From a virus: 64,000 nt of DNA. A model generated the notes under the pieces. The model had not been told where the DNA came from, made no database searches, and worked only from the letters and a program-made list of their open reading frames with translations. Positions 1-64,000 of the stretch are shown here, piece by piece. Made by a program: the position numbers and the translations under genes. The stretch lies in the IMG/VR virus record IMGVR_UViG_3300042197_004116, positions 1-64,000 of that record; one strand, 5' to 3'. Numbering within the stretch: position 1 is the first letter of the stretch; each line of letters opens with the position of its first letter.

Positions 1-597
1 TTCTTTCTTATCTTTCTTCTCTTCCGCATCTTCACTAGGAGCGGCAGGAGCTTCTGCATCTTCGCTTTCGCCTTCTGCACCAGCTTCTTCACCGCCAACT
101 TCCTCTTCGCCCTTATCCTCTTCACCGCCAAGAACAGCAGCAAGAACCTCATGTAGCTTTTCAGCAAGATCACGAGGTAGAGAAAAACTTACTTCACCTT
201 CAGAAGCACCAGCTTCTTCACCACCAACATCAATACCAAGATCTACTGCATCCTGTGCATCGGTGCTAGCACCCATTACATCTTCAAAAAGTTTATCAAA
301 ATTTGACTTGCTCATAAAAGTATTTATTTCCTTTTGCTCACTTTTTTCAATATTTTCTTTAAAATTTTGACTAGAAAGTTTTTCCGCACCTTGGAATGTT
401 TCTTCACCTTTTAATTTTTTTGGATCACAAATTTCTTCCTTAAATCCACTTGCTTCTGCAGGACCAGAAGGTTTACTGATAAATTGCTTTTTCTTTTCTT
501 TTGCATCTTTAGCTAGTTCAAATGTATCCTTTGTAGGGAAGCTTACCTTTTCATTATAAAGATTCTCAATATCTTTCATTTGACGTGTTAAATTCAT
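1..597 (-). CDS. acidic protein, partial at left edge; possible prohead core/scaffold
   Basis: An open frame on the minus strand starts with ATG at 597 (MNLTRQMKDIENLYNEKV) and is still open at base 1, giving 199 visible residues without the C-terminus. The first ~90 residues are charged and rich in Lys and Glu. A second part, from about residue 95, begins with MSKSNFDKLFEDVMG and leads into a low-complexity tail of Glu, Gly, Ala and Asp ending in EEKKDKKE. It has no signal peptide or membrane segment. It faces the large terminase across only 17 bases. Acidic, low-complexity proteins next to packaging genes are often prohead core or scaffold components, but I recognise no specific family, so that role is inferred from composition and position. 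A second start at the internal MSKSNFDK is possible. Confidence 0.6.
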   Translation of the reverse strand, partial: MNLTRQMKDIENLYNEKVSFPTKDTFELAKDAKEKKKQFISKPSGPAEASGFKEEICDPKKLKGEETFQGAEKLSSQNFKENIEKSEQKEINTFMSKSNFDKLFEDVMGASTDAQDAVDLGIDVGGEEAGASEGEVSFSLPRDLAEKLHEVLAAVLGGEEDKGEEEVGGEEAGAEGESEDAEAPAAPSEDAEEKKDKKE

Positions 598-603
598 ATT
601 AAG

Positions 604-611
604 TATTTATA
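604..611 (-). promoter_or_regulatory. TATAAATA late-promoter-like motif
   Basis: On the minus strand this reads TATAAATA, identical to the T4 late-promoter core. It ends 6 bases before the ATG at 597, inside the 17-base gap shared with the divergent terminase gene. Confidence 0.6.
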
Positions 612-614
612 TAA

Positions 615-2315
615 ATGAGCGATAATAAAAATAAACAATTTTATTTAGGCAACAAAAATTTACCTAGACCTGACGCTCAATTTGATTATGCATCAAACCC
701 TAAATGGGTAGCCGATATACAAAAATGTAAAAAGAACATATTATATTTTGCTGAGAATTTTTTCTATATTGTTAACCTAGATAGAGGTAAAGAACAAATA
801 CAATTATATAACTATCAAAAGAAAATTTTAAGATCTCTTAGAGATAATAGATTCGTTGTATTATTAGCATCAAGACAGATAGGTAAATCTACACTACTCA
901 CTATATATGCCTTGTGGATTGCTTGCTTTAATGAAGATCAGAACATATTAATAGTAGCAAATAAAGAAAGTACAGCAATCAACATATTCAAAAGAGTTAG
1001 ATTAGCCTACGAACAATTACCAAACTATCTTAAACCTGGTACTGTTGAATATGGAAAGACATCTATGACCCTAGGTAATGGTAGTAGTATAGGAATATCT
1101 ACAACATCTTCTGATGCAGGTAGAGGTAGTTCTGTAAATTGCTTAATTCTTGATGAGTTAGCATTTATTGATAATCATCTTGTTGAACAATTTTGGAGAT
1201 CAGTTTATCCCATTATTTCTTCTTCTAAAAAATCTAAAATTTTTATAGCTAGTACCCCTAACGGAACAGATAATTTGTTTTATGAACTTTATAATGGAGC
1301 TACAGAAGGAAAAAACGACTGGAAAGCAGAAAGGGTTGATTGGTGGGAAGTTCCAGGTAGAGATGAAGACTGGAAAGAAAAAACTATCCGCTCTCTTGGA
1401 AGTACTGAAGCATTTGATCAGGAATTTGGAAATGTATTTTTACAGACAGGTGAAAGTTCTGTTAATGATAAACTTTTTGAAGAAATGAAATCAGAAGTTA
1501 GAGAGCCAGAATATGTTTATGATGATGGAAAATATTTGCTCTGGGATACTTTCAAGCAAGATAGAATTTATGTTGCAGGTGTAGATATAAGCGAAGGAGT
1601 AGGAGCTGCTGCAAGCGTTATACAAATATTTGATATTACAAATTTAAAAAATATAGAACAAGTTGCTACATACCATGATAGAACTATTTCCCCGTATAAT
1701 TTTACTGCTAAACTTTTTGAAATCTTACAACACTGGGGATCACCTCTTGCATGTATAGAGAGAAACAACTGTGGTGCACAGGTTGTTGATCAGCTTAAAA
1801 ACACCTTACATTATGATAATATAGTTTCCTATGGAACAAAATCTGCAGGTAATAAAATAGGTGTACAAGCCCATACAAATACAAAATATAAAGGCGTTAC
1901 AAATATGAGATATTGGATGAATGAGCTTAGAGTTGTAAAAATTAGAGACATCAACACACTAGTTGAATTAAAAAACTTCATAAGGTATGCAAACGGTACA
2001 TGGGGAGCAAGACCTGGTGTTGATAACTGGGATGATAGAGTTATGTCTTTGGTGTGGTCTTTAATTGTACTAGAAAATGAATTAGCAGAAAAATATTTTG
2101 AAGTTCAAGAATTTGATGAAAATAAAAAACCATTAAAAATTAAATCACTAGACTTTGGTATTAAATATTTTATTAATCCAAACAGCATATATAACAATGA
2201 AAAAGATATCACAAACTTTGTTCCATCACCAGTCCTTATACAAGGAAATAATGAAGAACAAAATACAGATATCAATGATCTTCAACAACAAGGATGGAAT
2301 TTTTTAAATGGGTAA
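615..2315 (+). CDS. terL: terminase large subunit (T4 gp17-like)
   Basis: This is the DNA-packaging motor: an N-terminal ATPase that pumps DNA into the prohead and a C-terminal RNase H-like nuclease that cuts the concatemer. The ATPase shows a Walker A motif SRQIGKST (residues ~86-93), Walker B CLILDELAF (~176-184) with the catalytic Glu, and the coupling motif ASTPNG (~212-217). The nuclease acidic triad is visible as VDISEG (Asp ~324), IERNNCG (Glu ~382) and NWDDRV (Asp ~473). Its 566 residues are close to the 610 of T4 gp17. The ATG at 615 is the only good start and lies in a 17-base gap shared with the divergent acidic gene. The last bases overlap the next gene by 8. The small subunit is not adjacent; a candidate lies at 15785-16282. 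Confidence 0.96.
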   Translation: MSDNKNKQFYLGNKNLPRPDAQFDYASNPKWVADIQKCKKNILYFAENFFYIVNLDRGKEQIQLYNYQKKILRSLRDNRFVVLLASRQIGKSTLLTIYALWIACFNEDQNILIVANKESTAINIFKRVRLAYEQLPNYLKPGTVEYGKTSMTLGNGSSIGISTTSSDAGRGSSVNCLILDELAFIDNHLVEQFWRSVYPIISSSKKSKIFIASTPNGTDNLFYELYNGATEGKNDWKAERVDWWEVPGRDEDWKEKTIRSLGSTEAFDQEFGNVFLQTGESSVNDKLFEEMKSEVREPEYVYDDGKYLLWDTFKQDRIYVAGVDISEGVGAAASVIQIFDITNLKNIEQVATYHDRTISPYNFTAKLFEILQHWGSPLACIERNNCGAQVVDQLKNTLHYDNIVSYGTKSAGNKIGVQAHTNTKYKGVTNMRYWMNELRVVKIRDINTLVELKNFIRYANGTWGARPGVDNWDDRVMSLVWSLIVLENELAEKYFEVQEFDENKKPLKIKSLDFGIKYFINPNSIYNNEKDITNFVPSPVLIQGNNEEQNTDINDLQQQGWNFLNG

Positions 2316-2934
2316 TCAAGTACAGTATAATCAATCGCCTTTTAACAAGTTACGCAAAGATAGGTTTTTACTGGTTTTAAATGTGCCAGATGCTTTGAAA
2401 GAAATTAATTCAAAGTTCTTGAGAACTGAAGATCATATTAATTTACCAACTATGCAATTTTCTGTTTTTAGTGTAACAGTTCCTGATGTTAATATTCCTC
2501 AGACTGAAATTATATATGGCGGTCAACCTTTTGTACAATCTAGCTTTGCAAGACCATTATGGGAGCCTGTTACAGTTGGGTTTACAGTAGACAACAGAAT
2601 GAACAATTACTGGGTAATATATAGCTGGTTAAACTTACTAAACGATGCAGAAACTGGTATTTTTGATATTAAAAACTTGACAAACAGACCTGCAGAACTT
2701 AGAAATATTAAACCAAAGATTGAATCTATAGATCTTTATTCAACGGACATCTCTATATTTTTACTAGATGAATATGATAAGAGAGTTGTAGAATTTTTAT
2801 TTAAGAAAGCATTCCCCACGTCACTTGGAGGGATGAACTTAAATTACCGCACCGCAGATGAAATAGAAACATCATTTTCATTTGCTTATTCACAATTTAT
2901 TGTGAAACTGGTTGAAAATGTCAACAATCTTTAA
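2308..2934 (+). CDS. tail-tube-fold structural protein
   Basis: A 208-residue protein resembling phage tail-tube subunits. It has a central stretch of alternating hydrophobic strands (FSVFSVTVPDVNIP, then LWEPVTVGFTVDNRMNNYW). Its C-terminus has the usual tube-protein shape, a KAFPTSLGGMNL turn followed by FSFAYSQFIVKL, as in gp19-type proteins (a Phe-Pro turn, then a strand that closes the barrel). It starts within the terminase stop region (ATGGGTAA), so it is translationally coupled to terL. It may be a tail-terminator or tube-related connector rather than the main tube, because a better gp19 candidate follows the sheath. Fold assignment is moderate; the exact role is inferred. Confidence 0.55.
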   Translation: MGNQVQYNQSPFNKLRKDRFLLVLNVPDALKEINSKFLRTEDHINLPTMQFSVFSVTVPDVNIPQTEIIYGGQPFVQSSFARPLWEPVTVGFTVDNRMNNYWVIYSWLNLLNDAETGIFDIKNLTNRPAELRNIKPKIESIDLYSTDISIFLLDEYDKRVVEFLFKKAFPTSLGGMNLNYRTADEIETSFSFAYSQFIVKLVENVNNL

Positions 2935-2961
2935 TTTTTTTTACAAAACTTTGTCTGGAAA

Positions 2962-2971
2962 TAAATAAATA
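2962..2971 (+). promoter_or_regulatory. two overlapping TAAATA motifs before the sheath gene
   Basis: Tandem TAAATA copies at 2962 and 2966. The second ends 6 bases before the sheath ATG. No purine-rich ribosome-binding site intervenes. Confidence 0.5.
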
Positions 2972-2977
2972 CTTTAT

Positions 2978-5344
2978 ATGGCACAGCGTGTAATTCAAAG
3001 CCCCGGGGTTCAAATAAGTGAAGTAGATTTATCATTAAACCAAGTACCTACAGGTACAACATCTATACTTATTCCTGGATTTGCTTCAAAAGGTCCAATT
3101 GGTGAAACAATTTCTATTGCCAGTCTTTCCGAGTTTGAACAGATTTATGGTCAGCCAACAAATGCTGCCGAAAGATATTTTTATCATACTGTCAAGGCAT
3201 CTTTCTCTAGTCCTTCCGATGTTATAGTATATAGAATGCCATATGGTGAAGGTGCTGGTATAACTTCTACTGATGAATATACTGCTTTAGTATATCCAGT
3301 TGTTGCTTATTATCCCGGTACAAGTGCAATTGATTCCTCAAGCTATACACCAGTATTAAACGGTGATGTAAGAAATACTAACCTAGCAGGAGCAAGCGCA
3401 GTTTACCTCTTTGGATTACCTACACACTTTAAATTGTCTAAGGAAGATTATCTCAATATTCTTCGTGGTACAGCATTTAACTGGAGCCCTTCTGTAAGTT
3501 CTGCTAATACTCCCGGCTTTACAACATCTTTTAAGACTATAAATGATCTTGGAAAAGCTGGTCTAATTATCCTCAATAAGTCACAGTCATCAATCAATAG
3601 CAGGTATGAAGGTTATTATCTTGGTATTATAGACAACACTAATTTAAATCCTGCAACTGTATATGATGATATTAACAAAGTACTTTCTATCAATTCTAAT
3701 GCTGCAACAATCAGTGGTAACCAATATATTCCTCTACCACCTGCAAGATTATCATTCCCTCTATCTGCCACACAAGCAGGTGTAGGTAATAGCGTATCTG
3801 AAGCAATAGAAAATATACCAACATTTGACATTTACAGCAGCCAGTTTGATGATACAGCTGTATTAGGGGTGTTCAAGCTCCGTCAGTCTGTGTTTTCTCC
3901 TGATACAATTTCCCTAGATTACGTTCTAGAAGAAAGCTATGTAGGATCATTTGATTACTACCGCCAGATTAATGATGAGTCTGGTGGCCCTGCTAAGAGC
4001 TTCTTTATGGAGACTCTAGATAATAATTCTCTAGCAGTTACAACCTTAGTCAATCCTTACATCTCTAACAAGGGAGGTAATACATGGCTTGATGATAATG
4101 GTATACCAACTAAGAAAGTACGTTTCTTAGGTTCACAGCTTCTCAACACCATTGCTGGTGACACCCCTGCTACATATACAACTAGGGTAGGTGCTCCAAG
4201 CGCAGTTATTGCTGAATTTAACAGCTCTCTTGGTACACCAACAAATGCTTTAGTAGCACTTGGTGATTATACTTCACAAGATATTGAAACAAAGATTATT
4301 GGCAATGTACCTGCTAAGCTACAAGGCTTATTTGACAAGGTTGAAAATGCTGATATTTATTCTTTCAATATTGCTGTTGAAGCAGGGTTAGGAACAGTTT
4401 ATGTTAATGCCCAGAATCCAGCAACTAGTGGATACTTTGATGATTCCATTGGATATTCTGCAGTCCAAACTGGATTAACTGCACAAAACACCGGTACAAC
4501 ATCGCAAGTACAGACTCTTTATAATGCTGTTGCTTCTGAATTTGTAAATTTTGCAGAAAAGAAACGTAAAGACTTATTGTTTATTGCTGATCCTATTACA
4601 AACATATTTGTAGAAGGCCAGAACATTAAGACCCTAGATGATCCTACCAAAACATTCTCCGGTAACATCTATTGGCCATTAAGAAATCAGTTCTCTGGTA
4701 TTAATTCAAGCTTTGTTTGTACATATGCAAATTGTGTGAAGGTAACAGATATTGCTTCATCTCAAGAAGTATGGGTACCATTCTCTGGTTTTGCTGCAGC
4801 ATTAATGGGTAATACTGATAGTAACTATCAGCCTTGGTTTGCTCCTGCAGGATTTACAAGAGGTATTGTAACAGGTATAACAGATCTAGGGCTGTTCCCC
4901 AAGCAAAATCAAAGAGATCTTCTTTATAAGATTAATTTGAACCCTGTTGTTTTCTTCCCAGGTGAAGGCTTTGTAGTATACGGTCAAAAGACCCTACAGA
5001 GAAAGCCAAGTGCATTTGATAGAATTAATGTACGTAGATTGTTTATTAACCTTGAAACCGCTGTGAAAAATACTGTAAAATACTTTGTGTTTGAACCCAA
5101 CACACTCTTCACTAGAACACAGGTTGTTAATACACTCACACCAATATTTGATAATGCAAAAAATACACAAGGAGTATATGATTACTTGATCATATGTGAC
5201 GAAAGAAATAATACACCTGAAATTATTGATCAAAATACTTTGGTTGTTGACATTTATATCAAACCAACAAGAGCTGCAGAATTTATCCTTGCTAACTTCT
5301 ATGCTACACGTACTGGTGTAAGCTTCCAGGAGATAGTATCATAA
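2978..5344 (+). CDS. gp18: contractile tail sheath protein (gp18-like)
   Basis: A 788-residue sheath subunit that polymerises around the tail tube and contracts during injection. The N-terminus (VIQSPGVQISEVDLSL, then TGTTSILIPGFASKGPIGE) is the hallmark of T4-type sheath proteins: a Pro-Gly-Val-x-hydrophobic-x-Glu strand used for subunit swapping. The C-terminal domain keeps the core features, with FDRINVRRLFINLETAVKN (~residues 675-693) and a final FILANFYATRTGVSFQEI strand. The protein is longer than T4 gp18 (659 residues); the extra length falls in the middle, where sheath proteins carry variable surface insertions. The tube gene follows, as in T4. The start is the ATG directly downstream of two TAAATA motifs. 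Confidence 0.95.
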   Translation: MAQRVIQSPGVQISEVDLSLNQVPTGTTSILIPGFASKGPIGETISIASLSEFEQIYGQPTNAAERYFYHTVKASFSSPSDVIVYRMPYGEGAGITSTDEYTALVYPVVAYYPGTSAIDSSSYTPVLNGDVRNTNLAGASAVYLFGLPTHFKLSKEDYLNILRGTAFNWSPSVSSANTPGFTTSFKTINDLGKAGLIILNKSQSSINSRYEGYYLGIIDNTNLNPATVYDDINKVLSINSNAATISGNQYIPLPPARLSFPLSATQAGVGNSVSEAIENIPTFDIYSSQFDDTAVLGVFKLRQSVFSPDTISLDYVLEESYVGSFDYYRQINDESGGPAKSFFMETLDNNSLAVTTLVNPYISNKGGNTWLDDNGIPTKKVRFLGSQLLNTIAGDTPATYTTRVGAPSAVIAEFNSSLGTPTNALVALGDYTSQDIETKIIGNVPAKLQGLFDKVENADIYSFNIAVEAGLGTVYVNAQNPATSGYFDDSIGYSAVQTGLTAQNTGTTSQVQTLYNAVASEFVNFAEKKRKDLLFIADPITNIFVEGQNIKTLDDPTKTFSGNIYWPLRNQFSGINSSFVCTYANCVKVTDIASSQEVWVPFSGFAAALMGNTDSNYQPWFAPAGFTRGIVTGITDLGLFPKQNQRDLLYKINLNPVVFFPGEGFVVYGQKTLQRKPSAFDRINVRRLFINLETAVKNTVKYFVFEPNTLFTRTQVVNTLTPIFDNAKNTQGVYDYLIICDERNNTPEIIDQNTLVVDIYIKPTRAAEFILANFYATRTGVSFQEIVS

Positions 5345-5358
5345 AATATGAAGGGTAA

Positions 5359-5364
5359 TAAATA
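5359..5364 (+). promoter_or_regulatory. TAAATA motif before the tail tube gene
   Basis: TAAATA lies 5 bases before the ATG, within the 25-base sheath-tube gap. Confidence 0.45.
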
Positions 5365-5369
5365 ATTTT

Positions 5370-5918
5370 ATGGCAGACGTAAATCAACTTATTCAAGACT
5401 TTTATAGAGTAGCTCAAAATCGTGAGTTTGCTCGTGATTATAACTTTAGAGTACTATCTATTAACACTGGTGGTGTTGGTGATATTACTTTTGATCAAGA
5501 TGATTTAGTTTATGTTAAGACAGCTTCTCTACCTGAAAGAGCTATTTCCAATGTAGCAGTCCCTTATATGGGATTGAACTTCAATATACCTGGCAATGCA
5601 ACCTATCCAGGTTCTGAAGCTTATCAGCTAACTTTTTATGCTGATGCACAGTCACAAATTAGACAGAAATTTGAGCAATGGTCACAAGCTATTTTTAACG
5701 ATGCAACTTCTACAGGTAATTACTTCTCACCTAAGCAGACAGCCGTTATAGACCTAGTACAGCTAGATAATCAAATGAACAAGGTTGCACAATATCAATT
5801 GGTTGGTGTTTCTGTTAGAAGTGTTGGCCCATTAAGCTATAATATTTCTGAAGGTACAGGCAATACTATTGAATTTGTTGCTACTGTCTCATTTCACTAC
5901 TGGAGAAAGACAAGCTAA
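5370..5918 (+). CDS. gp19: major tail tube protein (gp19-like)
   Basis: A 182-residue protein of the same size and shape as T4 gp19 (163 residues), which stacks in hexameric rings to make the inner tail tube. Features include an N-terminal helix (NQLIQDFYRVAQNREFARDY), a strand ASLPERAISNVAVPYMGLNF typical of tube proteins, and a C-terminal closing segment (TIEFVATVSFHYWRKTS) matching the VxFxYxxW ending of the family. It sits immediately downstream of the sheath, the conserved T4 order 18-19. The abundant structural product would need strong late expression; the TAAATA motif in front fits that. Confidence 0.88.
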   Translation: MADVNQLIQDFYRVAQNREFARDYNFRVLSINTGGVGDITFDQDDLVYVKTASLPERAISNVAVPYMGLNFNIPGNATYPGSEAYQLTFYADAQSQIRQKFEQWSQAIFNDATSTGNYFSPKQTAVIDLVQLDNQMNKVAQYQLVGVSVRSVGPLSYNISEGTGNTIEFVATVSFHYWRKTS

Positions 5919-5919
5919 T

Positions 5920-5925
5920 TAAATA
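5920..5925 (+). promoter_or_regulatory. TAAATA motif before a GTG start
   Basis: The motif begins directly after the tube-gene stop codon, and 5 bases separate it from the GTG at 5931. The gap between the two genes is only 12 bases. Confidence 0.45.
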
Positions 5926-5930
5926 ATTAG

Positions 5931-6839
5931 GTGAATAATCCGTTCACCTCAGCACTAGAATCACTAGGCAAGAATTTTACCGGGGTATTTAACGGTACTA
6001 ACCCTTCTTTTGCACCTCAAATATTAGAACTTTTTGGTTTTAATATACCAGGGGTACCGTTAATCAGCCCAAGAGACTATTTTCTCTTTCAAATGGAATC
6101 GTGGTTTACTGCGCTTCCCATGTCAACTCAATGGATTATAGTTATAGATAATTACCCTGCAGCACTCCGTACAGATATAATACAAGCATTAGAAAGAATA
6201 GATGGTAGTAAAAAGGGGTATGATATTTCTACAGCTGTAACTATTTTAAAAAGCTTTCCTTTACAAAGAATTATTGGTTGCTTATTTGCAAGTTCTATAT
6301 CTATACCTTCTGAGCAGTATAATGTTGATTCAGTTGCTGTTCCTAACAATAGAGGGTTTTTACCTGGTATTATTGCTAGTAACAGACAAATTGATCCACC
6401 TACATTAACTATAGAATTTAGAGATACAAACACATCTTTTATTGATCACTTGTTAAGACCTTGGGCTATATTAGCATCACACTACGGGTATACTGCAAGA
6501 CCAGGTGACACACCAGGAAAAAGAGATCCTTTAAACATGAAATGTAACATGACTCTTTTACAATACGGAAGAACAATAGAAAGCATTTCTATGATTCCTA
6601 GAAAAGCTTGGACATTTTATAACTGTGTACCCTACAACATTGGTGAAGAAAGTTTTAACTATAGTGATGAAACTGTGAATAATTTTATGACAAGATGGAC
6701 CTATTCTAACTATACAGTTGAAAGTAGCTTATATTTACCTGTTGCCGATATAGTAAACAGAATATCCAATGGAGAAATCCCAAGAGTTACTACCTTCCAA
6801 AACGGTATAGGTAGTATAAATCCATTAGGCTTCTTATAA
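5931..6839 (+). CDS. tube-like baseplate protein, candidate tube initiator (gp54/gp48-like)
   Basis: A 302-residue protein with a GTG start, chosen because it lies 5 bases after a TAAATA motif. Its size matches T4 gp54 (320 residues), which sits on the baseplate hub and starts tube polymerisation. A tube-like core runs from about residue 110 (RIIGCLFASSISIPSEQYNV) to the end (TRWTYSNYTVESSLYLPV). The latter resembles the closing strand seen in the neighbouring tube protein. The segment ISMIPRKAWTFYNCVPYNIG is a likely subunit contact. It is adjacent to the tube gene and upstream of assembly-protein and tape-measure candidates. Assignment to gp54 rather than gp48 is inference; another cap-like protein is encoded at 10496. 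Confidence 0.55.
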   Translation: MNNPFTSALESLGKNFTGVFNGTNPSFAPQILELFGFNIPGVPLISPRDYFLFQMESWFTALPMSTQWIIVIDNYPAALRTDIIQALERIDGSKKGYDISTAVTILKSFPLQRIIGCLFASSISIPSEQYNVDSVAVPNNRGFLPGIIASNRQIDPPTLTIEFRDTNTSFIDHLLRPWAILASHYGYTARPGDTPGKRDPLNMKCNMTLLQYGRTIESISMIPRKAWTFYNCVPYNIGEESFNYSDETVNNFMTRWTYSNYTVESSLYLPVADIVNRISNGEIPRVTTFQNGIGSINPLGFL

Positions 6840-6848
6840 GTCTTTTAA

Positions 6849-7700
6849 ATGGACTTTTATCTAAATTTTACACTGCCATCTTCTACACTAAAAGCTAAAG
6901 TTAAAGAACTCTCGTTTAAACAGCTAAGATCTCTCAATAAATTTATTTCTAATAAAGATGAAAGTTCAATTTCATATGCATTTGAAACAATACTCAATGA
7001 AAATATACACAATTTTAGTGAATTACCACCTCTAAACAATCTAGAAAAATTTTGTATATTATTTTTAATTAGAATGGCATCTATATCTCCTGAAATAGAG
7101 TTTAAAAAAGATTTAGTACTCAGAAAATTAAATCTTGGCACTCTTTTTAATACTTTAACAAACAAAAAATTTATTTTTTCTAGAGAAATAGTAAAAGAAA
7201 ATATTGAATTAAAATTGTCTCTACCAAAATCTCTTTACTTTAATGAACTTTTTAACAATCTTTATGAATGTTTAGATGAAATTAAAATTAATAATGATAA
7301 AATTATTAAAGTAAACAACCTTACACAAGAAGAAAAATTAATTCTATATGAAAATCTACCAGCACATGTATTAAATGAACTAAAAGATCATAAAAATTTT
7401 ATTGAAAATCAATTTACTGAAATTGAATTCAAGATTGATGAAGAAAATAAAATTGAAATTACCCCTTTTAGCCATTCTTTATTTGAATTATTGAAATTAA
7501 TCTATTCAATTGATCTTAAAACACTTTATGACCTTCATTTCTTAATAGTAACCAAGCTCAATTATTCTCCTGATTATGTAGACAGTAATACTTTACTTGA
7601 AAATGTTATATTAATAAACAATTATAATGATGAAGCTGCCAAGGCCGCAGAGGAATCAAAGAAATCAGCACTGGATGCTAAGAATCCCTTAAATAAATAG
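6849..7700 (+). CDS. probable baseplate hub assembly protein
   Basis: A 283-residue, highly charged, mostly helical protein that I cannot place with certainty. Between about residues 130 and 260 it resembles the downstream 247-residue protein. Both have a short helix-turn unit ending in LPAHVLNEL or FPVSTVSSI, then an acidic beta strand with ITPFSHSLFELLKLIYSID or similar. T4-like phages encode small hub-assembly proteins (gp26, gp51 and relatives) next to the tape measure. Order and composition suggest that role here. The C-terminus (EAAKAAEESKKSALDAKN) is a disordered charged tail. The start is ATG 9 bases after the preceding stop. Confidence 0.35.
   Translation: MDFYLNFTLPSSTLKAKVKELSFKQLRSLNKFISNKDESSISYAFETILNENIHNFSELPPLNNLEKFCILFLIRMASISPEIEFKKDLVLRKLNLGTLFNTLTNKKFIFSREIVKENIELKLSLPKSLYFNELFNNLYECLDEIKINNDKIIKVNNLTQEEKLILYENLPAHVLNELKDHKNFIENQFTEIEFKIDEENKIEITPFSHSLFELLKLIYSIDLKTLYDLHFLIVTKLNYSPDYVDSNTLLENVILINNYNDEAAKAAEESKKSALDAKNPLNK
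7694..7699 (+). promoter_or_regulatory. TAAATA motif overlapping a stop codon
   Basis: TAAATA at 7694 (with another copy at 7690) overlaps the TAG stop of the upstream gene. Five bases separate it from the ATG at 7705. Confidence 0.4.
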
Positions 7701-7704
7701 CATT

Positions 7705-8448
7705 ATGGACAATAAGTTTAATGATGTAATAAATTCACTTAATGAATTGACTAAGAGTTATGAAATTTTTGTCCCCTCTTTAAATAGGAAGGTAAAATTT
7801 ACTGGTATTTCCGCTAAGCAACAAAAAGAAACAATTCAATGTGTTTTAGATAAAGACCTAACAGGTATTACTTTCTCTATTCTTGGGACTGACATACTTC
7901 TTAACAACCTAACTGACAAATCTGTACAATTATTAATTTCAGATAAGAATTACTTACTTGCATGCTTAAGAGCTTTATCTCTTTCTGACAAATACAAGAC
8001 AGTAAATGAAGAAATTTCTCTCACACCTCTTGTTAGCCACAACATCTCATTCCCTGAAGAGCTTAAAAGTAAGGTAATTACAGATAATGATTTAACCATT
8101 ACAATTGAAACACCAAATTTAGGCAAAGACAGGCTTATTAACAATGAAACCAAGAACAGAGTTTCAGAAGACTTAAATTCAAATGAATCTTCCAGGGAAT
8201 TCTTGGGTGAAGTTTACATGAATGAAGTTGTTAAGTTCATAAAGCTAATAAAGACACCTAAAGTTGAATTAAATTTTGACGAACTTACATTTAAACAGAA
8301 AATTCAAGTTGTAGAGAAGTTTCCTGTCTCAACAGTTTCAAGTATTGTAGAGTTTATTAATAAAGTAAGAGAGTTTGATAAGAGCTTGTTTACAGTTGAC
8401 GGTAAAGAAATAATTATCTCTATTGACCCTACACTTTTTACACTCTAA
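7705..8448 (+). CDS. probable baseplate hub assembly protein (gp26-like)
   Basis: A 247-residue protein. The N-terminal stretch YEIFVPSLNRKVKFTGIS followed by AKQQKETIQ resembles the T4 gp26-type baseplate family, which opens with a surface-exposed strand (IPS-x-G-x-x-V-x-F-x-x-L) and then a Lys/Gln-rich helix. The C-terminal part (ELTFKQKIQVVEKFPVSTV, then a strand containing KEIIISIDPTLF) resembles the preceding gene's product. The position before the tape measure fits a factor that builds the hub or loads the tape measure. Weak similarity only; no catalytic residues are expected. Confidence 0.4.
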   Translation: MDNKFNDVINSLNELTKSYEIFVPSLNRKVKFTGISAKQQKETIQCVLDKDLTGITFSILGTDILLNNLTDKSVQLLISDKNYLLACLRALSLSDKYKTVNEEISLTPLVSHNISFPEELKSKVITDNDLTITIETPNLGKDRLINNETKNRVSEDLNSNESSREFLGEVYMNEVVKFIKLIKTPKVELNFDELTFKQKIQVVEKFPVSTVSSIVEFINKVREFDKSLFTVDGKEIIISIDPTLFTL

Positions 8449-8463
8449 TTTTAATTTAAATCT

Positions 8464-8469
8464 TAAATA
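8464..8469 (+). promoter_or_regulatory. TAAATA motif before a GTG start
   Basis: Lies 5 bases before the GTG at 8475, in a 26-base gap of almost pure A and T. Confidence 0.4.
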
Positions 8470-8474
8470 TTATT

Positions 8475-10487
8475 GTGACCCCCGAGTTAGAACAGATATC
8501 TACAAATATAGCTTCTTTAGATCAAAAAGTTACCTCTGTTCTTGATTATCTTCAAGGAAGAGAACCAAAAGAAAATAAAAATGACCTATATTCTTTCTTT
8601 GATAATAAGGAAGATGAAGAGAGAGCAGAAAGAAATAGATATGTAAGGTTTGAGAGAAAGAAAAGAATTTATCAATCTATCCCTATTAATGTAGACGGAA
8701 TTTCAACAGATGGAAAAAGAGAGTTAGAGAAAATTCTTAAAGGCTTAATGCCAAAAGAAGAGAAAATAAAACTACCAGTACCTAAACCACCTTTTCCTGC
8801 ATTATTAGCAGGTTTAGCTGCATTAGGAATAGTATTATGGGCACTACATAAACTTTTAAATGCAAAATTATCAGATTTATTAAGACAGCTTACAGGTATA
8901 GCAAACTTACTGCCAAAAAACTGGAAAGATATCTTTCCAATACCCGAAACTCCAAAAATACCTACCCCAGGCACTAAGATTGCACCAAAAGGCACAAGAG
9001 CGTCCGCAGAAGCAAAAGCATTAGAAGAAGCAGCAATTGCTGCAAAAAAAGCAAAGATTGCTGTTCTTAGAGACCCTTCATTTATCAAGGGAACACCAGA
9101 ATATCAGAAATTTATAAAAGGAGCATATCTCTCAGACGCTGAAAGATTGGCAGTACAAAAGCAAATTAAAACTTTACCAAAATTTATAATAGACGGTAGT
9201 GTTAAAGATGCTGAAAACTTTTTAAAATATATTTCTGGAGTAGATAGAATGGCAGGTATAAACCCTGAAACTGATAAATTGGTAATAAAAACAAGAGAAA
9301 TGATAAGACTTAAATTGCTTGGGTTATCTCCAGATGAATTAAGAAATATTAATAATGAACTCAAGCCTGTCATAATGAAATCACGTTTAGGGATAATTGA
9401 GGATATGATTTATGCAGTAAAAGAAATTCCTGGTACACTAAGAGGAATGGCTTCAGAAGTTATTAAATCTCCTTTTACACAAGAGGAGTGGAGCAAAACA
9501 TTTGGTGTAATAGAAGATATATTTAAAGACTTAGGTAATTCTGTTGGAGAAAAATTAACAGCTGCTAAGACCTCTATAATGGAGAGTAAACCAGTTCAAG
9601 CCACACTACAAGCAGCAGAAGGTCTCTCTAATAAAGTAAAAGCAGCAGTTGCAAGATTAGGCCCTATTCTGCGTGTATTGGAAAAACCTTTAGCAGCTTA
9701 TATTATTTGGGAGGATTATAGTGAAAATATTAAAAATAAAGGAGAGAATTTGAATGCCCAGCTTGAAGGGTTGCAGGCTGGTATGATAAGATGGCTAACT
9801 TTTGGTGCAGCAGATTTAAAAGACGTTAATGATAAAACTGAGAAAATTAATAAGGCCTGGCAAGAAAGCAAACATACTGAAGCTTACATAAGAGGAGTAA
9901 CTCAGCTTGTAGACTTTGGTCTTTCTATGCCAAATGTTGCTTTGCAAAAATTTTATGAATTAATAGGTAAAAAAGACTATGCAGAGTATTACAAAAATAT
10001 AGCTAAAGATATTGATGTAATGGATTGGTATAATTATGCTGCAGCAAAAACTTATGAAGCATTATACAACATAGTTGATTGGATTACTCTAGGGTATGGA
10101 GTTAAAAAACCCAAGCCTGCTGAACCTGTAAAACAGGACTTTGTATACAGACCTGGTCAACGCCCCGTTTCGTTTAGCCCTAATGATACTATTATTGGTG
10201 TTAAAGATTTAAGAGTATTAACAAGATCTAGCGAACAAACAGTGGAGAAAAATATGAAGATATTTGTAGATGTAATTGAAAAATCTAATAAATCAGTTGT
10301 TTTAGAATTGAAAGAAGAAAGGCTTCTTACGCAAAGATTGACTGAAAATATTAAACAGCTCTCTGATACTATAATTGCTCAAAGTAAAAACAATGTCAAT
10401 ATGGTTAACAACAGCCGTAACCTTACTAATATTTCTATGAATCCCACTACTGCTAAAAGCTACCGTGACAGCGTGATTTACTCATAA
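8475..10487 (+). CDS. tail tape measure protein candidate (gp29-like)
   Basis: A 670-residue protein with a GTG start. It has an N-terminal coiled-coil-like segment (ELEQISTNIASLDQKVTSVLDYL), a hydrophobic helix (~residues 106-128, PPFPALLAGLAALGIVLW) and long Ala- and Lys-rich helices through residue ~400. A second amphipathic section follows, then the segment PVSFSPNDTIIGVKD near residue ~575, a pattern common in tape-measure and tail-length proteins, and a final helical stretch. Its length is close to T4 gp29 (590 residues), which sets tail length. It lies between hub-assembly candidates and the gp48-like cap, matching the T4 29-48-54 cluster. No lysozyme or peptidase motif is visible. The hydrophobic helix could insert into the host membrane on ejection. 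Confidence 0.6.
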   Translation: MTPELEQISTNIASLDQKVTSVLDYLQGREPKENKNDLYSFFDNKEDEERAERNRYVRFERKKRIYQSIPINVDGISTDGKRELEKILKGLMPKEEKIKLPVPKPPFPALLAGLAALGIVLWALHKLLNAKLSDLLRQLTGIANLLPKNWKDIFPIPETPKIPTPGTKIAPKGTRASAEAKALEEAAIAAKKAKIAVLRDPSFIKGTPEYQKFIKGAYLSDAERLAVQKQIKTLPKFIIDGSVKDAENFLKYISGVDRMAGINPETDKLVIKTREMIRLKLLGLSPDELRNINNELKPVIMKSRLGIIEDMIYAVKEIPGTLRGMASEVIKSPFTQEEWSKTFGVIEDIFKDLGNSVGEKLTAAKTSIMESKPVQATLQAAEGLSNKVKAAVARLGPILRVLEKPLAAYIIWEDYSENIKNKGENLNAQLEGLQAGMIRWLTFGAADLKDVNDKTEKINKAWQESKHTEAYIRGVTQLVDFGLSMPNVALQKFYELIGKKDYAEYYKNIAKDIDVMDWYNYAAAKTYEALYNIVDWITLGYGVKKPKPAEPVKQDFVYRPGQRPVSFSPNDTIIGVKDLRVLTRSSEQTVEKNMKIFVDVIEKSNKSVVLELKEERLLTQRLTENIKQLSDTIIAQSKNNVNMVNNSRNLTNISMNPTTAKSYRDSVIYS

Positions 10488-10490
10488 GTA
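10485..10490 (+). promoter_or_regulatory. TAAGTA variant of the start-proximal motif
   Basis: Overlaps the tape-measure stop codon and lies 5 bases before the ATG at 10496. Confidence 0.35.
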
Positions 10491-10495
10491 TTATT

Positions 10496-12061
10496 ATGCC
10501 AAATAGAATATGGGCTTTCAAGTGGGACTATACAACATCTACTTATATTGCAGGCAAAGGCGGTCTTGCTACTAGATCTGATATTGAGAGCGCTACCCCT
10601 TCTCTTGTTCCTCCTACTACAGATGGCTATACCAAGAATCAAAACGTAGTAAAAGCAATTACAGATTATATTCAAACCGTTAATGTTGCAAGAGACTATC
10701 CTTGGACATATTCTAAACCTGGCGAAGGTGCGCGTCAAGAAGTTCCAAAAATATATATGCTTGAAAAAAGATTAAAAACAAATGCATTTATTTCAAGCTT
10801 GGTTTACTCTTTTGCTAACGCTCAGACAGGGGCTCAAGAAATTATAGATACTTTAGAAAAAAACAATATTGGTACAGGTGAAGGTGGGTTTTTATCTGTT
10901 TTAAAAGACCTTCAACAATCAGCAGTAAATGGAGCGTATTACGCTGCAGGTTCAATATCTAATTTTATTAATAATAAGCAAATTAAAGGACCTACTGATG
11001 AAAATACCTTTAGTCAAATAGTTGAAACAGGTAAAAGTACGTTAAATCCTATTTTTAATTTTTTTAGAGATAGAGCAATAGACAATAATCCTATTTTTGA
11101 GGACCCATTGCTAACAGCTTATAAAAACTTATATCCATGTATTAATACTGGGTGGAATTATGTTTTTCCTTACTTTGATGATTATTTTAGTTCATCTCAG
11201 AATATATTTGGTGATGATACCGGAATGAATGTTTTAAATCTTATTAAAACAGGAGCTGAAGCTTTTCAAAGCATAGCAGGGTTAGCTGGAGCTATTACAA
11301 GACCTTTTGGGTTTAGTTTTCAAGAAAAAGCTAAGTTTTACAATTTTCCTTCTGAAGGTGAAGAATTTAAATTTGAATTTCCTTTAATTAATACCGGATC
11401 TACAACATTTGATGAAGTAGTAAAGAATTGGCAATTGATATATCTACTTTTATACCAAAATAAACCTGCTAGAATCAATAGAAATGTAATTGAACCTCCT
11501 GTATTATATGAAGTAAGCATACCTGGTCAAAAATTTTATCCTTTTTGTTATATCAGTAACATTGAAGTAGACTTTAAAGGCTCAAGAAGAGAATTAGAGT
11601 TTAATTTAGATTATACTAATACAGTTCTAAACGATACCTTACCTGTACCTTTAACTGGACCTACTCAACCAGGTACTCCACCAGAATCTTCTATAAAAGA
11701 TATTAAAACTATAACTGAAACAAAAAAATTTCGTACAATAATTCCAGACGCATATGTAATTAGAATAACCCTAAAAGCCCTCACAGCAGAAACAAGAAAT
11801 TTTATGGCTTATACAGTATTGGGACCATCAGCAGGCACCGCTGCTGGTTCTGTTACAGATTTAGACAAATTAACAGAAGCAGTTGCAAAATCATTATTAG
11901 GCAATTCAGCTAATGGTCCTTCTGATGGAACACCTGTTAATTATGGTAATAATCCAGTCCTAGGTAATGGACAAACGTTTTATACAGGCGGTACACCCTT
12001 CTTCGATGAAAGAACTGGGTTACCTACAACTCCTGAGATTTCCGCTCCTGCGCGTAGATAA
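10496..12061 (+). CDS. baseplate tail-tube cap protein (gp48-like)
   Basis: A 521-residue protein. The diagnostic region is in the second half: FKFEFPLINT, then VVKNWQLIYLLLYQNKPARI, then VLYEVSIPGQKFYPFCYISNIEV and finally IIPDAYVIRITLKALTAETRNFM (~residues 415-440). This order (nucleus of a tube-like domain, YxVxIPGQ, then IPDAYxVxITL) matches the gp48/gp54 baseplate tube-cap proteins of T4-like phages, where the domain caps the hub under the tail tube. The N-terminal half is variable and the C-terminus is a Gly/Pro/Thr-rich flexible tail. It is longer than T4 gp48 (364 residues). It sits after the tape measure and before gp53. Confidence 0.6.
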   Translation: MPNRIWAFKWDYTTSTYIAGKGGLATRSDIESATPSLVPPTTDGYTKNQNVVKAITDYIQTVNVARDYPWTYSKPGEGARQEVPKIYMLEKRLKTNAFISSLVYSFANAQTGAQEIIDTLEKNNIGTGEGGFLSVLKDLQQSAVNGAYYAAGSISNFINNKQIKGPTDENTFSQIVETGKSTLNPIFNFFRDRAIDNNPIFEDPLLTAYKNLYPCINTGWNYVFPYFDDYFSSSQNIFGDDTGMNVLNLIKTGAEAFQSIAGLAGAITRPFGFSFQEKAKFYNFPSEGEEFKFEFPLINTGSTTFDEVVKNWQLIYLLLYQNKPARINRNVIEPPVLYEVSIPGQKFYPFCYISNIEVDFKGSRRELEFNLDYTNTVLNDTLPVPLTGPTQPGTPPESSIKDIKTITETKKFRTIIPDAYVIRITLKALTAETRNFMAYTVLGPSAGTAAGSVTDLDKLTEAVAKSLLGNSANGPSDGTPVNYGNNPVLGNGQTFYTGGTPFFDERTGLPTTPEISAPARR

Positions 12062-12070
12062 CCTCTATAT

Positions 12071-12076
12071 TAAATA
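12071..12076 (+). promoter_or_regulatory. TAAATA motif before the gp53-like gene
   Basis: Five bases before the ATG at 12082. Confidence 0.4.
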
Positions 12077-12081
12077 ATAAT

Positions 12082-12450
12082 ATGGATTTAGGTAACTATC
12101 AGAAAAATATACCTGACCTTCAACCTCTTAACAATTTTAGATATGAAAATATTTTTAAAATGTATAAGGAAAACGATAACGACCAGTTTTTTTACAACAT
12201 TACTAGAAAAATTGTATTACCAAAAAATTTAAATCCCGATCAATTTATATATTACCCTATAAGAAAAAGTATGCCTTGGACTATGGTTAGTTTTAATCTC
12301 TACAGCACTATAGAATTATGGTGGTTAGTTTGCTTAGTTAATGATATTAGAAACCCGGTGCTCCAGCCCAAAGCAGGTACTTTTGTAAAAGCACTCAAAG
12401 CTGATTTAGTTAATAATGTTTTAAATAATATTACCTCTCAGCTTATATGA
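12082..12450 (+). CDS. gp53: baseplate wedge protein (gp53-like)
   Basis: A 122-residue protein with the core of the gp53 family: YYPIRKSMPWTMVSFNLYST, then IELWWLVCLVNDIRNP and QPKAGTFVKAL. The sequence looks like a LysM-related fold (strand, PWTxVSxxxY helix, W-rich helix, then a strand with a conserved Gly). T4 gp53 (196 residues) joins neighbouring wedges around the hub; this copy is shorter and keeps mainly the conserved domain. The last four bases overlap the start of the next gene (ATGA), implying coupled translation. Confidence 0.75.
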   Translation: MDLGNYQKNIPDLQPLNNFRYENIFKMYKENDNDQFFYNITRKIVLPKNLNPDQFIYYPIRKSMPWTMVSFNLYSTIELWWLVCLVNDIRNPVLQPKAGTFVKALKADLVNNVLNNITSQLI

Positions 12451-14021
12451 GCGAATATCTCCCAGCAACATCTGAATCTAAATTCAGTTCATTTTCATAC
12501 TTAATTAATAATAATTTTTATGATTTTAGAGTTTTTATAGGTTCTTTTGATGGTAGATTAAGACCTATTAGACCTTCAGCTGTTAAAATGCTTAACATTG
12601 AAGATTCTTTAGATAACCCTTTTCATCAAGGTTATATTGTTTTAGATAATAGCCAAGATGTATTAGAAAGTTCTTACGAAGAATCCACAGATCAATCTAG
12701 CCCTGAATATTATATTCCTAACTACCAAGATACTGCTAAAACCAACAGCGCTTATATGTTTAACGGTGACTGTAGAGATGTACTTATAGTGCAAATTATA
12801 CCCAAACTTTCAGTACCTGATGTTACCATAGATGATAAAAATGTATTGAAATATTTCTTATTAAAATTTGATTTTGTAATCTATAATTCTGAAGAAATAG
12901 TAGACAGTAGTCAAGATGGAAAACTTAAAAAGTTATATTTTTGGGAATTAGATTATGAAGTAATGAGAGAAAAAAATTCTTATTTTTCTACTGCAAATTA
13001 TGTAAAAGCTGAAAATGTTTCTGATTTATCTAATGATGAAAGAGGAATACTTACAGGAGCTGCTTTAAGCGCCTGTATAAATGAAGCTCTAGATAAGAAT
13101 GATGGATTTAGTCCTGCATTTGCAAATTTTGAATCTGGATCTACAAAGATATTTTACTCTTCTCCAGGAAACTTTAAGTATATAGATTCTGTAAATTATA
13201 TTTTAGATAGACATGTAAGTTCTTTAGATAGTAATTTTAGTCCTAGTGTATTACAGCATGATAGATACCCTAAAACATATTCTTTAGTTAGCTATTATAA
13301 TATTTTTAAAAATGCAGTTAATTTTGAAAGCAATAAAATGCTAGCAGGATTTAGATATATTGAAACATTTAAAATAGCTGGTTATAACCGTACCTCTCAA
13401 GATAACTTACCCAGGTTTAACGTTCAATTTGTACCTTCTTTTGCACCTTATTTTCAATCAGAAGGAAATTTAGATGTATATAGCTTTGATACAATTGCAG
13501 GGGCTTATTCGCAGTCTAAAATTAATTCTAAACCAGTACATTTTTATGACTATGGTAGTAAAGAGTTTGATATAGATTTTTATAGAAATAGTATAGAAGA
13601 ATTCTCAAAAGCAGCTTTTAATAACTATGTAAAACCTTTTGGGCCACAGGGTATTAAAACATTTCAAACAGGAATATACAGAGATTCAAACAAAAATATT
13701 TCTAATGAATTTTCACCTATAGAATTAGATAAAAATCAGAGACTTGCTTTAGGATTAGGAAAAAATTTATATAATTATGTTTATTTAAATAATTTTGTTA
13801 CCTTTAAAGTTCAAGGCAGTACTCATAGACAGGCAGGAGATTTTATAGGTATTACTAGAGAGACAGATAAACAGCCAACCGTTTTTGATAAAAGGTTTCT
13901 AGGTGTATATCTTATAGTAAGCGTTAAGCATATGTTTCAAGATGCAACGTATACTAATGAATTAGTATGTGTTAAAACCTATTTGCCTCAAGACATGTTT
14001 TTAAATAAAGTAATATTATGA
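12447..14021 (+). CDS. baseplate hub candidate (gp27-like)
   Basis: A 524-residue protein. The N-terminal part has a strand-rich domain (AVKMLNIEDSLDNPFHQGYIV, i.e. an element inserted near a short loop, as in hub proteins). The C-terminus reads FVTFKVQGSTHRQAGDFIGIT, then FLGVYLIVSVKHMFQDATYT and NELVCVKTYL. This last order (R-x-x-G-D, G-x-Y-x-V-x-x-V-x-H-x-F, Y-x-N-x-L) resembles the barrel domains of gp27/gpD-type hub proteins. T4 gp27 has 391 residues. The gene overlaps its neighbours by ATGA at both ends. I see no lysozyme motif. Confidence is moderate. Confidence 0.5.
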   Translation: MSEYLPATSESKFSSFSYLINNNFYDFRVFIGSFDGRLRPIRPSAVKMLNIEDSLDNPFHQGYIVLDNSQDVLESSYEESTDQSSPEYYIPNYQDTAKTNSAYMFNGDCRDVLIVQIIPKLSVPDVTIDDKNVLKYFLLKFDFVIYNSEEIVDSSQDGKLKKLYFWELDYEVMREKNSYFSTANYVKAENVSDLSNDERGILTGAALSACINEALDKNDGFSPAFANFESGSTKIFYSSPGNFKYIDSVNYILDRHVSSLDSNFSPSVLQHDRYPKTYSLVSYYNIFKNAVNFESNKMLAGFRYIETFKIAGYNRTSQDNLPRFNVQFVPSFAPYFQSEGNLDVYSFDTIAGAYSQSKINSKPVHFYDYGSKEFDIDFYRNSIEEFSKAAFNNYVKPFGPQGIKTFQTGIYRDSNKNISNEFSPIELDKNQRLALGLGKNLYNYVYLNNFVTFKVQGSTHRQAGDFIGITRETDKQPTVFDKRFLGVYLIVSVKHMFQDATYTNELVCVKTYLPQDMFLNKVIL

Positions 14022-15196
14022 ATAATGCTCCTCCAGTAACAGATACAAGTGCGAGAGACGATTACTGGGCTTCATTTGATGCAAGACTAAAATCACAAAC
14101 TGCAAATTTAGCAGCTCCACCTAGTGTTTCAACACCTACTATTTCTAAGAGCAATTCTGTATCTCCTCCTGTTAATAATCCTGTAGGCCCTACAGGTCAA
14201 GCACCCACATTTTCAACGGTTCCAGAATTTTCAGCAAAAAAAACCAATACAATAGTTAATAATGAGTTTTCAGCAAAGAAAAAAGAACAGCTAGTTAAAA
14301 CTTCATTACCCAAATTAGCTGATTTAAATTATACTGAGTCAGTTTCAATGTTAAAGCAAATTTCAAACTATTTAAATTTAATTAATGGTTTAGAAAATGA
14401 AGTTCAAATTAGTTTAGATTATTACTCAGCATTGCAAAAAACTGATGTTGTTACAAGCCTTTCTAATTTTTACAGTAATTTAAATTCATCTAAAATGCCT
14501 GTTTTAAGAAACGAATTTGTAGATTTTTGGGTTAAAAGATTCAACTGTACGGCTGAACCTTTAAAATCTTTTATTACAGGTAATTTAAAAACTGACAGCA
14601 GTTCTTTCTTTACTGAGCTTAGCGACTCTATTGGTATTCTTGTAAATAGCAGAGGTCTTTTAGATGACTCTACAATACCAGTAACAGATATTACTACAGA
14701 TATATATTCTCCACCAAACGTCATACCTGTTCAATTAAAAAATAAAATATCAAGCACTACCCTTAATGTTTCTTATGCTTTAAGCAGATATAATACTGAA
14801 TTAATGAGGCAGAACCTAAAAAGAGTTTATTTTACTTCAAATGATGCAAATCCTTATGCTTACAGTACAGATCCTCATGGTAGCAATTTGGTTTCAGATT
14901 TAAACACTTATATTATTATTAATAATAATCTTCAAACTTATTATGATAAAATAAAATCAAGTTATAATAGAATATTTTCTTATATTGAATATATAAGCAA
15001 TATAAACAACAGTGTAGGATACAATCCTAGAGATATTTCAGGAAGTAATCAACAAATAATTACTGACCTTGTATTTTCTCTAGATGTTGAAAAATTTAAA
15101 ATAAGTGTTGATTTACTTCAAAGAAAGTTTAAAAGCCTTCTTTCTTATAAAACTATTCAAAACACTCTTAGTAATAACACTACAATAAATACTTAA
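14018..15196 (+). CDS. hypothetical baseplate-region protein
   Basis: A 392-residue protein I do not recognise. The first ~90 residues are disordered, rich in Pro, Ser, Asn and Thr. The rest is predicted helical, with long stretches such as TESVSMLKQISNYLNLINGL and DLNTYIIINNNLQTYYDKI, consistent with a structural or connector protein. Two short near-copies, PEFSAKK and NNEFSAKKK, lie around residues 70-90. It overlaps the hub candidate by ATGA and ends two bases before the next gene, so it belongs to the same expression unit. No enzymatic motif is visible. Confidence 0.55.
   Translation: MNNAPPVTDTSARDDYWASFDARLKSQTANLAAPPSVSTPTISKSNSVSPPVNNPVGPTGQAPTFSTVPEFSAKKTNTIVNNEFSAKKKEQLVKTSLPKLADLNYTESVSMLKQISNYLNLINGLENEVQISLDYYSALQKTDVVTSLSNFYSNLNSSKMPVLRNEFVDFWVKRFNCTAEPLKSFITGNLKTDSSSFFTELSDSIGILVNSRGLLDDSTIPVTDITTDIYSPPNVIPVQLKNKISSTTLNVSYALSRYNTELMRQNLKRVYFTSNDANPYAYSTDPHGSNLVSDLNTYIIINNNLQTYYDKIKSSYNRIFSYIEYISNINNSVGYNPRDISGSNQQIITDLVFSLDVEKFKISVDLLQRKFKSLLSYKTIQNTLSNNTTINT
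15186..15191 (+). promoter_or_regulatory. TAAATA motif inside the end of the upstream gene
   Basis: Lies within the last codons of the 392-residue gene, 6 bases before the ATG at 15198, so it coexists with tight gene packing. Confidence 0.4.
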
Positions 15197-15197
15197 T

Positions 15198-15788
15198 ATG
15201 GCAACACCAGCAGACGAATCACCTAGTTACTTAGCCTACTTAAATGACCAATATAGGCTTGTAAATTTTACAAATGGTAGAGTTGGTGAAATAACAATAC
15301 AAAACCCGGATGGTTTTGAGCCAAAATATTCAAGCATACCATCTGTTAACGACTCTAGATTTAATAATTTAAACGAAATAGTTTTCAAGGGTAACGAAGG
15401 CTTAAACCCATTTAACAATTTTAATCAAAAAAATCTCATAAGTTCATTAGGTTGTGTATTTTTGGGCGGTCAAAATATAGGAAATGTAATAGGCAATTTT
15501 GCTAATGGGTTTGCAAACCAGGCTCAAAATTTATTATCCTCAGCGCTACCTTCATTTCTTCCACCTGTTCTACCTACATTAGGCAGTATTTTTAATATTG
15601 GTATTTTTAACTCTGGTTTAAAAAGACAAGCAATATTACCTAAGTCAGGTGGATTTTTATCTGCTTTTGGTCCATTAGGCGGTATCGCTGGTGTATTAAC
15701 TAATATAGTACAAAGTTATGTAAGCCAGATTACAAGCCCTGTAACATCTTTCTTAAAAGAAATTAATAAGTGTATAAGAAACGATTAA
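15198..15788 (+). CDS. hypothetical small baseplate-region protein
   Basis: A 196-residue protein of unknown function. The N-terminal third is polar. From about residue 80 it becomes hydrophobic and rich in Gly, Pro, Leu and Phe (LLSSALPSFLPPVLPTLGSI, FLSAFGPLGGIAGVLTNI), a composition seen in virion proteins that contact membranes. The C-terminus is a short helix ending in EINKCIRND. It ends in a 4-base overlap with a convergent gene on the opposite strand. Neighbours are baseplate components, so a structural or injection role is possible but not shown. Confidence 0.5.
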   Translation: MATPADESPSYLAYLNDQYRLVNFTNGRVGEITIQNPDGFEPKYSSIPSVNDSRFNNLNEIVFKGNEGLNPFNNFNQKNLISSLGCVFLGGQNIGNVIGNFANGFANQAQNLLSSALPSFLPPVLPTLGSIFNIGIFNSGLKRQAILPKSGGFLSAFGPLGGIAGVLTNIVQSYVSQITSPVTSFLKEINKCIRND

Positions 15789-16282
15789 TCTTTTATTTGC
15801 TCTGCTTCAGCATCTATAACTTTTGCATTATCTATTAAAGCTTTAAAAATTTGCTCTCTTGTAGCAAGAAGCTTAACATTATTTTCTTCTTGCTGCATTT
15901 CTTTCTTAGCTTCAATATCCATTTTTTTAACCCTGACAACTGTTTCAGACTTTTTATCAACAACAACAATTTTGTTTAAAGTATCAATAGCCGTGCTTGT
16001 TGCAGCAACTAAACTTGCAAATGCATCTACGTCTTTTGCTTCAGGAGAAGATAATATATAATCCTTTACGTTTTTTAACATTTCAATACTTTCATCAACA
16101 AGCTTACCACCCTTTTCAACAACAAATTTTTCTAATTCTTCTTTTTTTAATGGGTTCTGTTCTTTTTCTATTTCTTTTGCTTTAGTCTGAGCATCATTTA
16201 GCTGGCTAAGTAGGTCACCCACCATCTCATTTAACTCTTCACTCATAAATTTATTTAATATAGATTGATTTTTATCAAACAT
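15785..16282 (-). CDS. putative terminase small subunit (gp16-like)
   Basis: A 165-residue, highly charged helical protein, almost identical in length to T4 gp16 (164 residues). The central part (KGGKLVDESIEMLKNVKDYI, then SSPEAKDVDAFASLVAATST, IDTLNKI) follows the gp16 pattern: a helix with Gly and repeated hydrophobics, a Ser-Pro turn, and a second helix ending in a hydrophobic heptad leading to Lys-rich coiled coil. Small terminase subunits recognise DNA for packaging and act with the large subunit. It lies on the minus strand within plus-strand tail genes and starts 16 bases from dut, divergent. A second in-frame start (MSEELNEM, ~residue 13) is possible. The family call is by pattern only. 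Confidence 0.45.
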   Translation of the reverse strand: MFDKNQSILNKFMSEELNEMVGDLLSQLNDAQTKAKEIEKEQNPLKKEELEKFVVEKGGKLVDESIEMLKNVKDYILSSPEAKDVDAFASLVAATSTAIDTLNKIVVVDKKSETVVRVKKMDIEAKKEMQQEENNVKLLATREQIFKALIDNAKVIDAEAEQIKD

Positions 16283-16298
16283 ATAGCATAATATTATT

Positions 16299-16763
16299 AT
16301 GAGTAGTAATGACGTATTTGATCCTAATTTAGCTTATTTACCGGTACTTAAATTTGAAAAAACGCATCCTGATGCCAAGCTTCCTACAAAAAATCACTCT
16401 TCTGATACAGGCTATGATGTATATTCAATTGAAAATAAGACTGTACCTGCAAAAAGTAGTGCAGTAGTAGGAGTTGGTTTAAAATTTGCAGACATACCCG
16501 AAGGTTATTGGATTAGAGTTGAAAGCCGTAGCGGTCTAGGGTTTAAGCATGGCATTATGGCACATCCAGGTATTATTGACAACGGATATAGAGGAGATGC
16601 AGGTATTAAGCTGTACAATCTCACTGATTGTGATTATGAAATTAAATCAGGTGATCGAATTGCACAGTTTGTAGTTTATATGAATATTAGCATGGGAGTT
16701 GAGTTTGGTAAGGTTCAAGAAACTCAAAGAGGTGAAAAAGGGTTCGGTTCTTCAGGTAAATGA
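16299..16763 (+). CDS. dut: dUTP diphosphatase
   Basis: Hydrolyses dUTP to dUMP and pyrophosphate, limiting uracil in DNA and feeding dTMP synthesis. All five trimeric-dUTPase motifs are present: SSDTGYDVYS (residues ~34-43), ESRSGLG (~75-81), GIIDNGYRGD (~91-100, with the catalytic Asp), GDRIAQ (~118-123) and the C-terminal RGEKGFGSSG (~144-153) that closes over the active site. The 154 residues match the family. Motif 2 reads ESRSGLG rather than the usual PRSGLA form. Only 16 bases separate it from the divergent gp16-like gene, and its stop overlaps the clamp-loader start (ATGA). Confidence 0.96.
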   Translation: MSSNDVFDPNLAYLPVLKFEKTHPDAKLPTKNHSSDTGYDVYSIENKTVPAKSSAVVGVGLKFADIPEGYWIRVESRSGLGFKHGIMAHPGIIDNGYRGDAGIKLYNLTDCDYEIKSGDRIAQFVVYMNISMGVEFGKVQETQRGEKGFGSSGK

Positions 16764-17716
16764 CAATTAATAATTTTAATAGTCTTTGGTGCGAGAAGTA
16801 TAGGCCTAAGAAGCTTGAGGACTATATTGTTTCACCTAACAATTTAGACTTAATTCATTCGTTTGACAAAAACAAACAAATACCAAATTTATTATTTGTT
16901 GGTACACCAGGTATAGGTAAAACAACTCTTGCTAAAATTATAACTAATCATATTTTAAATTGTCAGTATCTTTATATAAATGCTAGTGATGAAAACGGTA
17001 TTGATACTATAAGAACTAAAGTAACTAGTTTTGCACAGACAATGAGCATAGACGGTAATTTAAAGGTTATTATTCTTGATGAATGTGACGGTCTAACCAT
17101 GGACAGCCAAAGAGCATTGAGAAATATAATGGAAGAGTTAGCTAATATAACTAGGTTTATTTTAACTGCTAACTACAAATACAAAATAATACCCGCGCTT
17201 CAAAGTAGGTGTCAGAGTATTGATCTTACTCCTCCTATTGATTTAATTGTTAAGAGATGTGCATTAATTTTAAAGAATGAAAATATTAAAATTGAAAATG
17301 GACAAAAATCAAAATTAGTTGAATTGGTTAAAAAACATTACCCTGATGTGAGGCTATGTATTAATGAGCTCCAGAAATTTTCAGTCTCGGGTGAGCTTAA
17401 AATACTTGAATTTAGTTCAAATAACTTCTTAGGATTACTTTATAAAGAGATAAAAAGCAAAAATATTAATTCACTTCGTAAAACATTAATTGAAAATGAG
17501 CAAATTTTTAATTCTGATTATGTTTCTCTATTAAAAAACCTCTTTAATTATGTAGATGAAAATGAAAAAGATTTAGACTGTAAAAAGAAATCATTAATTA
17601 TTATTGCAGAACACTTATATAGATCTGCTTTTGTAGTAGATCAAGAAATTAACTTTTTTGCTTGTCTAATCTTACTAGCTGATAATCAGCTCTTAGGCAA
17701 ATATTGTGCTGTATAA
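16760..17716 (+). CDS. gp44: sliding-clamp loader large subunit (gp44-like AAA+ ATPase)
   Basis: An AAA+ ATPase of 318 residues, essentially the length of T4 gp44 (319), which loads the DNA-polymerase clamp at primer ends. Visible motifs: KYRPKKLEDYI near the N-terminus (typical of the RFC/gp44 family), Walker A GTPGIGKTT (~48-56), Walker B ILDECD (~105-110), sensor-1 LTANYK (~135-140) and the SRC motif (~149-151) that supplies the arginine finger. The gene is coupled to dut by an ATGA overlap and placed among tail genes, an unusual location for a replication gene. Its 3' end overlaps by 31 bases the convergent gene that follows. The small subunit gp62 is not in the window. Confidence 0.92.
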   Translation: MTINNFNSLWCEKYRPKKLEDYIVSPNNLDLIHSFDKNKQIPNLLFVGTPGIGKTTLAKIITNHILNCQYLYINASDENGIDTIRTKVTSFAQTMSIDGNLKVIILDECDGLTMDSQRALRNIMEELANITRFILTANYKYKIIPALQSRCQSIDLTPPIDLIVKRCALILKNENIKIENGQKSKLVELVKKHYPDVRLCINELQKFSVSGELKILEFSSNNFLGLLYKEIKSKNINSLRKTLIENEQIFNSDYVSLLKNLFNYVDENEKDLDCKKKSLIIIAEHLYRSAFVVDQEINFFACLILLADNQLLGKYCAV

Positions 17717-18297
17717 CTTGCAGGGTCTTTATGATCTACTGCAGGTGAAGCTGGTATTTTGACATTTACATCTTTTAGCTCTCTATCACCTTTAGATAAT
17801 TTACCACCTACATCAGAATTATAGTTTTGTGAAAAAGGAGCCATTGGGTCTTTTTCTCTACCTTTAAGATAGTCTTTAGATGTTTTTGGGTCTATATTAA
17901 CTTTATTATCATATTTAAACTTGTCAGGGATAGGAGGTAAATTGACACCATCACCTTGATGTACTAGAAGATTAGCAGGTACTACCACAGTTTTGTTTAT
18001 ATCGTATCTACCAGGAGCAATTTCAGGTACTATTTCAATGGAAAAACTAAAACCAAAATCATCAGGATTACCTGCACCCATTACAGCAGGCATATGAGAC
18101 TTAACATTTCTGACTCTTAGATTAACACCTGAATTTATAAGCTCTTCAACCATAGCTTTAACAGATTCAGGTTGGTCTTTAAAGAAATCATTCTTTAATA
18201 CATTATCAACAAATTTAACTCTATCGCTTGTTAGAAACCCGCCTCTCATAAATCTTGATAGAGTGGCTTCATATAGCTTTGTAAATTTCTTTTCCAT
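17686..18297 (-). CDS. hypothetical protein, possibly virion-associated
   Basis: A 203-residue protein on the minus strand. The N-terminus KLYEATLSRFMRGGFLTSDR is a compact helix followed by a Gly-Gly turn. A beta-rich central part contains INKTVVVPANLLVHQGDGVN. The C-terminal third is Lys-, Asp- and Pro-rich and probably flexible. I do not recognise the family. Its last 31 bases are antisense to the 3' end of the clamp-loader gene. Like the gp16-like gene and the acidic protein at the left edge, it is one of a few minus-strand genes among plus-strand tail genes. That hints at a shared role in head assembly or packaging (inference). A TAAATA motif lies 6 bases before the ATG. Confidence 0.55.
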   Translation of the reverse strand: MEKKFTKLYEATLSRFMRGGFLTSDRVKFVDNVLKNDFFKDQPESVKAMVEELINSGVNLRVRNVKSHMPAVMGAGNPDDFGFSFSIEIVPEIAPGRYDINKTVVVPANLLVHQGDGVNLPPIPDKFKYDNKVNIDPKTSKDYLKGREKDPMAPFSQNYNSDVGGKLSKGDRELKDVNVKIPASPAVDHKDPASYTAQYLPKS

Positions 18298-18303
18298 TTA
18301 AAT

Positions 18304-18309
18304 TATTTA
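18304..18309 (-). promoter_or_regulatory. TAAATA motif, minus strand
   Basis: Six bases before the ATG at 18297, in a 60-base divergent gap that holds a TATAAATA on the other strand. Confidence 0.45.
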
Positions 18310-18344
18310 TTTTACCGAGCACGTTATTCCTTCTTATTTTTTAA

Positions 18345-18352
18345 TATAAATA
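18345..18352 (+). promoter_or_regulatory. TATAAATA late-promoter-like motif before gp25
   Basis: Exact TATAAATA, 5 bases before the ATG at 18358. Downstream genes gp25, gp6 and the adhesins run in the same direction. Confidence 0.6.
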
Positions 18353-18357
18353 TAAAT

Positions 18358-18837
18358 ATGGCAAACATTAGAATTGATAGTTTAGCCCAGAAACCAGTAA
18401 CAAATACAGGCTTTACCTATTCTGATATTAAGCTAGATTTGACGTTTAATTATCAAAACACTAATGAGCTGTTAAAATCCAAGGTTATTAAGGATTCAGT
18501 AAACAGCTTAGATTATGATGCTATTAAAAATAGTATAGTCAGCTTGTTTACTACTATACCAGGCCAGAAAGTATTGAACCCATTTTTTGGCTTAAATTTA
18601 GCAAGATACTTATTTGAACCTGTAAACGAAGATGTTGCCAATACTATATTACAAGATGTTTCTAGAGGCATAGCAACATATGAACCAAGAATACGTGTAA
18701 GGAATATAAATGTTGGTTTTAGTATAGACAGACAAGAGTATGTTATAAATCTAACCATCTCTGTTCCAAGTATAAACAATACCGCTTTTAATCTTGTAGG
18801 AACATTGAGTAACTCAGGTTTCTTTTTAAATAATTAA
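18358..18837 (+). CDS. gp25: baseplate wedge protein (gp25-like)
   Basis: A 159-residue protein of the gp25/lysozyme-like baseplate family that sits under the sheath and helps nucleate its assembly. The family order is visible: YDAIKNSIVSLFTTIPGQKV (a helix, then the TxPGx turn), LNPFFGLNLARYLFEPVN, then a helix with YEPRIRVRNINVGFS. The EPR motif after the second helix is the most conserved element of the family and is intact. T4 gp25 has 132 residues. It precedes gp6, the usual partner order. An exact TATAAATA lies 5 bases before the ATG. Confidence 0.88.
   Translation: MANIRIDSLAQKPVTNTGFTYSDIKLDLTFNYQNTNELLKSKVIKDSVNSLDYDAIKNSIVSLFTTIPGQKVLNPFFGLNLARYLFEPVNEDVANTILQDVSRGIATYEPRIRVRNINVGFSIDRQEYVINLTISVPSINNTAFNLVGTLSNSGFFLNN
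18827..18832 (+). promoter_or_regulatory. TAAATA motif before gp6
   Basis: Overlaps the end of gp25 and lies 7 bases before the gp6 ATG. Confidence 0.35.
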
Positions 18838-18839
18838 AT

Positions 18840-20699
18840 ATGGCCACTTCAAACGAATCATTTCAGTTAAGCGTAGACAATTATGCAGCGTTTGATGCTT
18901 TGTCTCTTAAAAGCCTTATTATAAAAAGATTAAATGAAAGCGACGTTTTTACTGATCAAAATTTTGAAGGTAGTAACATCTCTGCAATTATTGATATTAT
19001 TGCTTATGCATACAACGTACTTTTATTTTATCTCAATCAAACTGCTTCTGAAAGTACATTTAGCTCAGCTACTATATATGAAAATATTAACAAAATAGTA
19101 AAGCTTTTAAATTACTCGCCTGTCGGGTTTCAAACTGCATTGCTTCCTTTTAAGGCTTATGCAAACTTTCAAATCGAACCTGGAACCTACACAGTACCGC
19201 GTTATTCGTTTTTTACAGTAAACGGGGTTAATTACAGCTTTAATAATGATCTTACTTTTACAAAAACTATATCTGGAACTGAATATTTGCAAAATTTTAG
19301 TGAGTCAAATTTATTATACCAAGGTACTTATACTGAGTATCCAAAATATTTTGCAACCGGAGAGCCTTTTGAATTAATTACAATGGTTCTGGTAGATACA
19401 CAAAATCAAAATATTATTTTAGATCACTTTAATATTGACGTTTATGTTAAAGACAACACTGCAGTAAACCCTAGATGGGATAAATGGGAACCGACACAAT
19501 CACTATTCTTAGAAAGACCTAATTCCTTATCTTATGAGATACGTTTAAATGAAGACGGTAGATATGAAATAAAGTTTGGAAACAATGTAAACGGTAAGCA
19601 GTTAAATTCTGGAGATGAAGTTCTTATATATTATCTTGCCTCTGATGGTCAGAGCGGGCAAATTGGTGAAAACACTCTAAATGGTAATACTTGCTTTTTA
19701 TATAGTACTGTTAATTTCTTGCAAGTAAAAACCGACACTACACCAGTAAATCTTGAACTTTTAAATCAGAATCAACTTAATTTATTAAGCTTTGAAAACC
19801 CTGAACCTAGCACAAAATTTATAAATGCTGAATCAGTAGATAATATAAAAAATAATGCTACTAATACTTTTAGAAGTCAATTTAGATTGATTACAACAGA
19901 AGACTTTAGAAATTATATCTTAAAAAATTATAGTAATGTATTAGCTTCTGTACAAGTAGTTAACAACTGGGATTACCTTTCCCAACACATGAAGTACTAT
20001 TTTGATCTAGGAATACAAAAACCTAATTTAGAGAGCAGAGTTTTATTCAACCAGGTAAAATTTGCTGATTCATGTAATTTTAATAATATATACGTGTATG
20101 CAACTCCAAAATTAGAAAAACTAAACTCTCTAAATACTAGATCTAACTATTTAAATTCTGCTCAAAAAGCTATTATAATTAACGATACTAACTCTACAAA
20201 ACTAGCTACAGCTGAAATTGTCTTTAATGACCCTGTTTATATACAATTTGATCTAGGGTTTAGAATTAATCTTGATCCAATTACTCCTGAAATATCTAAT
20301 TTTTGCTTCTTAGAAATTACCAGAGAATTAACCTCTAAGAGAAACCCTGAAGCTATTAGAAAACAAGTTGCAGAAATATTTCAAAATTACTTCTCTACAA
20401 CAAACGACAATTTAGGTAAATTAATTTCTCTTACTGAAATATCTAACCAAATTAATGAAATTGACGGTGTTACAGATATTAAAACTGTTTATATTAACAA
20501 CAATGAAACATACTCTACCCAGGGTATAAGCTTTATTGCTTTTAATCCTGTCTATCCAACCGCAGATATACAATTGATAGCTCAAGACACACAGCTACCA
20601 TTCTTCAAGTTTCCGTACCTAAATAATTTAAGCAATTTCATAGATAGGGTAAGAGTTGTAACACCTTCATTACAGCAGCTAACTGAAAGAGAATTCTAA
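18840..20699 (+). CDS. gp6: baseplate wedge protein (gp6-like)
   Basis: A 619-residue protein, close to T4 gp6 (660), the ring-forming wedge protein that dimerises to hold the baseplate together. The N-terminus carries the gp6/gpJ-type motif: [20 protein letters not shown], then [20 protein letters not shown] and [17 protein letters not shown]. It is followed by a domain with [21 protein letters not shown], a conserved EVLIYYLAS, and a C-terminal domain with [17 protein letters not shown] and VQVVNNWD. This order (helical domain, beta domain, then the dimerisation region) fits the family. It is two bases downstream of gp25. The start is the ATG at 18840. Confidence 0.88.
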
Positions 20700-20703
20700 T
20701 GCC

Positions 20704-23700
20704 ATGCCCACCCCTCTCTTTAATTACATTTACATTGATGTAAAAGACTACACAAACAGACCTTCGCTTTCTACTTATACCTTAGATATAACCCCTCTCT
20801 ATTTTTATCCTGATTTATCTACCTCTACAGTACTTTCTGGTGGTGCATACTTAGCAAATAAAAATGTTAAGTGGGATTTTGGAGACGGTACACAATCCTA
20901 TAGCATTACCGCTGAACATAGGTATAAATGGCCAGGTAAGTATAATGTTAATTTAACTGTTTATGATAGTAAAGGAAATTCATATGAAAATATTTTTGTA
21001 CCCAGGATAGATGTGTATAATGTAGTAGAAGATGATATTAATTTTAGAGATTACGGAAAATTTATTTATGATGTTCCTGCAAGTAAAATTATAGACCCTC
21101 TTGTAGTACAAAGAACAAACAGTTTTCAAACATATGAAGCATTATCAGGTGGTAGCTATACAGTATTCTTATACGCTTCTGGTGCACTAGGTAGTTATAT
21201 TGATTTGAACTCTTATTATAGTGACAAATATAGTCATTTAAGAAGTTTGTCAAGATTTTACGAAAAACAAATTATAGGCAACACTGAATCATTTACAATC
21301 GTTGATGCTGTAAGCACAATTGACACCAAAGTATTTGTTAGAATAGAAAATAATAGGCTTCAGCTATGCAAAGAGTCTGATCAAGGCTCTGTATTTGCAG
21401 GCACGACTGGTTATGCAGAAATTTATTATGTTGATGATAGAACTAAAAATTTCACTACAAGAGAAGCGCCAATTTTTGTTTTTGCATCTACTGATAGTTC
21501 AAAGTTTTATGATCAATATGTATACTTAAACAAAATTTATGAAAATGTAGAGCCACCACCTTACAGCTTTCAAACCAATAAAGTTGCAGTACAGCCTATT
21601 ATTAAAATACGACATAACCCTGCAAGTGAGCTATCAATTACAACAACAGGTATTGATGGTGAGGGCACTCTTAGCTCAACTAAATTTGATATTCCTAAAA
21701 TAAGCTGGCAGTTTACAGAAATTCCTTTTGTTATAAAAATGAAGGATAATGAAAATTATACCACCAGAACTTATCCAGAACTGTACTGCGGTAAAATAGA
21801 CAATATTAACCCCTCTATATCTACATTTAATTTAAGCCTAGACTTGGTAGGACCAAGCGGTAGGATAAGTGATGTTTACTTTAACAATGATTTTAGTAAT
21901 AGTATTCCTAGATCAATAGGTTCATTCTATAAAGGATATTTTGTACCTAAAACTTCATCTTTAAATTGTAAGCTAACAGCTGGTATGTTTATTATTGATC
22001 CTGTAAACTTTCCTAAGGATAGTTTGTTAGGGTGGATATGTGAACCAGACTACAAATTTTTAAAACGTATTTTTAGAACCGCTCTTTATGATACTTGTTT
22101 TGGATCAGTAACTTTCAATCTCTCTGGTAAGACAGGAGATTTTAGAACACCTAACAGTCCTAATTCATATTGCGTTTCAGTTGCACCTTCAGGAGCAGGG
22201 TTTGGTAACGACTACCAATCATGGGTAGGTGATGGGTTTGTAGATAGAATTTATAAAATAGATGTCTACGGTGAAGTTTTATCATCATACAACTTATCTG
22301 CATATCCAGTATCAGGTACTACATGGTCAGGACTTGTAGATTTAAGGTCACAGGAAATTTCAAGTGCTGCACCTAATAGTATTTGCTTAGATGGTAATAG
22401 TGATATATGGGTTTCACTATTTGATTCTGTATCAGCAATTAAATTGCAAGGGACAACCGGTATATGTTTAAGATCAGCATATCCTGATGCAATTAATATT
22501 GCTTATATTTTAAGTTCTACCTATACCTTACCTGAGTTGAGTGGATTCTCTGGTGAAAATTCTTTATTACCTGCTTCTATTGATACTGATCAACAGAATA
22601 ATTTGTGGGTAGCCTATACACACCCAGTGAGCAATTTTCTAGTAAAATATGATACCTATGGTACTATTCTAACTGCTGTTCCTTTACCAAGTTTAATTTC
22701 CCCAGTTGAACTTGTTGCAGATAGAGATGAATTTGTCTGGTTAACAGCCTTAAACAATTTAGTTAATCCTGTCAACATAAACGACAGAAATGATTTCTTG
22801 TACAAGTTCAACACATTTGGTAATATAGTTTCAGGATTTCCTCTTTCAGGGTTTAAATTAATTGGAAATATTACTGTTGATGGTAAACAAAACGCTTATG
22901 TAGCTCATTCACAAGAAACAATTACTAGAATTAAAAACGACACCGGTGAAAGAGTAGATTTTATAGCAGGGGCGGGTAACAACGATACAAATTATATTTG
23001 TAGTATAGGTGGTATAGCTAGTGATACTGGGGAATATATTTGGGCTATTAATAATTTTGATAATAGATTATACTTTTTTGATGTTATAAACATGAATGTA
23101 CCAGTATTAACAGCATCAACGTACATAGATCTTCTTTTTCCCTTAGATACAGACCCTACAAATCCTGTTTCAGGATTCTCTGAAAGAATCTTTCAAGCTT
23201 ATGGAGATTGGAATGGATCAAGATGGATTAACAAATACATGGTTCCATATACAGTAACTAGATATGTATCTGGTGAATCAGCATTATTCAATATTTTTGA
23301 AAACACGGGTGTATATAATATACAAAAAATAAATGAAGATTTTGATGCTAATTCTTTCTATAATAATTTAAGATATCAAGAAATATTAATAGATAGAAAA
23401 GCTTTTTTTGACGATTTTCTAGGCAATATAGTAGGCAAGAAGAATGCATTACCAGATTCACTAGGAAAAGTTGTATATGAAAAAATTTCTAATTTTACTA
23501 GTAATGTTGCAGATGTATTTACTTGCAATCTAGATCAGTTATTATCTTTTTGCTATGAATTAGGAGTACAGTTTGAGCAATATAATTACCCATTTCCACC
23601 AAAACTACAAAGGCTTGTTAATATGCTCAGTATCAAACACAAAAAACTATTTGGAGAACTTAACAAGTTTAATTTAGATTTTAATAAAAAATTTACAATT

Positions 23701-26397
23701 AATCCTAAAATAGGTAAAAATTTAGGTACAGAACTATCTATTGTTTCTTCTATTATAACCCCAGGGGTACCAATTATTGCCAAAGAATTGTTCTCAGATA
23801 CTTACAAATTAGTAAATTTCAATAATGTTTCACCTACAGATGTAAATGCTACTTATGGATTAACAGCCACTAAACCTTTAAGTACATTTGAATATAACTG
23901 GAAATGGGGATTAGTAGCACCAAGAAGCATATCAGGAATAGAAATTGCAAATTACTATAAATTTTATACATTTATATCCAATACAAACGAGTTTTTAGAA
24001 ATTTATAATAGTATAATCGATTTTAATAATCCTCAAAATCTTTTAAATTATTATGTCTCTTCTTATTCTGATTGGTCTAATAACAACGGTATAATGCAAA
24101 ATGTTCTTAGTTATTCTCTAACTGATGGCTTAGATTTATTTGTTGACCCTACAACTTTACCTACACCTACCCCGACTCCCATACCTTGTGGAGAAGTAAT
24201 TTCTATTGACGGTCAATCATTTGTCCCTAACTGCTTTAATGGTACATATACAGTTTTAAGCTCTGTTTCTTCTTTCAGATTCTATGTAAGCAGCAGTGAA
24301 TTTGTTGATATATTACATGCTTATGATATAAATAGTTTTCAAAATTGTTATTTGTCTGGATATAATTTTAATAACATGTTACCTTACGGGGACGACTTTA
24401 CATATATTTCAGATAACTTAATATTATCATCTGTTAATTCTTATTACTCACTTTTCTATGCAGGAACAGGTTCTTCTATAATAGAGTATCAAACCCTACA
24501 ATTTGCACCTACACCTACTCCTACGCCTACCCCTACTATTACCCCTACGCCTACTATTTCACCAACACCTACCATAACACCTACTCCTACACAAACTATC
24601 ACACCCACTCCTTCTCCTACACCTACTGCAACTCCTCAACCTACTGCAACACCTCAACCCACACCAACTTCTACACCAACAGTAACCCCAACTATAACAC
24701 CTACTCCAACTATTACACCTACACCCACTATAACTCCTACTCCAACCCCTACCATTACACCTACGCCAACTATTACTCCTACCCCAGGTCCTACCTCTAC
24801 CCCTACAGTGACTCCCACGAGAACACCCACACCTACACCCACACATACTCCAACTAGAACACCTACCCCCACTCCCACACCTTTATTACCTCTTTATTAT
24901 GATTCTGGTGATAACTATTCAACAACATGGACAACTGGTTCAAATGGTGGAGTAGGCTTCCAACCTTGGGTATTATATACAAGCGTTGGTGCAGGACAAG
25001 CAGGCTTCTTTATAGCTAATCCAACTTTAGTAGGTTATACAGGACTAGGTACTAAAGCATGGGGTATAAGTGCTTTCCCTTCTGGCACTCCTGGTAACTT
25101 TGCTGATGCTGAAAGACCGCTATTATTAACACCGCTAGGTACTGGTTGCGCTTTATCCGGTCAAGTTGGTGTATGGTTTGGTAATGGAAGCAAAGGATTA
25201 ACTGTTTATGCTAATAATGCGTTTGGTCCTGAAGATGCAATCCTTAACTTTAATGTAACTGGCAGTACAAGCTACTTTATACAAAATAGTGCTACAGGTT
25301 TTTCTTATTCTCCAAATTCAGTATTTGATTTCTTAGTCTACCAAGGTTCAAACTTTGTAGAATTGTATATAACCAGAGGAGGAACAACATTTAGCAAACG
25401 CGTCTCAGGATCTTCAAACGGTGGAGTAGGTGTTACTGGTATAAAATTCTATTGTAATAATACTGACAGTGATATTCCAGAAAATGCACTTTATATAAAC
25501 AATTTAGCTTATACTACACAACCACTTCCACCAACACCCACACCTACTAGCACTCCAACTATTACACCTACACCTACTAGAACCCCTACACCCACACCAA
25601 CAATATCTCCAACACCCACCAGCACTCCTACAATTACACCCACTCCAACCATTACCCCAACACCGACTATTTCACCAACACCAACTATAACACCTACACC
25701 AACTATAACACCTACACCAACACCATTTGGCGATGTAGCTAGTAATTATACTCTTGCTACTTGGATTAACGGGTCAAATGGCGGAACAGGTTTTGGTACA
25801 TGGAATCTTTTTGGTGAAAGCATATCAGACCCTGAAGCTGGTAAAAATATAACCACCACACCAGTAGTATTTGGTAATATAGGATCTACAGTTTTTGCCA
25901 TGTCAGGCGAAACTACTAGCTATATGAACGGCATTAGAAATCTAGGCTCAGTTTTAAATGTTAATAGCGTATTTTCATGTGAAATGGCTGTAAACTTCCG
26001 TAACGGCAATAAAGGTGTTGATCTACGCAACACACCTGGTGATACTATAGCCAACATTAATATTGGGGGAAATACTTTTACACTCTCTGCTGTTGGTATT
26101 CCATCTAGTATTGATTTAGGGTTAGCACCGTATAATTGGCAATATTATGCAAATTGTGTTATTGGTGTAAGTGCACAAAGAACCAATATTTCTAATACCT
26201 TTGCGTTATCAGTAGTACAATACTCAGGTGGCTCAATTGTCAATACACCATATATAGGTATATTAAATCTACAAAGTAATTTAGCAGGATTTAAATTCTA
26301 CTGTGGTGGTACTGATTTAAACCCAGGGTATGATCAAAGAAACAATGATTTATATTTTAATAGACTCTTTGTTACTTCTAGACCTCAACTATATTAA
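20704..26397 (+). CDS. giant modular baseplate/adhesin protein: PKD, beta-propeller, Thr-Pro linkers, two lectin-like modules
   Basis: An 1897-residue protein. Order of parts: a PKD-type Ig domain (~25-100, [10 protein letters not shown] and [18 protein letters not shown]); a beta-rich body; a beta-propeller (~480-800) with repeats such as [26 protein letters not shown] and EYIWAINNF; and a helical baseplate-like part (~870-1150). A short beta module is then followed by a Thr-Pro linker (~1268-1393), a lectin-like module (~1397-1605), a second linker (~1608-1674) and a second module (~1675-1897). The two C-terminal modules are related: [58 protein letters not shown]. It follows gp6, where T4 has gp7, so it may be a gp7-like wedge protein extended with surface adhesins. 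Function is inferred. Confidence 0.75.
24506..24882 (+). repeat. Thr-Pro linker repeat 1
   Basis: Degenerate 6- and 12-base repeats of the type CCTACA/CCTACT encode about 125 residues of TPT, ITPTP and SPTP. The top strand is almost free of G. Confidence 0.9.
25528..25725 (+). repeat. Thr-Pro linker repeat 2
   Basis: About 66 residues of TPT repeats separating the two related C-terminal modules of the same protein. Confidence 0.9.
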
Positions 26398-26422
26398 AAC
26401 TTTGTAATATATTAATTTAAAT

Positions 26423-26428
26423 TAAATA
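26423..26428 (+). promoter_or_regulatory. TAAATA motif
   Basis: Five bases before the ATG at 26434, in a 36-base gap. Confidence 0.4.
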
Positions 26429-26433
26429 CTTTA

Positions 26434-29400
26434 ATGGCTAATATTACCAGGTTTATAGATGAAAAGCTTCCTAATTCTATAACATCTACAAATACTGATT
26501 TATTAGATAAAAATCACCCTTTTTCTTTTGTTAGATGGATAGAATACAATAAAATCTTATTTACGGACATATCCGATTTATTAACTAGGTATAAAATATA
26601 TGTACAAAACTGGTATAAACAAAAAGAGGAAGTACCTGTAGCTGATTATATAGAAGTTAGAGATCTCTATATCAATCTCTTAAATGAAATTATAATAAAT
26701 TACTCTACTGCTGATGAGAGAAGGTTTTTAAAGAATATAGATACAAGTGATAAAAGAGATTTAGCAGTAGCAGTACCTTTCTTTTCTGAAAAGATTAAAG
26801 ATATTTGCTTATATTATTCCACTTTAAGAGATAAACTACCTAACACAGTTGTTGAGTATAATTTAAAAGGAAGTAATTTTGGACTACAGAGTTTAATTTA
26901 TAATGAAATTTCAAAAGCGTTGGAAGCACAAGATCTAACAGATTTAATTAAATCACTCAACCTGTCAGTTTCTGCTGTTAGAAACAACACTACCATTGAA
27001 ATAGAAGAGTTTTATGATGAAACCAGAAACTATCTAGACCTTGGAACTCTACCTCCCTCGGCTTATGGTGTTGATACCGGAACACGTAAAGAGTTTTACA
27101 ATATTAATACTTACGATATACAGCCTGACCTGTTTATAGATTTTGATAGAGAAATTATAGATGCAATTAAAGCATACCCGTTTTACCTTATAGAATTAGG
27201 AGATAATAATTTTAGTGTAAATGTAACTACTACAAGCAATGATTTACAATTTTTAAAAGACAAAGATTTTCAAAACTTAATTAACAATAATGATAGAAAC
27301 AATCTTTCATTAAACTTACAATCTGAACTTACTCAAAAATATATGGGTACAGATTTTTACTACATCTCTACTGGTAGTACAGGCAATGAATATGTTTCAG
27401 GTCTTTTATTTGAAGCAGATAGTCCTTTTGCAAACTATTTAAATAAAAACACCCCTACTGTAGCTGCCATAGTAAATGAACAAAATACTAAATCTCCTGA
27501 GCAAATAGGATTATTCTTTAAACCAGATAAGATAGGCCTTTTAACATTTGCAAATTTTAGCTTTACGTACTCTCTCAGTACAGAAAATTTATCTAGCAAT
27601 TCTCTTTATATTTTTCCTGATCCTAATTTATATGGTAAGGTATCAGGTGGTACAAGACAAGAGCAACCTTCTCCACTAACTTTTACTTCTGATAATAATG
27701 CAGTAAAATATGATTTAGCTGATGGATATAAATTTGGTGAAGTTGTTTCTGATCCATTATTACCAACATATAGAGGGTATCAAAGCAGAGAACAAACATT
27801 ACTCTATTCTAATCAAGGGGTTTCAAGATATATAGATCCTCAAGACTTTTTTACAGGCATTAAGAAAAACTTATGGGCTAACCCAGATGTTTACCCTCTT
27901 ATTCCAGAAATAGAATTTCCATTAGATAAAAGAATACAAACTCTTTTACCTCTTAATAATAAGACGTTAGTTCAACACAAAAGTGATATTTACGGAAATG
28001 ATTATGGGTTATATAAGATTATTGCCCCTCCAGTAGACACTATTAAATCTGTAGATGCATTAGAGGAAGCTATAAGACTCTCCTACTACAATTGCTTGAT
28101 AGTGGATGGTTATAAGTTTTTTGACCCTGTTTACGGTTATAATTTTGATTTTGTGAATAATGTACCTGGAGAAGGGTATACATATACAGGTGTAATCTTG
28201 AGAACATCTACTGCAGTACCTCCTGGCACAGGCTACTATCTTTTTGGATCTAATCTTTGGACACCCTCACCATTAAGTGCTTCTCTCTACAATAATGGAG
28301 TACCTAGCTTCTTAACTCCTATTCCTACTGTCATAGCCTCTTACGGTATGAGCGTTGAATCATTTTGTAAAGACTATCTTAAATCAAGTTTTGTATGTAA
28401 TATAAGAGATGGATTTACTTTTGTATCTTCTGCATCTAGCTTATTGCCAGATTTTCCCTCAGATAATATTGAATTTAATTCTAATATTCAGGTTTATTAT
28501 GATATTTTAGCTGATGCAGGTTTAAACCCTCAGGGCCCTAGTTATAGAGCTAACAATGCATTTGAAGGTACATTTATCTTTCCACCACCTTTAAGTACTA
28601 CTGTTTATGATTGTAGTTATTTTGTCGTAAGTAGTTTTTCTGAAGTTGATGAGCCTTGTGATGATAGTTTTGTTAATAAGTCAAGTCTATTCTTAAGCAA
28701 TTATTATGATAACAGAATTTTTAACTTTAGTATGACAGAACCTGATTTAACACCCTATCCAAACGTACCTAAAAAGACTATCTACCAAGTACGTAATAGT
28801 GGGTATGGTGATTTTTATTTCAGAAATTCAAATTCTTCTATTGTTGCACCAGTATCCTCTGCGCTTTCTGCTACTTTTATAAAATATAATAACACGGTTA
28901 AGAATGAAATCTTTACCAAGCTAATAAACTTTGATATGTATTATGATACCGTTCTATATGAAACTGAAAACTTTGTAATATTTGACAGATTTAGCTTTAA
29001 TTATGATACTAATACTATTGAACCTTCTCCTTTTAATGACCTGTATGTAGAAAGGGGAGGTAATAAACAGTTTGAAAAACTATCTACAGTTTGGTTTAAT
29101 GAGAAAAATAATGAATTAATTTTTGCTAAAACAACCCTTTACTACTTGAACAGCACCACTAACTTTAAGATTGTATATCCAACAGTATACTCCTTTGATT
29201 TAAGTAAAAGCACATTAAAGAAAATCTACCCAACCAACGCTCTTAGCTTAGAGGAACTAATGTCATTTAGCTTATCTGGAACAAATCTTAATATTGATTT
29301 TACCCATATTGATAAGCCTATTATTACCTATAGTAGTGATACTAATCTTTACACTCTAACCTATGTGGCTAGAGATACTTCTGACTTATTCTATATCTTT

Positions 29401-29586
29401 ATTACTACCTTCAAATATTTAAATGGGGTATTAAGTAACATAAGAAATATTATGTATAAACCGGATATAGATATTATTCATAATAATTTTAGTAACCCAG
29501 AAGGTTTCTTTAACTATAACACCTATAACATAGCTGGTAGTAGTGCAGGAACAGTAGCGGAGGGCGAGTTTATCTTCGCAATTTAA
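26434..29586 (+). CDS. large baseplate or tail structural protein
   Basis: A 1050-residue protein. The N-terminal ~150 residues are helical with a characteristic opening (FSFVRWIEYNKILFTDISDL, then RYKIYVQNWYKQKEEVP), a tryptophan-rich pattern typical of baseplate-wedge connectors. The rest is beta-rich and long, without repeats or a recognisable enzyme domain. A motif YKIIAPPVDTIKSVDALEEA near residue ~530 marks a domain boundary. It is close in length to T4 gp7 (1032 residues) and positioned just after the gp6 region, so it is a second gp7-like or peripheral wedge candidate. It ends 2 bases before the next gene. Structural role likely; identity uncertain. Confidence 0.55.
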   Translation: MANITRFIDEKLPNSITSTNTDLLDKNHPFSFVRWIEYNKILFTDISDLLTRYKIYVQNWYKQKEEVPVADYIEVRDLYINLLNEIIINYSTADERRFLKNIDTSDKRDLAVAVPFFSEKIKDICLYYSTLRDKLPNTVVEYNLKGSNFGLQSLIYNEISKALEAQDLTDLIKSLNLSVSAVRNNTTIEIEEFYDETRNYLDLGTLPPSAYGVDTGTRKEFYNINTYDIQPDLFIDFDREIIDAIKAYPFYLIELGDNNFSVNVTTTSNDLQFLKDKDFQNLINNNDRNNLSLNLQSELTQKYMGTDFYYISTGSTGNEYVSGLLFEADSPFANYLNKNTPTVAAIVNEQNTKSPEQIGLFFKPDKIGLLTFANFSFTYSLSTENLSSNSLYIFPDPNLYGKVSGGTRQEQPSPLTFTSDNNAVKYDLADGYKFGEVVSDPLLPTYRGYQSREQTLLYSNQGVSRYIDPQDFFTGIKKNLWANPDVYPLIPEIEFPLDKRIQTLLPLNNKTLVQHKSDIYGNDYGLYKIIAPPVDTIKSVDALEEAIRLSYYNCLIVDGYKFFDPVYGYNFDFVNNVPGEGYTYTGVILRTSTAVPPGTGYYLFGSNLWTPSPLSASLYNNGVPSFLTPIPTVIASYGMSVESFCKDYLKSSFVCNIRDGFTFVSSASSLLPDFPSDNIEFNSNIQVYYDILADAGLNPQGPSYRANNAFEGTFIFPPPLSTTVYDCSYFVVSSFSEVDEPCDDSFVNKSSLFLSNYYDNRIFNFSMTEPDLTPYPNVPKKTIYQVRNSGYGDFYFRNSNSSIVAPVSSALSATFIKYNNTVKNEIFTKLINFDMYYDTVLYETENFVIFDRFSFNYDTNTIEPSPFNDLYVERGGNKQFEKLSTVWFNEKNNELIFAKTTLYYLNSTTNFKIVYPTVYSFDLSKSTLKKIYPTNALSLEELMSFSLSGTNLNIDFTHIDKPIITYSSDTNLYTLTYVARDTSDLFYIFITTFKYLNGVLSNIRNIMYKPDIDIIHNNFSNPEGFFNYNTYNIAGSSAGTVAEGEFIFAI

Positions 29587-29588
29587 TT

Positions 29589-32500
29589 ATGGCATTTGTA
29601 TTAGCAGCAACAAACACCTTTTCAACCGGGTTAACCTCAGTATCAGCTTTCTTTTTACCTACAGGTCATGGGACAGGTAACCATATAAATTTTCTCTCAG
29701 GTACAGAATATTTTACAACAGGCAATCAATATACTGTTGGTAACTCATTGTATATAGAAGATACTTCTCCCAAGATTAACGATGTTTTAAATATTTACTA
29801 TGGTCTTTTTTCTCGTGGTAGTGATTCCTTAGCACAGACTATTAATTTTGGTCTTTTCCCTCAACTTTCAGGCATAGGAGCAGAAGGTGTACAAAATGTA
29901 CAGATAGTAGATTTGAGAAGCAATCCCCGATTTAGAAATTACACTGGATGGGGTGGCGGGGGACTTAAAACCTTATTAATCGACAACCTGCAAAACATAC
30001 AAGGTATTGATACAAGACAAAGTCAAGTAAGAGAAATTAATTTATCAGGAACAGTTGCAGGCAGTATTAATGTAAGTGATTCACAATTATCTGCTTTTTC
30101 TATGTCAGGGTTTATTACAAATATGTATGCTGGTATGAATTTGTGGAATGCCAGGTATGTTGATTTTAAAGACTGTTCAGTTTCCTTTTTAACAGGAGTA
30201 AACGTTTTAAGTTTTAATAGATGGAACAATTTTTCAGGTATTACTAATAGACGGTTAACATCTGTTAACCTAACAGGCCCTCTAAGCTCAATTACAAGAT
30301 TAAGTGTAGCTCAAAACCAACTTACATCTGTTGAAATACCTTTTCTACCAACTCTTAAAGACTTATATCTAGGAGATGTTGGCTTAAGAATAGAAGGATG
30401 CCCACCAACAGCTCAAAACACTCTACCAGCTAATAAAATTATTTTTAATTCACTTACAGGGGTAGAAACTCTTGAATTAGCAGGTATTGGACCTATGAGC
30501 GGTATAAACTGTATCACTGGTATTAGCCAGCTTTCAAGTTTAAAAACTCTAGACATCAGTCGTAATTATGAAACAATTGGTGGGGTAAGTTTTAGGGATT
30601 TAGATTTATTTGAAATACCAAGTAGACAACTTTATTACTTGATAGCTACTGACAACTATAACTTAACTGCAATTAATTTTGGTTCACATACCTTTGATAT
30701 TACTAATTCATATATATCGCTTAACAATAATTTCAATCTCCCGTCCCTAAATTTATCACCTCTTACAGGTGTACATTCAATAGATATAACAGGATGTTCG
30801 CTTTTAAACGAAAGTAACATAACATGGCCTTCACCTATCAATAAGGTTACTTCTCTTTATTGCACTAACACAGATATAAGAAATTTAGATACAACACTCA
30901 TACCTTTAAATTTAATAATTTTCTCTTATACAGGCTCCGGTTTACTTTCATCTCTCAATCTTGATCAATGCTCAAGAATGCTTTTCTTTACTCTAATAAA
31001 TTCAGGTGTAGAAACACTAAGTCTCTCTAGCTTATCAGCAGCCCAAGATTTTACATTAGACAATAATGATAAACTATTAAACTTAGATTTTTTAAAAAAT
31101 ATAGGTCTTACTAAACTTAGACTTACAAACCATAACGCCCTCTCCGCTCTAACTAATACCAGTTCATTAACATCTTTACAAGAATTAATTATCACAGGCA
31201 ATGGAAAGATAGGCACTATTGATTTAAAGGGATTAAGTGCTCTAAAAACACTAACAATTACTACAAATACACTTCTCTCTTCACTAGATACTGATTTTAG
31301 ATTTCCTAACCTAACTGGCATTAACTGGCAAGCAGATAATCCTAGCCTTTCAACAATTGAAATTAAAAACTCTCCACTTTTTAGAGAAGTAGATATAAGA
31401 ACAAATGCCCACTATTTAAATTTTGATAACAACCCTCAATTACGCAATTTATATATAAATCAAACTTCTCTTTCAAGGTTAAGCTCTTTCAATATAATTA
31501 ATGCACCTTCTTTACTTGGTATAAGAATTAATCCTGGTATTACACTTGCTTTTAATACTGAAACATTTGACTCGCTTTCATTGACAAGCACAAACCTAGT
31601 AAGAAGTGTACGTACCAACTCTACTGCTCTTACTAGCTTAAAATTTTTAAACGAAACACCAGCCATACAAGAACTTTCTGTAACTAATGATTCTTTTATA
31701 AACAGAAATATAGTAAGTAATATTTCAGAAACTACTAAACCCGCATTAACAAGTATATTATTTTCTACAGCACCAAACATAGCTAATATTGATAATATTA
31801 ATTTTGCTAACCTAACTAATTTAAAATCAGTAACATTTTCAAACTGTGGCTTATCCTCAATAAATCATATTTTACAAAATTTACAGAATAAGGATCAAAT
31901 CACTGAATTAGTTTTTAGCAGTAATAATATAGGTCAAAACCAAGGCTTAAATCTCTCAGTTAATGGCTATCTTTTATCTTCTTATAGTAGATTACAAACA
32001 TTAAATTTTCAAAGCAATAGAGGCAGTTATGTTGATTGGGATTCAGTAATTTATGGGTTATGTGCTAATTCTGACTTTGGAAGATTTGGAAGCTGTACAA
32101 TTAATACTGCAGGTGGAACTCAAAGAAATACAACTCGATCAAGAGCAACTAATGCAGAATATTTTACTCTAACCGGTAGATTTGCACAATACGGCAATGG
32201 ATTAAATGCAGGTTCAGGTAATATTACCCCTTCTGTAAGAGCTAGACCTACATTAAACAGCTCTTCACCCCTTTCAATACAATACACACAAACAGGGGCA
32301 GTAATACCAGATGCAAGGTATTTAAATAAGCCAGTAACAACCTACACTAGAGTCGTAAGTGGACCCGGTGTACTTGTTTCTCCAACAATAGTACAAGCAA
32401 CTTCTTCTAACGGTACTATTACAGTACTTTTAAGTACTATTAATGATAATATTGACCTAACACAAAATAATGGATTTTTTACAGGCTATTATGCTTCTGT

Positions 32501-33773
32501 TTCATCTTACGTTCACATACCTCTCACCAAATTAGATATATCTAACAGTATTTCCTTTACCGGTCTTAACAGAGTATACTCCGGCGGAGTAGTACCTGCA
32601 TCTTCTTTTGCTGTCGGTTATCCTTCACTCACGATAAACAACTATTATTTTTATGAAAATGATCTTACAACACCTGTTTCACCAATCAACGCAGGCTTTT
32701 ATACAGTAAGCGCAGTAATAGTGGATGATTTATATGAAGGTTCAGCTACCGCCCAACTTTCAGTATTAGACCCTACTAATTATTATACCTACCCTGCTTC
32801 TGCTACCAGCAGTACAATTTATTTTAATAAGTTCTGTGATACTAATAATGATATTGTGGTTTCTTTTGACTATGCATGCTTTGGTCAAGAATTAACTGGC
32901 ACAGAAGGCTTCTGTGTTATGTTTGGAGATAATACACAATTCTTTACCCCCATCTCTGGTGGAGGAGCAGGAAGAGCGTTAGGCTATACTTACCTTAACT
33001 TACTATCAGTAGATAATGGTTTCTTTTCTTTTATAAGCAACCCTGAGAGATATAAAGGGGTATTAGGAATAGGGTTTGATTTAGCAGGTAATTATGGTGT
33101 TTCAGGACTAGGAATAGAAGGATTTTCAGACCGCAAAGAAAATAGTATTTGTATAAGAAGCCAGTATTTAAGTAGCTTTAAACCATACTACCGTTCTGAA
33201 AATCTTTCAGTTTCAGGGTTTAAATTATACCAATATAATCCAGATCCTATTATCTACCCTGTTGAATATAAATCAGTAAGAGTAAGAGCTACAAATTTTG
33301 GTAAACAAATTATTGTTGACTTAAAGAAAAAAGAAGAAACTGAATATACCAATTATGTTAATGCTACTCTACCAGCTAATTTACCAGAAATTGTAAATGT
33401 AGGTTTAAACTTTAGTTCAGGTTCTAATAATCCTACATTCCGTATTAAAAACTTTAATTTAAATTGCTTCCAAAGAGCAGTTACCGCCACTCCTTTTGAC
33501 TTGTTTAATTGTTATTACCTTGGACCAGGTGTAGTAGGTGGTGGAGGTATTACCTTTACCACAGAATACAGTTATTATTTCTTCCACAGCTGTAGTGTGG
33601 TAACCGGATTACCTGCTTCTATGGATTTGTATGTTGATAACGTGTTTATTGGAAATGTACTATATGATTCTTCTTTTATTGGAGCTAAATTTGCCTTATT
33701 AAACAAAGATGCCACTGTATATGAAACTATATACGGTAACTTCTTAAGTGGAGCTAATTATCTGTATGGTTAA
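29589..33773 (+). CDS. giant tail protein with leucine-rich repeats, MBG-like domain and L-type lectin-like domain
   Basis: A 1394-residue protein with four visible parts. A short N-terminal beta region (~1-90) is followed by a long irregular leucine-rich-repeat solenoid (~90-820) with units such as [31 protein letters not shown] and [13 protein letters not shown]. An MBG-like Ig domain (~985-1060) shows GLNRVYSGG, then [21 protein letters not shown] lectin-like domain (~1062-1295) shows [10 protein letters not shown] and [12 protein letters not shown], patterns seen in legume/L-type lectins. The last ~100 residues are a small beta domain. The combination implies carbohydrate or surface-protein binding at the tail tip. 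Its stop overlaps the start of the next gene by 8 bases. Confidence 0.75.
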
Positions 33774-36700
33774 TTTAACTATTGGTACAGCTAATACAAA
33801 TACCTTTAATATTAATTTAAAGGATTTTTATGATGCTCAGACAGGAATTGATCCTCTAGATAGTAACGTTACATTTACTGTTGCAGGTAATATTGGAAGT
33901 AATTCTACTTCAAATTATGCTATTGATACAGGTATATGGCCTGTAGGATGGAATTTAACGCTTATAATCCCTCAAACTCAAGAAAATACTACATTGCCAG
34001 TTAGTGGTGTTGTAGCTGGTAAAGGAGGAAGCGGTGGTTACAATGGACCATCTTCTTCTAGGGAGGGTAAAAACGGTGGATCTGCTATTAGACTTTTACA
34101 TGATTTAACTCTTTATAATTATGGAACGTTAGGTGGTGGTGGAGGGGGCGGAGCAGCTGTATTTCTTGAGCCACAGGGTGGAGCATGTGGCATAAGTCCA
34201 ATATCTTGGAGTGTGGGTGGTGCTGGCGGTGCAGGTATTAGTGAAGGCCCAGGAATAGCATACAATGCTTTCTATTCAGCTGTTGGTTATACAAATTATA
34301 CTGGTAATAGCAGCACCTATCTATCTGGTGGTTCTTTATCAGCAAGTCCTTTAATAACTGGATGCGGTGCTGACTTACCACCTGGTTATAGTAATAATGG
34401 TTATGGTGGAAATTTAGGAGAAAATGGAGGTGGTGCAACATCACAGAATGCTGGTGGAGCTTTTGGAAGTTACCCAGGAGGAATAAAAGGGTCTGCAGTC
34501 TATATGTCAGGCCAAACCTTATATCTTTATAATTACGGTTCAATCTATGGTGGTTATGATTTTACAGCTGGTGGTACAGTTGTACAGTTGTTTCCTATAC
34601 CAACAGTTACACCTACTCCTACACCTACTCCTACACCTACTCCTACTCCTATTTCACTAGGACTAGCAGGTACAGGGATAAATTATTTTGGTGGCGGGCA
34701 AGTAAATGATGTAAGCTTATTTTTACCTGTTACAGGTTTATGGAATAAAATTAGCATAGGCGGTTATCACACATATGCACTTTCTGGTAATACGTGGTAT
34801 GTTGCAGGTAGCAATATTTACGGTGAAACAGGTCAAGGTATAACCAACTCAACAATACTAACATCTCTTACACCCTGTCTAACAGGAGGCTGGGATAATA
34901 TTTTTAGTGGACTAGGTAACCATGTTTTCGCATTGTCTTCAAATAAATTCTATGGTTGCGGCTATAATGCTTTCTATCAGTTAGGTTTAGGTAATAATGT
35001 TAATATAAATACTTTTACCCTAATTACTGGTAATTGGAGCAAATTTGCACCTGGTCATACCTCTACGTTTGCACTATCAGCAGATTCTTTAATTCCAAAT
35101 ACCTGGTTTTCTGCTGGATTAAATAATTATGGTCAGTTAGGTACAGGTGACAATTTAAGTACAACTTCTTTCAGAAAACTAACAGGTTCTTGGGATGATA
35201 TTGCACCGGGGCGCGACCACACATTAGCACTATCAGGAAACAAGTTGTTTGCAACCGGTGATAATACATCTGGTCAATGTGGTCAAGGGTCAACCGTACC
35301 ATTTCAATTTTATTCTTTTAAACAAATACCCGGAAACTGGGAAAAAATAAAAGCCGGTACACAAACAACTTTTGCATTATCTGCAGGCACAAACAGATGG
35401 TATGCTTGTGGTAATAACTCTCTCGGTGGACTGGGTTTAGATACCTTGCCATCAATTTTTTCTCTTTTAACACCGCTAACAGCAAATTGGGATAATATTA
35501 TACCACTGAATACTAATTCAACATTTGCATTTTCTGGTAACAAACTATTTGCAACAGGGCATAATTTTGCTGGTCAATTAGGACTTGGTAATACTATTAG
35601 TAATACAACCTCTTTTTTACAGGTTACAGGAAGTTGGGATACTGTTGGTGGGGGAAATGGTTTTGCAGCAGCTTTATTTTTAGACCCTACCCCCACCCCT
35701 ACACCTACTCCTACACCCACTCCAACTATAACACTTACTCCCACACCCACCATTACTCAAACCCCCTTTCCTACTCAAACCCCCTTTCCTACTCAAACAC
35801 CTAATCCTACAGTAACTCCTACCCCTACACCCACAATTAGCCCTACTCCTACTATTACCCCTACCCCTGCTCCTACTTCTACTATAACCCCTACACCCAC
35901 CCCTACTATTGCACCTACTGCTACACCTGTCCCTCCATTATCTGAAGTTCAAATAACCAAAAGACTTCAATTCTTTGAAAACACCGGAATAGATTCTTTG
36001 AATTTAACTACTGCTTCTTTTAAAAATAAAATAAAAGTAATTTATGGTAATAGTGCTTCTGGTGATAATTTCTTGTTTTTTGACCCTACTCAAGAAATTT
36101 CAAGCAATTTAGCAGCCTTGGTACCTGGAGAAACATACTTGTTTATTTCTAAAGAAGTACCGTACAGCTTTAATATAAATCTTTTTCCTCCTACTCCCAC
36201 TCCCACTCCTACAATTTCCCCTACCCCTACCATTTCTCCTACGCCTACACCTACACCCTCACCTACTATAACACCTACGCCCACTATTACGCCGTCTCCT
36301 ACACCTTCACCCACTATTACTCCCACCCCTACTCCTACTGTCACACCTACACCCACTGAAACTCCCACCCCCACGCCTACTATAACACCTACTCCTTCTC
36401 CTACGCCTACTATAACACCTACTCCTTCTCCTACACCAACCATTACACCCACACCAACGGCAACACCGTCACCGACACCCACTATTACACCAACACCTAC
36501 AGTAACACCCACACCAACTGCTACTGCTAACCCTATTAATATTGGCCCTGCAACAAATATAAATTTAAAATCTACATATGATTCTACATTCGGTGTTCCT
36601 TCTGGACCAGTTAATGCAACGTTTGTTGCTGTAGGTAATATTGGAAGTTCATCAACAGGTACAGCAGCTTTAGATACAGGAAGCTGGCCTGCTGGATCAA

Positions 36701-37146
36701 ACGTCACTTTAATTGTCAATGCTGGTGTGGGTGTTGCTGGTTGCGGTGGATCACCTATTTCTTCAAGCTGTGGTGGTAATAGTGACAGGAGTCAAGGCGG
36801 TGGAGCCGGAGGAAATGCTATTAATTTGAGTTATCCTTTAAGTATTACTAATAACGGTATAATTGGTGGTGGAGGTTTCGGCGGTACATCATTTTGTTGG
36901 TGGGTAATGGGGTGTGTACCTCCTGGTAATACTTATGTTAATGGAAGTGGCAGTACAGGAGCAGGCATTAATGGTTTCTGGAATGGTTCTGGCGGTGGCC
37001 CTTCAGCACCTTCATATACTTTTGGATGCCATAATAAGACTGCTGGAGCCGGCGGAGCTCTTGGAACAAGTGGTGCAGCTATTAAAACAAACGGTAATAG
37101 TTATAGTGTAACAGGCAATTCTTTATTTGGTAGTGTAATACCTTAA
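33766..37146 (+). CDS. modular adhesin: gp38-like domain, RCC1 repeats, Thr-Pro linkers, second gp38-like domain
   Basis: I take the ATG at 33766 ([11 protein letters not shown]), which overlaps the previous stop by 8 bases, rather than an upstream GTG at 33748; this gives 1126 residues. Parts: a glycine-rich gp38-like domain (~1-275; [28 protein letters not shown]), a short Thr-Pro linker, an RCC1-type propeller (~296-639; [29 protein letters not shown]), linker 2 (~640-724), a small adapter (~725-806), linker 3 (~807-921), and a second gp38-like domain (~922-1126; [20 protein letters not shown]). In T-even phages gp38 is the fibre-tip adhesin, so receptor binding by both ends is plausible. 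Confidence 0.8.
34596..34650 (+). repeat. short Thr-Pro linker repeat
   Basis: About 18 residues of TPTPTP between the gp38-like and RCC1 parts, made of near-perfect 12-base units. Confidence 0.85.
35685..35937 (+). repeat. Thr-Pro linker repeat with an 18-bp tandem duplication
   Basis: About 84 residues. It contains an exact tandem direct repeat of 18 bp (35755-35772 and 35773-35790, plus 6 bases of a third unit) encoding TQTPFP twice. Confidence 0.9.
36186..36530 (+). repeat. Thr-Pro linker repeat before the second gp38-like domain
   Basis: About 115 residues of TPT, SPTP and ITPTP, including identical stretches of the type CCTACTCCTTCTCCTAC in close succession. Confidence 0.9.
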
Positions 37147-37149
37147 ATA
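37144..37149 (+). promoter_or_regulatory. TAAATA motif overlapping a stop codon
   Basis: Begins at the TAA stop of the upstream gene and lies 7 bases before the ATG at 37157. Confidence 0.35.
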
Positions 37150-37156
37150 CTAAAAA

Positions 37157-38401
37157 ATGATAACAATTACTAAATTACAGCAGATAGTTAAGTATGATGC
37201 ACCATACCCTACTAACCTAATTACTTGGCCGCAAAGAAATCTGGTCAGTAAAATTCTTTCTGTAGATGAATCTGGAGAATTTTATAGAGAATTTATACCT
37301 GATGCAAACCCTTCATTACAAGAAGGCAATTCACTATCCGCTTTAGAGCCATATGAAACATACATTTTTTATTCTAATACAATTCCTTATACTATTTTCG
37401 TTCAAACCCCTACCCCTACACCTACCCCCTCTCCTACACCTACAGTTACATCTACACCCACTATTACCCCTACACCTACAGTAACACCTACACCTGAACC
37501 TACTTTAACGCCCACACCCACACCTACAGTAACACCTTCTCCAACACCTACATTTACACCTACTGTTACCCCTACCCCTACTATTACCCCATCTCCTACA
37601 CCGACCCTTGAACCTGAAGGGGTACCTGTAATATGGTTAAAATCTGATACTGATGTTACCACTAGTAATTCGAATGTATTATCTTGGAAAAACCAAACCA
37701 ACGTAGGTGATATTTTACCTTTTTATAACGCAAGACCAGCATTGTCTTTAAACAGTCTTTTGAAGTTTCCTGCTATAAGATTTAAAAGAACAGGCAATTC
37801 CGGTCAAGGTATAGTGTATGATGGTGCTATTAATTTATTAAATTCCACTATGTTCGTTGTTTGTAAACAAAATTTTGACTATACCAGCACTAATTCTCAA
37901 GATGGATTAAATGGTAGAATTATTTCTATGGTACCTTTTGGTGGTGTAGAAGCTTCAAATGGAGGGTTGGCTCTTTACTATGAAAATGGATCTAATAACA
38001 CTCTTTCAAACTTAGTAATTCAATCTAATAATATTAAAGCAACCTATAACATGACTCAAAAGAACAAATATTCTTGGGCTATCATAGCTTACAGGATTAA
38101 TACTCAAGGTAAAATAGATTTATACTATAATAAAACGCTTGTAGCTTCTACTACTAACCCAAATATGCAACCACAGAATAGCCAGGGCCAAATATACATT
38201 GGAAACAATAGCAACTTATTTAATAACACAAGCTTGCTTGGAGATATTACGGAAATTATAGCTTATAATTCTTATATTCCTGATTATCAGTTTGAATCAG
38301 TAACTAATACACTATCTTCTAAGTATTTTCCTATACCTTTAATAAAGACTCAATCTGGTAATTACATTACTACAAACGCAGAAGATAATATAGAAATTTA
38401 A
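37157..38401 (+). CDS. adhesin with adapter, Thr-Pro linker and concanavalin-like lectin domain
   Basis: A 414-residue protein. Residues 1-83 form a small adapter that matches an internal part of the preceding adhesin: a hydrophobic core, then [20 protein letters not shown] here and [20 protein letters not shown] there, each directly followed by a Thr-Pro linker. The linker covers ~84-153. The rest is a jelly-roll domain of the laminin-G/concanavalin type, with [37 protein letters not shown] and [12 protein letters not shown]. The domain probably binds carbohydrate. No signal peptide; it should act on the virion. It is 10 bases downstream of the previous gene. Confidence 0.75.
37406..37615 (+). 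repeat. Thr-Pro linker repeat
   Basis: About 70 residues, the same base composition and codon mixture as the linkers in the neighbouring adhesin genes. Confidence 0.9.
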
Positions 38402-38407
38402 TAAATA
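38402..38407 (+). promoter_or_regulatory. TAAATA motif
   Basis: Five bases before the ATG at 38413; it starts within the stop codon of the lectin gene. Confidence 0.4.
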
Positions 38408-38412
38408 TTTTA

Positions 38413-40068
38413 ATGGCTGATGTAAATATTCAGGAATTACCGTTAAAAAGCAATCCTGCAGGTACAGATAACTTACCTATCACTGATGGTTCTACTACAT
38501 TCAGAACACCTATTGCAAATTTAATTAACAACAATCAAATAAATGCTGATTGGAATTCAACTTCTGGTAAATCTCAAATTTTAAACAAGCCAACACTAGT
38601 TGAAGCATCTGATATAAATTCAATTCAAGCTGCTGTTTTTCCTCCTGCTGGATTAGGATTAGATACAACAAAAACTGGATTACCTATTGACTCAGGTTCT
38701 TATGATGCATCAACTTTAATTTCAAAGGACAGACAATGTGTTTTAGTTACAGGTGATGGCAGAAGCTCAGGATTAGGAACTTCTTATTTTGGATATCATA
38801 ACTACAGCAAAGTAATTCCACAAGGAAACTATCAACCATATAAACAATATTTGTTTGATTATTTGTTTAGAGGTTATCAATACTGGGCTGGTATTACCAA
38901 CGAAAAAAGAGTTTTTGTAGCTGGTTACTGGCCTTATGGAAATGGTGTTGATGCCACGGTACCTAATAACTATGCAACTTACAGTACATACTATTCTATA
39001 GGCGCTTCAAATTTAGTTACTTTCGGAGGCGCAGCTCCAGGAACACAAATTGCATCACTGTTTGTCCCTGCTTATAATGGTCAAGGTAATTATGCTGCAG
39101 CTTTCATAAAGGGAACTGATAACCGACTTTATGGGTTTGGTTATGATGGTAACGGATGGATGGCCAATAATGGTAATAATAGACCAAGACTAGGCTATCT
39201 TGGTCTTGCAGGGGTAAATTATGTTCATGGTAGGGGATTAACTTTATTAGCATTGTTAACAGATGGTACTATTAGAGGAATAGGCTATGGAGCTAGAGGA
39301 GAGATGGGAGATGGTACCCCTGGAACCAATAATAATACATGGGTTGTTGTATTAAAACAATCTGACAGTTCAATACTAAACAACGTAAAACAAATTCAAG
39401 TTGAAGGAGCATGGCAAGCACAATCTTGTTATGCAGTTACAAATAATGGAGAATTATACTCATGGGGGTACAATGGTTATGGTCAATTAGGTGACAATAC
39501 AGTAACCAATAGAGCAAAAGCAGTTTTAGTAGTTTCATCTGGAGTGAGTGAAGTAGTTACTGGTGGTAAAAACTACCATTCAGCTTTTTATATTACAAAC
39601 GATAGAAGGTATCTTTATGCATGTGGTTATAATGGTTATGGTCAATTAGGAAATGGAAATACTACTGCATTAAAAACATTTACCCAAGTTTTAGATGCAA
39701 ATTCAGTAGGATCAACTATAAAGAAAGTTATTTGTATAGGTGACGGTTCTTATAGTACCACATTTGTTTTGTTTGAAAATGGTAGAATTTATGCAGCAGG
39801 CTATATGACAGGTACTGCTGTAAACGTTATAAGTAATGATTCTAAGCTAGGTGCAGGTGTGGGCTGGAGAGAGTCAACCCCAGCTTTTGATTTTAATACA
39901 GAAACAGTAATAGATATAGGCTGGACAGGATATTCTAATCAAAATACAGTTTATGCATTATCTAATAAAGGAAATATGTGTGTAATGGGATATAATCATA
40001 ATTGGAAATTAGGAATTGCATCTGCTAATCAAAATGCATGGGTACCCTACTGGATACAAGTAAGATAA
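38413..40068 (+). CDS. tail fibre protein with RCC1 repeats
   Basis: A 551-residue protein. The N-terminus is fibre-like, with PAGTDNLPITDGSTTFRTPI followed by ADWNSTSGKSQILNKPTL, a connector segment common in phage tail fibres. The remainder consists of RCC1-type repeats (ELYSWGYNGYGQLGDNT, LYACGYNGYGQLGNGN, GNMCVMGYNHNWKLG), which form a beta-propeller disc often used for protein or glycan binding. It is independent of the RCC1 part of the 33766 gene but of the same type. It probably forms a trimeric fibre whose tip is the propeller; that is inferred. Confidence 0.75.
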   Translation: MADVNIQELPLKSNPAGTDNLPITDGSTTFRTPIANLINNNQINADWNSTSGKSQILNKPTLVEASDINSIQAAVFPPAGLGLDTTKTGLPIDSGSYDASTLISKDRQCVLVTGDGRSSGLGTSYFGYHNYSKVIPQGNYQPYKQYLFDYLFRGYQYWAGITNEKRVFVAGYWPYGNGVDATVPNNYATYSTYYSIGASNLVTFGGAAPGTQIASLFVPAYNGQGNYAAAFIKGTDNRLYGFGYDGNGWMANNGNNRPRLGYLGLAGVNYVHGRGLTLLALLTDGTIRGIGYGARGEMGDGTPGTNNNTWVVVLKQSDSSILNNVKQIQVEGAWQAQSCYAVTNNGELYSWGYNGYGQLGDNTVTNRAKAVLVVSSGVSEVVTGGKNYHSAFYITNDRRYLYACGYNGYGQLGNGNTTALKTFTQVLDANSVGSTIKKVICIGDGSYSTTFVLFENGRIYAAGYMTGTAVNVISNDSKLGAGVGWRESTPAFDFNTETVIDIGWTGYSNQNTVYALSNKGNMCVMGYNHNWKLGIASANQNAWVPYWIQVR

Positions 40069-40101
40069 GTAAAATAACCTGTTAAAATATACTTTTTTCT
40101 T

Positions 40102-40107
40102 TAAATA
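40102..40107 (+). promoter_or_regulatory. TAAATA motif
   Basis: Six bases before the ATG at 40114. Confidence 0.4.
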
Positions 40108-40113
40108 ATTAAG

Positions 40114-43100
40114 ATGCAAATTTTTAATTTGACAGAAACCAACTGTACACCGCTTTCTACACATTACAACTTAGATAGTACAGTTTCCTTTAAAAAACAT
40201 ACTCTTTTTACTGAAAACAACATATTTTTTAATTTAGAAAATGTTTTTAAAGATCCAAACGATTTTACCACAAACAATTACTCTAATCTCTACTTAACTA
40301 GTAAGAAATTTATTAATGATATTATTCAAATTAATTCTTTAAACTACATAGATGATACAGGGTTTTCTACCTCCCTTGCAGCAAATTCACTATTTGCAAT
40401 TAACGAAAATTCAAAATATTGGGTATGTGAAGAACCTGAATATTACACAAACATTGCACAAGTAGCTGTTTCAGGTTTGCAAGCAGATTTTGATAACAGA
40501 TACTATTTTGAATTAGTTTTTATTGATAATTTTACTTGTAAAATTTACCATGAAAACGATGGAGTGAAGAGAGTCTTAACCCTAGATACTACTGCTAATT
40601 TGAGTTTCTGTAAAGAAGATACTGATTTAGACTATTTAGGAGAATATAGCCCTCAAATATTTCTTTACATATATGATAGAGCACAGGATTTAATTCTTTT
40701 CTTTAAAAATGTAAACGATATTATCTATTATGTAACATTTAATAGTGTAACCAGTGACTTAATACTTTCAGAAGTACTTTCAGGAACTTCTCTTGATTTT
40801 ACTAACAGAACTGTTTTCAGATGTGAACCAAGAAATGATTCTACTAATTTAACTTATCTTGATGATCCTTATTTAGCCTACCAAAAAATACCTAACAGTT
40901 TAGAGGTAGATGAGAGTTTGAGCTTTGAAAACACACAAGCTAATTTTTTGCTTAATACTGAATACCAAAATATTACTAGTGGTGATAAATTAGATGTAAA
41001 TGTTTTATCTTTAAAAAATACCAATACAGCTGAAAATTATCAATCAAGAGGCAATCCTATTTATTATGATAGCAATGTTGTTAACCGTGATTATAAAAAA
41101 CTATTCACTGGTTCAAACCAAGAGTTAGGAAATGATAATATTACAGTAGGATATGAAACCTATACGTCAAATGTAATCTTTAAAAAAGATAAGGTAACAT
41201 ATTTTCATGTTCCTCAAAACATTTACCCCTTACACCAACTTAACATTAATGACTCTAAACTAGCAGAGTCAGGTGCCATTGCTGGTGACCATCCTATGAA
41301 ATCTGATAAAATTTTTAAGAAAAAAGCTGACTATAAATATACAAGTTATTTTGGTAATACTAAGTTGGAAAACATAGGTACATTTCTATGTTCTTGGCTT
41401 TCAGGAAATCAAGATATTAATACAAGACCTATATGGATGGACAGATATTACTTTCCTTCCAAGGTTTCTTTTTTAGGTGCATTATCATCAAATGATTTTA
41501 ATGCTATTGAATACAGGTCTTTTTATGATTGTATTGCAGGTGATTTAACTCCAGATATTCATGTTTACGATAAAAGATCGGATTCTATATTTGAACCTGG
41601 AACTTATTATGCTTACCATCATTTAGGAGAAAAATATAGTTCAGATTTTATCAATTATTTAAAAGATAATCTAATTCAAAAAGTATTTTATACTTATAAA
41701 ACAACACCACCAAATAGTTTTAATATTTCTCAAGACTTTAATAATCCTGAATACATCTTTAATGGTAATAATTACACATTATCTGAAAATTTATCATCTA
41801 TAGATGATAGCAATCAATTTACCTTAATAGCTGATATATATAATGAAGATTGGCAAAGCCCCTTTGGGTATCAAATTTTAGGTAATTATGTTAATGATGG
41901 CTTTGGGGTTTTTAATTGTAATGAAATTACTCCAGAATTGGGTTTTATATATAGTAATGACTCTATTGGTACCAATATTAATTTTGATATTATAAGAAAA
42001 TTTGAAAACATTTCATTTTCTCCTTCTAACAGTGGTGTTGTAATAAAAACTGAAGGTTTTAGTGATTTTTTTGTTCTAGATCAAACACCTACTGATGCTA
42101 CCTTTGCTAGATATGATATAAGATCTTCAATCATATACTTTATAACAGATAGCCGGCTTAAAAATTTTTATGACTATGATTATGATTCTGAAAATGTATA
42201 TGTTCTAGGCAGAGACAGTGCTACCTCAGACGGTAGATTGTTTAAAATATCCATGGTAGATGGTAAAATAGATGAAATATTTGACACAACTACAGCTTAT
42301 AATTTATATTTCTTACAATTTCCATTAGACTCTATTAAAGATGCAAGAACCATTAACTTTAAACCAAAAAACACTTCTTTTTATTTTACATCAGGTACAA
42401 AAGCTGAAAGAGATGATGACATTATATATTTTCAGACATTTAACAACTCAACAAACGCATTTGAAATTAATAAGTGGAACACCAAGTTTAATTCAACAAG
42501 CGCTGATAGTTATTTTGTCTTAATAAGCGCTTACAATTCAATCGAAGATTATGACATTGACTTAGATGAAAATGTTCATCTTTTATATGATAAAAATAGA
42601 TATGCAGTCTTTGATAAAAATAATCAGTTAATACACAAAACTATTTTACCGCACCTTTCATCAGTTGCTAGAAGTACCATTGTTGATTTTGCATTCTTCT
42701 TAAGCGATGACAACAGCGGTCTTAAGAAATATACACTAATATGTGCTTCTTCTGCAAATGGTAATAATATAGTATATAAAATAGATGATCAAAACAATAT
42801 TATTCAAACATTTACCCCGCCATACAAAGGGTTTGTAAGAAATTCTATTACCAATTCATCTTTCTTAAGAAACTATAAATCAGATTTATTTCTAGGTGAA
42901 TACTTTAATATAAAGTTAAAGTTAAAGAATTTTATAAATTTAAATGAAACTATAAGTTATAACTGGTTTTACAGTCTATCTTCACTAACCCCTGGATACC
43001 ATAATTTTGTCTTTAGATTTGACAGTGATTATGGTACATTTCATATGCTTGTAGATGGAAAAATAGAAATAGAGGAATATTTTACACCTGACAAGTATAT

Positions 43101-43521
43101 ATTTTCAAACTTATTTACTAGACCATTCTTTTTTGGTACAGGTCCTTATTTTAATACTGTTCCTATTTTTGATTACCTAAAACTAGATACATTAAATGCA
43201 AAAGATATTAAAATGAAGAATGTATATATCTATAATAAAGCTCTTAATTATTTCGATATAATGTTTCACAACAAAGCAAATTCACAAATAAGCGACATAG
43301 TTTTTGATTTACCCAGTGGTAGAAGAAATTATTTAGAAGAAATTGAAAGGTATTTTAAATATAAAACACCTGGCCACAAATCTCCTCAGCTTAATGTTGT
43401 TTTAAAGAACACAGGTATTAATGATAATGTTTTAAGAAAAGAAATTGAATCAAGAATCTATTCACTTTTAGATAAATCTCTTCCTGCTTATACAAAAGTT
43501 AATACGGTAAAATGGAGTTAA
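40114..43521 (+). CDS. large tail structural/adhesin protein
   Basis: A 1135-residue, beta-rich protein without internal repeats that I recognise. The C-terminal ~230 residues look like a laminin-G/concanavalin jelly roll, with TPGYHNFVFRFDSDYGTFHM, LVDGKIEIEEYF and MKNVYIYNKALNYFDI. A helical and strand tail ending in LDKSLPAYTKVNTVKWS follows. The middle contains propeller-like short strands (SENVYVLGRDSATSDGRLF; DYDIDLDENVHLLYDKN). It lies between an RCC1 fibre and a propeller protein, suggesting a tail-fibre or baseplate-peripheral location. The following gene begins one base after its stop. No enzymatic motif is seen. Confidence 0.55.
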   Translation: MQIFNLTETNCTPLSTHYNLDSTVSFKKHTLFTENNIFFNLENVFKDPNDFTTNNYSNLYLTSKKFINDIIQINSLNYIDDTGFSTSLAANSLFAINENSKYWVCEEPEYYTNIAQVAVSGLQADFDNRYYFELVFIDNFTCKIYHENDGVKRVLTLDTTANLSFCKEDTDLDYLGEYSPQIFLYIYDRAQDLILFFKNVNDIIYYVTFNSVTSDLILSEVLSGTSLDFTNRTVFRCEPRNDSTNLTYLDDPYLAYQKIPNSLEVDESLSFENTQANFLLNTEYQNITSGDKLDVNVLSLKNTNTAENYQSRGNPIYYDSNVVNRDYKKLFTGSNQELGNDNITVGYETYTSNVIFKKDKVTYFHVPQNIYPLHQLNINDSKLAESGAIAGDHPMKSDKIFKKKADYKYTSYFGNTKLENIGTFLCSWLSGNQDINTRPIWMDRYYFPSKVSFLGALSSNDFNAIEYRSFYDCIAGDLTPDIHVYDKRSDSIFEPGTYYAYHHLGEKYSSDFINYLKDNLIQKVFYTYKTTPPNSFNISQDFNNPEYIFNGNNYTLSENLSSIDDSNQFTLIADIYNEDWQSPFGYQILGNYVNDGFGVFNCNEITPELGFIYSNDSIGTNINFDIIRKFENISFSPSNSGVVIKTEGFSDFFVLDQTPTDATFARYDIRSSIIYFITDSRLKNFYDYDYDSENVYVLGRDSATSDGRLFKISMVDGKIDEIFDTTTAYNLYFLQFPLDSIKDARTINFKPKNTSFYFTSGTKAERDDDIIYFQTFNNSTNAFEINKWNTKFNSTSADSYFVLISAYNSIEDYDIDLDENVHLLYDKNRYAVFDKNNQLIHKTILPHLSSVARSTIVDFAFFLSDDNSGLKKYTLICASSANGNNIVYKIDDQNNIIQTFTPPYKGFVRNSITNSSFLRNYKSDLFLGEYFNIKLKLKNFINLNETISYNWFYSLSSLTPGYHNFVFRFDSDYGTFHMLVDGKIEIEEYFTPDKYIFSNLFTRPFFFGTGPYFNTVPIFDYLKLDTLNAKDIKMKNVYIYNKALNYFDIMFHNKANSQISDIVFDLPSGRRNYLEEIERYFKYKTPGHKSPQLNVVLKNTGINDNVLRKEIESRIYSLLDKSLPAYTKVNTVKWS

Positions 43522-43522
43522 A

Positions 43523-45025
43523 ATGAATATTGAACAAGAAATAATTAATAGTGGGTTTATTTATGATAGAACACCAGACCAGCCTTTAGTTTTACCATTT
43601 AGCCCCGAAGAACTACTAATACAAGCCAATGATAATGTAACTGCAGATGTAATAAACCTAAAACTTAAAAATATTCATGACAATTTCTTGTATCTATATA
43701 CAAGATGCAAAATTACGTCTAATTTAATTCCACTCAGCACCACTGGTATATTAGGACTAAGCTCTTCTACTAATCAAAATTTTTCATGGACTAAGGGCCT
43801 TACATCTAATAATTTCTTTAATTTTAGCATTACTTCCCCTCTTACTAGCTTGCAAATATGTTTTAATAATGCAAAAGTAATTTTTACCATAGCTAATAAT
43901 GAATTGCCTCAGTATATTATGTTTCTATCTAACGGTAATTATTTAGCAGCTATTTATTCAAAAAATGAAGAGGAGGGACTTACAATTTCACCGGTAGTGT
44001 TTTCTGCATTTAATCCTAATTTTGTAAATTCTGATGTATTTTATGATATTGTTTCTATTACCAACGGCCCTAGAAATACATTTTTAATACTAGATAAAGG
44101 CAGCAATAAATTATATCAATACATTTCTAAAGGTATTACTGAAAATAATAATATCTACAATAACAACCCATACTTACTTTTACAATTAGACTCTTACATT
44201 GGAGAGTTTGGCGTCTCTACAGATAAATTAGGTTTTAATTCGCCCACTGATGTAATTACTTACAACAATAATGTTTATGTATTAGATACAGGTAATAAAA
44301 GTGTTAAAAAATATGATGAATATTTAAATTGGCAATATACTTATATTTTAGAAAAAGATTTTCTCTTTGAGAAGCCTCTTAAATTAAAAGTTGATAATGA
44401 AGGTAATTTCTTTTGCTTATTATCAGGCAACAAATATTTTATATACGATAATAATTTTCAAACTAAACAAGAAATTGAAATAGACTTCTTTAATAACTCT
44501 GAACAAGCAATTGATTTCTTCTTTTCACCAACTGATACAAATGTATTTTATATAATTACAAATCAAAATGTATATAAAAGTTTGAGAAGCAATTTAGATT
44601 ATCCAGTAGGAAGATATCTAATGTATTATATGAATTACGCTGACCCTCAGCTTATAAAAGGTTTTTGTGCGCATAAAAATGGTAAAAACGATAAAACTTT
44701 TATATTATCTGTAAATTCTACAAACAGTGCAACTATAGTAGGAGCATTTGCAGACAATATTAATCTTTATGACAGTCTCATACAGCCTAGTTTTGATATC
44801 TATAGTTTTGATGAAATAAAACTCAATCCAGATGAATATGTTCAAAGCTGGGTTTTAAACAAGTCTATAAATAAAATTATTGCAAATCATATAAGATTAA
44901 TGGATCAATTAATAGGTAAATTTACATTTAAGTATGATTATAGAGGAAATGCAGTTTTTAATTTTACAAAATATTTAACACAAGAAGAAAAAACCAATAT
45001 ACGTAATATTGGAGGTATTATATGA
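43523..45025 (+). CDS. propeller-type tail protein
   Basis: A 500-residue protein. The N-terminal ~70 residues ([20 protein letters not shown]) resemble a fibre-attachment region. The central part contains NHL-like propeller strands ([52 protein letters not shown]). The C-terminus ([20 protein letters not shown], then [16 protein letters not shown]) is a helix with a short strand. Such proteins occur in tail-tip regions of marine phages, but the role is not established. It is coupled to the next gene by an ATGA overlap. Confidence 0.55.
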
Positions 45026-46368
45026 CGTTTGATTTTAAAAATTTATTAGGCTCTAATGAAATAGTCACTGATGTTTCTCTAAATAGAGTGTTTAAGAGAT
45101 TAGGAGCATTACAGTCCAGGTTAAATTCTATTTCTCAAGCCTCTTTTGGTGATTTATCTTCATTAGATACTGTATTATTAAATTCTTTAGGAGCTACCCC
45201 TACTCCAACTCCTACACCTACCCCCACGCCCACGCCCACACCTACAGTTACTGCTACTCCTACAGTAACACCTACAATTGTGCCTGGTGATACACCTACC
45301 CCCACACCCACACCTACAAGATCACCCACCCCTACACCTACAAGGTCTCCTACTCCAACCCCAACACCTACAAGAACAAACACTCCCACACCCACACCTA
45401 CCGCAACACCAGCATTTGAAACCCTTTCAATTAATATTGGCTCAGTAGATGACATGACTCAAGCAGTAAATCTTATAGACAGAGTTAGAGCAGCTACTGG
45501 AAGATCTTCTTTCTCAATACCATTAGATGTTACATTTAATGCTGTTGGGCCAATTATTGGGTATAGAAATCAAGTAAATGTGGGTGGTAGTTTACCCGCT
45601 ATAAGAACAGGTACAGGATGGCCTGCCGGTTCCAAGATAACACTGTACAACCCTCCTTTTGAAGCATCCACTGCAAACCCCTATAATACCATTGGTTTTG
45701 TGACGCCGGTAAAACGTGGAGCAATTGTTGGTTGGGGTCAAGACGGAGCATCAGCTCTATGGTTTTGTGGAACATGCTGGGGTGGCTCTACATGTACAAA
45801 TTGGGCTCAATGGTATTCACCTAACTCTGCAGGAGCTTCAAGAGCTGGAGATGCTATATGGCTAGAAGATAGTAATATTGCTCAATTTAACGTTGATAAC
45901 TATGGTGTAATAGGAGGTGGTGGTGGTAGTTCACCAGACTGTGGTTACGGAGGTCAACCTGGCGGCGGAGGCGGTGATAATACTCGAGGCGGCAATAAAA
46001 CACAACTCTTTTACACCAGTGTAGGAAGAGGTGCTTATGGACCAACTAATGTTTACGGTGTACCATGGGGAGGAACAAAATGCGACGGTGTAGGATGGAT
46101 AACAATGCAAGGCGGTGGATTAACAGGTGGAGCTGGCAAGATCCATCCACCTGCAGGAGTTGGCCAGTGCACTTGCCGTTCTAGCGGCGGTATAGGTAAT
46201 AATGCAGTTGGTAGATCTAACGCAGGTTACGCTATTAAGAAAAACAATACAGCTACTGTAATTAACTGGCCTACTACTAGCGGGAGAGTGGGTCCTGCAG
46301 GCGGTGGCACTGGAAATGGTGATCCCCGTGATGCTGGATACCCTAAAAACGGTATTATTGCACAATAA
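45022..46368 (+). CDS. adhesin with Thr-Pro linker and gp38-like glycine-rich domain
   Basis: A 448-residue protein. Residues 1-57 form an attachment helix, 58-130 a Thr-Pro linker, and the remainder a gp38-like domain: [33 protein letters not shown], then Gly-rich loops ([44 protein letters not shown]). In T-even phages such Gly-rich motifs carry the receptor specificity. It is the third gp38-like domain in the window and unusually rich in Cys and Trp. The ATG overlaps the previous stop. A GGAGG stretch lies 7 bases upstream, the only obvious Shine-Dalgarno-like site before a gene here, but it lies within coding sequence. Confidence 0.8.
45195..45411 (+). repeat. Thr-Pro linker repeat
   Basis: About 72 residues of TPTPTP with interspersed TPTRSPTP and TRTNTP units. 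Confidence 0.9.
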
Positions 46369-46378
46369 CCACTATTAA

Positions 46379-46392
46379 TAAATAAATAAATA
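46379..46392 (+). promoter_or_regulatory. three overlapping TAAATA motifs
   Basis: TAAATA occurs at 46379, 46383 and 46387, in phase at 4-base steps. The last two copies lie 7 and 3 bases before the ATG at 46396. Confidence 0.4.
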
Positions 46393-46395
46393 TAT

Positions 46396-47022
46396 ATGGC
46401 TAGTATTTCTGTAGTTAAATTAAAGATTAGAAGAGGTACTAATTCTGAGAGACTTCAAATTGTTTTAGACAATGGAGAATTAGGCTATACAACAGATTTT
46501 AATAGTAAAAGAGTGTTTATTGGTGATGGCGTAACCTATGGTGGTATACCTGTCGGTTCTAAGTTTTTTGTAGCAGATATATCAAGTTATTTTAATTATA
46601 GCAAATCTCAGGTCGGAGATATAATATATGACCCTGTAACTTCTGTTTTATATTCAGTTTCTAGTATAGACACATCAACACCTGAACCTTACCCTTTTGA
46701 ATTTGCTCAGATAGCAAGAGTAACTAAGGTCGATAATTCAACAGTACAGTTTAACGGTGCAGGGCAATTACAGGTAATTAACAATAGCATAGGCGCTTCT
46801 AAAATTGCTTCATCTAGCTTCAATCAATCTATTTCAGGTGGCAATGGCCAGTCGATTGGTGTAAACTATGATAATAATAAAATTACTATTTCTGCTGGCA
46901 AACTTACTGTAAATGAAGCTTCGTTAAATCTTTCTCTCTTAGACGGCAGTACACTACCCTCAGTACTTCCTGGTACCCCAGGTAAATTATATAATGCAGG
47001 AGGTTTTGTTAAGGTAACTTAA
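46396..47022 (+). CDS. tail fibre protein with Mtd-like N-terminal domain
   Basis: A 208-residue protein. The N-terminus (VKLKIRRGTNSERLQIVLDN, then GELGYTTD and RVFIGDGVTYGG) matches the fibre-attachment domain found at the start of many tail fibres and of the major tropism determinant (R-x-G-t...GELGy...D...l-f-i-GDG). The rest is beta-rich with a simple Ser/Gly/Asn-rich C-terminus. The next gene starts with a related domain, so these two form a tandem pair. The protein is short, perhaps a fibre component that must be extended by partners. Confidence 0.7.
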   Translation: MASISVVKLKIRRGTNSERLQIVLDNGELGYTTDFNSKRVFIGDGVTYGGIPVGSKFFVADISSYFNYSKSQVGDIIYDPVTSVLYSVSSIDTSTPEPYPFEFAQIARVTKVDNSTVQFNGAGQLQVINNSIGASKIASSSFNQSISGGNGQSIGVNYDNNKITISAGKLTVNEASLNLSLLDGSTLPSVLPGTPGKLYNAGGFVKVT

Positions 47023-47024
47023 TT

Positions 47025-48767
47025 ATGGCACTAGAAATTACATCTGATTCAGTAGTTAAAATTTTAGTTCGAAGAGGACTAGAGGCTGAGAGAAAGAATG
47101 TTTTGTTATCTGAAGGTGAGTTAGGGTATTCTATTGATACAAGTAGGTTGTTTATTGGAGATGGATTTACAACAGGCGGTAATCCAATAGGAATTAAAAA
47201 TTTTGGCATAGTTGCTAATAAAAATGATGTTGCTCCTATAATGCTTCCTGGTGATTTAGTAAAAGAAAATAATATTTTATATTTCTTAAGGCCTGATAGT
47301 ATTTTCGAACCAACTGCTCCTGAACTTTTTTTTGATCCTATTAGTATTATACCGACCCTGGAGTTTTTACCTTCTAATAATTCTTTAAGATTTAGCCTTT
47401 CAGGGCTTGGAGATGGTTTTGTTCTGCCTTATTCAACTGACCCCAGCACTTACATTAATAGAACAATTCAAAGAGAATATGGTAAGATTAATTTTGATGC
47501 AAGATACATCTCTTTATGTGCAGCTAATAACAGCTGGTACTTAGGAAATATTTTTAACAAACAAGTTAAAAACAATTTAGATGCAACTCTTAACGTAGAT
47601 ACCAATATTTTTATTAATGAAATTAATTCTTCTCCTTATCAAATTCAAATTTATGCCAAGGATCCCTCTGGAACAGCCAATTCATTAATTGAAGCAGTCA
47701 GCGGAAGTATGATTATAAGAGGTAAAACCGGTGTAGGGTTATCACAGAATTTACCATCTTCAACAATTTCACAAATTTCAATAGCAAACAACGGAGGTAT
47801 TACTCTAGCTTCAAATAGAACAGGACAAGGCTATGGTTCTCCAGGTAATCTTGTTAATGGTGTGACGAGATTTCTTTCCTCTGTATATATGGATCAAGAT
47901 TTGTGGGTAGCAGGAACACTTTCTGCTGCAACATTAGTAGCTATTAATACAACCTCTACAACTACTTCTGCCTTGAGTGTATTTACATTTGATTCAATTA
48001 CTGATACCGCTTATATAGGTAATGGTAACCCTCTTAACTCTCAAAATATTTTAAGAGTAACAGGTGATTCAGGACCAGGTTTAAGAGATTACTTAATAGT
48101 AAAAGATGATTCAAAGGGCCTTGGAGGGTGTAATGTTCTTATTAACCAAGGAGGTAATCAAAACGGCAATTATACACTAAGCCTTTCAGGAAGCTTGGGT
48201 GTTACTTCTACTGGAGCTGATGGAGCTGCATCTGATAGAGTTGATATTAGTACAGGTACACTAAAAACTAATGTTACTACTGGTAATCATTCTTACAGTA
48301 CTTTAACTCTCACTGCTCCTACCATGACTCAGACTAATGCTACTTCACTTCAAATTACTACACCTAATTTGCTAGTTCAAGGCGGTGCTTCAAATACAAT
48401 TATAAGATCAAATGCAGGTGGAGTTTCAGATTATGTAGATGTTCAAGGTAATTTGAGAGTTACAAGAGATATTACTGCTTACTACACATCAGATTTAAGA
48501 TTCAAAGAAAATACTGAAACTATTTTAAATCCTCTTGATAAAATCTCTATTCTTAATGGTGTTCACTTTGACTGGAAAAAGATATCAGGTAAGGAAGGAT
48601 CGAGCTATGGAATAATTGCACAAGATGTTGAAAAAATATTACCTGAAGCAGTTATAACTAGAGATGATGGCTACAAAGCTGTAAATTACAATATGTTAAT
48701 ACCTCTTTTAATAGAAAGTATTAAAGAATTAAAAACTCAAGTAGAAACACTTAAAAAACAAATATAA
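47025..48767 (+). CDS. tail fibre protein with Mtd-like N-terminus and endosialidase-type chaperone (peptidase S74)
   Basis: A 580-residue fibre. The N-terminus (VKILVRRGLEAERKNVLLSE, GELGYSID, LFIGDGFTTGG) is a paralogue of the previous gene's start. A beta-rich shaft with GVGLSQ-like repeats and a long Ser/Thr/Gly segment follows. The C-terminal ~100 residues form the intramolecular chaperone of endosialidase type: TSDLRFKENTETI (with the Ser and Lys of the self-cleaving S74 dyad), YGIIAQDVEKILPEAV, and NMLIPLLIESIKELKTQVET. After trimeric folding the chaperone is normally clipped off. It is 2 bases after the preceding gene. Confidence 0.85.
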   Translation: MALEITSDSVVKILVRRGLEAERKNVLLSEGELGYSIDTSRLFIGDGFTTGGNPIGIKNFGIVANKNDVAPIMLPGDLVKENNILYFLRPDSIFEPTAPELFFDPISIIPTLEFLPSNNSLRFSLSGLGDGFVLPYSTDPSTYINRTIQREYGKINFDARYISLCAANNSWYLGNIFNKQVKNNLDATLNVDTNIFINEINSSPYQIQIYAKDPSGTANSLIEAVSGSMIIRGKTGVGLSQNLPSSTISQISIANNGGITLASNRTGQGYGSPGNLVNGVTRFLSSVYMDQDLWVAGTLSAATLVAINTTSTTTSALSVFTFDSITDTAYIGNGNPLNSQNILRVTGDSGPGLRDYLIVKDDSKGLGGCNVLINQGGNQNGNYTLSLSGSLGVTSTGADGAASDRVDISTGTLKTNVTTGNHSYSTLTLTAPTMTQTNATSLQITTPNLLVQGGASNTIIRSNAGGVSDYVDVQGNLRVTRDITAYYTSDLRFKENTETILNPLDKISILNGVHFDWKKISGKEGSSYGIIAQDVEKILPEAVITRDDGYKAVNYNMLIPLLIESIKELKTQVETLKKQI

Positions 48768-48770
48768 ATA
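48763..48770 (+). promoter_or_regulatory. TATAAATA late-promoter-like motif
   Basis: Exact TATAAATA overlapping the end of the S74 fibre gene, 6 bases before the ATG at 48777. Confidence 0.6.
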
Positions 48771-48776
48771 CATTAT

Positions 48777-49346
48777 ATGGCAAGATTACCTAGTTCAGGA
48801 TCATTAAGTGTTTCACAAATAAACACTCTTAAAGCTTTAGGTACTGTGCAAACATCTCTTGATGATAGGGAAGCACAATATATGGGTGATTCTGGCCGAA
48901 CAGGAAATGCTAATGTCAACACATCGCAAGTATGTATGCCTAATGAAATCGTCAATGAAACAACCGGTGCATTAGCTAAAAATACGCTTGGCTGGACTTA
49001 TACAGGCCCTTCTGTTGCATGGAGACCAGTAAGAGTTAGTGAATTTTATCATGCTTATAACAGTTTACCTTCTCAGACAGTAACAAAACTTACAGCTTTT
49101 GTAAGTGCAACACAAGGTCAGATAAGAGTAGATTGCTCTGGAAGTGATGCAGGTGGTCCTTACTATATATACTACAGTGCTACAGGCATTCCAGGAGCAT
49201 GGTATACTGCTTCAGACATAGGCGGTGGCGTTTGGAGATATACCTTTACAGTCAATTCTGCAAACAATCCTCATGTATTCAGGGTAAGAGATTCTGAAAA
49301 TTGCGGTTCAAGCTTAGAAATCTCACAGTCCGTTAATTACCCTTAA
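48777..49346 (+). CDS. small tail-fibre-like protein
   Basis: A 189-residue protein. The start MARLPSSGSLSVSQINTLKA is a short N-terminal segment seen in phage tail-fibre accessory proteins (L-P-x-S-G-x-L-S-x-x-Q-I). The C-terminal half is a beta domain with IRVDCSGSDAGGPYYIYYSA and WRYTFTVNSANNPHVFRVRD, Ig- or FN3-like in pattern. It lies directly after the S74 fibre gene and before the cargo island. It is likely a virion protein; whether it is a tip adhesin or an attachment factor is unclear. Confidence 0.5.
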   Translation: MARLPSSGSLSVSQINTLKALGTVQTSLDDREAQYMGDSGRTGNANVNTSQVCMPNEIVNETTGALAKNTLGWTYTGPSVAWRPVRVSEFYHAYNSLPSQTVTKLTAFVSATQGQIRVDCSGSDAGGPYYIYYSATGIPGAWYTASDIGGGVWRYTFTVNSANNPHVFRVRDSENCGSSLEISQSVNYP

Positions 49347-49382
49347 CTGGAAATTTAGGTTTCAAATAATAAATTATATTTA

Positions 49383-50702
49383 ATGATTGGTATTAAGAAA
49401 ACCGATAAAGAAATACAAGAATCTATTTTAGATAGAGCTATAGTATACTTAAAATACAGAGAAACTGATAGTTTTCTTTACTGTTCATTCTTTACTAGAA
49501 ACTTAGAAGTAATTAAGAAAGTATTTCCTGACCTTAATATATCATTTTCACAATATAAAAACGACAAAATAGATGCTGTTGATTTGAGAACTGGAGATCT
49601 AAGAACTTTAGAGACCAAAGAACTCTCTTTTGGTTATTTTCCAGAATTTCCTTTTGAACTATCCCCTGTATTTCTTTTCAATCCAAAATATACTGATAAA
49701 TTGTCTGCAAAAGATGTTATGTCTTTTCAAAAAAATACTATTACTCAATTAAAGAAATATAAAAATATAGCTTTAAAAATTAAAGATAGTAAAGAAAGAG
49801 AAGATTTAAATAAAATTATCTCACCTAAAGCATCTTTTCTTAAAACCATCTTACCAGGTTGTAGACTACTTGATGTAGCTCCATTAGATGCTTTTAAACA
49901 AGATAAAGTTTTAGTAAAGAAAGCATTTAAAAAATACCATGATGAACTTTTAAAGCATTATGATTATGTTATAGATGAAATTAATGCAGAAAAAAATGTC
50001 CTGTACAAAAAAATTAAAAGAGGGTGTAAATTTAGTAAAGATTCTCTTAATGAGGTGTTAGAGTTAGAGAAAAAAATTAATAAGGAGCGTATAAGCAGTG
50101 GTAAGTTAAAATTTACCTGTATATACGAAATGCTTAGTTACTGGCCTGAATCCTTAATTCCTGCTCCAGACTATATTATTACTGACCCTAGTGAAGAATG
50201 TAAAAAAATAATTGCTACAGTAAAATTAAGTGTACCTAGAGATGTATTAGTAGACTACTATAAAAATTTATGCACTGTCATTAGTGATTGGAGTACATAT
50301 GCTTTTACTTCTGAAAATAACCCGGAAGTATTTAAAAAAATTGTTGGTATAAAAGAAGAGGATGAATTCATACACTTTATAAGCATACCTACTTATAATA
50401 TATTACCTACAAGCTGTGATTTAAAGATTTTTCCAGGTAAGACTATTAAAACAAACGCTAATTTCATTCACTGCTATACATTTAAAAAAGACGAAGAGAA
50501 GGGCGATTATTATCTATTTTCTGATAATAATACTTCTATGACTAACCCAGATGCTATTAGATTAAAGAAAATAGATGATACCCATATTGAACTTATATTC
50601 AATCTTGATAATCAAGATACATTTAAAAGTAAGGGAACTAAACTTGAACCAATTACTAATACGCTTGAAATTTTAGATAATTTTATAAAAATAGCTGATT
50701 AA
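49383..50702 (+). CDS. hypothetical protein at the island border
   Basis: A 439-residue protein I do not recognise. The sequence is rich in Lys, Glu, Asp, Ile and Phe with mixed helix and strand. The N-terminal part (TDKEIQESILDRAIVYLKYR, FYCSF-like strands) and the central Lys-rich coiled region (HYDYVIDEINAEKNVLYKKI) are followed by a beta-rich C-terminal domain (EDEFIHFISIPTYNILPTSC, NANFIHCYTFKKDEE). No catalytic or metal-binding motif is evident. It is a single plus-strand gene between the fibre genes and the minus-strand glycosyltransferase. Its last 20 bases are antisense to that gene. Confidence 0.5.
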   Translation: MIGIKKTDKEIQESILDRAIVYLKYRETDSFLYCSFFTRNLEVIKKVFPDLNISFSQYKNDKIDAVDLRTGDLRTLETKELSFGYFPEFPFELSPVFLFNPKYTDKLSAKDVMSFQKNTITQLKKYKNIALKIKDSKEREDLNKIISPKASFLKTILPGCRLLDVAPLDAFKQDKVLVKKAFKKYHDELLKHYDYVIDEINAEKNVLYKKIKRGCKFSKDSLNEVLELEKKINKERISSGKLKFTCIYEMLSYWPESLIPAPDYIITDPSEECKKIIATVKLSVPRDVLVDYYKNLCTVISDWSTYAFTSENNPEVFKKIVGIKEEDEFIHFISIPTYNILPTSCDLKIFPGKTIKTNANFIHCYTFKKDEEKGDYYLFSDNNTSMTNPDAIRLKKIDDTHIELIFNLDNQDTFKSKGTKLEPITNTLEILDNFIKIAD

Positions 50703-51639
50703 ATCTTTTAACTATATCAGAAAAATTGTTTTCTTCTTTTCTAGTTTCACAATTTCTAAGAACACCAATAAAATAATCCCTATCTGTATAAATCCTGTAT
50801 AAAGACATTATAAACTCTTCTATATTATTTGCAGGCAGATAATCAAATTCACTCTTTTTATTAAGTATTAAGTTTTTGTCTTCGTTTAAGATTATTGGAA
50901 CACCAGATTTAAATGAAGAGAACAATCTGTTACAATGCTTAAAACCGGCTTGAGGTTGATCATAATTTCTAGAAAAAAAGAAGACATCTTCTTTACCTTG
51001 ATTGTGATTATATTTACTTTCTATGCTAAATTTAGATTCATCTATATGTTTTAAAAAAAGCTTTTTATTAATTATTTTTTTTGCAATATTAAATTTTTCA
51101 TTTGTAGTTGCTTTACAAAAGCTTAATAGCCACGGTGCTATATTTAACTCTAATGCGTTACAAAAAAACCTTCTAGGAGGAAAAACAGGATTACATTTCT
51201 TAAGACTTAAAGGCAAAGGCTCAGGAAAATAATTTATCTTTAAATTATACGTATAAAATCCGCCCAACCATGGAGTTGACTCCATAATTTCACCAGGCAA
51301 AGGCTTCTTTGCAATATCAAAACAAACAGACTTATCTGCAGATAAATACATATCACAATTAAAAATAGGTGGCTTATCACTTAAAATTTGTACTTTTTTA
51401 TAACTACCTAAGAAGTCTATTTTGTGTCTATTGTCAAAATGAAAAATTACTGTATCACTATCCTCTATATTAACAGGGAGTTTGGAAACTAGGCTTATAT
51501 TTTGTATGCCATTATTTTTAAGTATCCAATAAAGGTAAGACGAATGTACATCTTTTCCCTTAAAAGTTGACATGTCGTTATACAAGTCTGGAGAAAGAGC
51601 ATAGTTTTTTAAAGGCTGATTAGTTAAAAAATAAATCAT
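50683..51639 (-). CDS. glycosyltransferase (GT-B type, putative)
   Basis: I take the ATG at 51639 (MIYFLTNQPL), giving 318 residues and an ATGA overlap with the upstream methyltransferase; a longer frame starts at 51663. The C-terminal half has the GT-B donor-binding pattern: EDVFFFSRNYDQPQAGFKHC, then NRLFSSFKSGVPIILNED (a Ser-x-x-x-Gly-x-Pro turn typical of the nucleotide-sugar site). It ends with PANNIEEFIMSLYRIYTDRD and a terminal helix. The N-terminal half is less conserved. Glycosyltransferases of this kind add sugars to lipopolysaccharide, capsule or proteins. The 3' end is antisense to the 49383 gene. Neighbours include methyltransferases and oxygenases. Confidence 0.6.
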   Translation of the reverse strand: MIYFLTNQPLKNYALSPDLYNDMSTFKGKDVHSSYLYWILKNNGIQNISLVSKLPVNIEDSDTVIFHFDNRHKIDFLGSYKKVQILSDKPPIFNCDMYLSADKSVCFDIAKKPLPGEIMESTPWLGGFYTYNLKINYFPEPLPLSLKKCNPVFPPRRFFCNALELNIAPWLLSFCKATTNEKFNIAKKIINKKLFLKHIDESKFSIESKYNHNQGKEDVFFFSRNYDQPQAGFKHCNRLFSSFKSGVPIILNEDKNLILNKKSEFDYLPANNIEEFIMSLYRIYTDRDYFIGVLRNCETRKEENNFSDIVKRFNQLFL

Positions 51640-52451
51640 TTTTGAAGTAAAAATTCTGACCAAACAACAGGAAGCTCAAAATTCTCTTGACCTGAGTGAG
51701 ACTTCCCATAATCAGTCATTATGTTGCTATCCTTATAATAGTTCTCACATCTTTCAAAATCAACATTTTGTCTTATTTTTTTATAGAAATGTTTTCTGTA
51801 ATTTATAAGGTTAGTTTTAGAATAAACTAAATTAAATTTTTTTCTAAATTTATTTTTTAATAGAGCATACGTTATAGGTGCAAAATAAAATAAACTATAC
51901 CACTTTAAATAGTTATCATTAATTTGTTTCTTATATTTTGATTCACAATTTAAATTTAAATCAAGTATGTAACATAAACCTCCAGGTTTTAAGATACGAT
52001 ATATTTCTTTTATTGTTTTTTCTTTATGAATAGAATGAGAAAAAGATTCAATAAAATATATTATATCAAAAAAGTTATTTTTGAAGTTCGTTTTATTGAA
52101 GTTTTGTAGAGTAATTTTTGCTCTATTAGAAACATTATATTTTTTTATATTTTTATCTGCTATATTTTTTTGAACATTGCTTAAAGTTACACCATGTATA
52201 AACAAATCTTTGTTCTTTTTTAGGAAAGCAAGAGATAGACTGAAATCACCACAACCAGCATCTAATATAGTAACAGCATCTTTGACAAAGATCTTTTTAT
52301 ACAGAATATCATCATGCTGTTTTAAAAAAGGTGAAAATCTAAATGACTCTACTCTTCTATAAGTGTCTATCCACGAAGAGGTAGATGTGTTATAATAATC
52401 TCTTATTTTCTCGTAATGTAATTTTTTTTCTTTAATTAATGATGTACCCAT
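51636..52451 (-). CDS. SAM-dependent methyltransferase
   Basis: A 271-residue class I methyltransferase. Motif I is ILDAGCGDFSLSLAF (DAGCGD ~64-69), with an acidic loop further on and a post-motif IYRILKPGGLCYILDLNL. The ESFSHSIHKEK segment (~residues 135-145) resembles the loop of small-molecule C- or O-methyltransferases of the UbiE/sterol type. The downstream plus-strand gene at 55959 has a matching ESFCHSYDKK segment, so the two are paralogues of one subfamily. The substrate is unknown; sugars, lipids or small molecules are possible. It overlaps the next gene by 20 bases and the glycosyltransferase by 4. Confidence 0.85.
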   Translation of the reverse strand: MGTSLIKEKKLHYEKIRDYYNTSTSSWIDTYRRVESFRFSPFLKQHDDILYKKIFVKDAVTILDAGCGDFSLSLAFLKKNKDLFIHGVTLSNVQKNIADKNIKKYNVSNRAKITLQNFNKTNFKNNFFDIIYFIESFSHSIHKEKTIKEIYRILKPGGLCYILDLNLNCESKYKKQINDNYLKWYSLFYFAPITYALLKNKFRKKFNLVYSKTNLINYRKHFYKKIRQNVDFERCENYYKDSNIMTDYGKSHSGQENFELPVVWSEFLLQK

Positions 52452-52881
52452 ATCTATTATGAGGAGGTTCAGGTGAATCTTTTTTTACAAAAACAATATG
52501 TACAGGGTCATCATCTGTAATTTCATCTAAAGAGCTGCCTTCGTAAGAATTAAAATTAGAACTATTAATTAAATGAGTTGTTTCTGAATAAACTTTTTTT
52601 ACAATATTAGCCATATAAAACCCGCTTGTACCTGTGGGTGTTAATTCTAACGCTGTTGCACAATTATCAATTATTGAAACCAGGCGATTTTCAACTACAA
52701 ACGCTCTTAATGCTTTTTTTTGCTGCGGGGTAAAATTTAAAACTGTATTAGTGCCTATATATTCTTTTCCGTCATATCTTAAAGATAGCTTATTTCTAAT
52801 AGGCTCGTCATTCAATAAAAAATGTTTATGACTTACATACAAGTCGTTCTTTTCTAGAAAATCATCAGTAAATAAAAGCAT
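52432..52881 (-). CDS. hypothetical protein
   Basis: A 149-residue protein of unknown function. The N-terminal part is charged and strand-rich (KHFLLNDEPIRNKLSLRYDG, YIGTNTVLNFTPQQKKAL). A Cys lies in NRLVSIIDNCATALELTPTG. The C-terminal part is acidic and ends in DSPEPPHNRYGYIIN. No signal or membrane segment is seen. It is the first gene of a three-gene minus-strand run with a methyltransferase and a glycosyltransferase. It starts 5 bases after a TAAGTA variant of the start-proximal motif. Confidence 0.5.
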   Translation of the reverse strand: MLLFTDDFLEKNDLYVSHKHFLLNDEPIRNKLSLRYDGKEYIGTNTVLNFTPQQKKALRAFVVENRLVSIIDNCATALELTPTGTSGFYMANIVKKVYSETTHLINSSNFNSYEGSSLDEITDDDPVHIVFVKKDSPEPPHNRYGYIIN

Positions 52882-52886
52882 ATATA

Positions 52887-52892
52887 TACTTA
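52887..52892 (-). promoter_or_regulatory. TAAGTA variant of the start-proximal motif
   Basis: Minus-strand TAAGTA, 5 bases before the ATG at 52881, in a 47-base divergent gap. Confidence 0.35.
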
Positions 52893-52928
52893 CATATAGA
52901 TTTTTAAATTCAATTTATTAAATTTTTA

Positions 52929-53612
52929 GTGTCAAGTATTTTAAGTGCTTTTTTAAAATCTGAACCCGATTTAGACTGGTTTATTTTTCAGAGTTGTCTG
53001 CCTTGGATTAGGCTTAATATCAAAATACCATTTGATAAAATGTACGAAGAAGCTAAGGCATTACTTTCTAACTTCATAGAATATCGGGAAACCAATAGTA
53101 AAGGGTGGAAATCAATCTGCATTCACGGTATATCTAGCTCTCATATATACGATTTTACATACTATGATGAGTATAAAGACATAGATCAAAATGCTGTACC
53201 ATATCGATGGACTGAGATTTCTAAAAAATGTCCAGTAACAACTAAGTTTTTAAAAAATAATTTTTTTAACGCCAAGTTTTTTAGAGTTAGATATATGGCA
53301 TTAGAACCAGGCGGGTATATTTTGCCGCATACAGATATGCCTAAGAAAATACTTGCCCCTATAAATATATCACTAAACAATCCAGATAATTGTGTTTTTA
53401 AAATGAAAAATTACGGCATAGTACCTTTTAAGGCAGGCGACGCATTTATACTTGACACTAGTAATGAACATGTAGTTTTTAATGATAGTAATGAAACAAG
53501 AATTCATATGATTGTTCATATTAACTATCCTATTTTAACTAAAATTAATCAAAAAAAATGGGCAAAATTATTATTCAATTCATGGAGAATTACGAATCAG
53601 CATAAAAGCTAA
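52929..53612 (+). CDS. aspartyl/asparaginyl beta-hydroxylase-like 2-oxoglutarate oxygenase
   Basis: A 227-residue protein with a GTG start. The core carries the iron-binding pattern ILPHTDMPKKI (His ~134, Asp ~136), the strand LAPINISLNNPDNCVFKM, and KAGDAFILDTSNEHVVFNDS (distal His ~181), followed by Arg ~191 in ETRIHMIVHINY. This order and the HTD/H/R residues fit the cupin-like aspartyl/asparaginyl hydroxylase family, which hydroxylates Asp, Asn or free amino acids using Fe(II) and 2-oxoglutarate. Most members use two His and no acid, so the Asp after HT may or may not be a ligand. It is alone on the plus strand between two minus-strand runs and overlaps the next gene's 3' end by 23 bases. 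Confidence 0.7.
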   Translation: MSSILSAFLKSEPDLDWFIFQSCLPWIRLNIKIPFDKMYEEAKALLSNFIEYRETNSKGWKSICIHGISSSHIYDFTYYDEYKDIDQNAVPYRWTEISKKCPVTTKFLKNNFFNAKFFRVRYMALEPGGYILPHTDMPKKILAPINISLNNPDNCVFKMKNYGIVPFKAGDAFILDTSNEHVVFNDSNETRIHMIVHINYPILTKINQKKWAKLLFNSWRITNQHKS

Positions 53613-54144
53613 TACTAAAACTTATTTTATCTTTACTTGAAAAATTATAAACAGAATGCATTTTATTTAGAGGAAAAATTACATAATCACCTTTATTTTT
53701 AATTTCTTTATATTCATTATTTGATTCATAAAGACAGGCTCTATCCAGATCAAACAATAATAAATGAAAAATAACAAAACCATTCTTTTTGTGTAAATGT
53801 CTAGGAAAGTGACAATGCTTGTTGAGTTTACAAAACTGCGCAGAATTTATAGAAATATTTTTATTTTTAATTTCGTTTATAAGTGAAATAGTATTTTTAA
53901 AGTATTTAATTGAGTTATTTTCTACCTCTTTATTTACACCGCAGTAAATAGGCATAGATTTCCATTCTATCTTGCTTGAGCCTTTTGAACTAAAAACTGC
54001 TTCACGGTTTTTATTTTCTACATAAAAATATTTTTCTAACATTTTAAAATTATCTACATCTGTATATTCACTTATAATACTATCAATATTATTTTTAAAT
54101 AAGTTTAAAAATTTAAAATAATTTATCTCATAAAAATTTTTCAT
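53590..54144 (-). CDS. aspartyl-hydroxylase-like cupin protein
   Basis: A 184-residue protein and paralogue of its upstream neighbour. Both share an iron-site segment: FCKLNKHCHFPRHLHKKNGF here (His ~116 and ~118), FCLKSNQSIPYHKHSTKTAI there. The distal site is GDYVIFPLNKMHSVYNFSSK (His ~163). The usual final Arg that binds 2-oxoglutarate is Lys here (SKDKISFSISF), so activity is uncertain. The shorter N-terminus suggests a minimal double-stranded beta-helix. Coupled to the upstream gene by an ATGA overlap. The 3' end is antisense to the 52929 gene. Confidence 0.6.
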   Translation of the reverse strand: MKNFYEINYFKFLNLFKNNIDSIISEYTDVDNFKMLEKYFYVENKNREAVFSSKGSSKIEWKSMPIYCGVNKEVENNSIKYFKNTISLINEIKNKNISINSAQFCKLNKHCHFPRHLHKKNGFVIFHLLLFDLDRACLYESNNEYKEIKNKGDYVIFPLNKMHSVYNFSSKDKISFSISFYADS

Positions 54145-54749
54145 ACATTTACTTCTACTCCAAAAGTAATTCTATCAGTAATAGATTTATTTTCAGCATA
54201 ATGGTATAAAAACGGATTAAAGATAACATAGTCTTTTACGTCTTTCATACCTTTTTTTTCGTAGTAGGAACAATAATCTTCAAAAGTATTGGGATCACCA
54301 TTATTACTTTCATCTAAGTATGTAAATGCCTTGCCATCAAACAAAGTAAACATATTAATATGTATAATAGCAGTTTTTGTACTATGTTTATGATAAGGAA
54401 TACTCTGATTTGATTTTAAACAAAAAAACCCAGAAAAATTTAAATTTTTTATTTTTTTTAATATATTATTAGTTTTAACAAACTCATTCTTAAAACAAAA
54501 TTTATCTTTGTACAAAGGTATTACAATCCAATTATTAGCATTTCCACCTTTCTTATAATAATCTTCATTATTTTTTTGCTGCTTAATCCACTCTACTGTT
54601 TTTTTGTGAGGTCTTATAAAATTATTATTCTTAGTAATAAAAGAATTGTTTTGTATAAAATTATTATATTCACATATTATTGTATCAAAACTATCTAAGA
54701 GAATTTTAAACTGAGGAAAGTCATCTAGTGCTTTAAACAAACGATTCAT
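54141..54749 (-). CDS. aspartyl-hydroxylase-like cupin protein (paralogue)
   Basis: A 202-residue protein of the same type as the two neighbouring hydroxylase-like genes. Iron-site residues appear as SIPYHKHSTKTAIIHINMF (His ~120 and ~122) and VIFNPFLYHYAENKSITDR (distal His ~183 and Arg ~193), so the co-substrate Arg is kept. The N-terminal half is variable and Lys/Asn-rich. It overlaps the upstream gene by 17 bases and the downstream paralogue by four. Three such genes lie next to each other in two orientations. Substrates are unknown. Confidence 0.6.
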   Translation of the reverse strand: MNRLFKALDDFPQFKILLDSFDTIICEYNNFIQNNSFITKNNNFIRPHKKTVEWIKQQKNNEDYYKKGGNANNWIVIPLYKDKFCFKNEFVKTNNILKKIKNLNFSGFFCLKSNQSIPYHKHSTKTAIIHINMFTLFDGKAFTYLDESNNGDPNTFEDYCSYYEKKGMKDVKDYVIFNPFLYHYAENKSITDRITFGVEVNV

Positions 54750-55152
54750 TTTTGCTTGCCTCCTTTAGGCTTTTTTTCCAAAAAATTATAGCTTGTTTTA
54801 AGTTTTTTATTGTATTAATTCTAATAACACGTAATTTAACAAATTCTCCTTTTTTATATGCAGATTTTTCATCATCATGTTCTTTTGTAATAGTTGCGAC
54901 AGTATTAAACTCATTTTTTGTAATATCTTTAATTAAAGTTTTTGATTTAAAAACATCCTTGTCTTTGCATCTGCAGATTGTACTAACATAAATATATTTT
55001 TTATTTCTTTCCCACACATAATCAAAAACCTCCTTCTTTAAGCTTAGTTTATATGCTTTATTTTTAGTAAGAAATACAAAAAACAACTTATTACGTAAAT
55101 GCTCTCTACGTATTTTTTTTGATGTATTTTTAATATAAATCTTTAAAAACAT
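54733..55152 (-). CDS. hypothetical basic protein
   Basis: I take the ATG at 55152 (MFLKIYIKN), giving 139 residues; a longer frame opens at 55197 but would overlap the oxygenase gene by 68 bases instead of 23. The protein is basic and strand-rich (NKLFFVFLTKNKAYKLSLKK, KYIYVSTICRCKDKD), with two Cys in the CRC motif, and a Lys/Ala-rich helical C-terminus. I see no catalytic motif. It is part of a four-gene minus-strand run with the PhyH-type oxygenase and two cupin paralogues. Confidence 0.5.
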   Translation of the reverse strand: MFLKIYIKNTSKKIRREHLRNKLFFVFLTKNKAYKLSLKKEVFDYVWERNKKYIYVSTICRCKDKDVFKSKTLIKDITKNEFNTVATITKEHDDEKSAYKKGEFVKLRVIRINTIKNLKQAIIFWKKSLKEASKNESFV

Positions 55153-55897
55153 AATTACTTTGCTTAGCAAAAGGTTTGCCTTTAAACAAAAAATCATCTC
55201 CTGTATAATACAATATATTTTTCTTATTCATTTTATAAATACTCAATTCATTTTTATTCGTTCTTTTATAAAGAAGAAAAGGGGCTTCTTTTTCAATCAA
55301 AGCAACCCCTACAGCATATCTTTCTTTATTTGATGTTTCTGCTGTATCTGAACCATGAATCATCCTACTATGATACATAACTGCATCGCCTTTTTCTAAA
55401 TCATTTAGGTAAACTTTATTATCAAATTTCTCCTCAAATTTAAAAGGAAAAGGAATATTAACACCTCTTATATAATTTTTATATTTTAAATACGAACTTT
55501 CAACAACATAAAGCGAGTTATGATTTTTTTCTATTGTATGAAGAGGGAACCATAATGTATATGTATTATATCTCAATTCATCAGTAAAAGCAGGGTCTTG
55601 GTGCTGTATACTCATACTATTAGGACCTGGTATTTTTTTTATATAACTTATCAAAACTACTTTATAATTAGGTAACTTATCTTCAATATGCTTTCTTAAA
55701 ATACTATCAAGCTCTTTATAAATTGTTTTTTTCCATTCTATATTTCTCACATATGTAGAGCTCAAAAAATTTGAATTTTTAAAAAAAGGAGAGTCATTAA
55801 AGAGCTCTCTTTTAAGAGTTCTATCTACAAGCGATTTTACTGATGTAATTTGATCAATATTAAAAAAATTTCTTAGTACTGTATAGCCTTTATCCAC
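55130..55897 (-). CDS. phytanoyl-CoA-dioxygenase-like (PhyH) 2-oxoglutarate oxygenase
   Basis: A 255-residue protein with a GTG start preceded by TAAATA. The 2-oxoglutarate/Fe(II) signature is complete: His ~99 and Asp ~101 in SIQHQDPAF, the distal His ~181 in SRMIHGSD, and Arg ~193 in NKERYAVGVAL. The segment NTYTLWFPLHTIEKNHNSLY is the family's W/F-rich strand; the usual Gly-x-Leu/PGSH turn is degenerate. A second PhyH protein at 61541 shares the layout, including an IRGV motif after the core strand. PhyH enzymes hydroxylate lipids, small molecules or peptides. First gene of its minus-strand run. Confidence 0.8.
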   Translation of the reverse strand: MDKGYTVLRNFFNIDQITSVKSLVDRTLKRELFNDSPFFKNSNFLSSTYVRNIEWKKTIYKELDSILRKHIEDKLPNYKVVLISYIKKIPGPNSMSIQHQDPAFTDELRYNTYTLWFPLHTIEKNHNSLYVVESSYLKYKNYIRGVNIPFPFKFEEKFDNKVYLNDLEKGDAVMYHSRMIHGSDTAETSNKERYAVGVALIEKEAPFLLYKRTNKNELSIYKMNKKNILYYTGDDFLFKGKPFAKQSNYVFKDLY

Positions 55898-55903
55898 ATT
55901 AAA

Positions 55904-55909
55904 TATTTA
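55904..55909 (-). promoter_or_regulatory. TAAATA motif, minus strand
   Basis: Six bases before the GTG at 55897. An out-of-frame ATG lies two bases upstream of the GTG. Confidence 0.4.
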
Positions 55910-55947
55910 GAATATTTTACTTATTTGCAACTATACAGAAAAACTAT

Positions 55948-55953
55948 TAAATA
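55948..55953 (+). promoter_or_regulatory. TAAATA motif
   Basis: Five bases before the ATG at 55959, in the 61-base divergent gap shared with the PhyH gene. Confidence 0.4.
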
Positions 55954-55958
55954 AGAAT

Positions 55959-56741
55959 ATGTTTCTGGAAAAACATTTTTATACTCTTAATAATTTTTAT
56001 AGAAAATTTACTTTTTGGTATTATAAACAAAATAAGTCTACCAACTTCAGAATAGAAAGTTTCATGCCTTTTAGAACATACAGTAAAATTAATAAATTTA
56101 TAATACAAGCTTCTAAACTTACCAACAATGAAAACTATACTTTTGCAGATTTTGGTTGCGGTTTAGGCATGCCAACAAAAGAAATTTCAAAAAAATTCAG
56201 TAAAAATAAATTTATTTTTGTTAATATTAATAAAGAGCAAATCAACTTTATTAAAAAAACTAAAAATACCTATCTTTTAAATGAAGACTATCATAATACT
56301 TCTATAAGTTCTAATAGTGTAGATACAATACTGTTTTACGAATCGTTTTGCCATTCATACGATAAAAAATTAGCATTAAATGAATGTTATAGAGTTTTAA
56401 AAAGGAATGGTAGGCTCATAATTATAGATTATCTTCATCACGATTCTGCAACTAAAGAACAAATAAACTCATACGTAAAAACAATGTCTATGTACCTAAT
56501 TACTAAAAAACAAATGGAAACTTTAATAAATAAAAAGAAATTTAAAAAAATTATTTTTGATACAAATATTAATAATTATTTTAAATTAAAAAATAGTAAA
56601 TATGACGACAACTATATATACTACAAAAATAAAAAAAACAATTCTTTGGTTCTTTCGGATTTTGGTGAAATGATTAAAGACGTTGCACTGACTCAAGCCT
56701 TTATAGCTTTACCGTCAATTATAGTATTGGAAAAAATTTGA
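55959..56741 (+). CDS. SAM-dependent methyltransferase (paralogue of the 51636 gene)
   Basis: A 260-residue class I methyltransferase. Motif I is TFADFGCGLGMPTKE (ADFGCGLG ~63-70), a motif II-like NSVDTILFYESFCHSYDKKL, then CYRVLKRNGRLIIIDYLHH. The ESFCHSYDKK loop matches ESFSHSIHKE in the minus-strand methyltransferase, indicating one subfamily. A small N-terminal helical cap (MFLEKHFYTLNNFYRKFTFW) probably covers the substrate. The 3' end overlaps the convergent gene by 49 bases, one of the longest antisense overlaps in the window. Substrate unknown. Confidence 0.85.
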   Translation: MFLEKHFYTLNNFYRKFTFWYYKQNKSTNFRIESFMPFRTYSKINKFIIQASKLTNNENYTFADFGCGLGMPTKEISKKFSKNKFIFVNINKEQINFIKKTKNTYLLNEDYHNTSISSNSVDTILFYESFCHSYDKKLALNECYRVLKRNGRLIIIDYLHHDSATKEQINSYVKTMSMYLITKKQMETLINKKKFKKIIFDTNINNYFKLKNSKYDDNYIYYKNKKNNSLVLSDFGEMIKDVALTQAFIALPSIIVLEKI

Positions 56742-57385
56742 TCTATTTCATTTTTGGTAAGCTTCCATGTTTTTGTATTTGAATAATAATAGCTAGTGGT
56801 TTTGAGATTTTTATCTTTTCCAAAGGAAATTAAATTAAAATTTTTAAATTTAAAAGGAGATAAATTTTTTAAATAATTAAAACATGTAATAACAGCTATC
56901 TTTTCATAGCTTACAGTTCTATTGTTTCTTATTCCTCTACCTCTGCATATCTCAATTCCCGATACTGGCAAATGTATGTTGTATTCCTTTTTTAGTTTCT
57001 TTATATAGTTTTTATTCTTTGTGTACTTATATGTTCTTTTGTTATCTTCTTCAAACGCAATTAACTTGTAATCTTCATAGCTCAAACCCTTCTTTATGTT
57101 TTTTACATTATAGTAGTATGCCAAAAAACATTTTTTGTTTATTATTTTTATAGCAATACCGGGTAGCCTCGTACCTATATCAGTCTTTTTTTTAAAAAAA
57201 GGTATATAATTAATATTCTTGTTAAGAAATTTTTTTACTATACTTAAAAAAATATCTTCTTTAAAAGTGAAATAGAGTTTTAAAGATGTTATTTTATTAT
57301 CACAAATATTTAAACCAAAAAAACTATGACATGAAAGAGGATTTATTGTATAAGCTATTTTTTTAGCCTTTTTTATAGACATCAT
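56693..57385 (-). CDS. ABBA-prenyltransferase-like protein A (putative)
   Basis: A 230-residue protein with no known family by eye. It shows five repeats of a strand-turn-strand unit whose second strand is Lys/Tyr-rich: LNICDNKITSLKLYFTF, GIAIKIINKKCFLAYYYNV, YKLIAFEEDNKRTYKYTK, a fourth with EKIAVITCFNYL, and NLISFGKDKNLKTTSYYYSN. Helical stretches lie between. The gene at 58467 has the same five-unit layout. Five alpha-beta-beta-alpha units with Lys and Tyr on the strands is the architecture of ABBA (aromatic or cyanobactin-type) prenyltransferases, so I propose that fold; it is inference from pattern, and the protein is shorter than known enzymes (~300). It overlaps the radical SAM gene by ATGA. 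Confidence 0.35.
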   Translation of the reverse strand: MMSIKKAKKIAYTINPLSCHSFFGLNICDNKITSLKLYFTFKEDIFLSIVKKFLNKNINYIPFFKKKTDIGTRLPGIAIKIINKKCFLAYYYNVKNIKKGLSYEDYKLIAFEEDNKRTYKYTKNKNYIKKLKKEYNIHLPVSGIEICRGRGIRNNRTVSYEKIAVITCFNYLKNLSPFKFKNFNLISFGKDKNLKTTSYYYSNTKTWKLTKNEIDQIFSNTIIDGKAIKA

Positions 57386-58458
57386 AATATTTCTTTACCA
57401 CTCATTTTGTTCTTATAAAAAATAATTTCATTTATTAATTCTCTATATTTTTTAATATTAGTTTTCTGAGTTTCTGTTGGATTTAAAAGTAGAAACTTTT
57501 TTATTGACATTGCAGTGTAAATTTCATCTATTTCTTCTTTTTTAAGAGCACTTAAAGCCATACTTTCAGGAAACATTAGTTTATGAAAATAAACATTTGC
57601 GTTAATACTGTTAGCAAGGGTTATAATTTTATGAAGGTCTCGAATATTGCTTCCCATCACAACTGTGCTTATTGTTAGTCTTTTTTTCTTAGCTTGTAGA
57701 ATATCGCTTATCTTTTTAAGATTCTCGCAAACCCTATCAAAATTAGCATTAACTCTTATTTTTTCAAATAATTCTTTTGTACCTGCATCAATACTAACAC
57801 CTACATCTATATCTAATTCTTTTAAATAACTTTCAATTCTACTATTATATACCGTACCATTTGTTTGCAGATAAAAATTAATTTTTAATTTATTTTCTTT
57901 ACAATAGTCTAAAATCTTAAAATATCCTTTTATTAAAAACGGCTCTCCACCATAAAAATCTACTCTTTTAACATAAGGTAGTATGCTAAACAATTCTTCA
58001 TAAAACTTATCATCGTAGGGTGAAATATATTTAGGAAGCTTTTCTCTATTTTTTCTAATTGATGAAGAATGTTTACCATTACACATTACACATTCCAGAT
58101 TACAAATATTATCAAGCTCTAAATCCAACCTAATAGGATATTTTAGGGTTTTTGTAGTTCCTTTATAATCATAAAAAGGAATTTTAAGAGTTTCAAAATT
58201 ACCACACTTTAAATTATGGCTACAATGGCCGCAACCAACATTAAACTTCATTTGCCTCATTTCCTCTCTCATTTTCTTTAATGGCTCACCATTCCATATT
58301 TCCATTATAGTCTGCTCAGGGTATGACCCTAATTTATAAAATCTATTAGCACAACACACAAAAAACTCTCCTTTTTGACCCATATAAAGGCTATTAAATG
58401 GAGCGCTACAAAGCATACCCTTCTTTTGTCTGTTTTTAAGGAAATCTACTTCCGTCAC
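57382..58458 (-). CDS. radical SAM enzyme with N-terminal SPASM-like domain
   Basis: A 358-residue protein with a GTG start. The N-terminal part is a SPASM/twitch-like cluster domain: Cys ~17 in LCSAPFNSLYMGQKGEFFVCC (Cys ~35-36), a loop GSYPEQTIMEIWNGEPLKKM, and Cys ~76, ~79, ~85 in GCGHCSHNLKC. The radical SAM core follows, with CNLECVMC (Cys ~119, ~123, ~126; the CxxxCxxC motif), YGGEP (~169-173) and a partial TIM barrel (NFYLQTNGT, VGVSIDAGT). Such enzymes cleave S-adenosylmethionine to start radical chemistry on peptides, sugars or lipids. It sits between two related proteins (56693 and 58467) and overlaps the former by ATGA. Role unknown. Confidence 0.88.
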   Translation of the reverse strand: MTEVDFLKNRQKKGMLCSAPFNSLYMGQKGEFFVCCANRFYKLGSYPEQTIMEIWNGEPLKKMREEMRQMKFNVGCGHCSHNLKCGNFETLKIPFYDYKGTTKTLKYPIRLDLELDNICNLECVMCNGKHSSSIRKNREKLPKYISPYDDKFYEELFSILPYVKRVDFYGGEPFLIKGYFKILDYCKENKLKINFYLQTNGTVYNSRIESYLKELDIDVGVSIDAGTKELFEKIRVNANFDRVCENLKKISDILQAKKKRLTISTVVMGSNIRDLHKIITLANSINANVYFHKLMFPESMALSALKKEEIDEIYTAMSIKKFLLLNPTETQKTNIKKYRELINEIIFYKNKMSGKEIL

Positions 58459-58463
58459 AGATG

Positions 58464-58469
58464 TATTTA
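58464..58469 (-). promoter_or_regulatory. TAAATA motif, minus strand, overlapping a stop codon
   Basis: Begins at the TAA stop of the upstream gene (58467-58469) and lies 5 bases before the GTG of the radical SAM gene. Confidence 0.4.
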
Positions 58470-59279
58470 CTTTAATAAAGAGTATGAATCTACAACACCC
58501 TTTTTTAGAAGGCTATTAACATTAGAAGGATAGAAATAAAGAGACACTATATTGTCACTGGTATATAATCCCATATTTCTTACATAAAATCCTTTTTTGG
58601 TAAAAAAGCTAATCTTCTCTATTAAACTAAATTTTTTTAAATACTTTATTATTTTTTTCTTGTCTGTTCCTATGAAAATAACTTTCAATGGAATGCCATC
58701 TACTTCTGTATATTCAATTTTTTCAGACTTCAAAGGTATATCAGTTTCAAACACCTTACTAAAATATTTTTTCGCTGGTTCTGATGTTAAAAATCTATAA
58801 CATTTATGCTTTGTTTTATTTTTAGTGGATTCATAACAAACCCCTATTTGATCAGATTTACTTAAGAACTCATCTTGTATATTTTTAACCATGTGTTTAC
58901 GAATAAAAATGCTCTTATAATATCGTCTTGTAGCAATAAAATGAAACTGATAAGTAAATTTTTTTCTTTCCAAATCATACTTTAACGCAAAGGTAACACC
59001 TCTTTTGCACTCATTTTTTTCAAAATTTATAAGCTTGTAATTTTTCATCAGAAGATGGGGAGATGGGAAAAACTTTTTAATTTCTTCTCTTGTCAGCTTT
59101 CTAACCGTATTAAAGTAGAACTTAATAGTTTTTATAATTCCGTTTTTCCTTATATTAATAGAAAAAATATTACCTAAAGGATACTGGCTACCGCAATTTA
59201 GAGCCTTATAATTTTTGTAATATTCAGCAAATTCTTTACTTTTTATAAAAGTTGAAAAGCAGTTTTCTAGAGGTATCAT
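58467..59279 (-). CDS. ABBA-prenyltransferase-like protein B (putative)
   Basis: A 270-residue protein, paralogue of the 56693 product by layout: SINIRKNGIIKTIKFYFNT, GVTFALKYDLERKKFTYQFH, GVCYESTKNKTKHKCYRFL, then IPLKVIFIGTDKKKIIKYL and NMGLYTSDNIVSLYFYPSN, five strand pairs each ending in a Lys/Tyr-rich strand, mostly with a helix after them. The first two units align with the paralogue. Prenyl-diphosphate binding in ABBA enzymes uses Lys, Arg and Tyr on such strands, which is the basis for the suggestion. No metal-binding DDxxD motif is visible, as expected for ABBA members. It is the first gene of the minus-strand run with the radical SAM enzyme. Only 8 bases separate it from the divergent GT8 gene. 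Confidence 0.35.
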   Translation of the reverse strand: MIPLENCFSTFIKSKEFAEYYKNYKALNCGSQYPLGNIFSINIRKNGIIKTIKFYFNTVRKLTREEIKKFFPSPHLLMKNYKLINFEKNECKRGVTFALKYDLERKKFTYQFHFIATRRYYKSIFIRKHMVKNIQDEFLSKSDQIGVCYESTKNKTKHKCYRFLTSEPAKKYFSKVFETDIPLKSEKIEYTEVDGIPLKVIFIGTDKKKIIKYLKKFSLIEKISFFTKKGFYVRNMGLYTSDNIVSLYFYPSNVNSLLKKGVVDSYSLLK

Positions 59280-59287
59280 ATTGATAG

Positions 59288-60085
59288 ATGAATAATTGTA
59301 TAGCTTATATTGTAAATAGCAAATACTTGCCTTTATTTAAATTAAGTATCTTTTCATTAATAAGATCTAACCCTAGACTTAATATAGACATTAACTTATT
59401 TATATCTGATAACATAAAAAGTGAGATAAAAAGCTTTCTTAAAAAACTTAAAATTAAAGCTAAGATTCACCAAATAAACAATAAAAAATATGAAAAGTAT
59501 TCTTTTATTTCCAGAAGAAATTGGGATCTGTCACCTGCAACGAGATTAGAATTGTTTACTTTATACAAATATTCAAAAGTACTTTATCTAGATTGTGATA
59601 CATTAGTTTTAAAAGACATAAAAGAGTTGTTTGAATTAAAAGACAAAAACATTTATGCATGTAGGCTTCATCCTATCACTAACAGCTCTTATTTTGGCTC
59701 TCAGTTCAACGGGTTTAACGCAGGGGTAATATTATTTACTAAACCGTTTTTGTCAAAAAAATATAGTTCTAAAGTAAGCAAACTTCTAGCCAATTCAAAA
59801 TTTAGCGGTAACCAAGAAGCATTAAATCTTGTATTCAATGATAATACAGTTCTAATAGACCAAAAATACAACCTCACACTAGACTTAGCCACTTTAAGCA
59901 ACTTAAAGGAAGCTGTTATTATTCATTATATTGGTGAAAAGTATTTTACAATTGATAGCAATATAATACAAATACAAAATTTTAGTGACTATATAAAGAA
60001 AACAACTCACCCTTTAGTATTGACCAAGTTTAAAACAATAGTTAATGACATTAGCTTAGAGCTTAATAAATTTTTAAATGTGTAG
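59288..60085 (+). CDS. glycosyltransferase family 8
   Basis: A 265-residue GT8-type transferase, acting on nucleotide sugars with retention of configuration. The metal-binding DxD is in VLYLDCDTLVLKDI (Asp ~102 and ~104), followed by FNGFNAGVILF (~residues 140-150), GNQEALNLVF and the C-terminal HYIGEKYF that holds the last metal-binding His. The N-terminus (CIAYIVNSKYLPLFKLSIFS) is the usual first Rossmann strand. GT8 enzymes include galactosyltransferases for lipopolysaccharide and glycogenin. It overlaps the asparagine-synthetase homologue by 8 bases, so the two are probably expressed together. Confidence 0.88.
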   Translation: MNNCIAYIVNSKYLPLFKLSIFSLIRSNPRLNIDINLFISDNIKSEIKSFLKKLKIKAKIHQINNKKYEKYSFISRRNWDLSPATRLELFTLYKYSKVLYLDCDTLVLKDIKELFELKDKNIYACRLHPITNSSYFGSQFNGFNAGVILFTKPFLSKKYSSKVSKLLANSKFSGNQEALNLVFNDNTVLIDQKYNLTLDLATLSNLKEAVIIHYIGEKYFTIDSNIIQIQNFSDYIKKTTHPLVLTKFKTIVNDISLELNKFLNV

Positions 60086-61364
60086 TTTTTATTTTACCAA
60101 TAAATCATGTAGTAAAAAACTCCTCAAGAGTCAAAACTATTTTAGCTCTAAAAGAGGGCCAGATAATACAACTATTATAACTGACAATAATTTATCCATT
60201 GTTCATAATTTACTATCTATAACAGGAAGTCCCACAAAGCAACCATTAATAGAAAATAATTTGTATGTTATGTTTAACGGTGAGATTTACAATTATAATA
60301 AAGGCAGATTTAAATCTGATATCTATTTTATTTTACACCTTTATAAAAAGTATGGTGAACAGTTTGTTGATTATTTAGATGGTGAATATGCAATAGTAAT
60401 CTACGATAAAAATAAAAACTCTGTAATTTTCTGTACGGATATTTTTATGACTAAGCCGTTATTTTATTCTATTGAAAATGGAATTATTTCAATCAGTTCT
60501 TACAAAAGCTCCTTTGACAATGTAAATGAAATAATTCAAGCTCTACCCAGTACTTTATATAAATTTAATATTACTACTAAATCTCTAAAAGAAAAAACAT
60601 ATTTTAAATTTAATACTAAACAATTCAAGAATAACTACAGTGATTTTGAATCAGCATTAAAAAAATCTATTTTAAAAAGAACTAAAACTAATAAAAAACT
60701 ATTTATAGGATTAAGCAGTGGTTATGATAGCGGAGTACTAGCATGTATTTTAAATAAGCTTAAAATAAATTACAATGCATATACTATTTTAAGCAAAGAA
60801 AACATTGAAATTTTACACCAAAGAGAAAAATTAGTCAACAACTATACGCTTATAAAGCCTGATTTTAAGAAGCTAACATACGCTAAATTAAAAATTATAC
60901 AAAACTGTGAGCCAAGTAAAAACGCGTCTTTTGATTATGCTTCTGACCACGCTTCATCAGGTTTATATTTGATAGCAGAGAAAGGATTAAAAAATAATTG
61001 TAAAGTGTTTCTATCTGGTACTGGAGCAGATGAAATTTTTAGTGACTATGGATTTAATGGAACAAAAATATTTTCAAACAGTAACTTTGGCGGGCTTTTT
61101 CCTAAAGATCTATCAACAATTTTTCCCTGGAAGAATTTTTATAACGGTTGTTTAAGAAACTATATAGATAAAGAAGAATATGTCTTGGGTGGTTTAGGTA
61201 TAGAAGCAAGATACCCGTTTCTCGATAAAGATGTAGTTCAAGAATTTCTAAATCTCTCTCCTAAATTAAAAAACAACAATTACAAAGCCCCTCTTTACCA
61301 CATTCTTAAAAAATATAATTTTCCCTTTGAAGAAAATATTAAACGCGGATTTAGCTTTATTTGA
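60078..61364 (+). CDS. asnB: asparagine-synthetase homologue (AsnB-like)
   Basis: A 428-residue protein, shorter than bacterial AsnB (~550). The glutaminase domain is intact: Cys2 (MCSFYF), RGPDN (~26-30), NGEIYN (~67-72), and D(x)nKPLFY near residue ~126-130. The synthetase domain keeps the ATP-pyrophosphatase motif LSSGYDSGV (~212-220) and SGTGADEIFSDYG (~313-325), then a shortened C-terminus ending in the conserved PFEENIKRGFSFI. Family members transfer glutamine-derived ammonia to a carboxylate; in glycan and envelope clusters they amidate uronic acids or amino acids. A free asparagine role is equally possible. Convergent with the small gene that follows (8-base overlap). Confidence 0.85.
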   Translation: MCSFYFTNKSCSKKLLKSQNYFSSKRGPDNTTIITDNNLSIVHNLLSITGSPTKQPLIENNLYVMFNGEIYNYNKGRFKSDIYFILHLYKKYGEQFVDYLDGEYAIVIYDKNKNSVIFCTDIFMTKPLFYSIENGIISISSYKSSFDNVNEIIQALPSTLYKFNITTKSLKEKTYFKFNTKQFKNNYSDFESALKKSILKRTKTNKKLFIGLSSGYDSGVLACILNKLKINYNAYTILSKENIEILHQREKLVNNYTLIKPDFKKLTYAKLKIIQNCEPSKNASFDYASDHASSGLYLIAEKGLKNNCKVFLSGTGADEIFSDYGFNGTKIFSNSNFGGLFPKDLSTIFPWKNFYNGCLRNYIDKEEYVLGGLGIEARYPFLDKDVVQEFLNLSPKLKNNNYKAPLYHILKKYNFPFEENIKRGFSFI

Positions 61365-61551
61365 ACCCGTGCCTTATTCTATCTATAAAATAAGCCTTTA
61401 ACTCACTTACATTACAAGACTTACAGCTGTTCATTTTTTGTAAAAAATTCAGTTTTTCTAAGTATTCATTTCTCAAACTGCTACAATTTTTTATTTCCTC
61501 TGGACAAGGAGAGCTTAAATCAAAGAAAATTTCCAATAGATTAGAAGTCAT
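61357..61551 (-). CDS. small four-cysteine protein (paralogue of 63344)
   Basis: A 64-residue protein containing SSPCPEEIKNC (C-x6-C), then NSCKSC (C-x2-C) and a C-terminal SELKAYFIDRI. The gene at 63344 has KPCPNEIKDC, RVCKPC and NSLKAKYINIF at the same spacing, so the two are clearly related. Four cysteines in a C-x6-C/C-x2-C layout suggest a small metal-binding (zinc) domain. It is downstream of a PhyH gene (11-base overlap) and antisense by 8 bases to the AsnB-like gene. Function unknown. I considered a precursor peptide but the paralogue away from the enzymes argues against it. Confidence 0.6.
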   Translation of the reverse strand: MTSNLLEIFFDLSSPCPEEIKNCSSLRNEYLEKLNFLQKMNSCKSCNVSELKAYFIDRIRHGFK

Positions 61552-62374
61552 GCTTTAATAGAGCTAAATACTTGTTATACCCTCTTAATAGTTTTTCAGA
61601 AACAATGCTCGATTCACCATTAAATTTATGCTTAACCTCAGGATTATAATTTAAAATAACTTCTGTATCTACATTGTATTTTTTAACCTTATCGTCCTCC
61701 TTAACATATATTACAAAATTTTTATTTTTAGGAATTATGCCCAGTCCTATTGATATACGTGTATTGTGTGTCTCAGGAGTTGAATAAGAGCCATGTATTA
61801 CTCTTGGGTTCATTACCAAGACATCACCTGCTTTTAGGGGACAAACAAACTTAGCATTTTTAAGCAGTTTGTCTTTAAAATTATTAAGCCCAAGAGTAAC
61901 CCCTACTCCTCTTATGAAATTTTTAAAAATTTTATGGGTCCCTGGTATAATATATAAAGGTCCAGATTTCTCATCAATATCATCCAATGCAAACCACACA
62001 GTATAAGATGAAACTGAAGAAGTTTCCTCTATTAATGATATGTCTTGATGGACCTTACATTCATTCTCTCCACCAGGGTACTTTATAATATAGTTGCCAA
62101 TTACAATTTTATAATTTTTAAAAACTTTATCTATTTTTGGTTGAAGCAAACCATATAAAAAACTATAAACCGATTTTTTATACTCAATATTTTTACTCAT
62201 CGCAGTATTAACGTGGTTTATGTTTTTGTCTCTATATATGTTAAATCCAGCAGTATCATTAAAATCATTATAAAACTGTTTTAGTGAAGATAAATCATCT
62301 TTACTCAACAGTTGATTTAAAACAACATAGCCTTTATCTTTTAAATGCTTATTAAGATTAATATCCTTGATCAT
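61541..62374 (-). CDS. phytanoyl-CoA-dioxygenase-like (PhyH) oxygenase, second copy
   Basis: A 277-residue protein with the complete facial triad: CKVHQDISL (His ~109, Asp ~111), RVIHGSYS (His ~194) and the 2-oxoglutarate-binding Arg ~206 in HNTRISIGLG. The typical GPLYIIPGTHK turn (PGT/SH) and YTVWFALDDI strand are intact, so this is the better-conserved of the two PhyH proteins in the window. IRGVG follows the core, as in the copy at 55130. Its start overlaps by 8 bases an opposite-strand frame beginning at a TTG. Substrate unknown. Confidence 0.85.
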   Translation of the reverse strand: MIKDINLNKHLKDKGYVVLNQLLSKDDLSSLKQFYNDFNDTAGFNIYRDKNINHVNTAMSKNIEYKKSVYSFLYGLLQPKIDKVFKNYKIVIGNYIIKYPGGENECKVHQDISLIEETSSVSSYTVWFALDDIDEKSGPLYIIPGTHKIFKNFIRGVGVTLGLNNFKDKLLKNAKFVCPLKAGDVLVMNPRVIHGSYSTPETHNTRISIGLGIIPKNKNFVIYVKEDDKVKKYNVDTEVILNYNPEVKHKFNGESSIVSEKLLRGYNKYLALLKHDF

Positions 62375-63119
62375 ATTGAGTCTTATTTTAATTAATTATA
62401 ACTTGACCGCCATTTCTCAAACTAGTTTTTTTCCTAAAAAAGACATTTTAAAATTTGTAAAATACTACAAATATGTAATTTTGTTTAATTCAGAAAGAAT
62501 ATTTTTGAAAGATAAAATATCTTTTGACCATTTTATAGGGCCTTGTTCAGGCTTTAAACCGTTCTTGGTTTCAGAACTTTATAATACTAACCCTAAATGT
62601 AAAATAACTTTTTTTGATTTTAATCAGTCACAAATTTATTTTTATAAAGCTTTGCTTAAGTGGAATGGGAAGAACTTTCAAAAATTTGTAGATGGTTTTT
62701 TTACAAAAAACAAAGAAATACTAAACAAGGTTATTGTAAACAATTTACCTCGTGAATATTTAGACAGAAAAATGAAAGAGATATTATCTAATTTTAAAGA
62801 TGAAAAATCCTTTATTGAGTCATGGAATAAATTTAGAAAAAAAGATATTAATTTTGTTTTTATAAACGCTATTACTGATTATAAGAACATTATACCCCTT
62901 ATAGATAAAAACTCAGTTTCTTATCTTTGGTTAAGCAATATATACAATTTTGAAATATCTAACCACCGTTATGGTAAAGAAAAGTGCCTATCTGCACTTA
63001 AAAAATTATTAACAAGGCTTGTAAATAAAAATATATATATAGATTTAGAAACTGAAAACAAAAGCGGGGTTTTTAGTCCAAAATGTGCTCTAAAGCAAAT
63101 TTTTAATCTTGATAAATAA
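62367..63119 (+). CDS. putative Rossmann-fold protein, start uncertain
   Basis: The frame opens at a TTG at 62367 (250 residues); other starts in frame are TTG at 62376 and at 62403 (MTAISQTSFFP), and I cannot decide among them. No ATG fits. Visible features: HFIGPCSGFKPFLVSELYN followed by CKITFFDFNQSQIYFYKALL. A Gly-rich loop, then a strand ending in Asp and a helix, is a Rossmann-like pattern close to methyltransferase motifs I and II. It is preceded by a hydrophobic stretch ILSLILINYNL that may be non-coding. The C-terminal half (KDINFVFINAITDYKNIIPL) resembles a substrate domain. It overlaps the divergent PhyH start by 8 bases if the first TTG is used. Confidence 0.5.
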   Translation: MIILSLILINYNLTAISQTSFFPKKDILKFVKYYKYVILFNSERIFLKDKISFDHFIGPCSGFKPFLVSELYNTNPKCKITFFDFNQSQIYFYKALLKWNGKNFQKFVDGFFTKNKEILNKVIVNNLPREYLDRKMKEILSNFKDEKSFIESWNKFRKKDINFVFINAITDYKNIIPLIDKNSVSYLWLSNIYNFEISNHRYGKEKCLSALKKLLTRLVNKNIYIDLETENKSGVFSPKCALKQIFNLDK

Positions 63120-63142
63120 AAACAATAGGTTAATATATTTTT

Positions 63143-63343
63143 GTGTATATAGAAAAGTTTACAGCTCATGTTAGAGATTTGACTTCTAAAAAGTCTTTTA
63201 AGATTGTTTTAGATGAAAATGACCCTCAAGAGGCACATAAAAAGATCTATAACAAACTTAACAATTATCAAGAAATTGTTAAACTCACTAATCATGATAA
63301 TGAAGTTGTTTATAATATTGACTCCGGTTTTATAAATAATTAA
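63143..63343 (+). CDS. small conserved-looking protein
   Basis: A 66-residue protein with a GTG start, followed without a gap by the next small gene (its TAA ends one base before the ATG at 63344). The sequence (FTAHVRDLTSKKSFKIVLDE, then PQEAHKKIYNKLNNYQEIV) shows a short strand, an acidic turn and an amphipathic helix, without Cys or catalytic residues. I do not recognise it. Confidence 0.45.
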   Translation: MYIEKFTAHVRDLTSKKSFKIVLDENDPQEAHKKIYNKLNNYQEIVKLTNHDNEVVYNIDSGFINN

Positions 63344-63523
63344 ATGATATCTGAATTTTTTGAATTAGAAAAACCTTGCCCAAACGAGATTAAAGACTGT
63401 GAACAGTGGAGAGAACAATACAAAAAGGATTTGGCAGAATTAAATCCAAGAGTTTGTAAACCATGTGCTTTAAACAGCTTAAAAGCAAAATATATAAATA
63501 TTTTTGCCTCTCAAGGTAAATGA
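63344..63523 (+). CDS. small four-cysteine protein (paralogue of 61357)
   Basis: A 59-residue gene starting at ATG 63344 and ending at TGA 63523. Residues: MISEFFELEKPCPNEIKDC, then REQYKKDLAELNPRVCKPC and ALNSLKAKYINIFASQGK. It matches the 61357 protein in Cys spacing and in the LKAxYI/F tail. The C-x6-C and C-x2-C pairs suggest a zinc-binding fold. It overlaps the following membrane-protein gene by four bases (ATGA), implying coupled translation. Confidence 0.65.
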   Translation: MISEFFELEKPCPNEIKDCEQWREQYKKDLAELNPRVCKPCALNSLKAKYINIFASQGK

Positions 63524-63837
63524 TAGATTTATTTTACTCTTATATAACTGCCCAGGCCTTTATATTATTCTGGTTTTATTCACCCCTTAAAACTTCCTTA
63601 TATAAACTATTAACAGGTAAATTTAGTCTTAACAATGAAGATTTTGATACATACCTACTTTGCAAAAGTACTCTTTTTAAAGTTTTTACTTGTACGTTTT
63701 GTTTAGGTTTTTGGACAAGTCTAATTACCAGTTTATATTTTAATTCAGGTTTTGAACCTATTATAGTAAGCTGGGCCTTTTCTATTACTTTCTTATATTT
63801 GTTTGAAAATTTTTTAAATTTCATAAAAAGGAGTTGA
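63520..63837 (+). CDS. small membrane protein (DUF1360-like)
   Basis: A 105-residue protein with hydrophobic segments at its N-terminus (YSYITAQAFILFWFY), middle (TCTFCLGFWTSLITSLYF) and C-terminus (IIVSWAFSITFLYLFENFL). The motif FTCTFCLGFW (C-x2-C before a Trp) is typical of small inner-membrane proteins of the DUF1360 type found in phages and bacteria. Function unknown. It overlaps the four-cysteine gene by four bases and ends 32 bases before the last gene. Confidence 0.6.
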   Translation: MIDLFYSYITAQAFILFWFYSPLKTSLYKLLTGKFSLNNEDFDTYLLCKSTLFKVFTCTFCLGFWTSLITSLYFNSGFEPIIVSWAFSITFLYLFENFLNFIKRS

Positions 63838-63869
63838 TTAAGTAAAAATTAAATTTAATATATATTTAT

Positions 63870-64000
63870 ATGGATAACCCCGCAGAAGAATTCAATACAG
63901 ATATAACAGTTGGTGATTTGAAGGTGCTGGCTAGTATTATTGAGCTAGCATCTTCGAAAGGTCTTTTTAAGCCAGCAGATCTAACTAACGTTGGTCAGGT
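63870..64000 (+). CDS. hypothetical protein, partial at right edge
   Basis: An open frame starting at ATG 63870 with 43 visible residues (MDNPAEEFNTDITVGDLKVL, then ASIIELASSKGLFKPADLTN) that runs off the right edge. The pattern, a short acidic start, then a helical unit with TVGDLKVLASIIELASSKG, resembles small conserved proteins of T4-like phages, but I cannot name it. The upstream 32 bases are almost pure A and T without a Shine-Dalgarno site. Confidence 0.5.
   Translation, partial: MDNPAEEFNTDITVGDLKVLASIIELASSKGLFKPADLTNVGQ

Follow-up and report, generated by a model that had tools for sequence, protein, structure and literature searches.

A predicted PT-barrel protein and a radical SAM enzyme in a putative tailoring gene block of a marine phage

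A mixed-strand gene block downstream of the tail-fibre genes

The window, the whole stretch of 64,000 nucleotides that was analysed, covers positions 1-64000 of a virus record that is 75,463 bp long and comes from a marine virus infecting bacteria. It contains a T4-like tail and packaging region, recognised by terminase, sheath, tube, clamp loader and baseplate wedge genes, and tail-fibre-type proteins reach 48.8 kb (47025-48767). Directly downstream of the tail-fibre genes lies a mixed-strand gene block at ~49.4-63.8 kb, with a G+C content of 26% compared to 33% upstream. Most of the genes in this block that fall into a recognisable family encode tailoring enzymes (Table 1), and the most economical reading of the region is a phage-borne tailoring gene cluster.

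Within the block, a radical SAM enzyme (rSAM) is encoded between two proteins, here called L and S. The earlier note on this DNA described the three genes as one minus-strand run coupled by a short gap and an ATGA, and both are present, an 8-bp gap between L and rSAM and an ATGA overlap between rSAM and S. The span it assigned to them, 57382-59279, takes in rSAM and L, while S lies outside it. Its reading of an N-terminal SPASM-like domain in rSAM was confirmed with Pfam, in which SPASM (residues 17-79, E 3.7e-10) precedes Radical_SAM (residues 117-281, E 4.4e-14). The enzyme belongs to the twitch domain-containing radical SAM proteins of NF033640 (N_Twi_rSAM), with a score of 183.7 bits where 170 is the cut-off. 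The CxxxCxxC motif (C119/C123/C126) and the N-terminal cysteines (C17, C35, C36, C76, C79 and C85) are all invariant in the homologue from a second phage, described below. In GTDB genomes, the search with rSAM found only a 25% identical relative in an Omnitrophota bin.

Sequence search of IMG/VR found one other phage with the block, represented by two records (L002 and L003) that are identical over the 17 kb compared. Nearly all genes from 49383 to 63837 recur in L002, where their order is shuffled and the identities range over 30-71%. The ~17 genes common to both phages encode the AsnB-like and GT8 proteins, two methyltransferases, three Asp/Asn-hydroxylase-like oxygenases, PhyH (one gene only seen in L002, two in the window), rSAM, S, L and several proteins without an assigned function. 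In L002, the homologues of rSAM (L002:8001-9083, 70-71% identical) and S (L002:9080-9730, 37% identical) are adjacent, with a 4-bp overlap between S and the rSAM stop, so that the translational overlap is kept in both phages. L, 30% identical to its homologue, is encoded ~4 kb away on the other strand. The notion of a conserved three-gene cassette was therefore abandoned. The shuffled order and the separation of L from rSAM-S indicate that the conserved unit is the block, in which rSAM and S form the most closely linked pair.

Table 1. Features of the 49.4-63.8 kb gene block. Values after family names are E-values; percentages are amino acid identities.
Feature	Position	Strand	Basis and counterpart
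439-aa protein, edge of shared block	49383-50702	+	33% in L002
326-aa protein, no Pfam match	50683-51663	-	40% in L002
Class I SAM methyltransferase	51636-52451	-	Methyltransf_11 4.6e-14; 52% in L002
Asp/Asn beta-hydroxylase-family oxygenase	52929-53612	+	PF05118 6.2e-16; 68% in L002
Asp/Asn beta-hydroxylase-family oxygenase	53590-54144	-	PF05118 8.9e-9; 58% in L002
Asp/Asn beta-hydroxylase-like oxygenase	54141-54749	-	PF05118 0.0046, below cut-off; 31% to 53590 protein; 66% in L002
154-aa protein, no assigned function	54733-55197	-	39% in L002
Second PhyH-type oxygenase, paralogue of 61541-62374	55130-55897	-	PhyH 4.2e-7; 31% between copies
Class I SAM methyltransferase	55959-56741	+	Methyltransf_11 6.3e-15; 40% in L002
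Protein S, possible second, shorter PT-barrel, 230 aa	56693-57385	-	AlphaFold2, low confidence; non-significant fold matches
Radical SAM enzyme (rSAM), N-terminal SPASM/twitch, 358 aa, GTG start	57382-58458	-	Pfam, NF033640
Protein L, predicted PT-barrel (ABBA) protein, 270 aa	58467-59279	-	AlphaFold2 and Foldseek
GT8-family glycosyltransferase	59288-60085	+	Pfam 1.2e-24; 40% in L002
AsnB-like glutamine-dependent amidotransferase/synthetase, 428 aa	60078-61364	+	GATase_7 2.9e-17, Asn_synthase 2.4e-15; 48% in L002
64-aa four-Cys protein	61357-61551	-	40% to window 63344-63523; 40% to L002:5694-5918
PhyH-type 2OG-Fe(II) oxygenase	61541-62374	-	PhyH 7.3e-19; 55% in L002
250-aa protein, no Pfam match	62367-63119	+	30% in L002, there directly upstream of rSAM
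59-aa four-Cys protein, second paralogue	63344-63523	+	Paralogue of 61357-61551

No convincing RiPP precursor peptide, with leader and core, was found among the ORFs of the block. The four-Cys paralogues of 59-64 aa, the sole short conserved ORFs that were noted, are not favoured as precursors because their spaced cysteines and CxxC pattern are kept throughout and because one copy adjoins an unrelated conserved phage gene; they look like small folded (CxxC) proteins. Polyprenyl synthase (PF00348) is absent from both phage records, and a prenyl donor (DMAPP or GPP) would thus have to be a host metabolite.

Predicted folds and conserved strand residues of L and S

Protein L has no sequence relatives in Pfam, PHROGs, NCBIfam, the PDB, GenBank phages or GTDB genomes. 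Even at E 10, the ABBA family profile TIGR04445 is absent from the window record, and PF11468 and PF11991 are absent from both phage records. A weak Pfam match of L to EME1-MUS81 (E 0.059) was dismissed as chance. Known ABBA subfamilies often fail to match each other, and PatF is under 5% identical to DMATS (PMC3668578).

The best of five AlphaFold2 models of L, built from an alignment of two sequences, has a pLDDT of 75.6 and a pTM of 0.78 and is the only one above pLDDT 70; the remaining four fall below 66. Its ten strands, no more and no fewer, pair into five hairpins separated by helices, as the earlier note had deduced from the sequence, and it agrees in outline with the published definition of the PT-barrel as ten strands from five repeats (PMC3227686). 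In a Foldseek search of the PDB, ranks 1-18 are all ABBA (PT-barrel) prenyltransferases, with probabilities of 0.91-1.00, while the next, unrelated match has E 0.17 and probability 0.07. The best match is the peptide enzyme PirF (6pgm, E 1.2e-5, probability 1.00). The matches are of four kinds, namely the cyanobactin peptide enzymes PirF, PagF, DciF and KgpF, the indole enzymes IptA, AuraA, CdpNPT and NotF, CloQ, and NphB; DMATS1 is also among them. The TM-scores are moderate, 0.40-0.53 by query length (9lwv, 0.53/0.51), with rmsd values of 7-10 Å over long gapped alignments. With a ten-stranded barrel in the model and no confident match to an unrelated family, L very probably has the PT-barrel fold.

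The model of S, from a two-row alignment, is of low confidence (pLDDT 52.9, pTM 0.58). It shows a repeated strand-strand-helix layout with nine strands. Foldseek ranks the ABBA enzyme FamD1 first (E 0.31, probability 0.21) and also places PagF among the best matches, neither significantly, and several lipocalins lie further down the list. The ABBA-like architecture proposed for both proteins is thus borne out for L by its predicted fold and plausible for S, which we consider somewhat more likely than not to be a PT-barrel. No relatives of S were found in GenBank phages by sequence search, and a weak match to the cobamide protein CbiR (E 0.22) was dismissed as chance. S and L had also been described as related to each other. 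BLASTP and hhalign give nothing between them, and their two-sequence profile alignment is no better than shuffles (z 0.67), its best local match being hairpin 1; homology at the sequence level was rejected.

The strands had been described as rich in lysine and tyrosine, but they are no richer than the remainder of the proteins. Lys, Tyr, Arg and His account for 28.9% of the residues in strands and 28.3% of those elsewhere in L, and for 29.2% and 27.8%, respectively, in S. This richness reflects overall composition, because the whole low-G+C block (26%) encodes Lys/Tyr-rich proteins. What stands out in L is the position of conserved residues. Every hairpin carries, on its second strand, two residues spaced two apart that are unchanged between the homologues: K53/Y55, Q111/H113, K159/Y161, K199/I201 and S246/Y248, followed by Y250. 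Conserved polar pairs occur in four of the five hairpins (P = 0.008 against random segment placement, an indicative value as the test was devised after the pattern was seen). The same post-hoc test gives three of five hairpins for S (P = 0.13), where hairpins 1, 4 and 5 carry K36/Y38, K162/A164 and S198/Y200, reminiscent of L.

The invariant residues of L comprise the basic residues and histidine K53, H113, K159 and K199 and the tyrosines Y55, Y161, Y248 and Y250, so that hairpins 1, 3 and 4 each have a basic residue, hairpin 2 a histidine, and hairpins 1, 3 and 5 tyrosine. Gln111 occupies the position where hairpin 2 usually has Lys or Arg, with the register read by eye against the literature, and a conserved Lys100 is found on the partner strand of this hairpin. 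On this strand-by-strand reading, L recalls an ABBA donor site in which a single position differs, which leaves it a candidate prenyltransferase. The hairpin-2 lysine is Lys187 in DMATS and TleC. Active relatives of PatF carry Lys or Arg at this position, whereas PatF itself has lost the equivalents of Lys187 and Asp178 and has no detectable activity, showing that prenylase activity can be missing from a PT-barrel whose donor-site residues are altered (PMC3668578).

A search of predicted viral structures (BFVD) with L returned A0A0P0YP17 (526 aa, probability 1.00) together with proteins of Synechococcus phage ACG-2014e (284 aa, E 0.017, probability 0.96) and S-CAM3 (325 aa, E 0.30, probability 0.28). 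From its length (855 bp) and phage, we infer that the ACG-2014e match is Syn7803C2_39 (KJ019156, 47182-48036). Syn7803C2_39 belongs to phrog_4851, annotated as a hypothetical protein, with relatives in ACG-2014i/j, S-CAM1/3/4, S-H9-2 and AG-345-P14. In the phages examined, phrog_4851, like the window block, follows tail-fibre genes within a run of 2OG-Fe(II) oxygenases, and in S-H9-2 it adjoins a phytanoyl-CoA dioxygenase. This parallel in location and neighbours is striking. However, the flanks examined hold no annotated radical SAM gene, the hairpins of phrog_4851 have few conserved basic residues, and its conserved residues do not suggest a donor site. Alignment of phrog_4851 with S and L by hhalign gave no signal.

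Possible roles of the barrels and the block

The genes, the families of their neighbours, the predicted fold of L and the conservation of the block together suggest that the phage encodes a tailoring pathway and that an isoprenyl group would be transferred in it by L and probably by S, a reading that we favour by a little. Prenyl transfer by L likewise appears somewhat better than an even prospect. L would bind a short-chain prenyl diphosphate of the host inside the ten-stranded barrel, contacted by Lys, His and Tyr side chains that point inwards from each hairpin's second strand (K53/Y55, Q111/H113, K159/Y161, K199 and S246/Y248/Y250). The allylic cation would form there shielded from water, and L would transfer it to an acceptor that is also processed by rSAM and by the 2OG oxygenases, methyltransferases, amidotransferase and glycosyltransferase of the block.

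The absence of the hairpin-2 donor-site lysine from L would also fit a different role. L and S may be PT-barrels that are not prenyltransferases, either binding another phosphate or diphosphate ligand or acting as a non-catalytic scaffold or substrate-binding protein for the oxygenases and rSAM. PatF, as a PT-barrel lacking detectable prenylase activity, offers a precedent (PMC3668578), and phrog_4851, with few basic residues in its hairpins and oxygenases beside it, suggests that the fold has spread without obvious conservation of the donor site. We nevertheless consider such a role somewhat unlikely, as basic and tyrosine residues at alternating strand positions are conserved between the two L homologues. 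It is quite improbable that the fold match is an artefact of AlphaFold2 working from a shallow alignment, with L and S being other five-hairpin alpha/beta proteins, such as lipocalin-like or other beta barrels. The two-sequence alignment, the low pLDDT of four of the five L models, the absence of a significant match for S and the lipocalins in its list could all be read in this way. However, 18 of the 18 top matches of L belong to a single superfamily and are clearly set apart from the match that follows, and two divergent members of one cyanophage protein family, modelled independently in BFVD, also match L.

Candidate acceptors are a peptide, a virion protein and a glycan. Fold scores resembling those of peptide enzymes speak for a peptide or protein, as do the SPASM radical SAM enzyme and the oxygenases of the Asp/Asn-hydroxylase type, whereas GT8 and AsnB speak for a glycan. 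The whole block may be devoted to modification of a surface glycan (LPS, capsule or fibre sugar) with the barrels as minor decorators, a possible but on balance doubtful reading that would still allow L to transfer a prenyl group. Surface-glycan modification clusters usually contain GT8 and AsnB-like genes. Both are present here, the block adjoins tail-fibre genes, and its lineage-specific order and low G+C are as in exchangeable host-interaction modules. However, Pfam revealed no nucleotide-sugar synthesis set within the block, and the radical SAM/SPASM, Asp/Asn-hydroxylase-like and cyanobactin-like prenyltransferase folds point to peptide or protein substrates. The most far-reaching version of prenyl transfer, which we regard as unlikely, is a complete phage pathway in which two new PT-barrel prenyltransferases, rSAM and 2OG oxygenases would yield an isoprenylated peptide or a prenylated tail-fibre protein, and in which phrog_4851 would be a second, wider phage PT-barrel family.

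According to an earlier report, the PT-barrel occurs exclusively in prenyltransferases of bacterial and fungal secondary metabolism (PMC3227686). Later additions to the superfamily came from cyanobactin peptide pathways. No report of a phage PT-barrel was found in the literature searched. Phage PT-barrels with unrelated sequence would widen the superfamily and offer very small soluble prenyltransferases, and would raise the question of why a tailed phage should prenylate anything. Because L and S are inherited together with the radical SAM enzyme and the 2OG oxygenases, the pathway can be tested as a whole, and the related folds of the cyanophages provide a version in phages of culturable Synechococcus.

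Comparison with known systems

The best relatives of the window rSAM among GenBank phages are N_Twi_rSAM-like proteins of Vibrio phages such as D479 and F86, which align over both the N-terminal and core parts. They differ in being 26% identical to the window enzyme and in being flanked by nucleotide-metabolism genes and hypotheticals, and profile searches of the D479 record turned up no homologue of either S or L.

The closest structural parallels of L are the cyanobactin F-family enzymes PirF, PagF, KgpF and DciF (the TIGR04445 group), which share the predicted barrel and give the best fold scores. These small enzymes, at 285-297 aa, are close in size to L at 270 aa, and their RiPP tailoring context is comparable in spirit to the window block. 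L differs from them in having no sequence-profile match, in the replacement of the hairpin-2 donor-site Lys/Arg by Gln and in being phage-encoded, and the window block shows no cyanobactin protease, cyclase or recognisable precursor. NphB/CloQ and the DMATS/indole enzymes are larger, at 300-410 aa, and belong to bacterial and fungal secondary metabolism; L matches neither PF11468 nor PF11991. They share with the L model the five-hairpin, ten-strand PT-barrel and have basic and tyrosine residues in it, as L would by the strand reading given above. In TleC, Arg119, Lys187, Arg248 and Arg378 bind the diphosphate together with a shield formed by Tyr252, Tyr317 and Tyr382 (PMC4786772), and these positively charged residues and tyrosine shield appear to occupy the same kind of positions as the conserved residues of L.

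Four-cysteine proteins and other genes of the record

A family of small proteins (59-64 aa) carries two spaced cysteine pairs in the pattern CPxEIxxC ... CxxC. The window encodes two paralogues, and L002, the second phage record, has a single member. Searches of PHROGs and GenBank phages returned no significant match to this family. For the 149-aa protein within the tailoring-enzyme block (52432-52881), a counterpart was not found in L002. Elsewhere in the record, a 110-aa protein resembles, as judged by eye, the cyanophage S-adenosylmethionine decarboxylase proenzyme, and an RCC1-repeat (beta-propeller) protein (38413-40068) lies inside the phage tail/structural region.

Features in the virus record and in other phages
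Feature	Location	Strand
Four-Cys protein, paralogue 1	window 61357-61551	-
Four-Cys protein, paralogue 2	window 63344-63523	+
Four-Cys protein, second phage	L002:5694-5918	
110-aa protein	L009:15241-15573 (record about 71240-71572)	
phrog_4851 member, function unassigned (relatives in L016-L020)	KJ019156 (L012) 47182-48036	

Possible PT-barrel-like proteins in other viruses

The viral protein A0A0P0YP17 (BFVD, 526 aa) matched the model of L, the predicted PT-barrel protein, in fold (probability 1.00, E 2.5e-4), and could be an additional viral PT-barrel. The predicted fold of the cyanophage family phrog_4851 appears PT-barrel-like. In several Synechococcus phages, phrog_4851 genes come after tail-fibre genes, amid 2OG-Fe(II) oxygenases.
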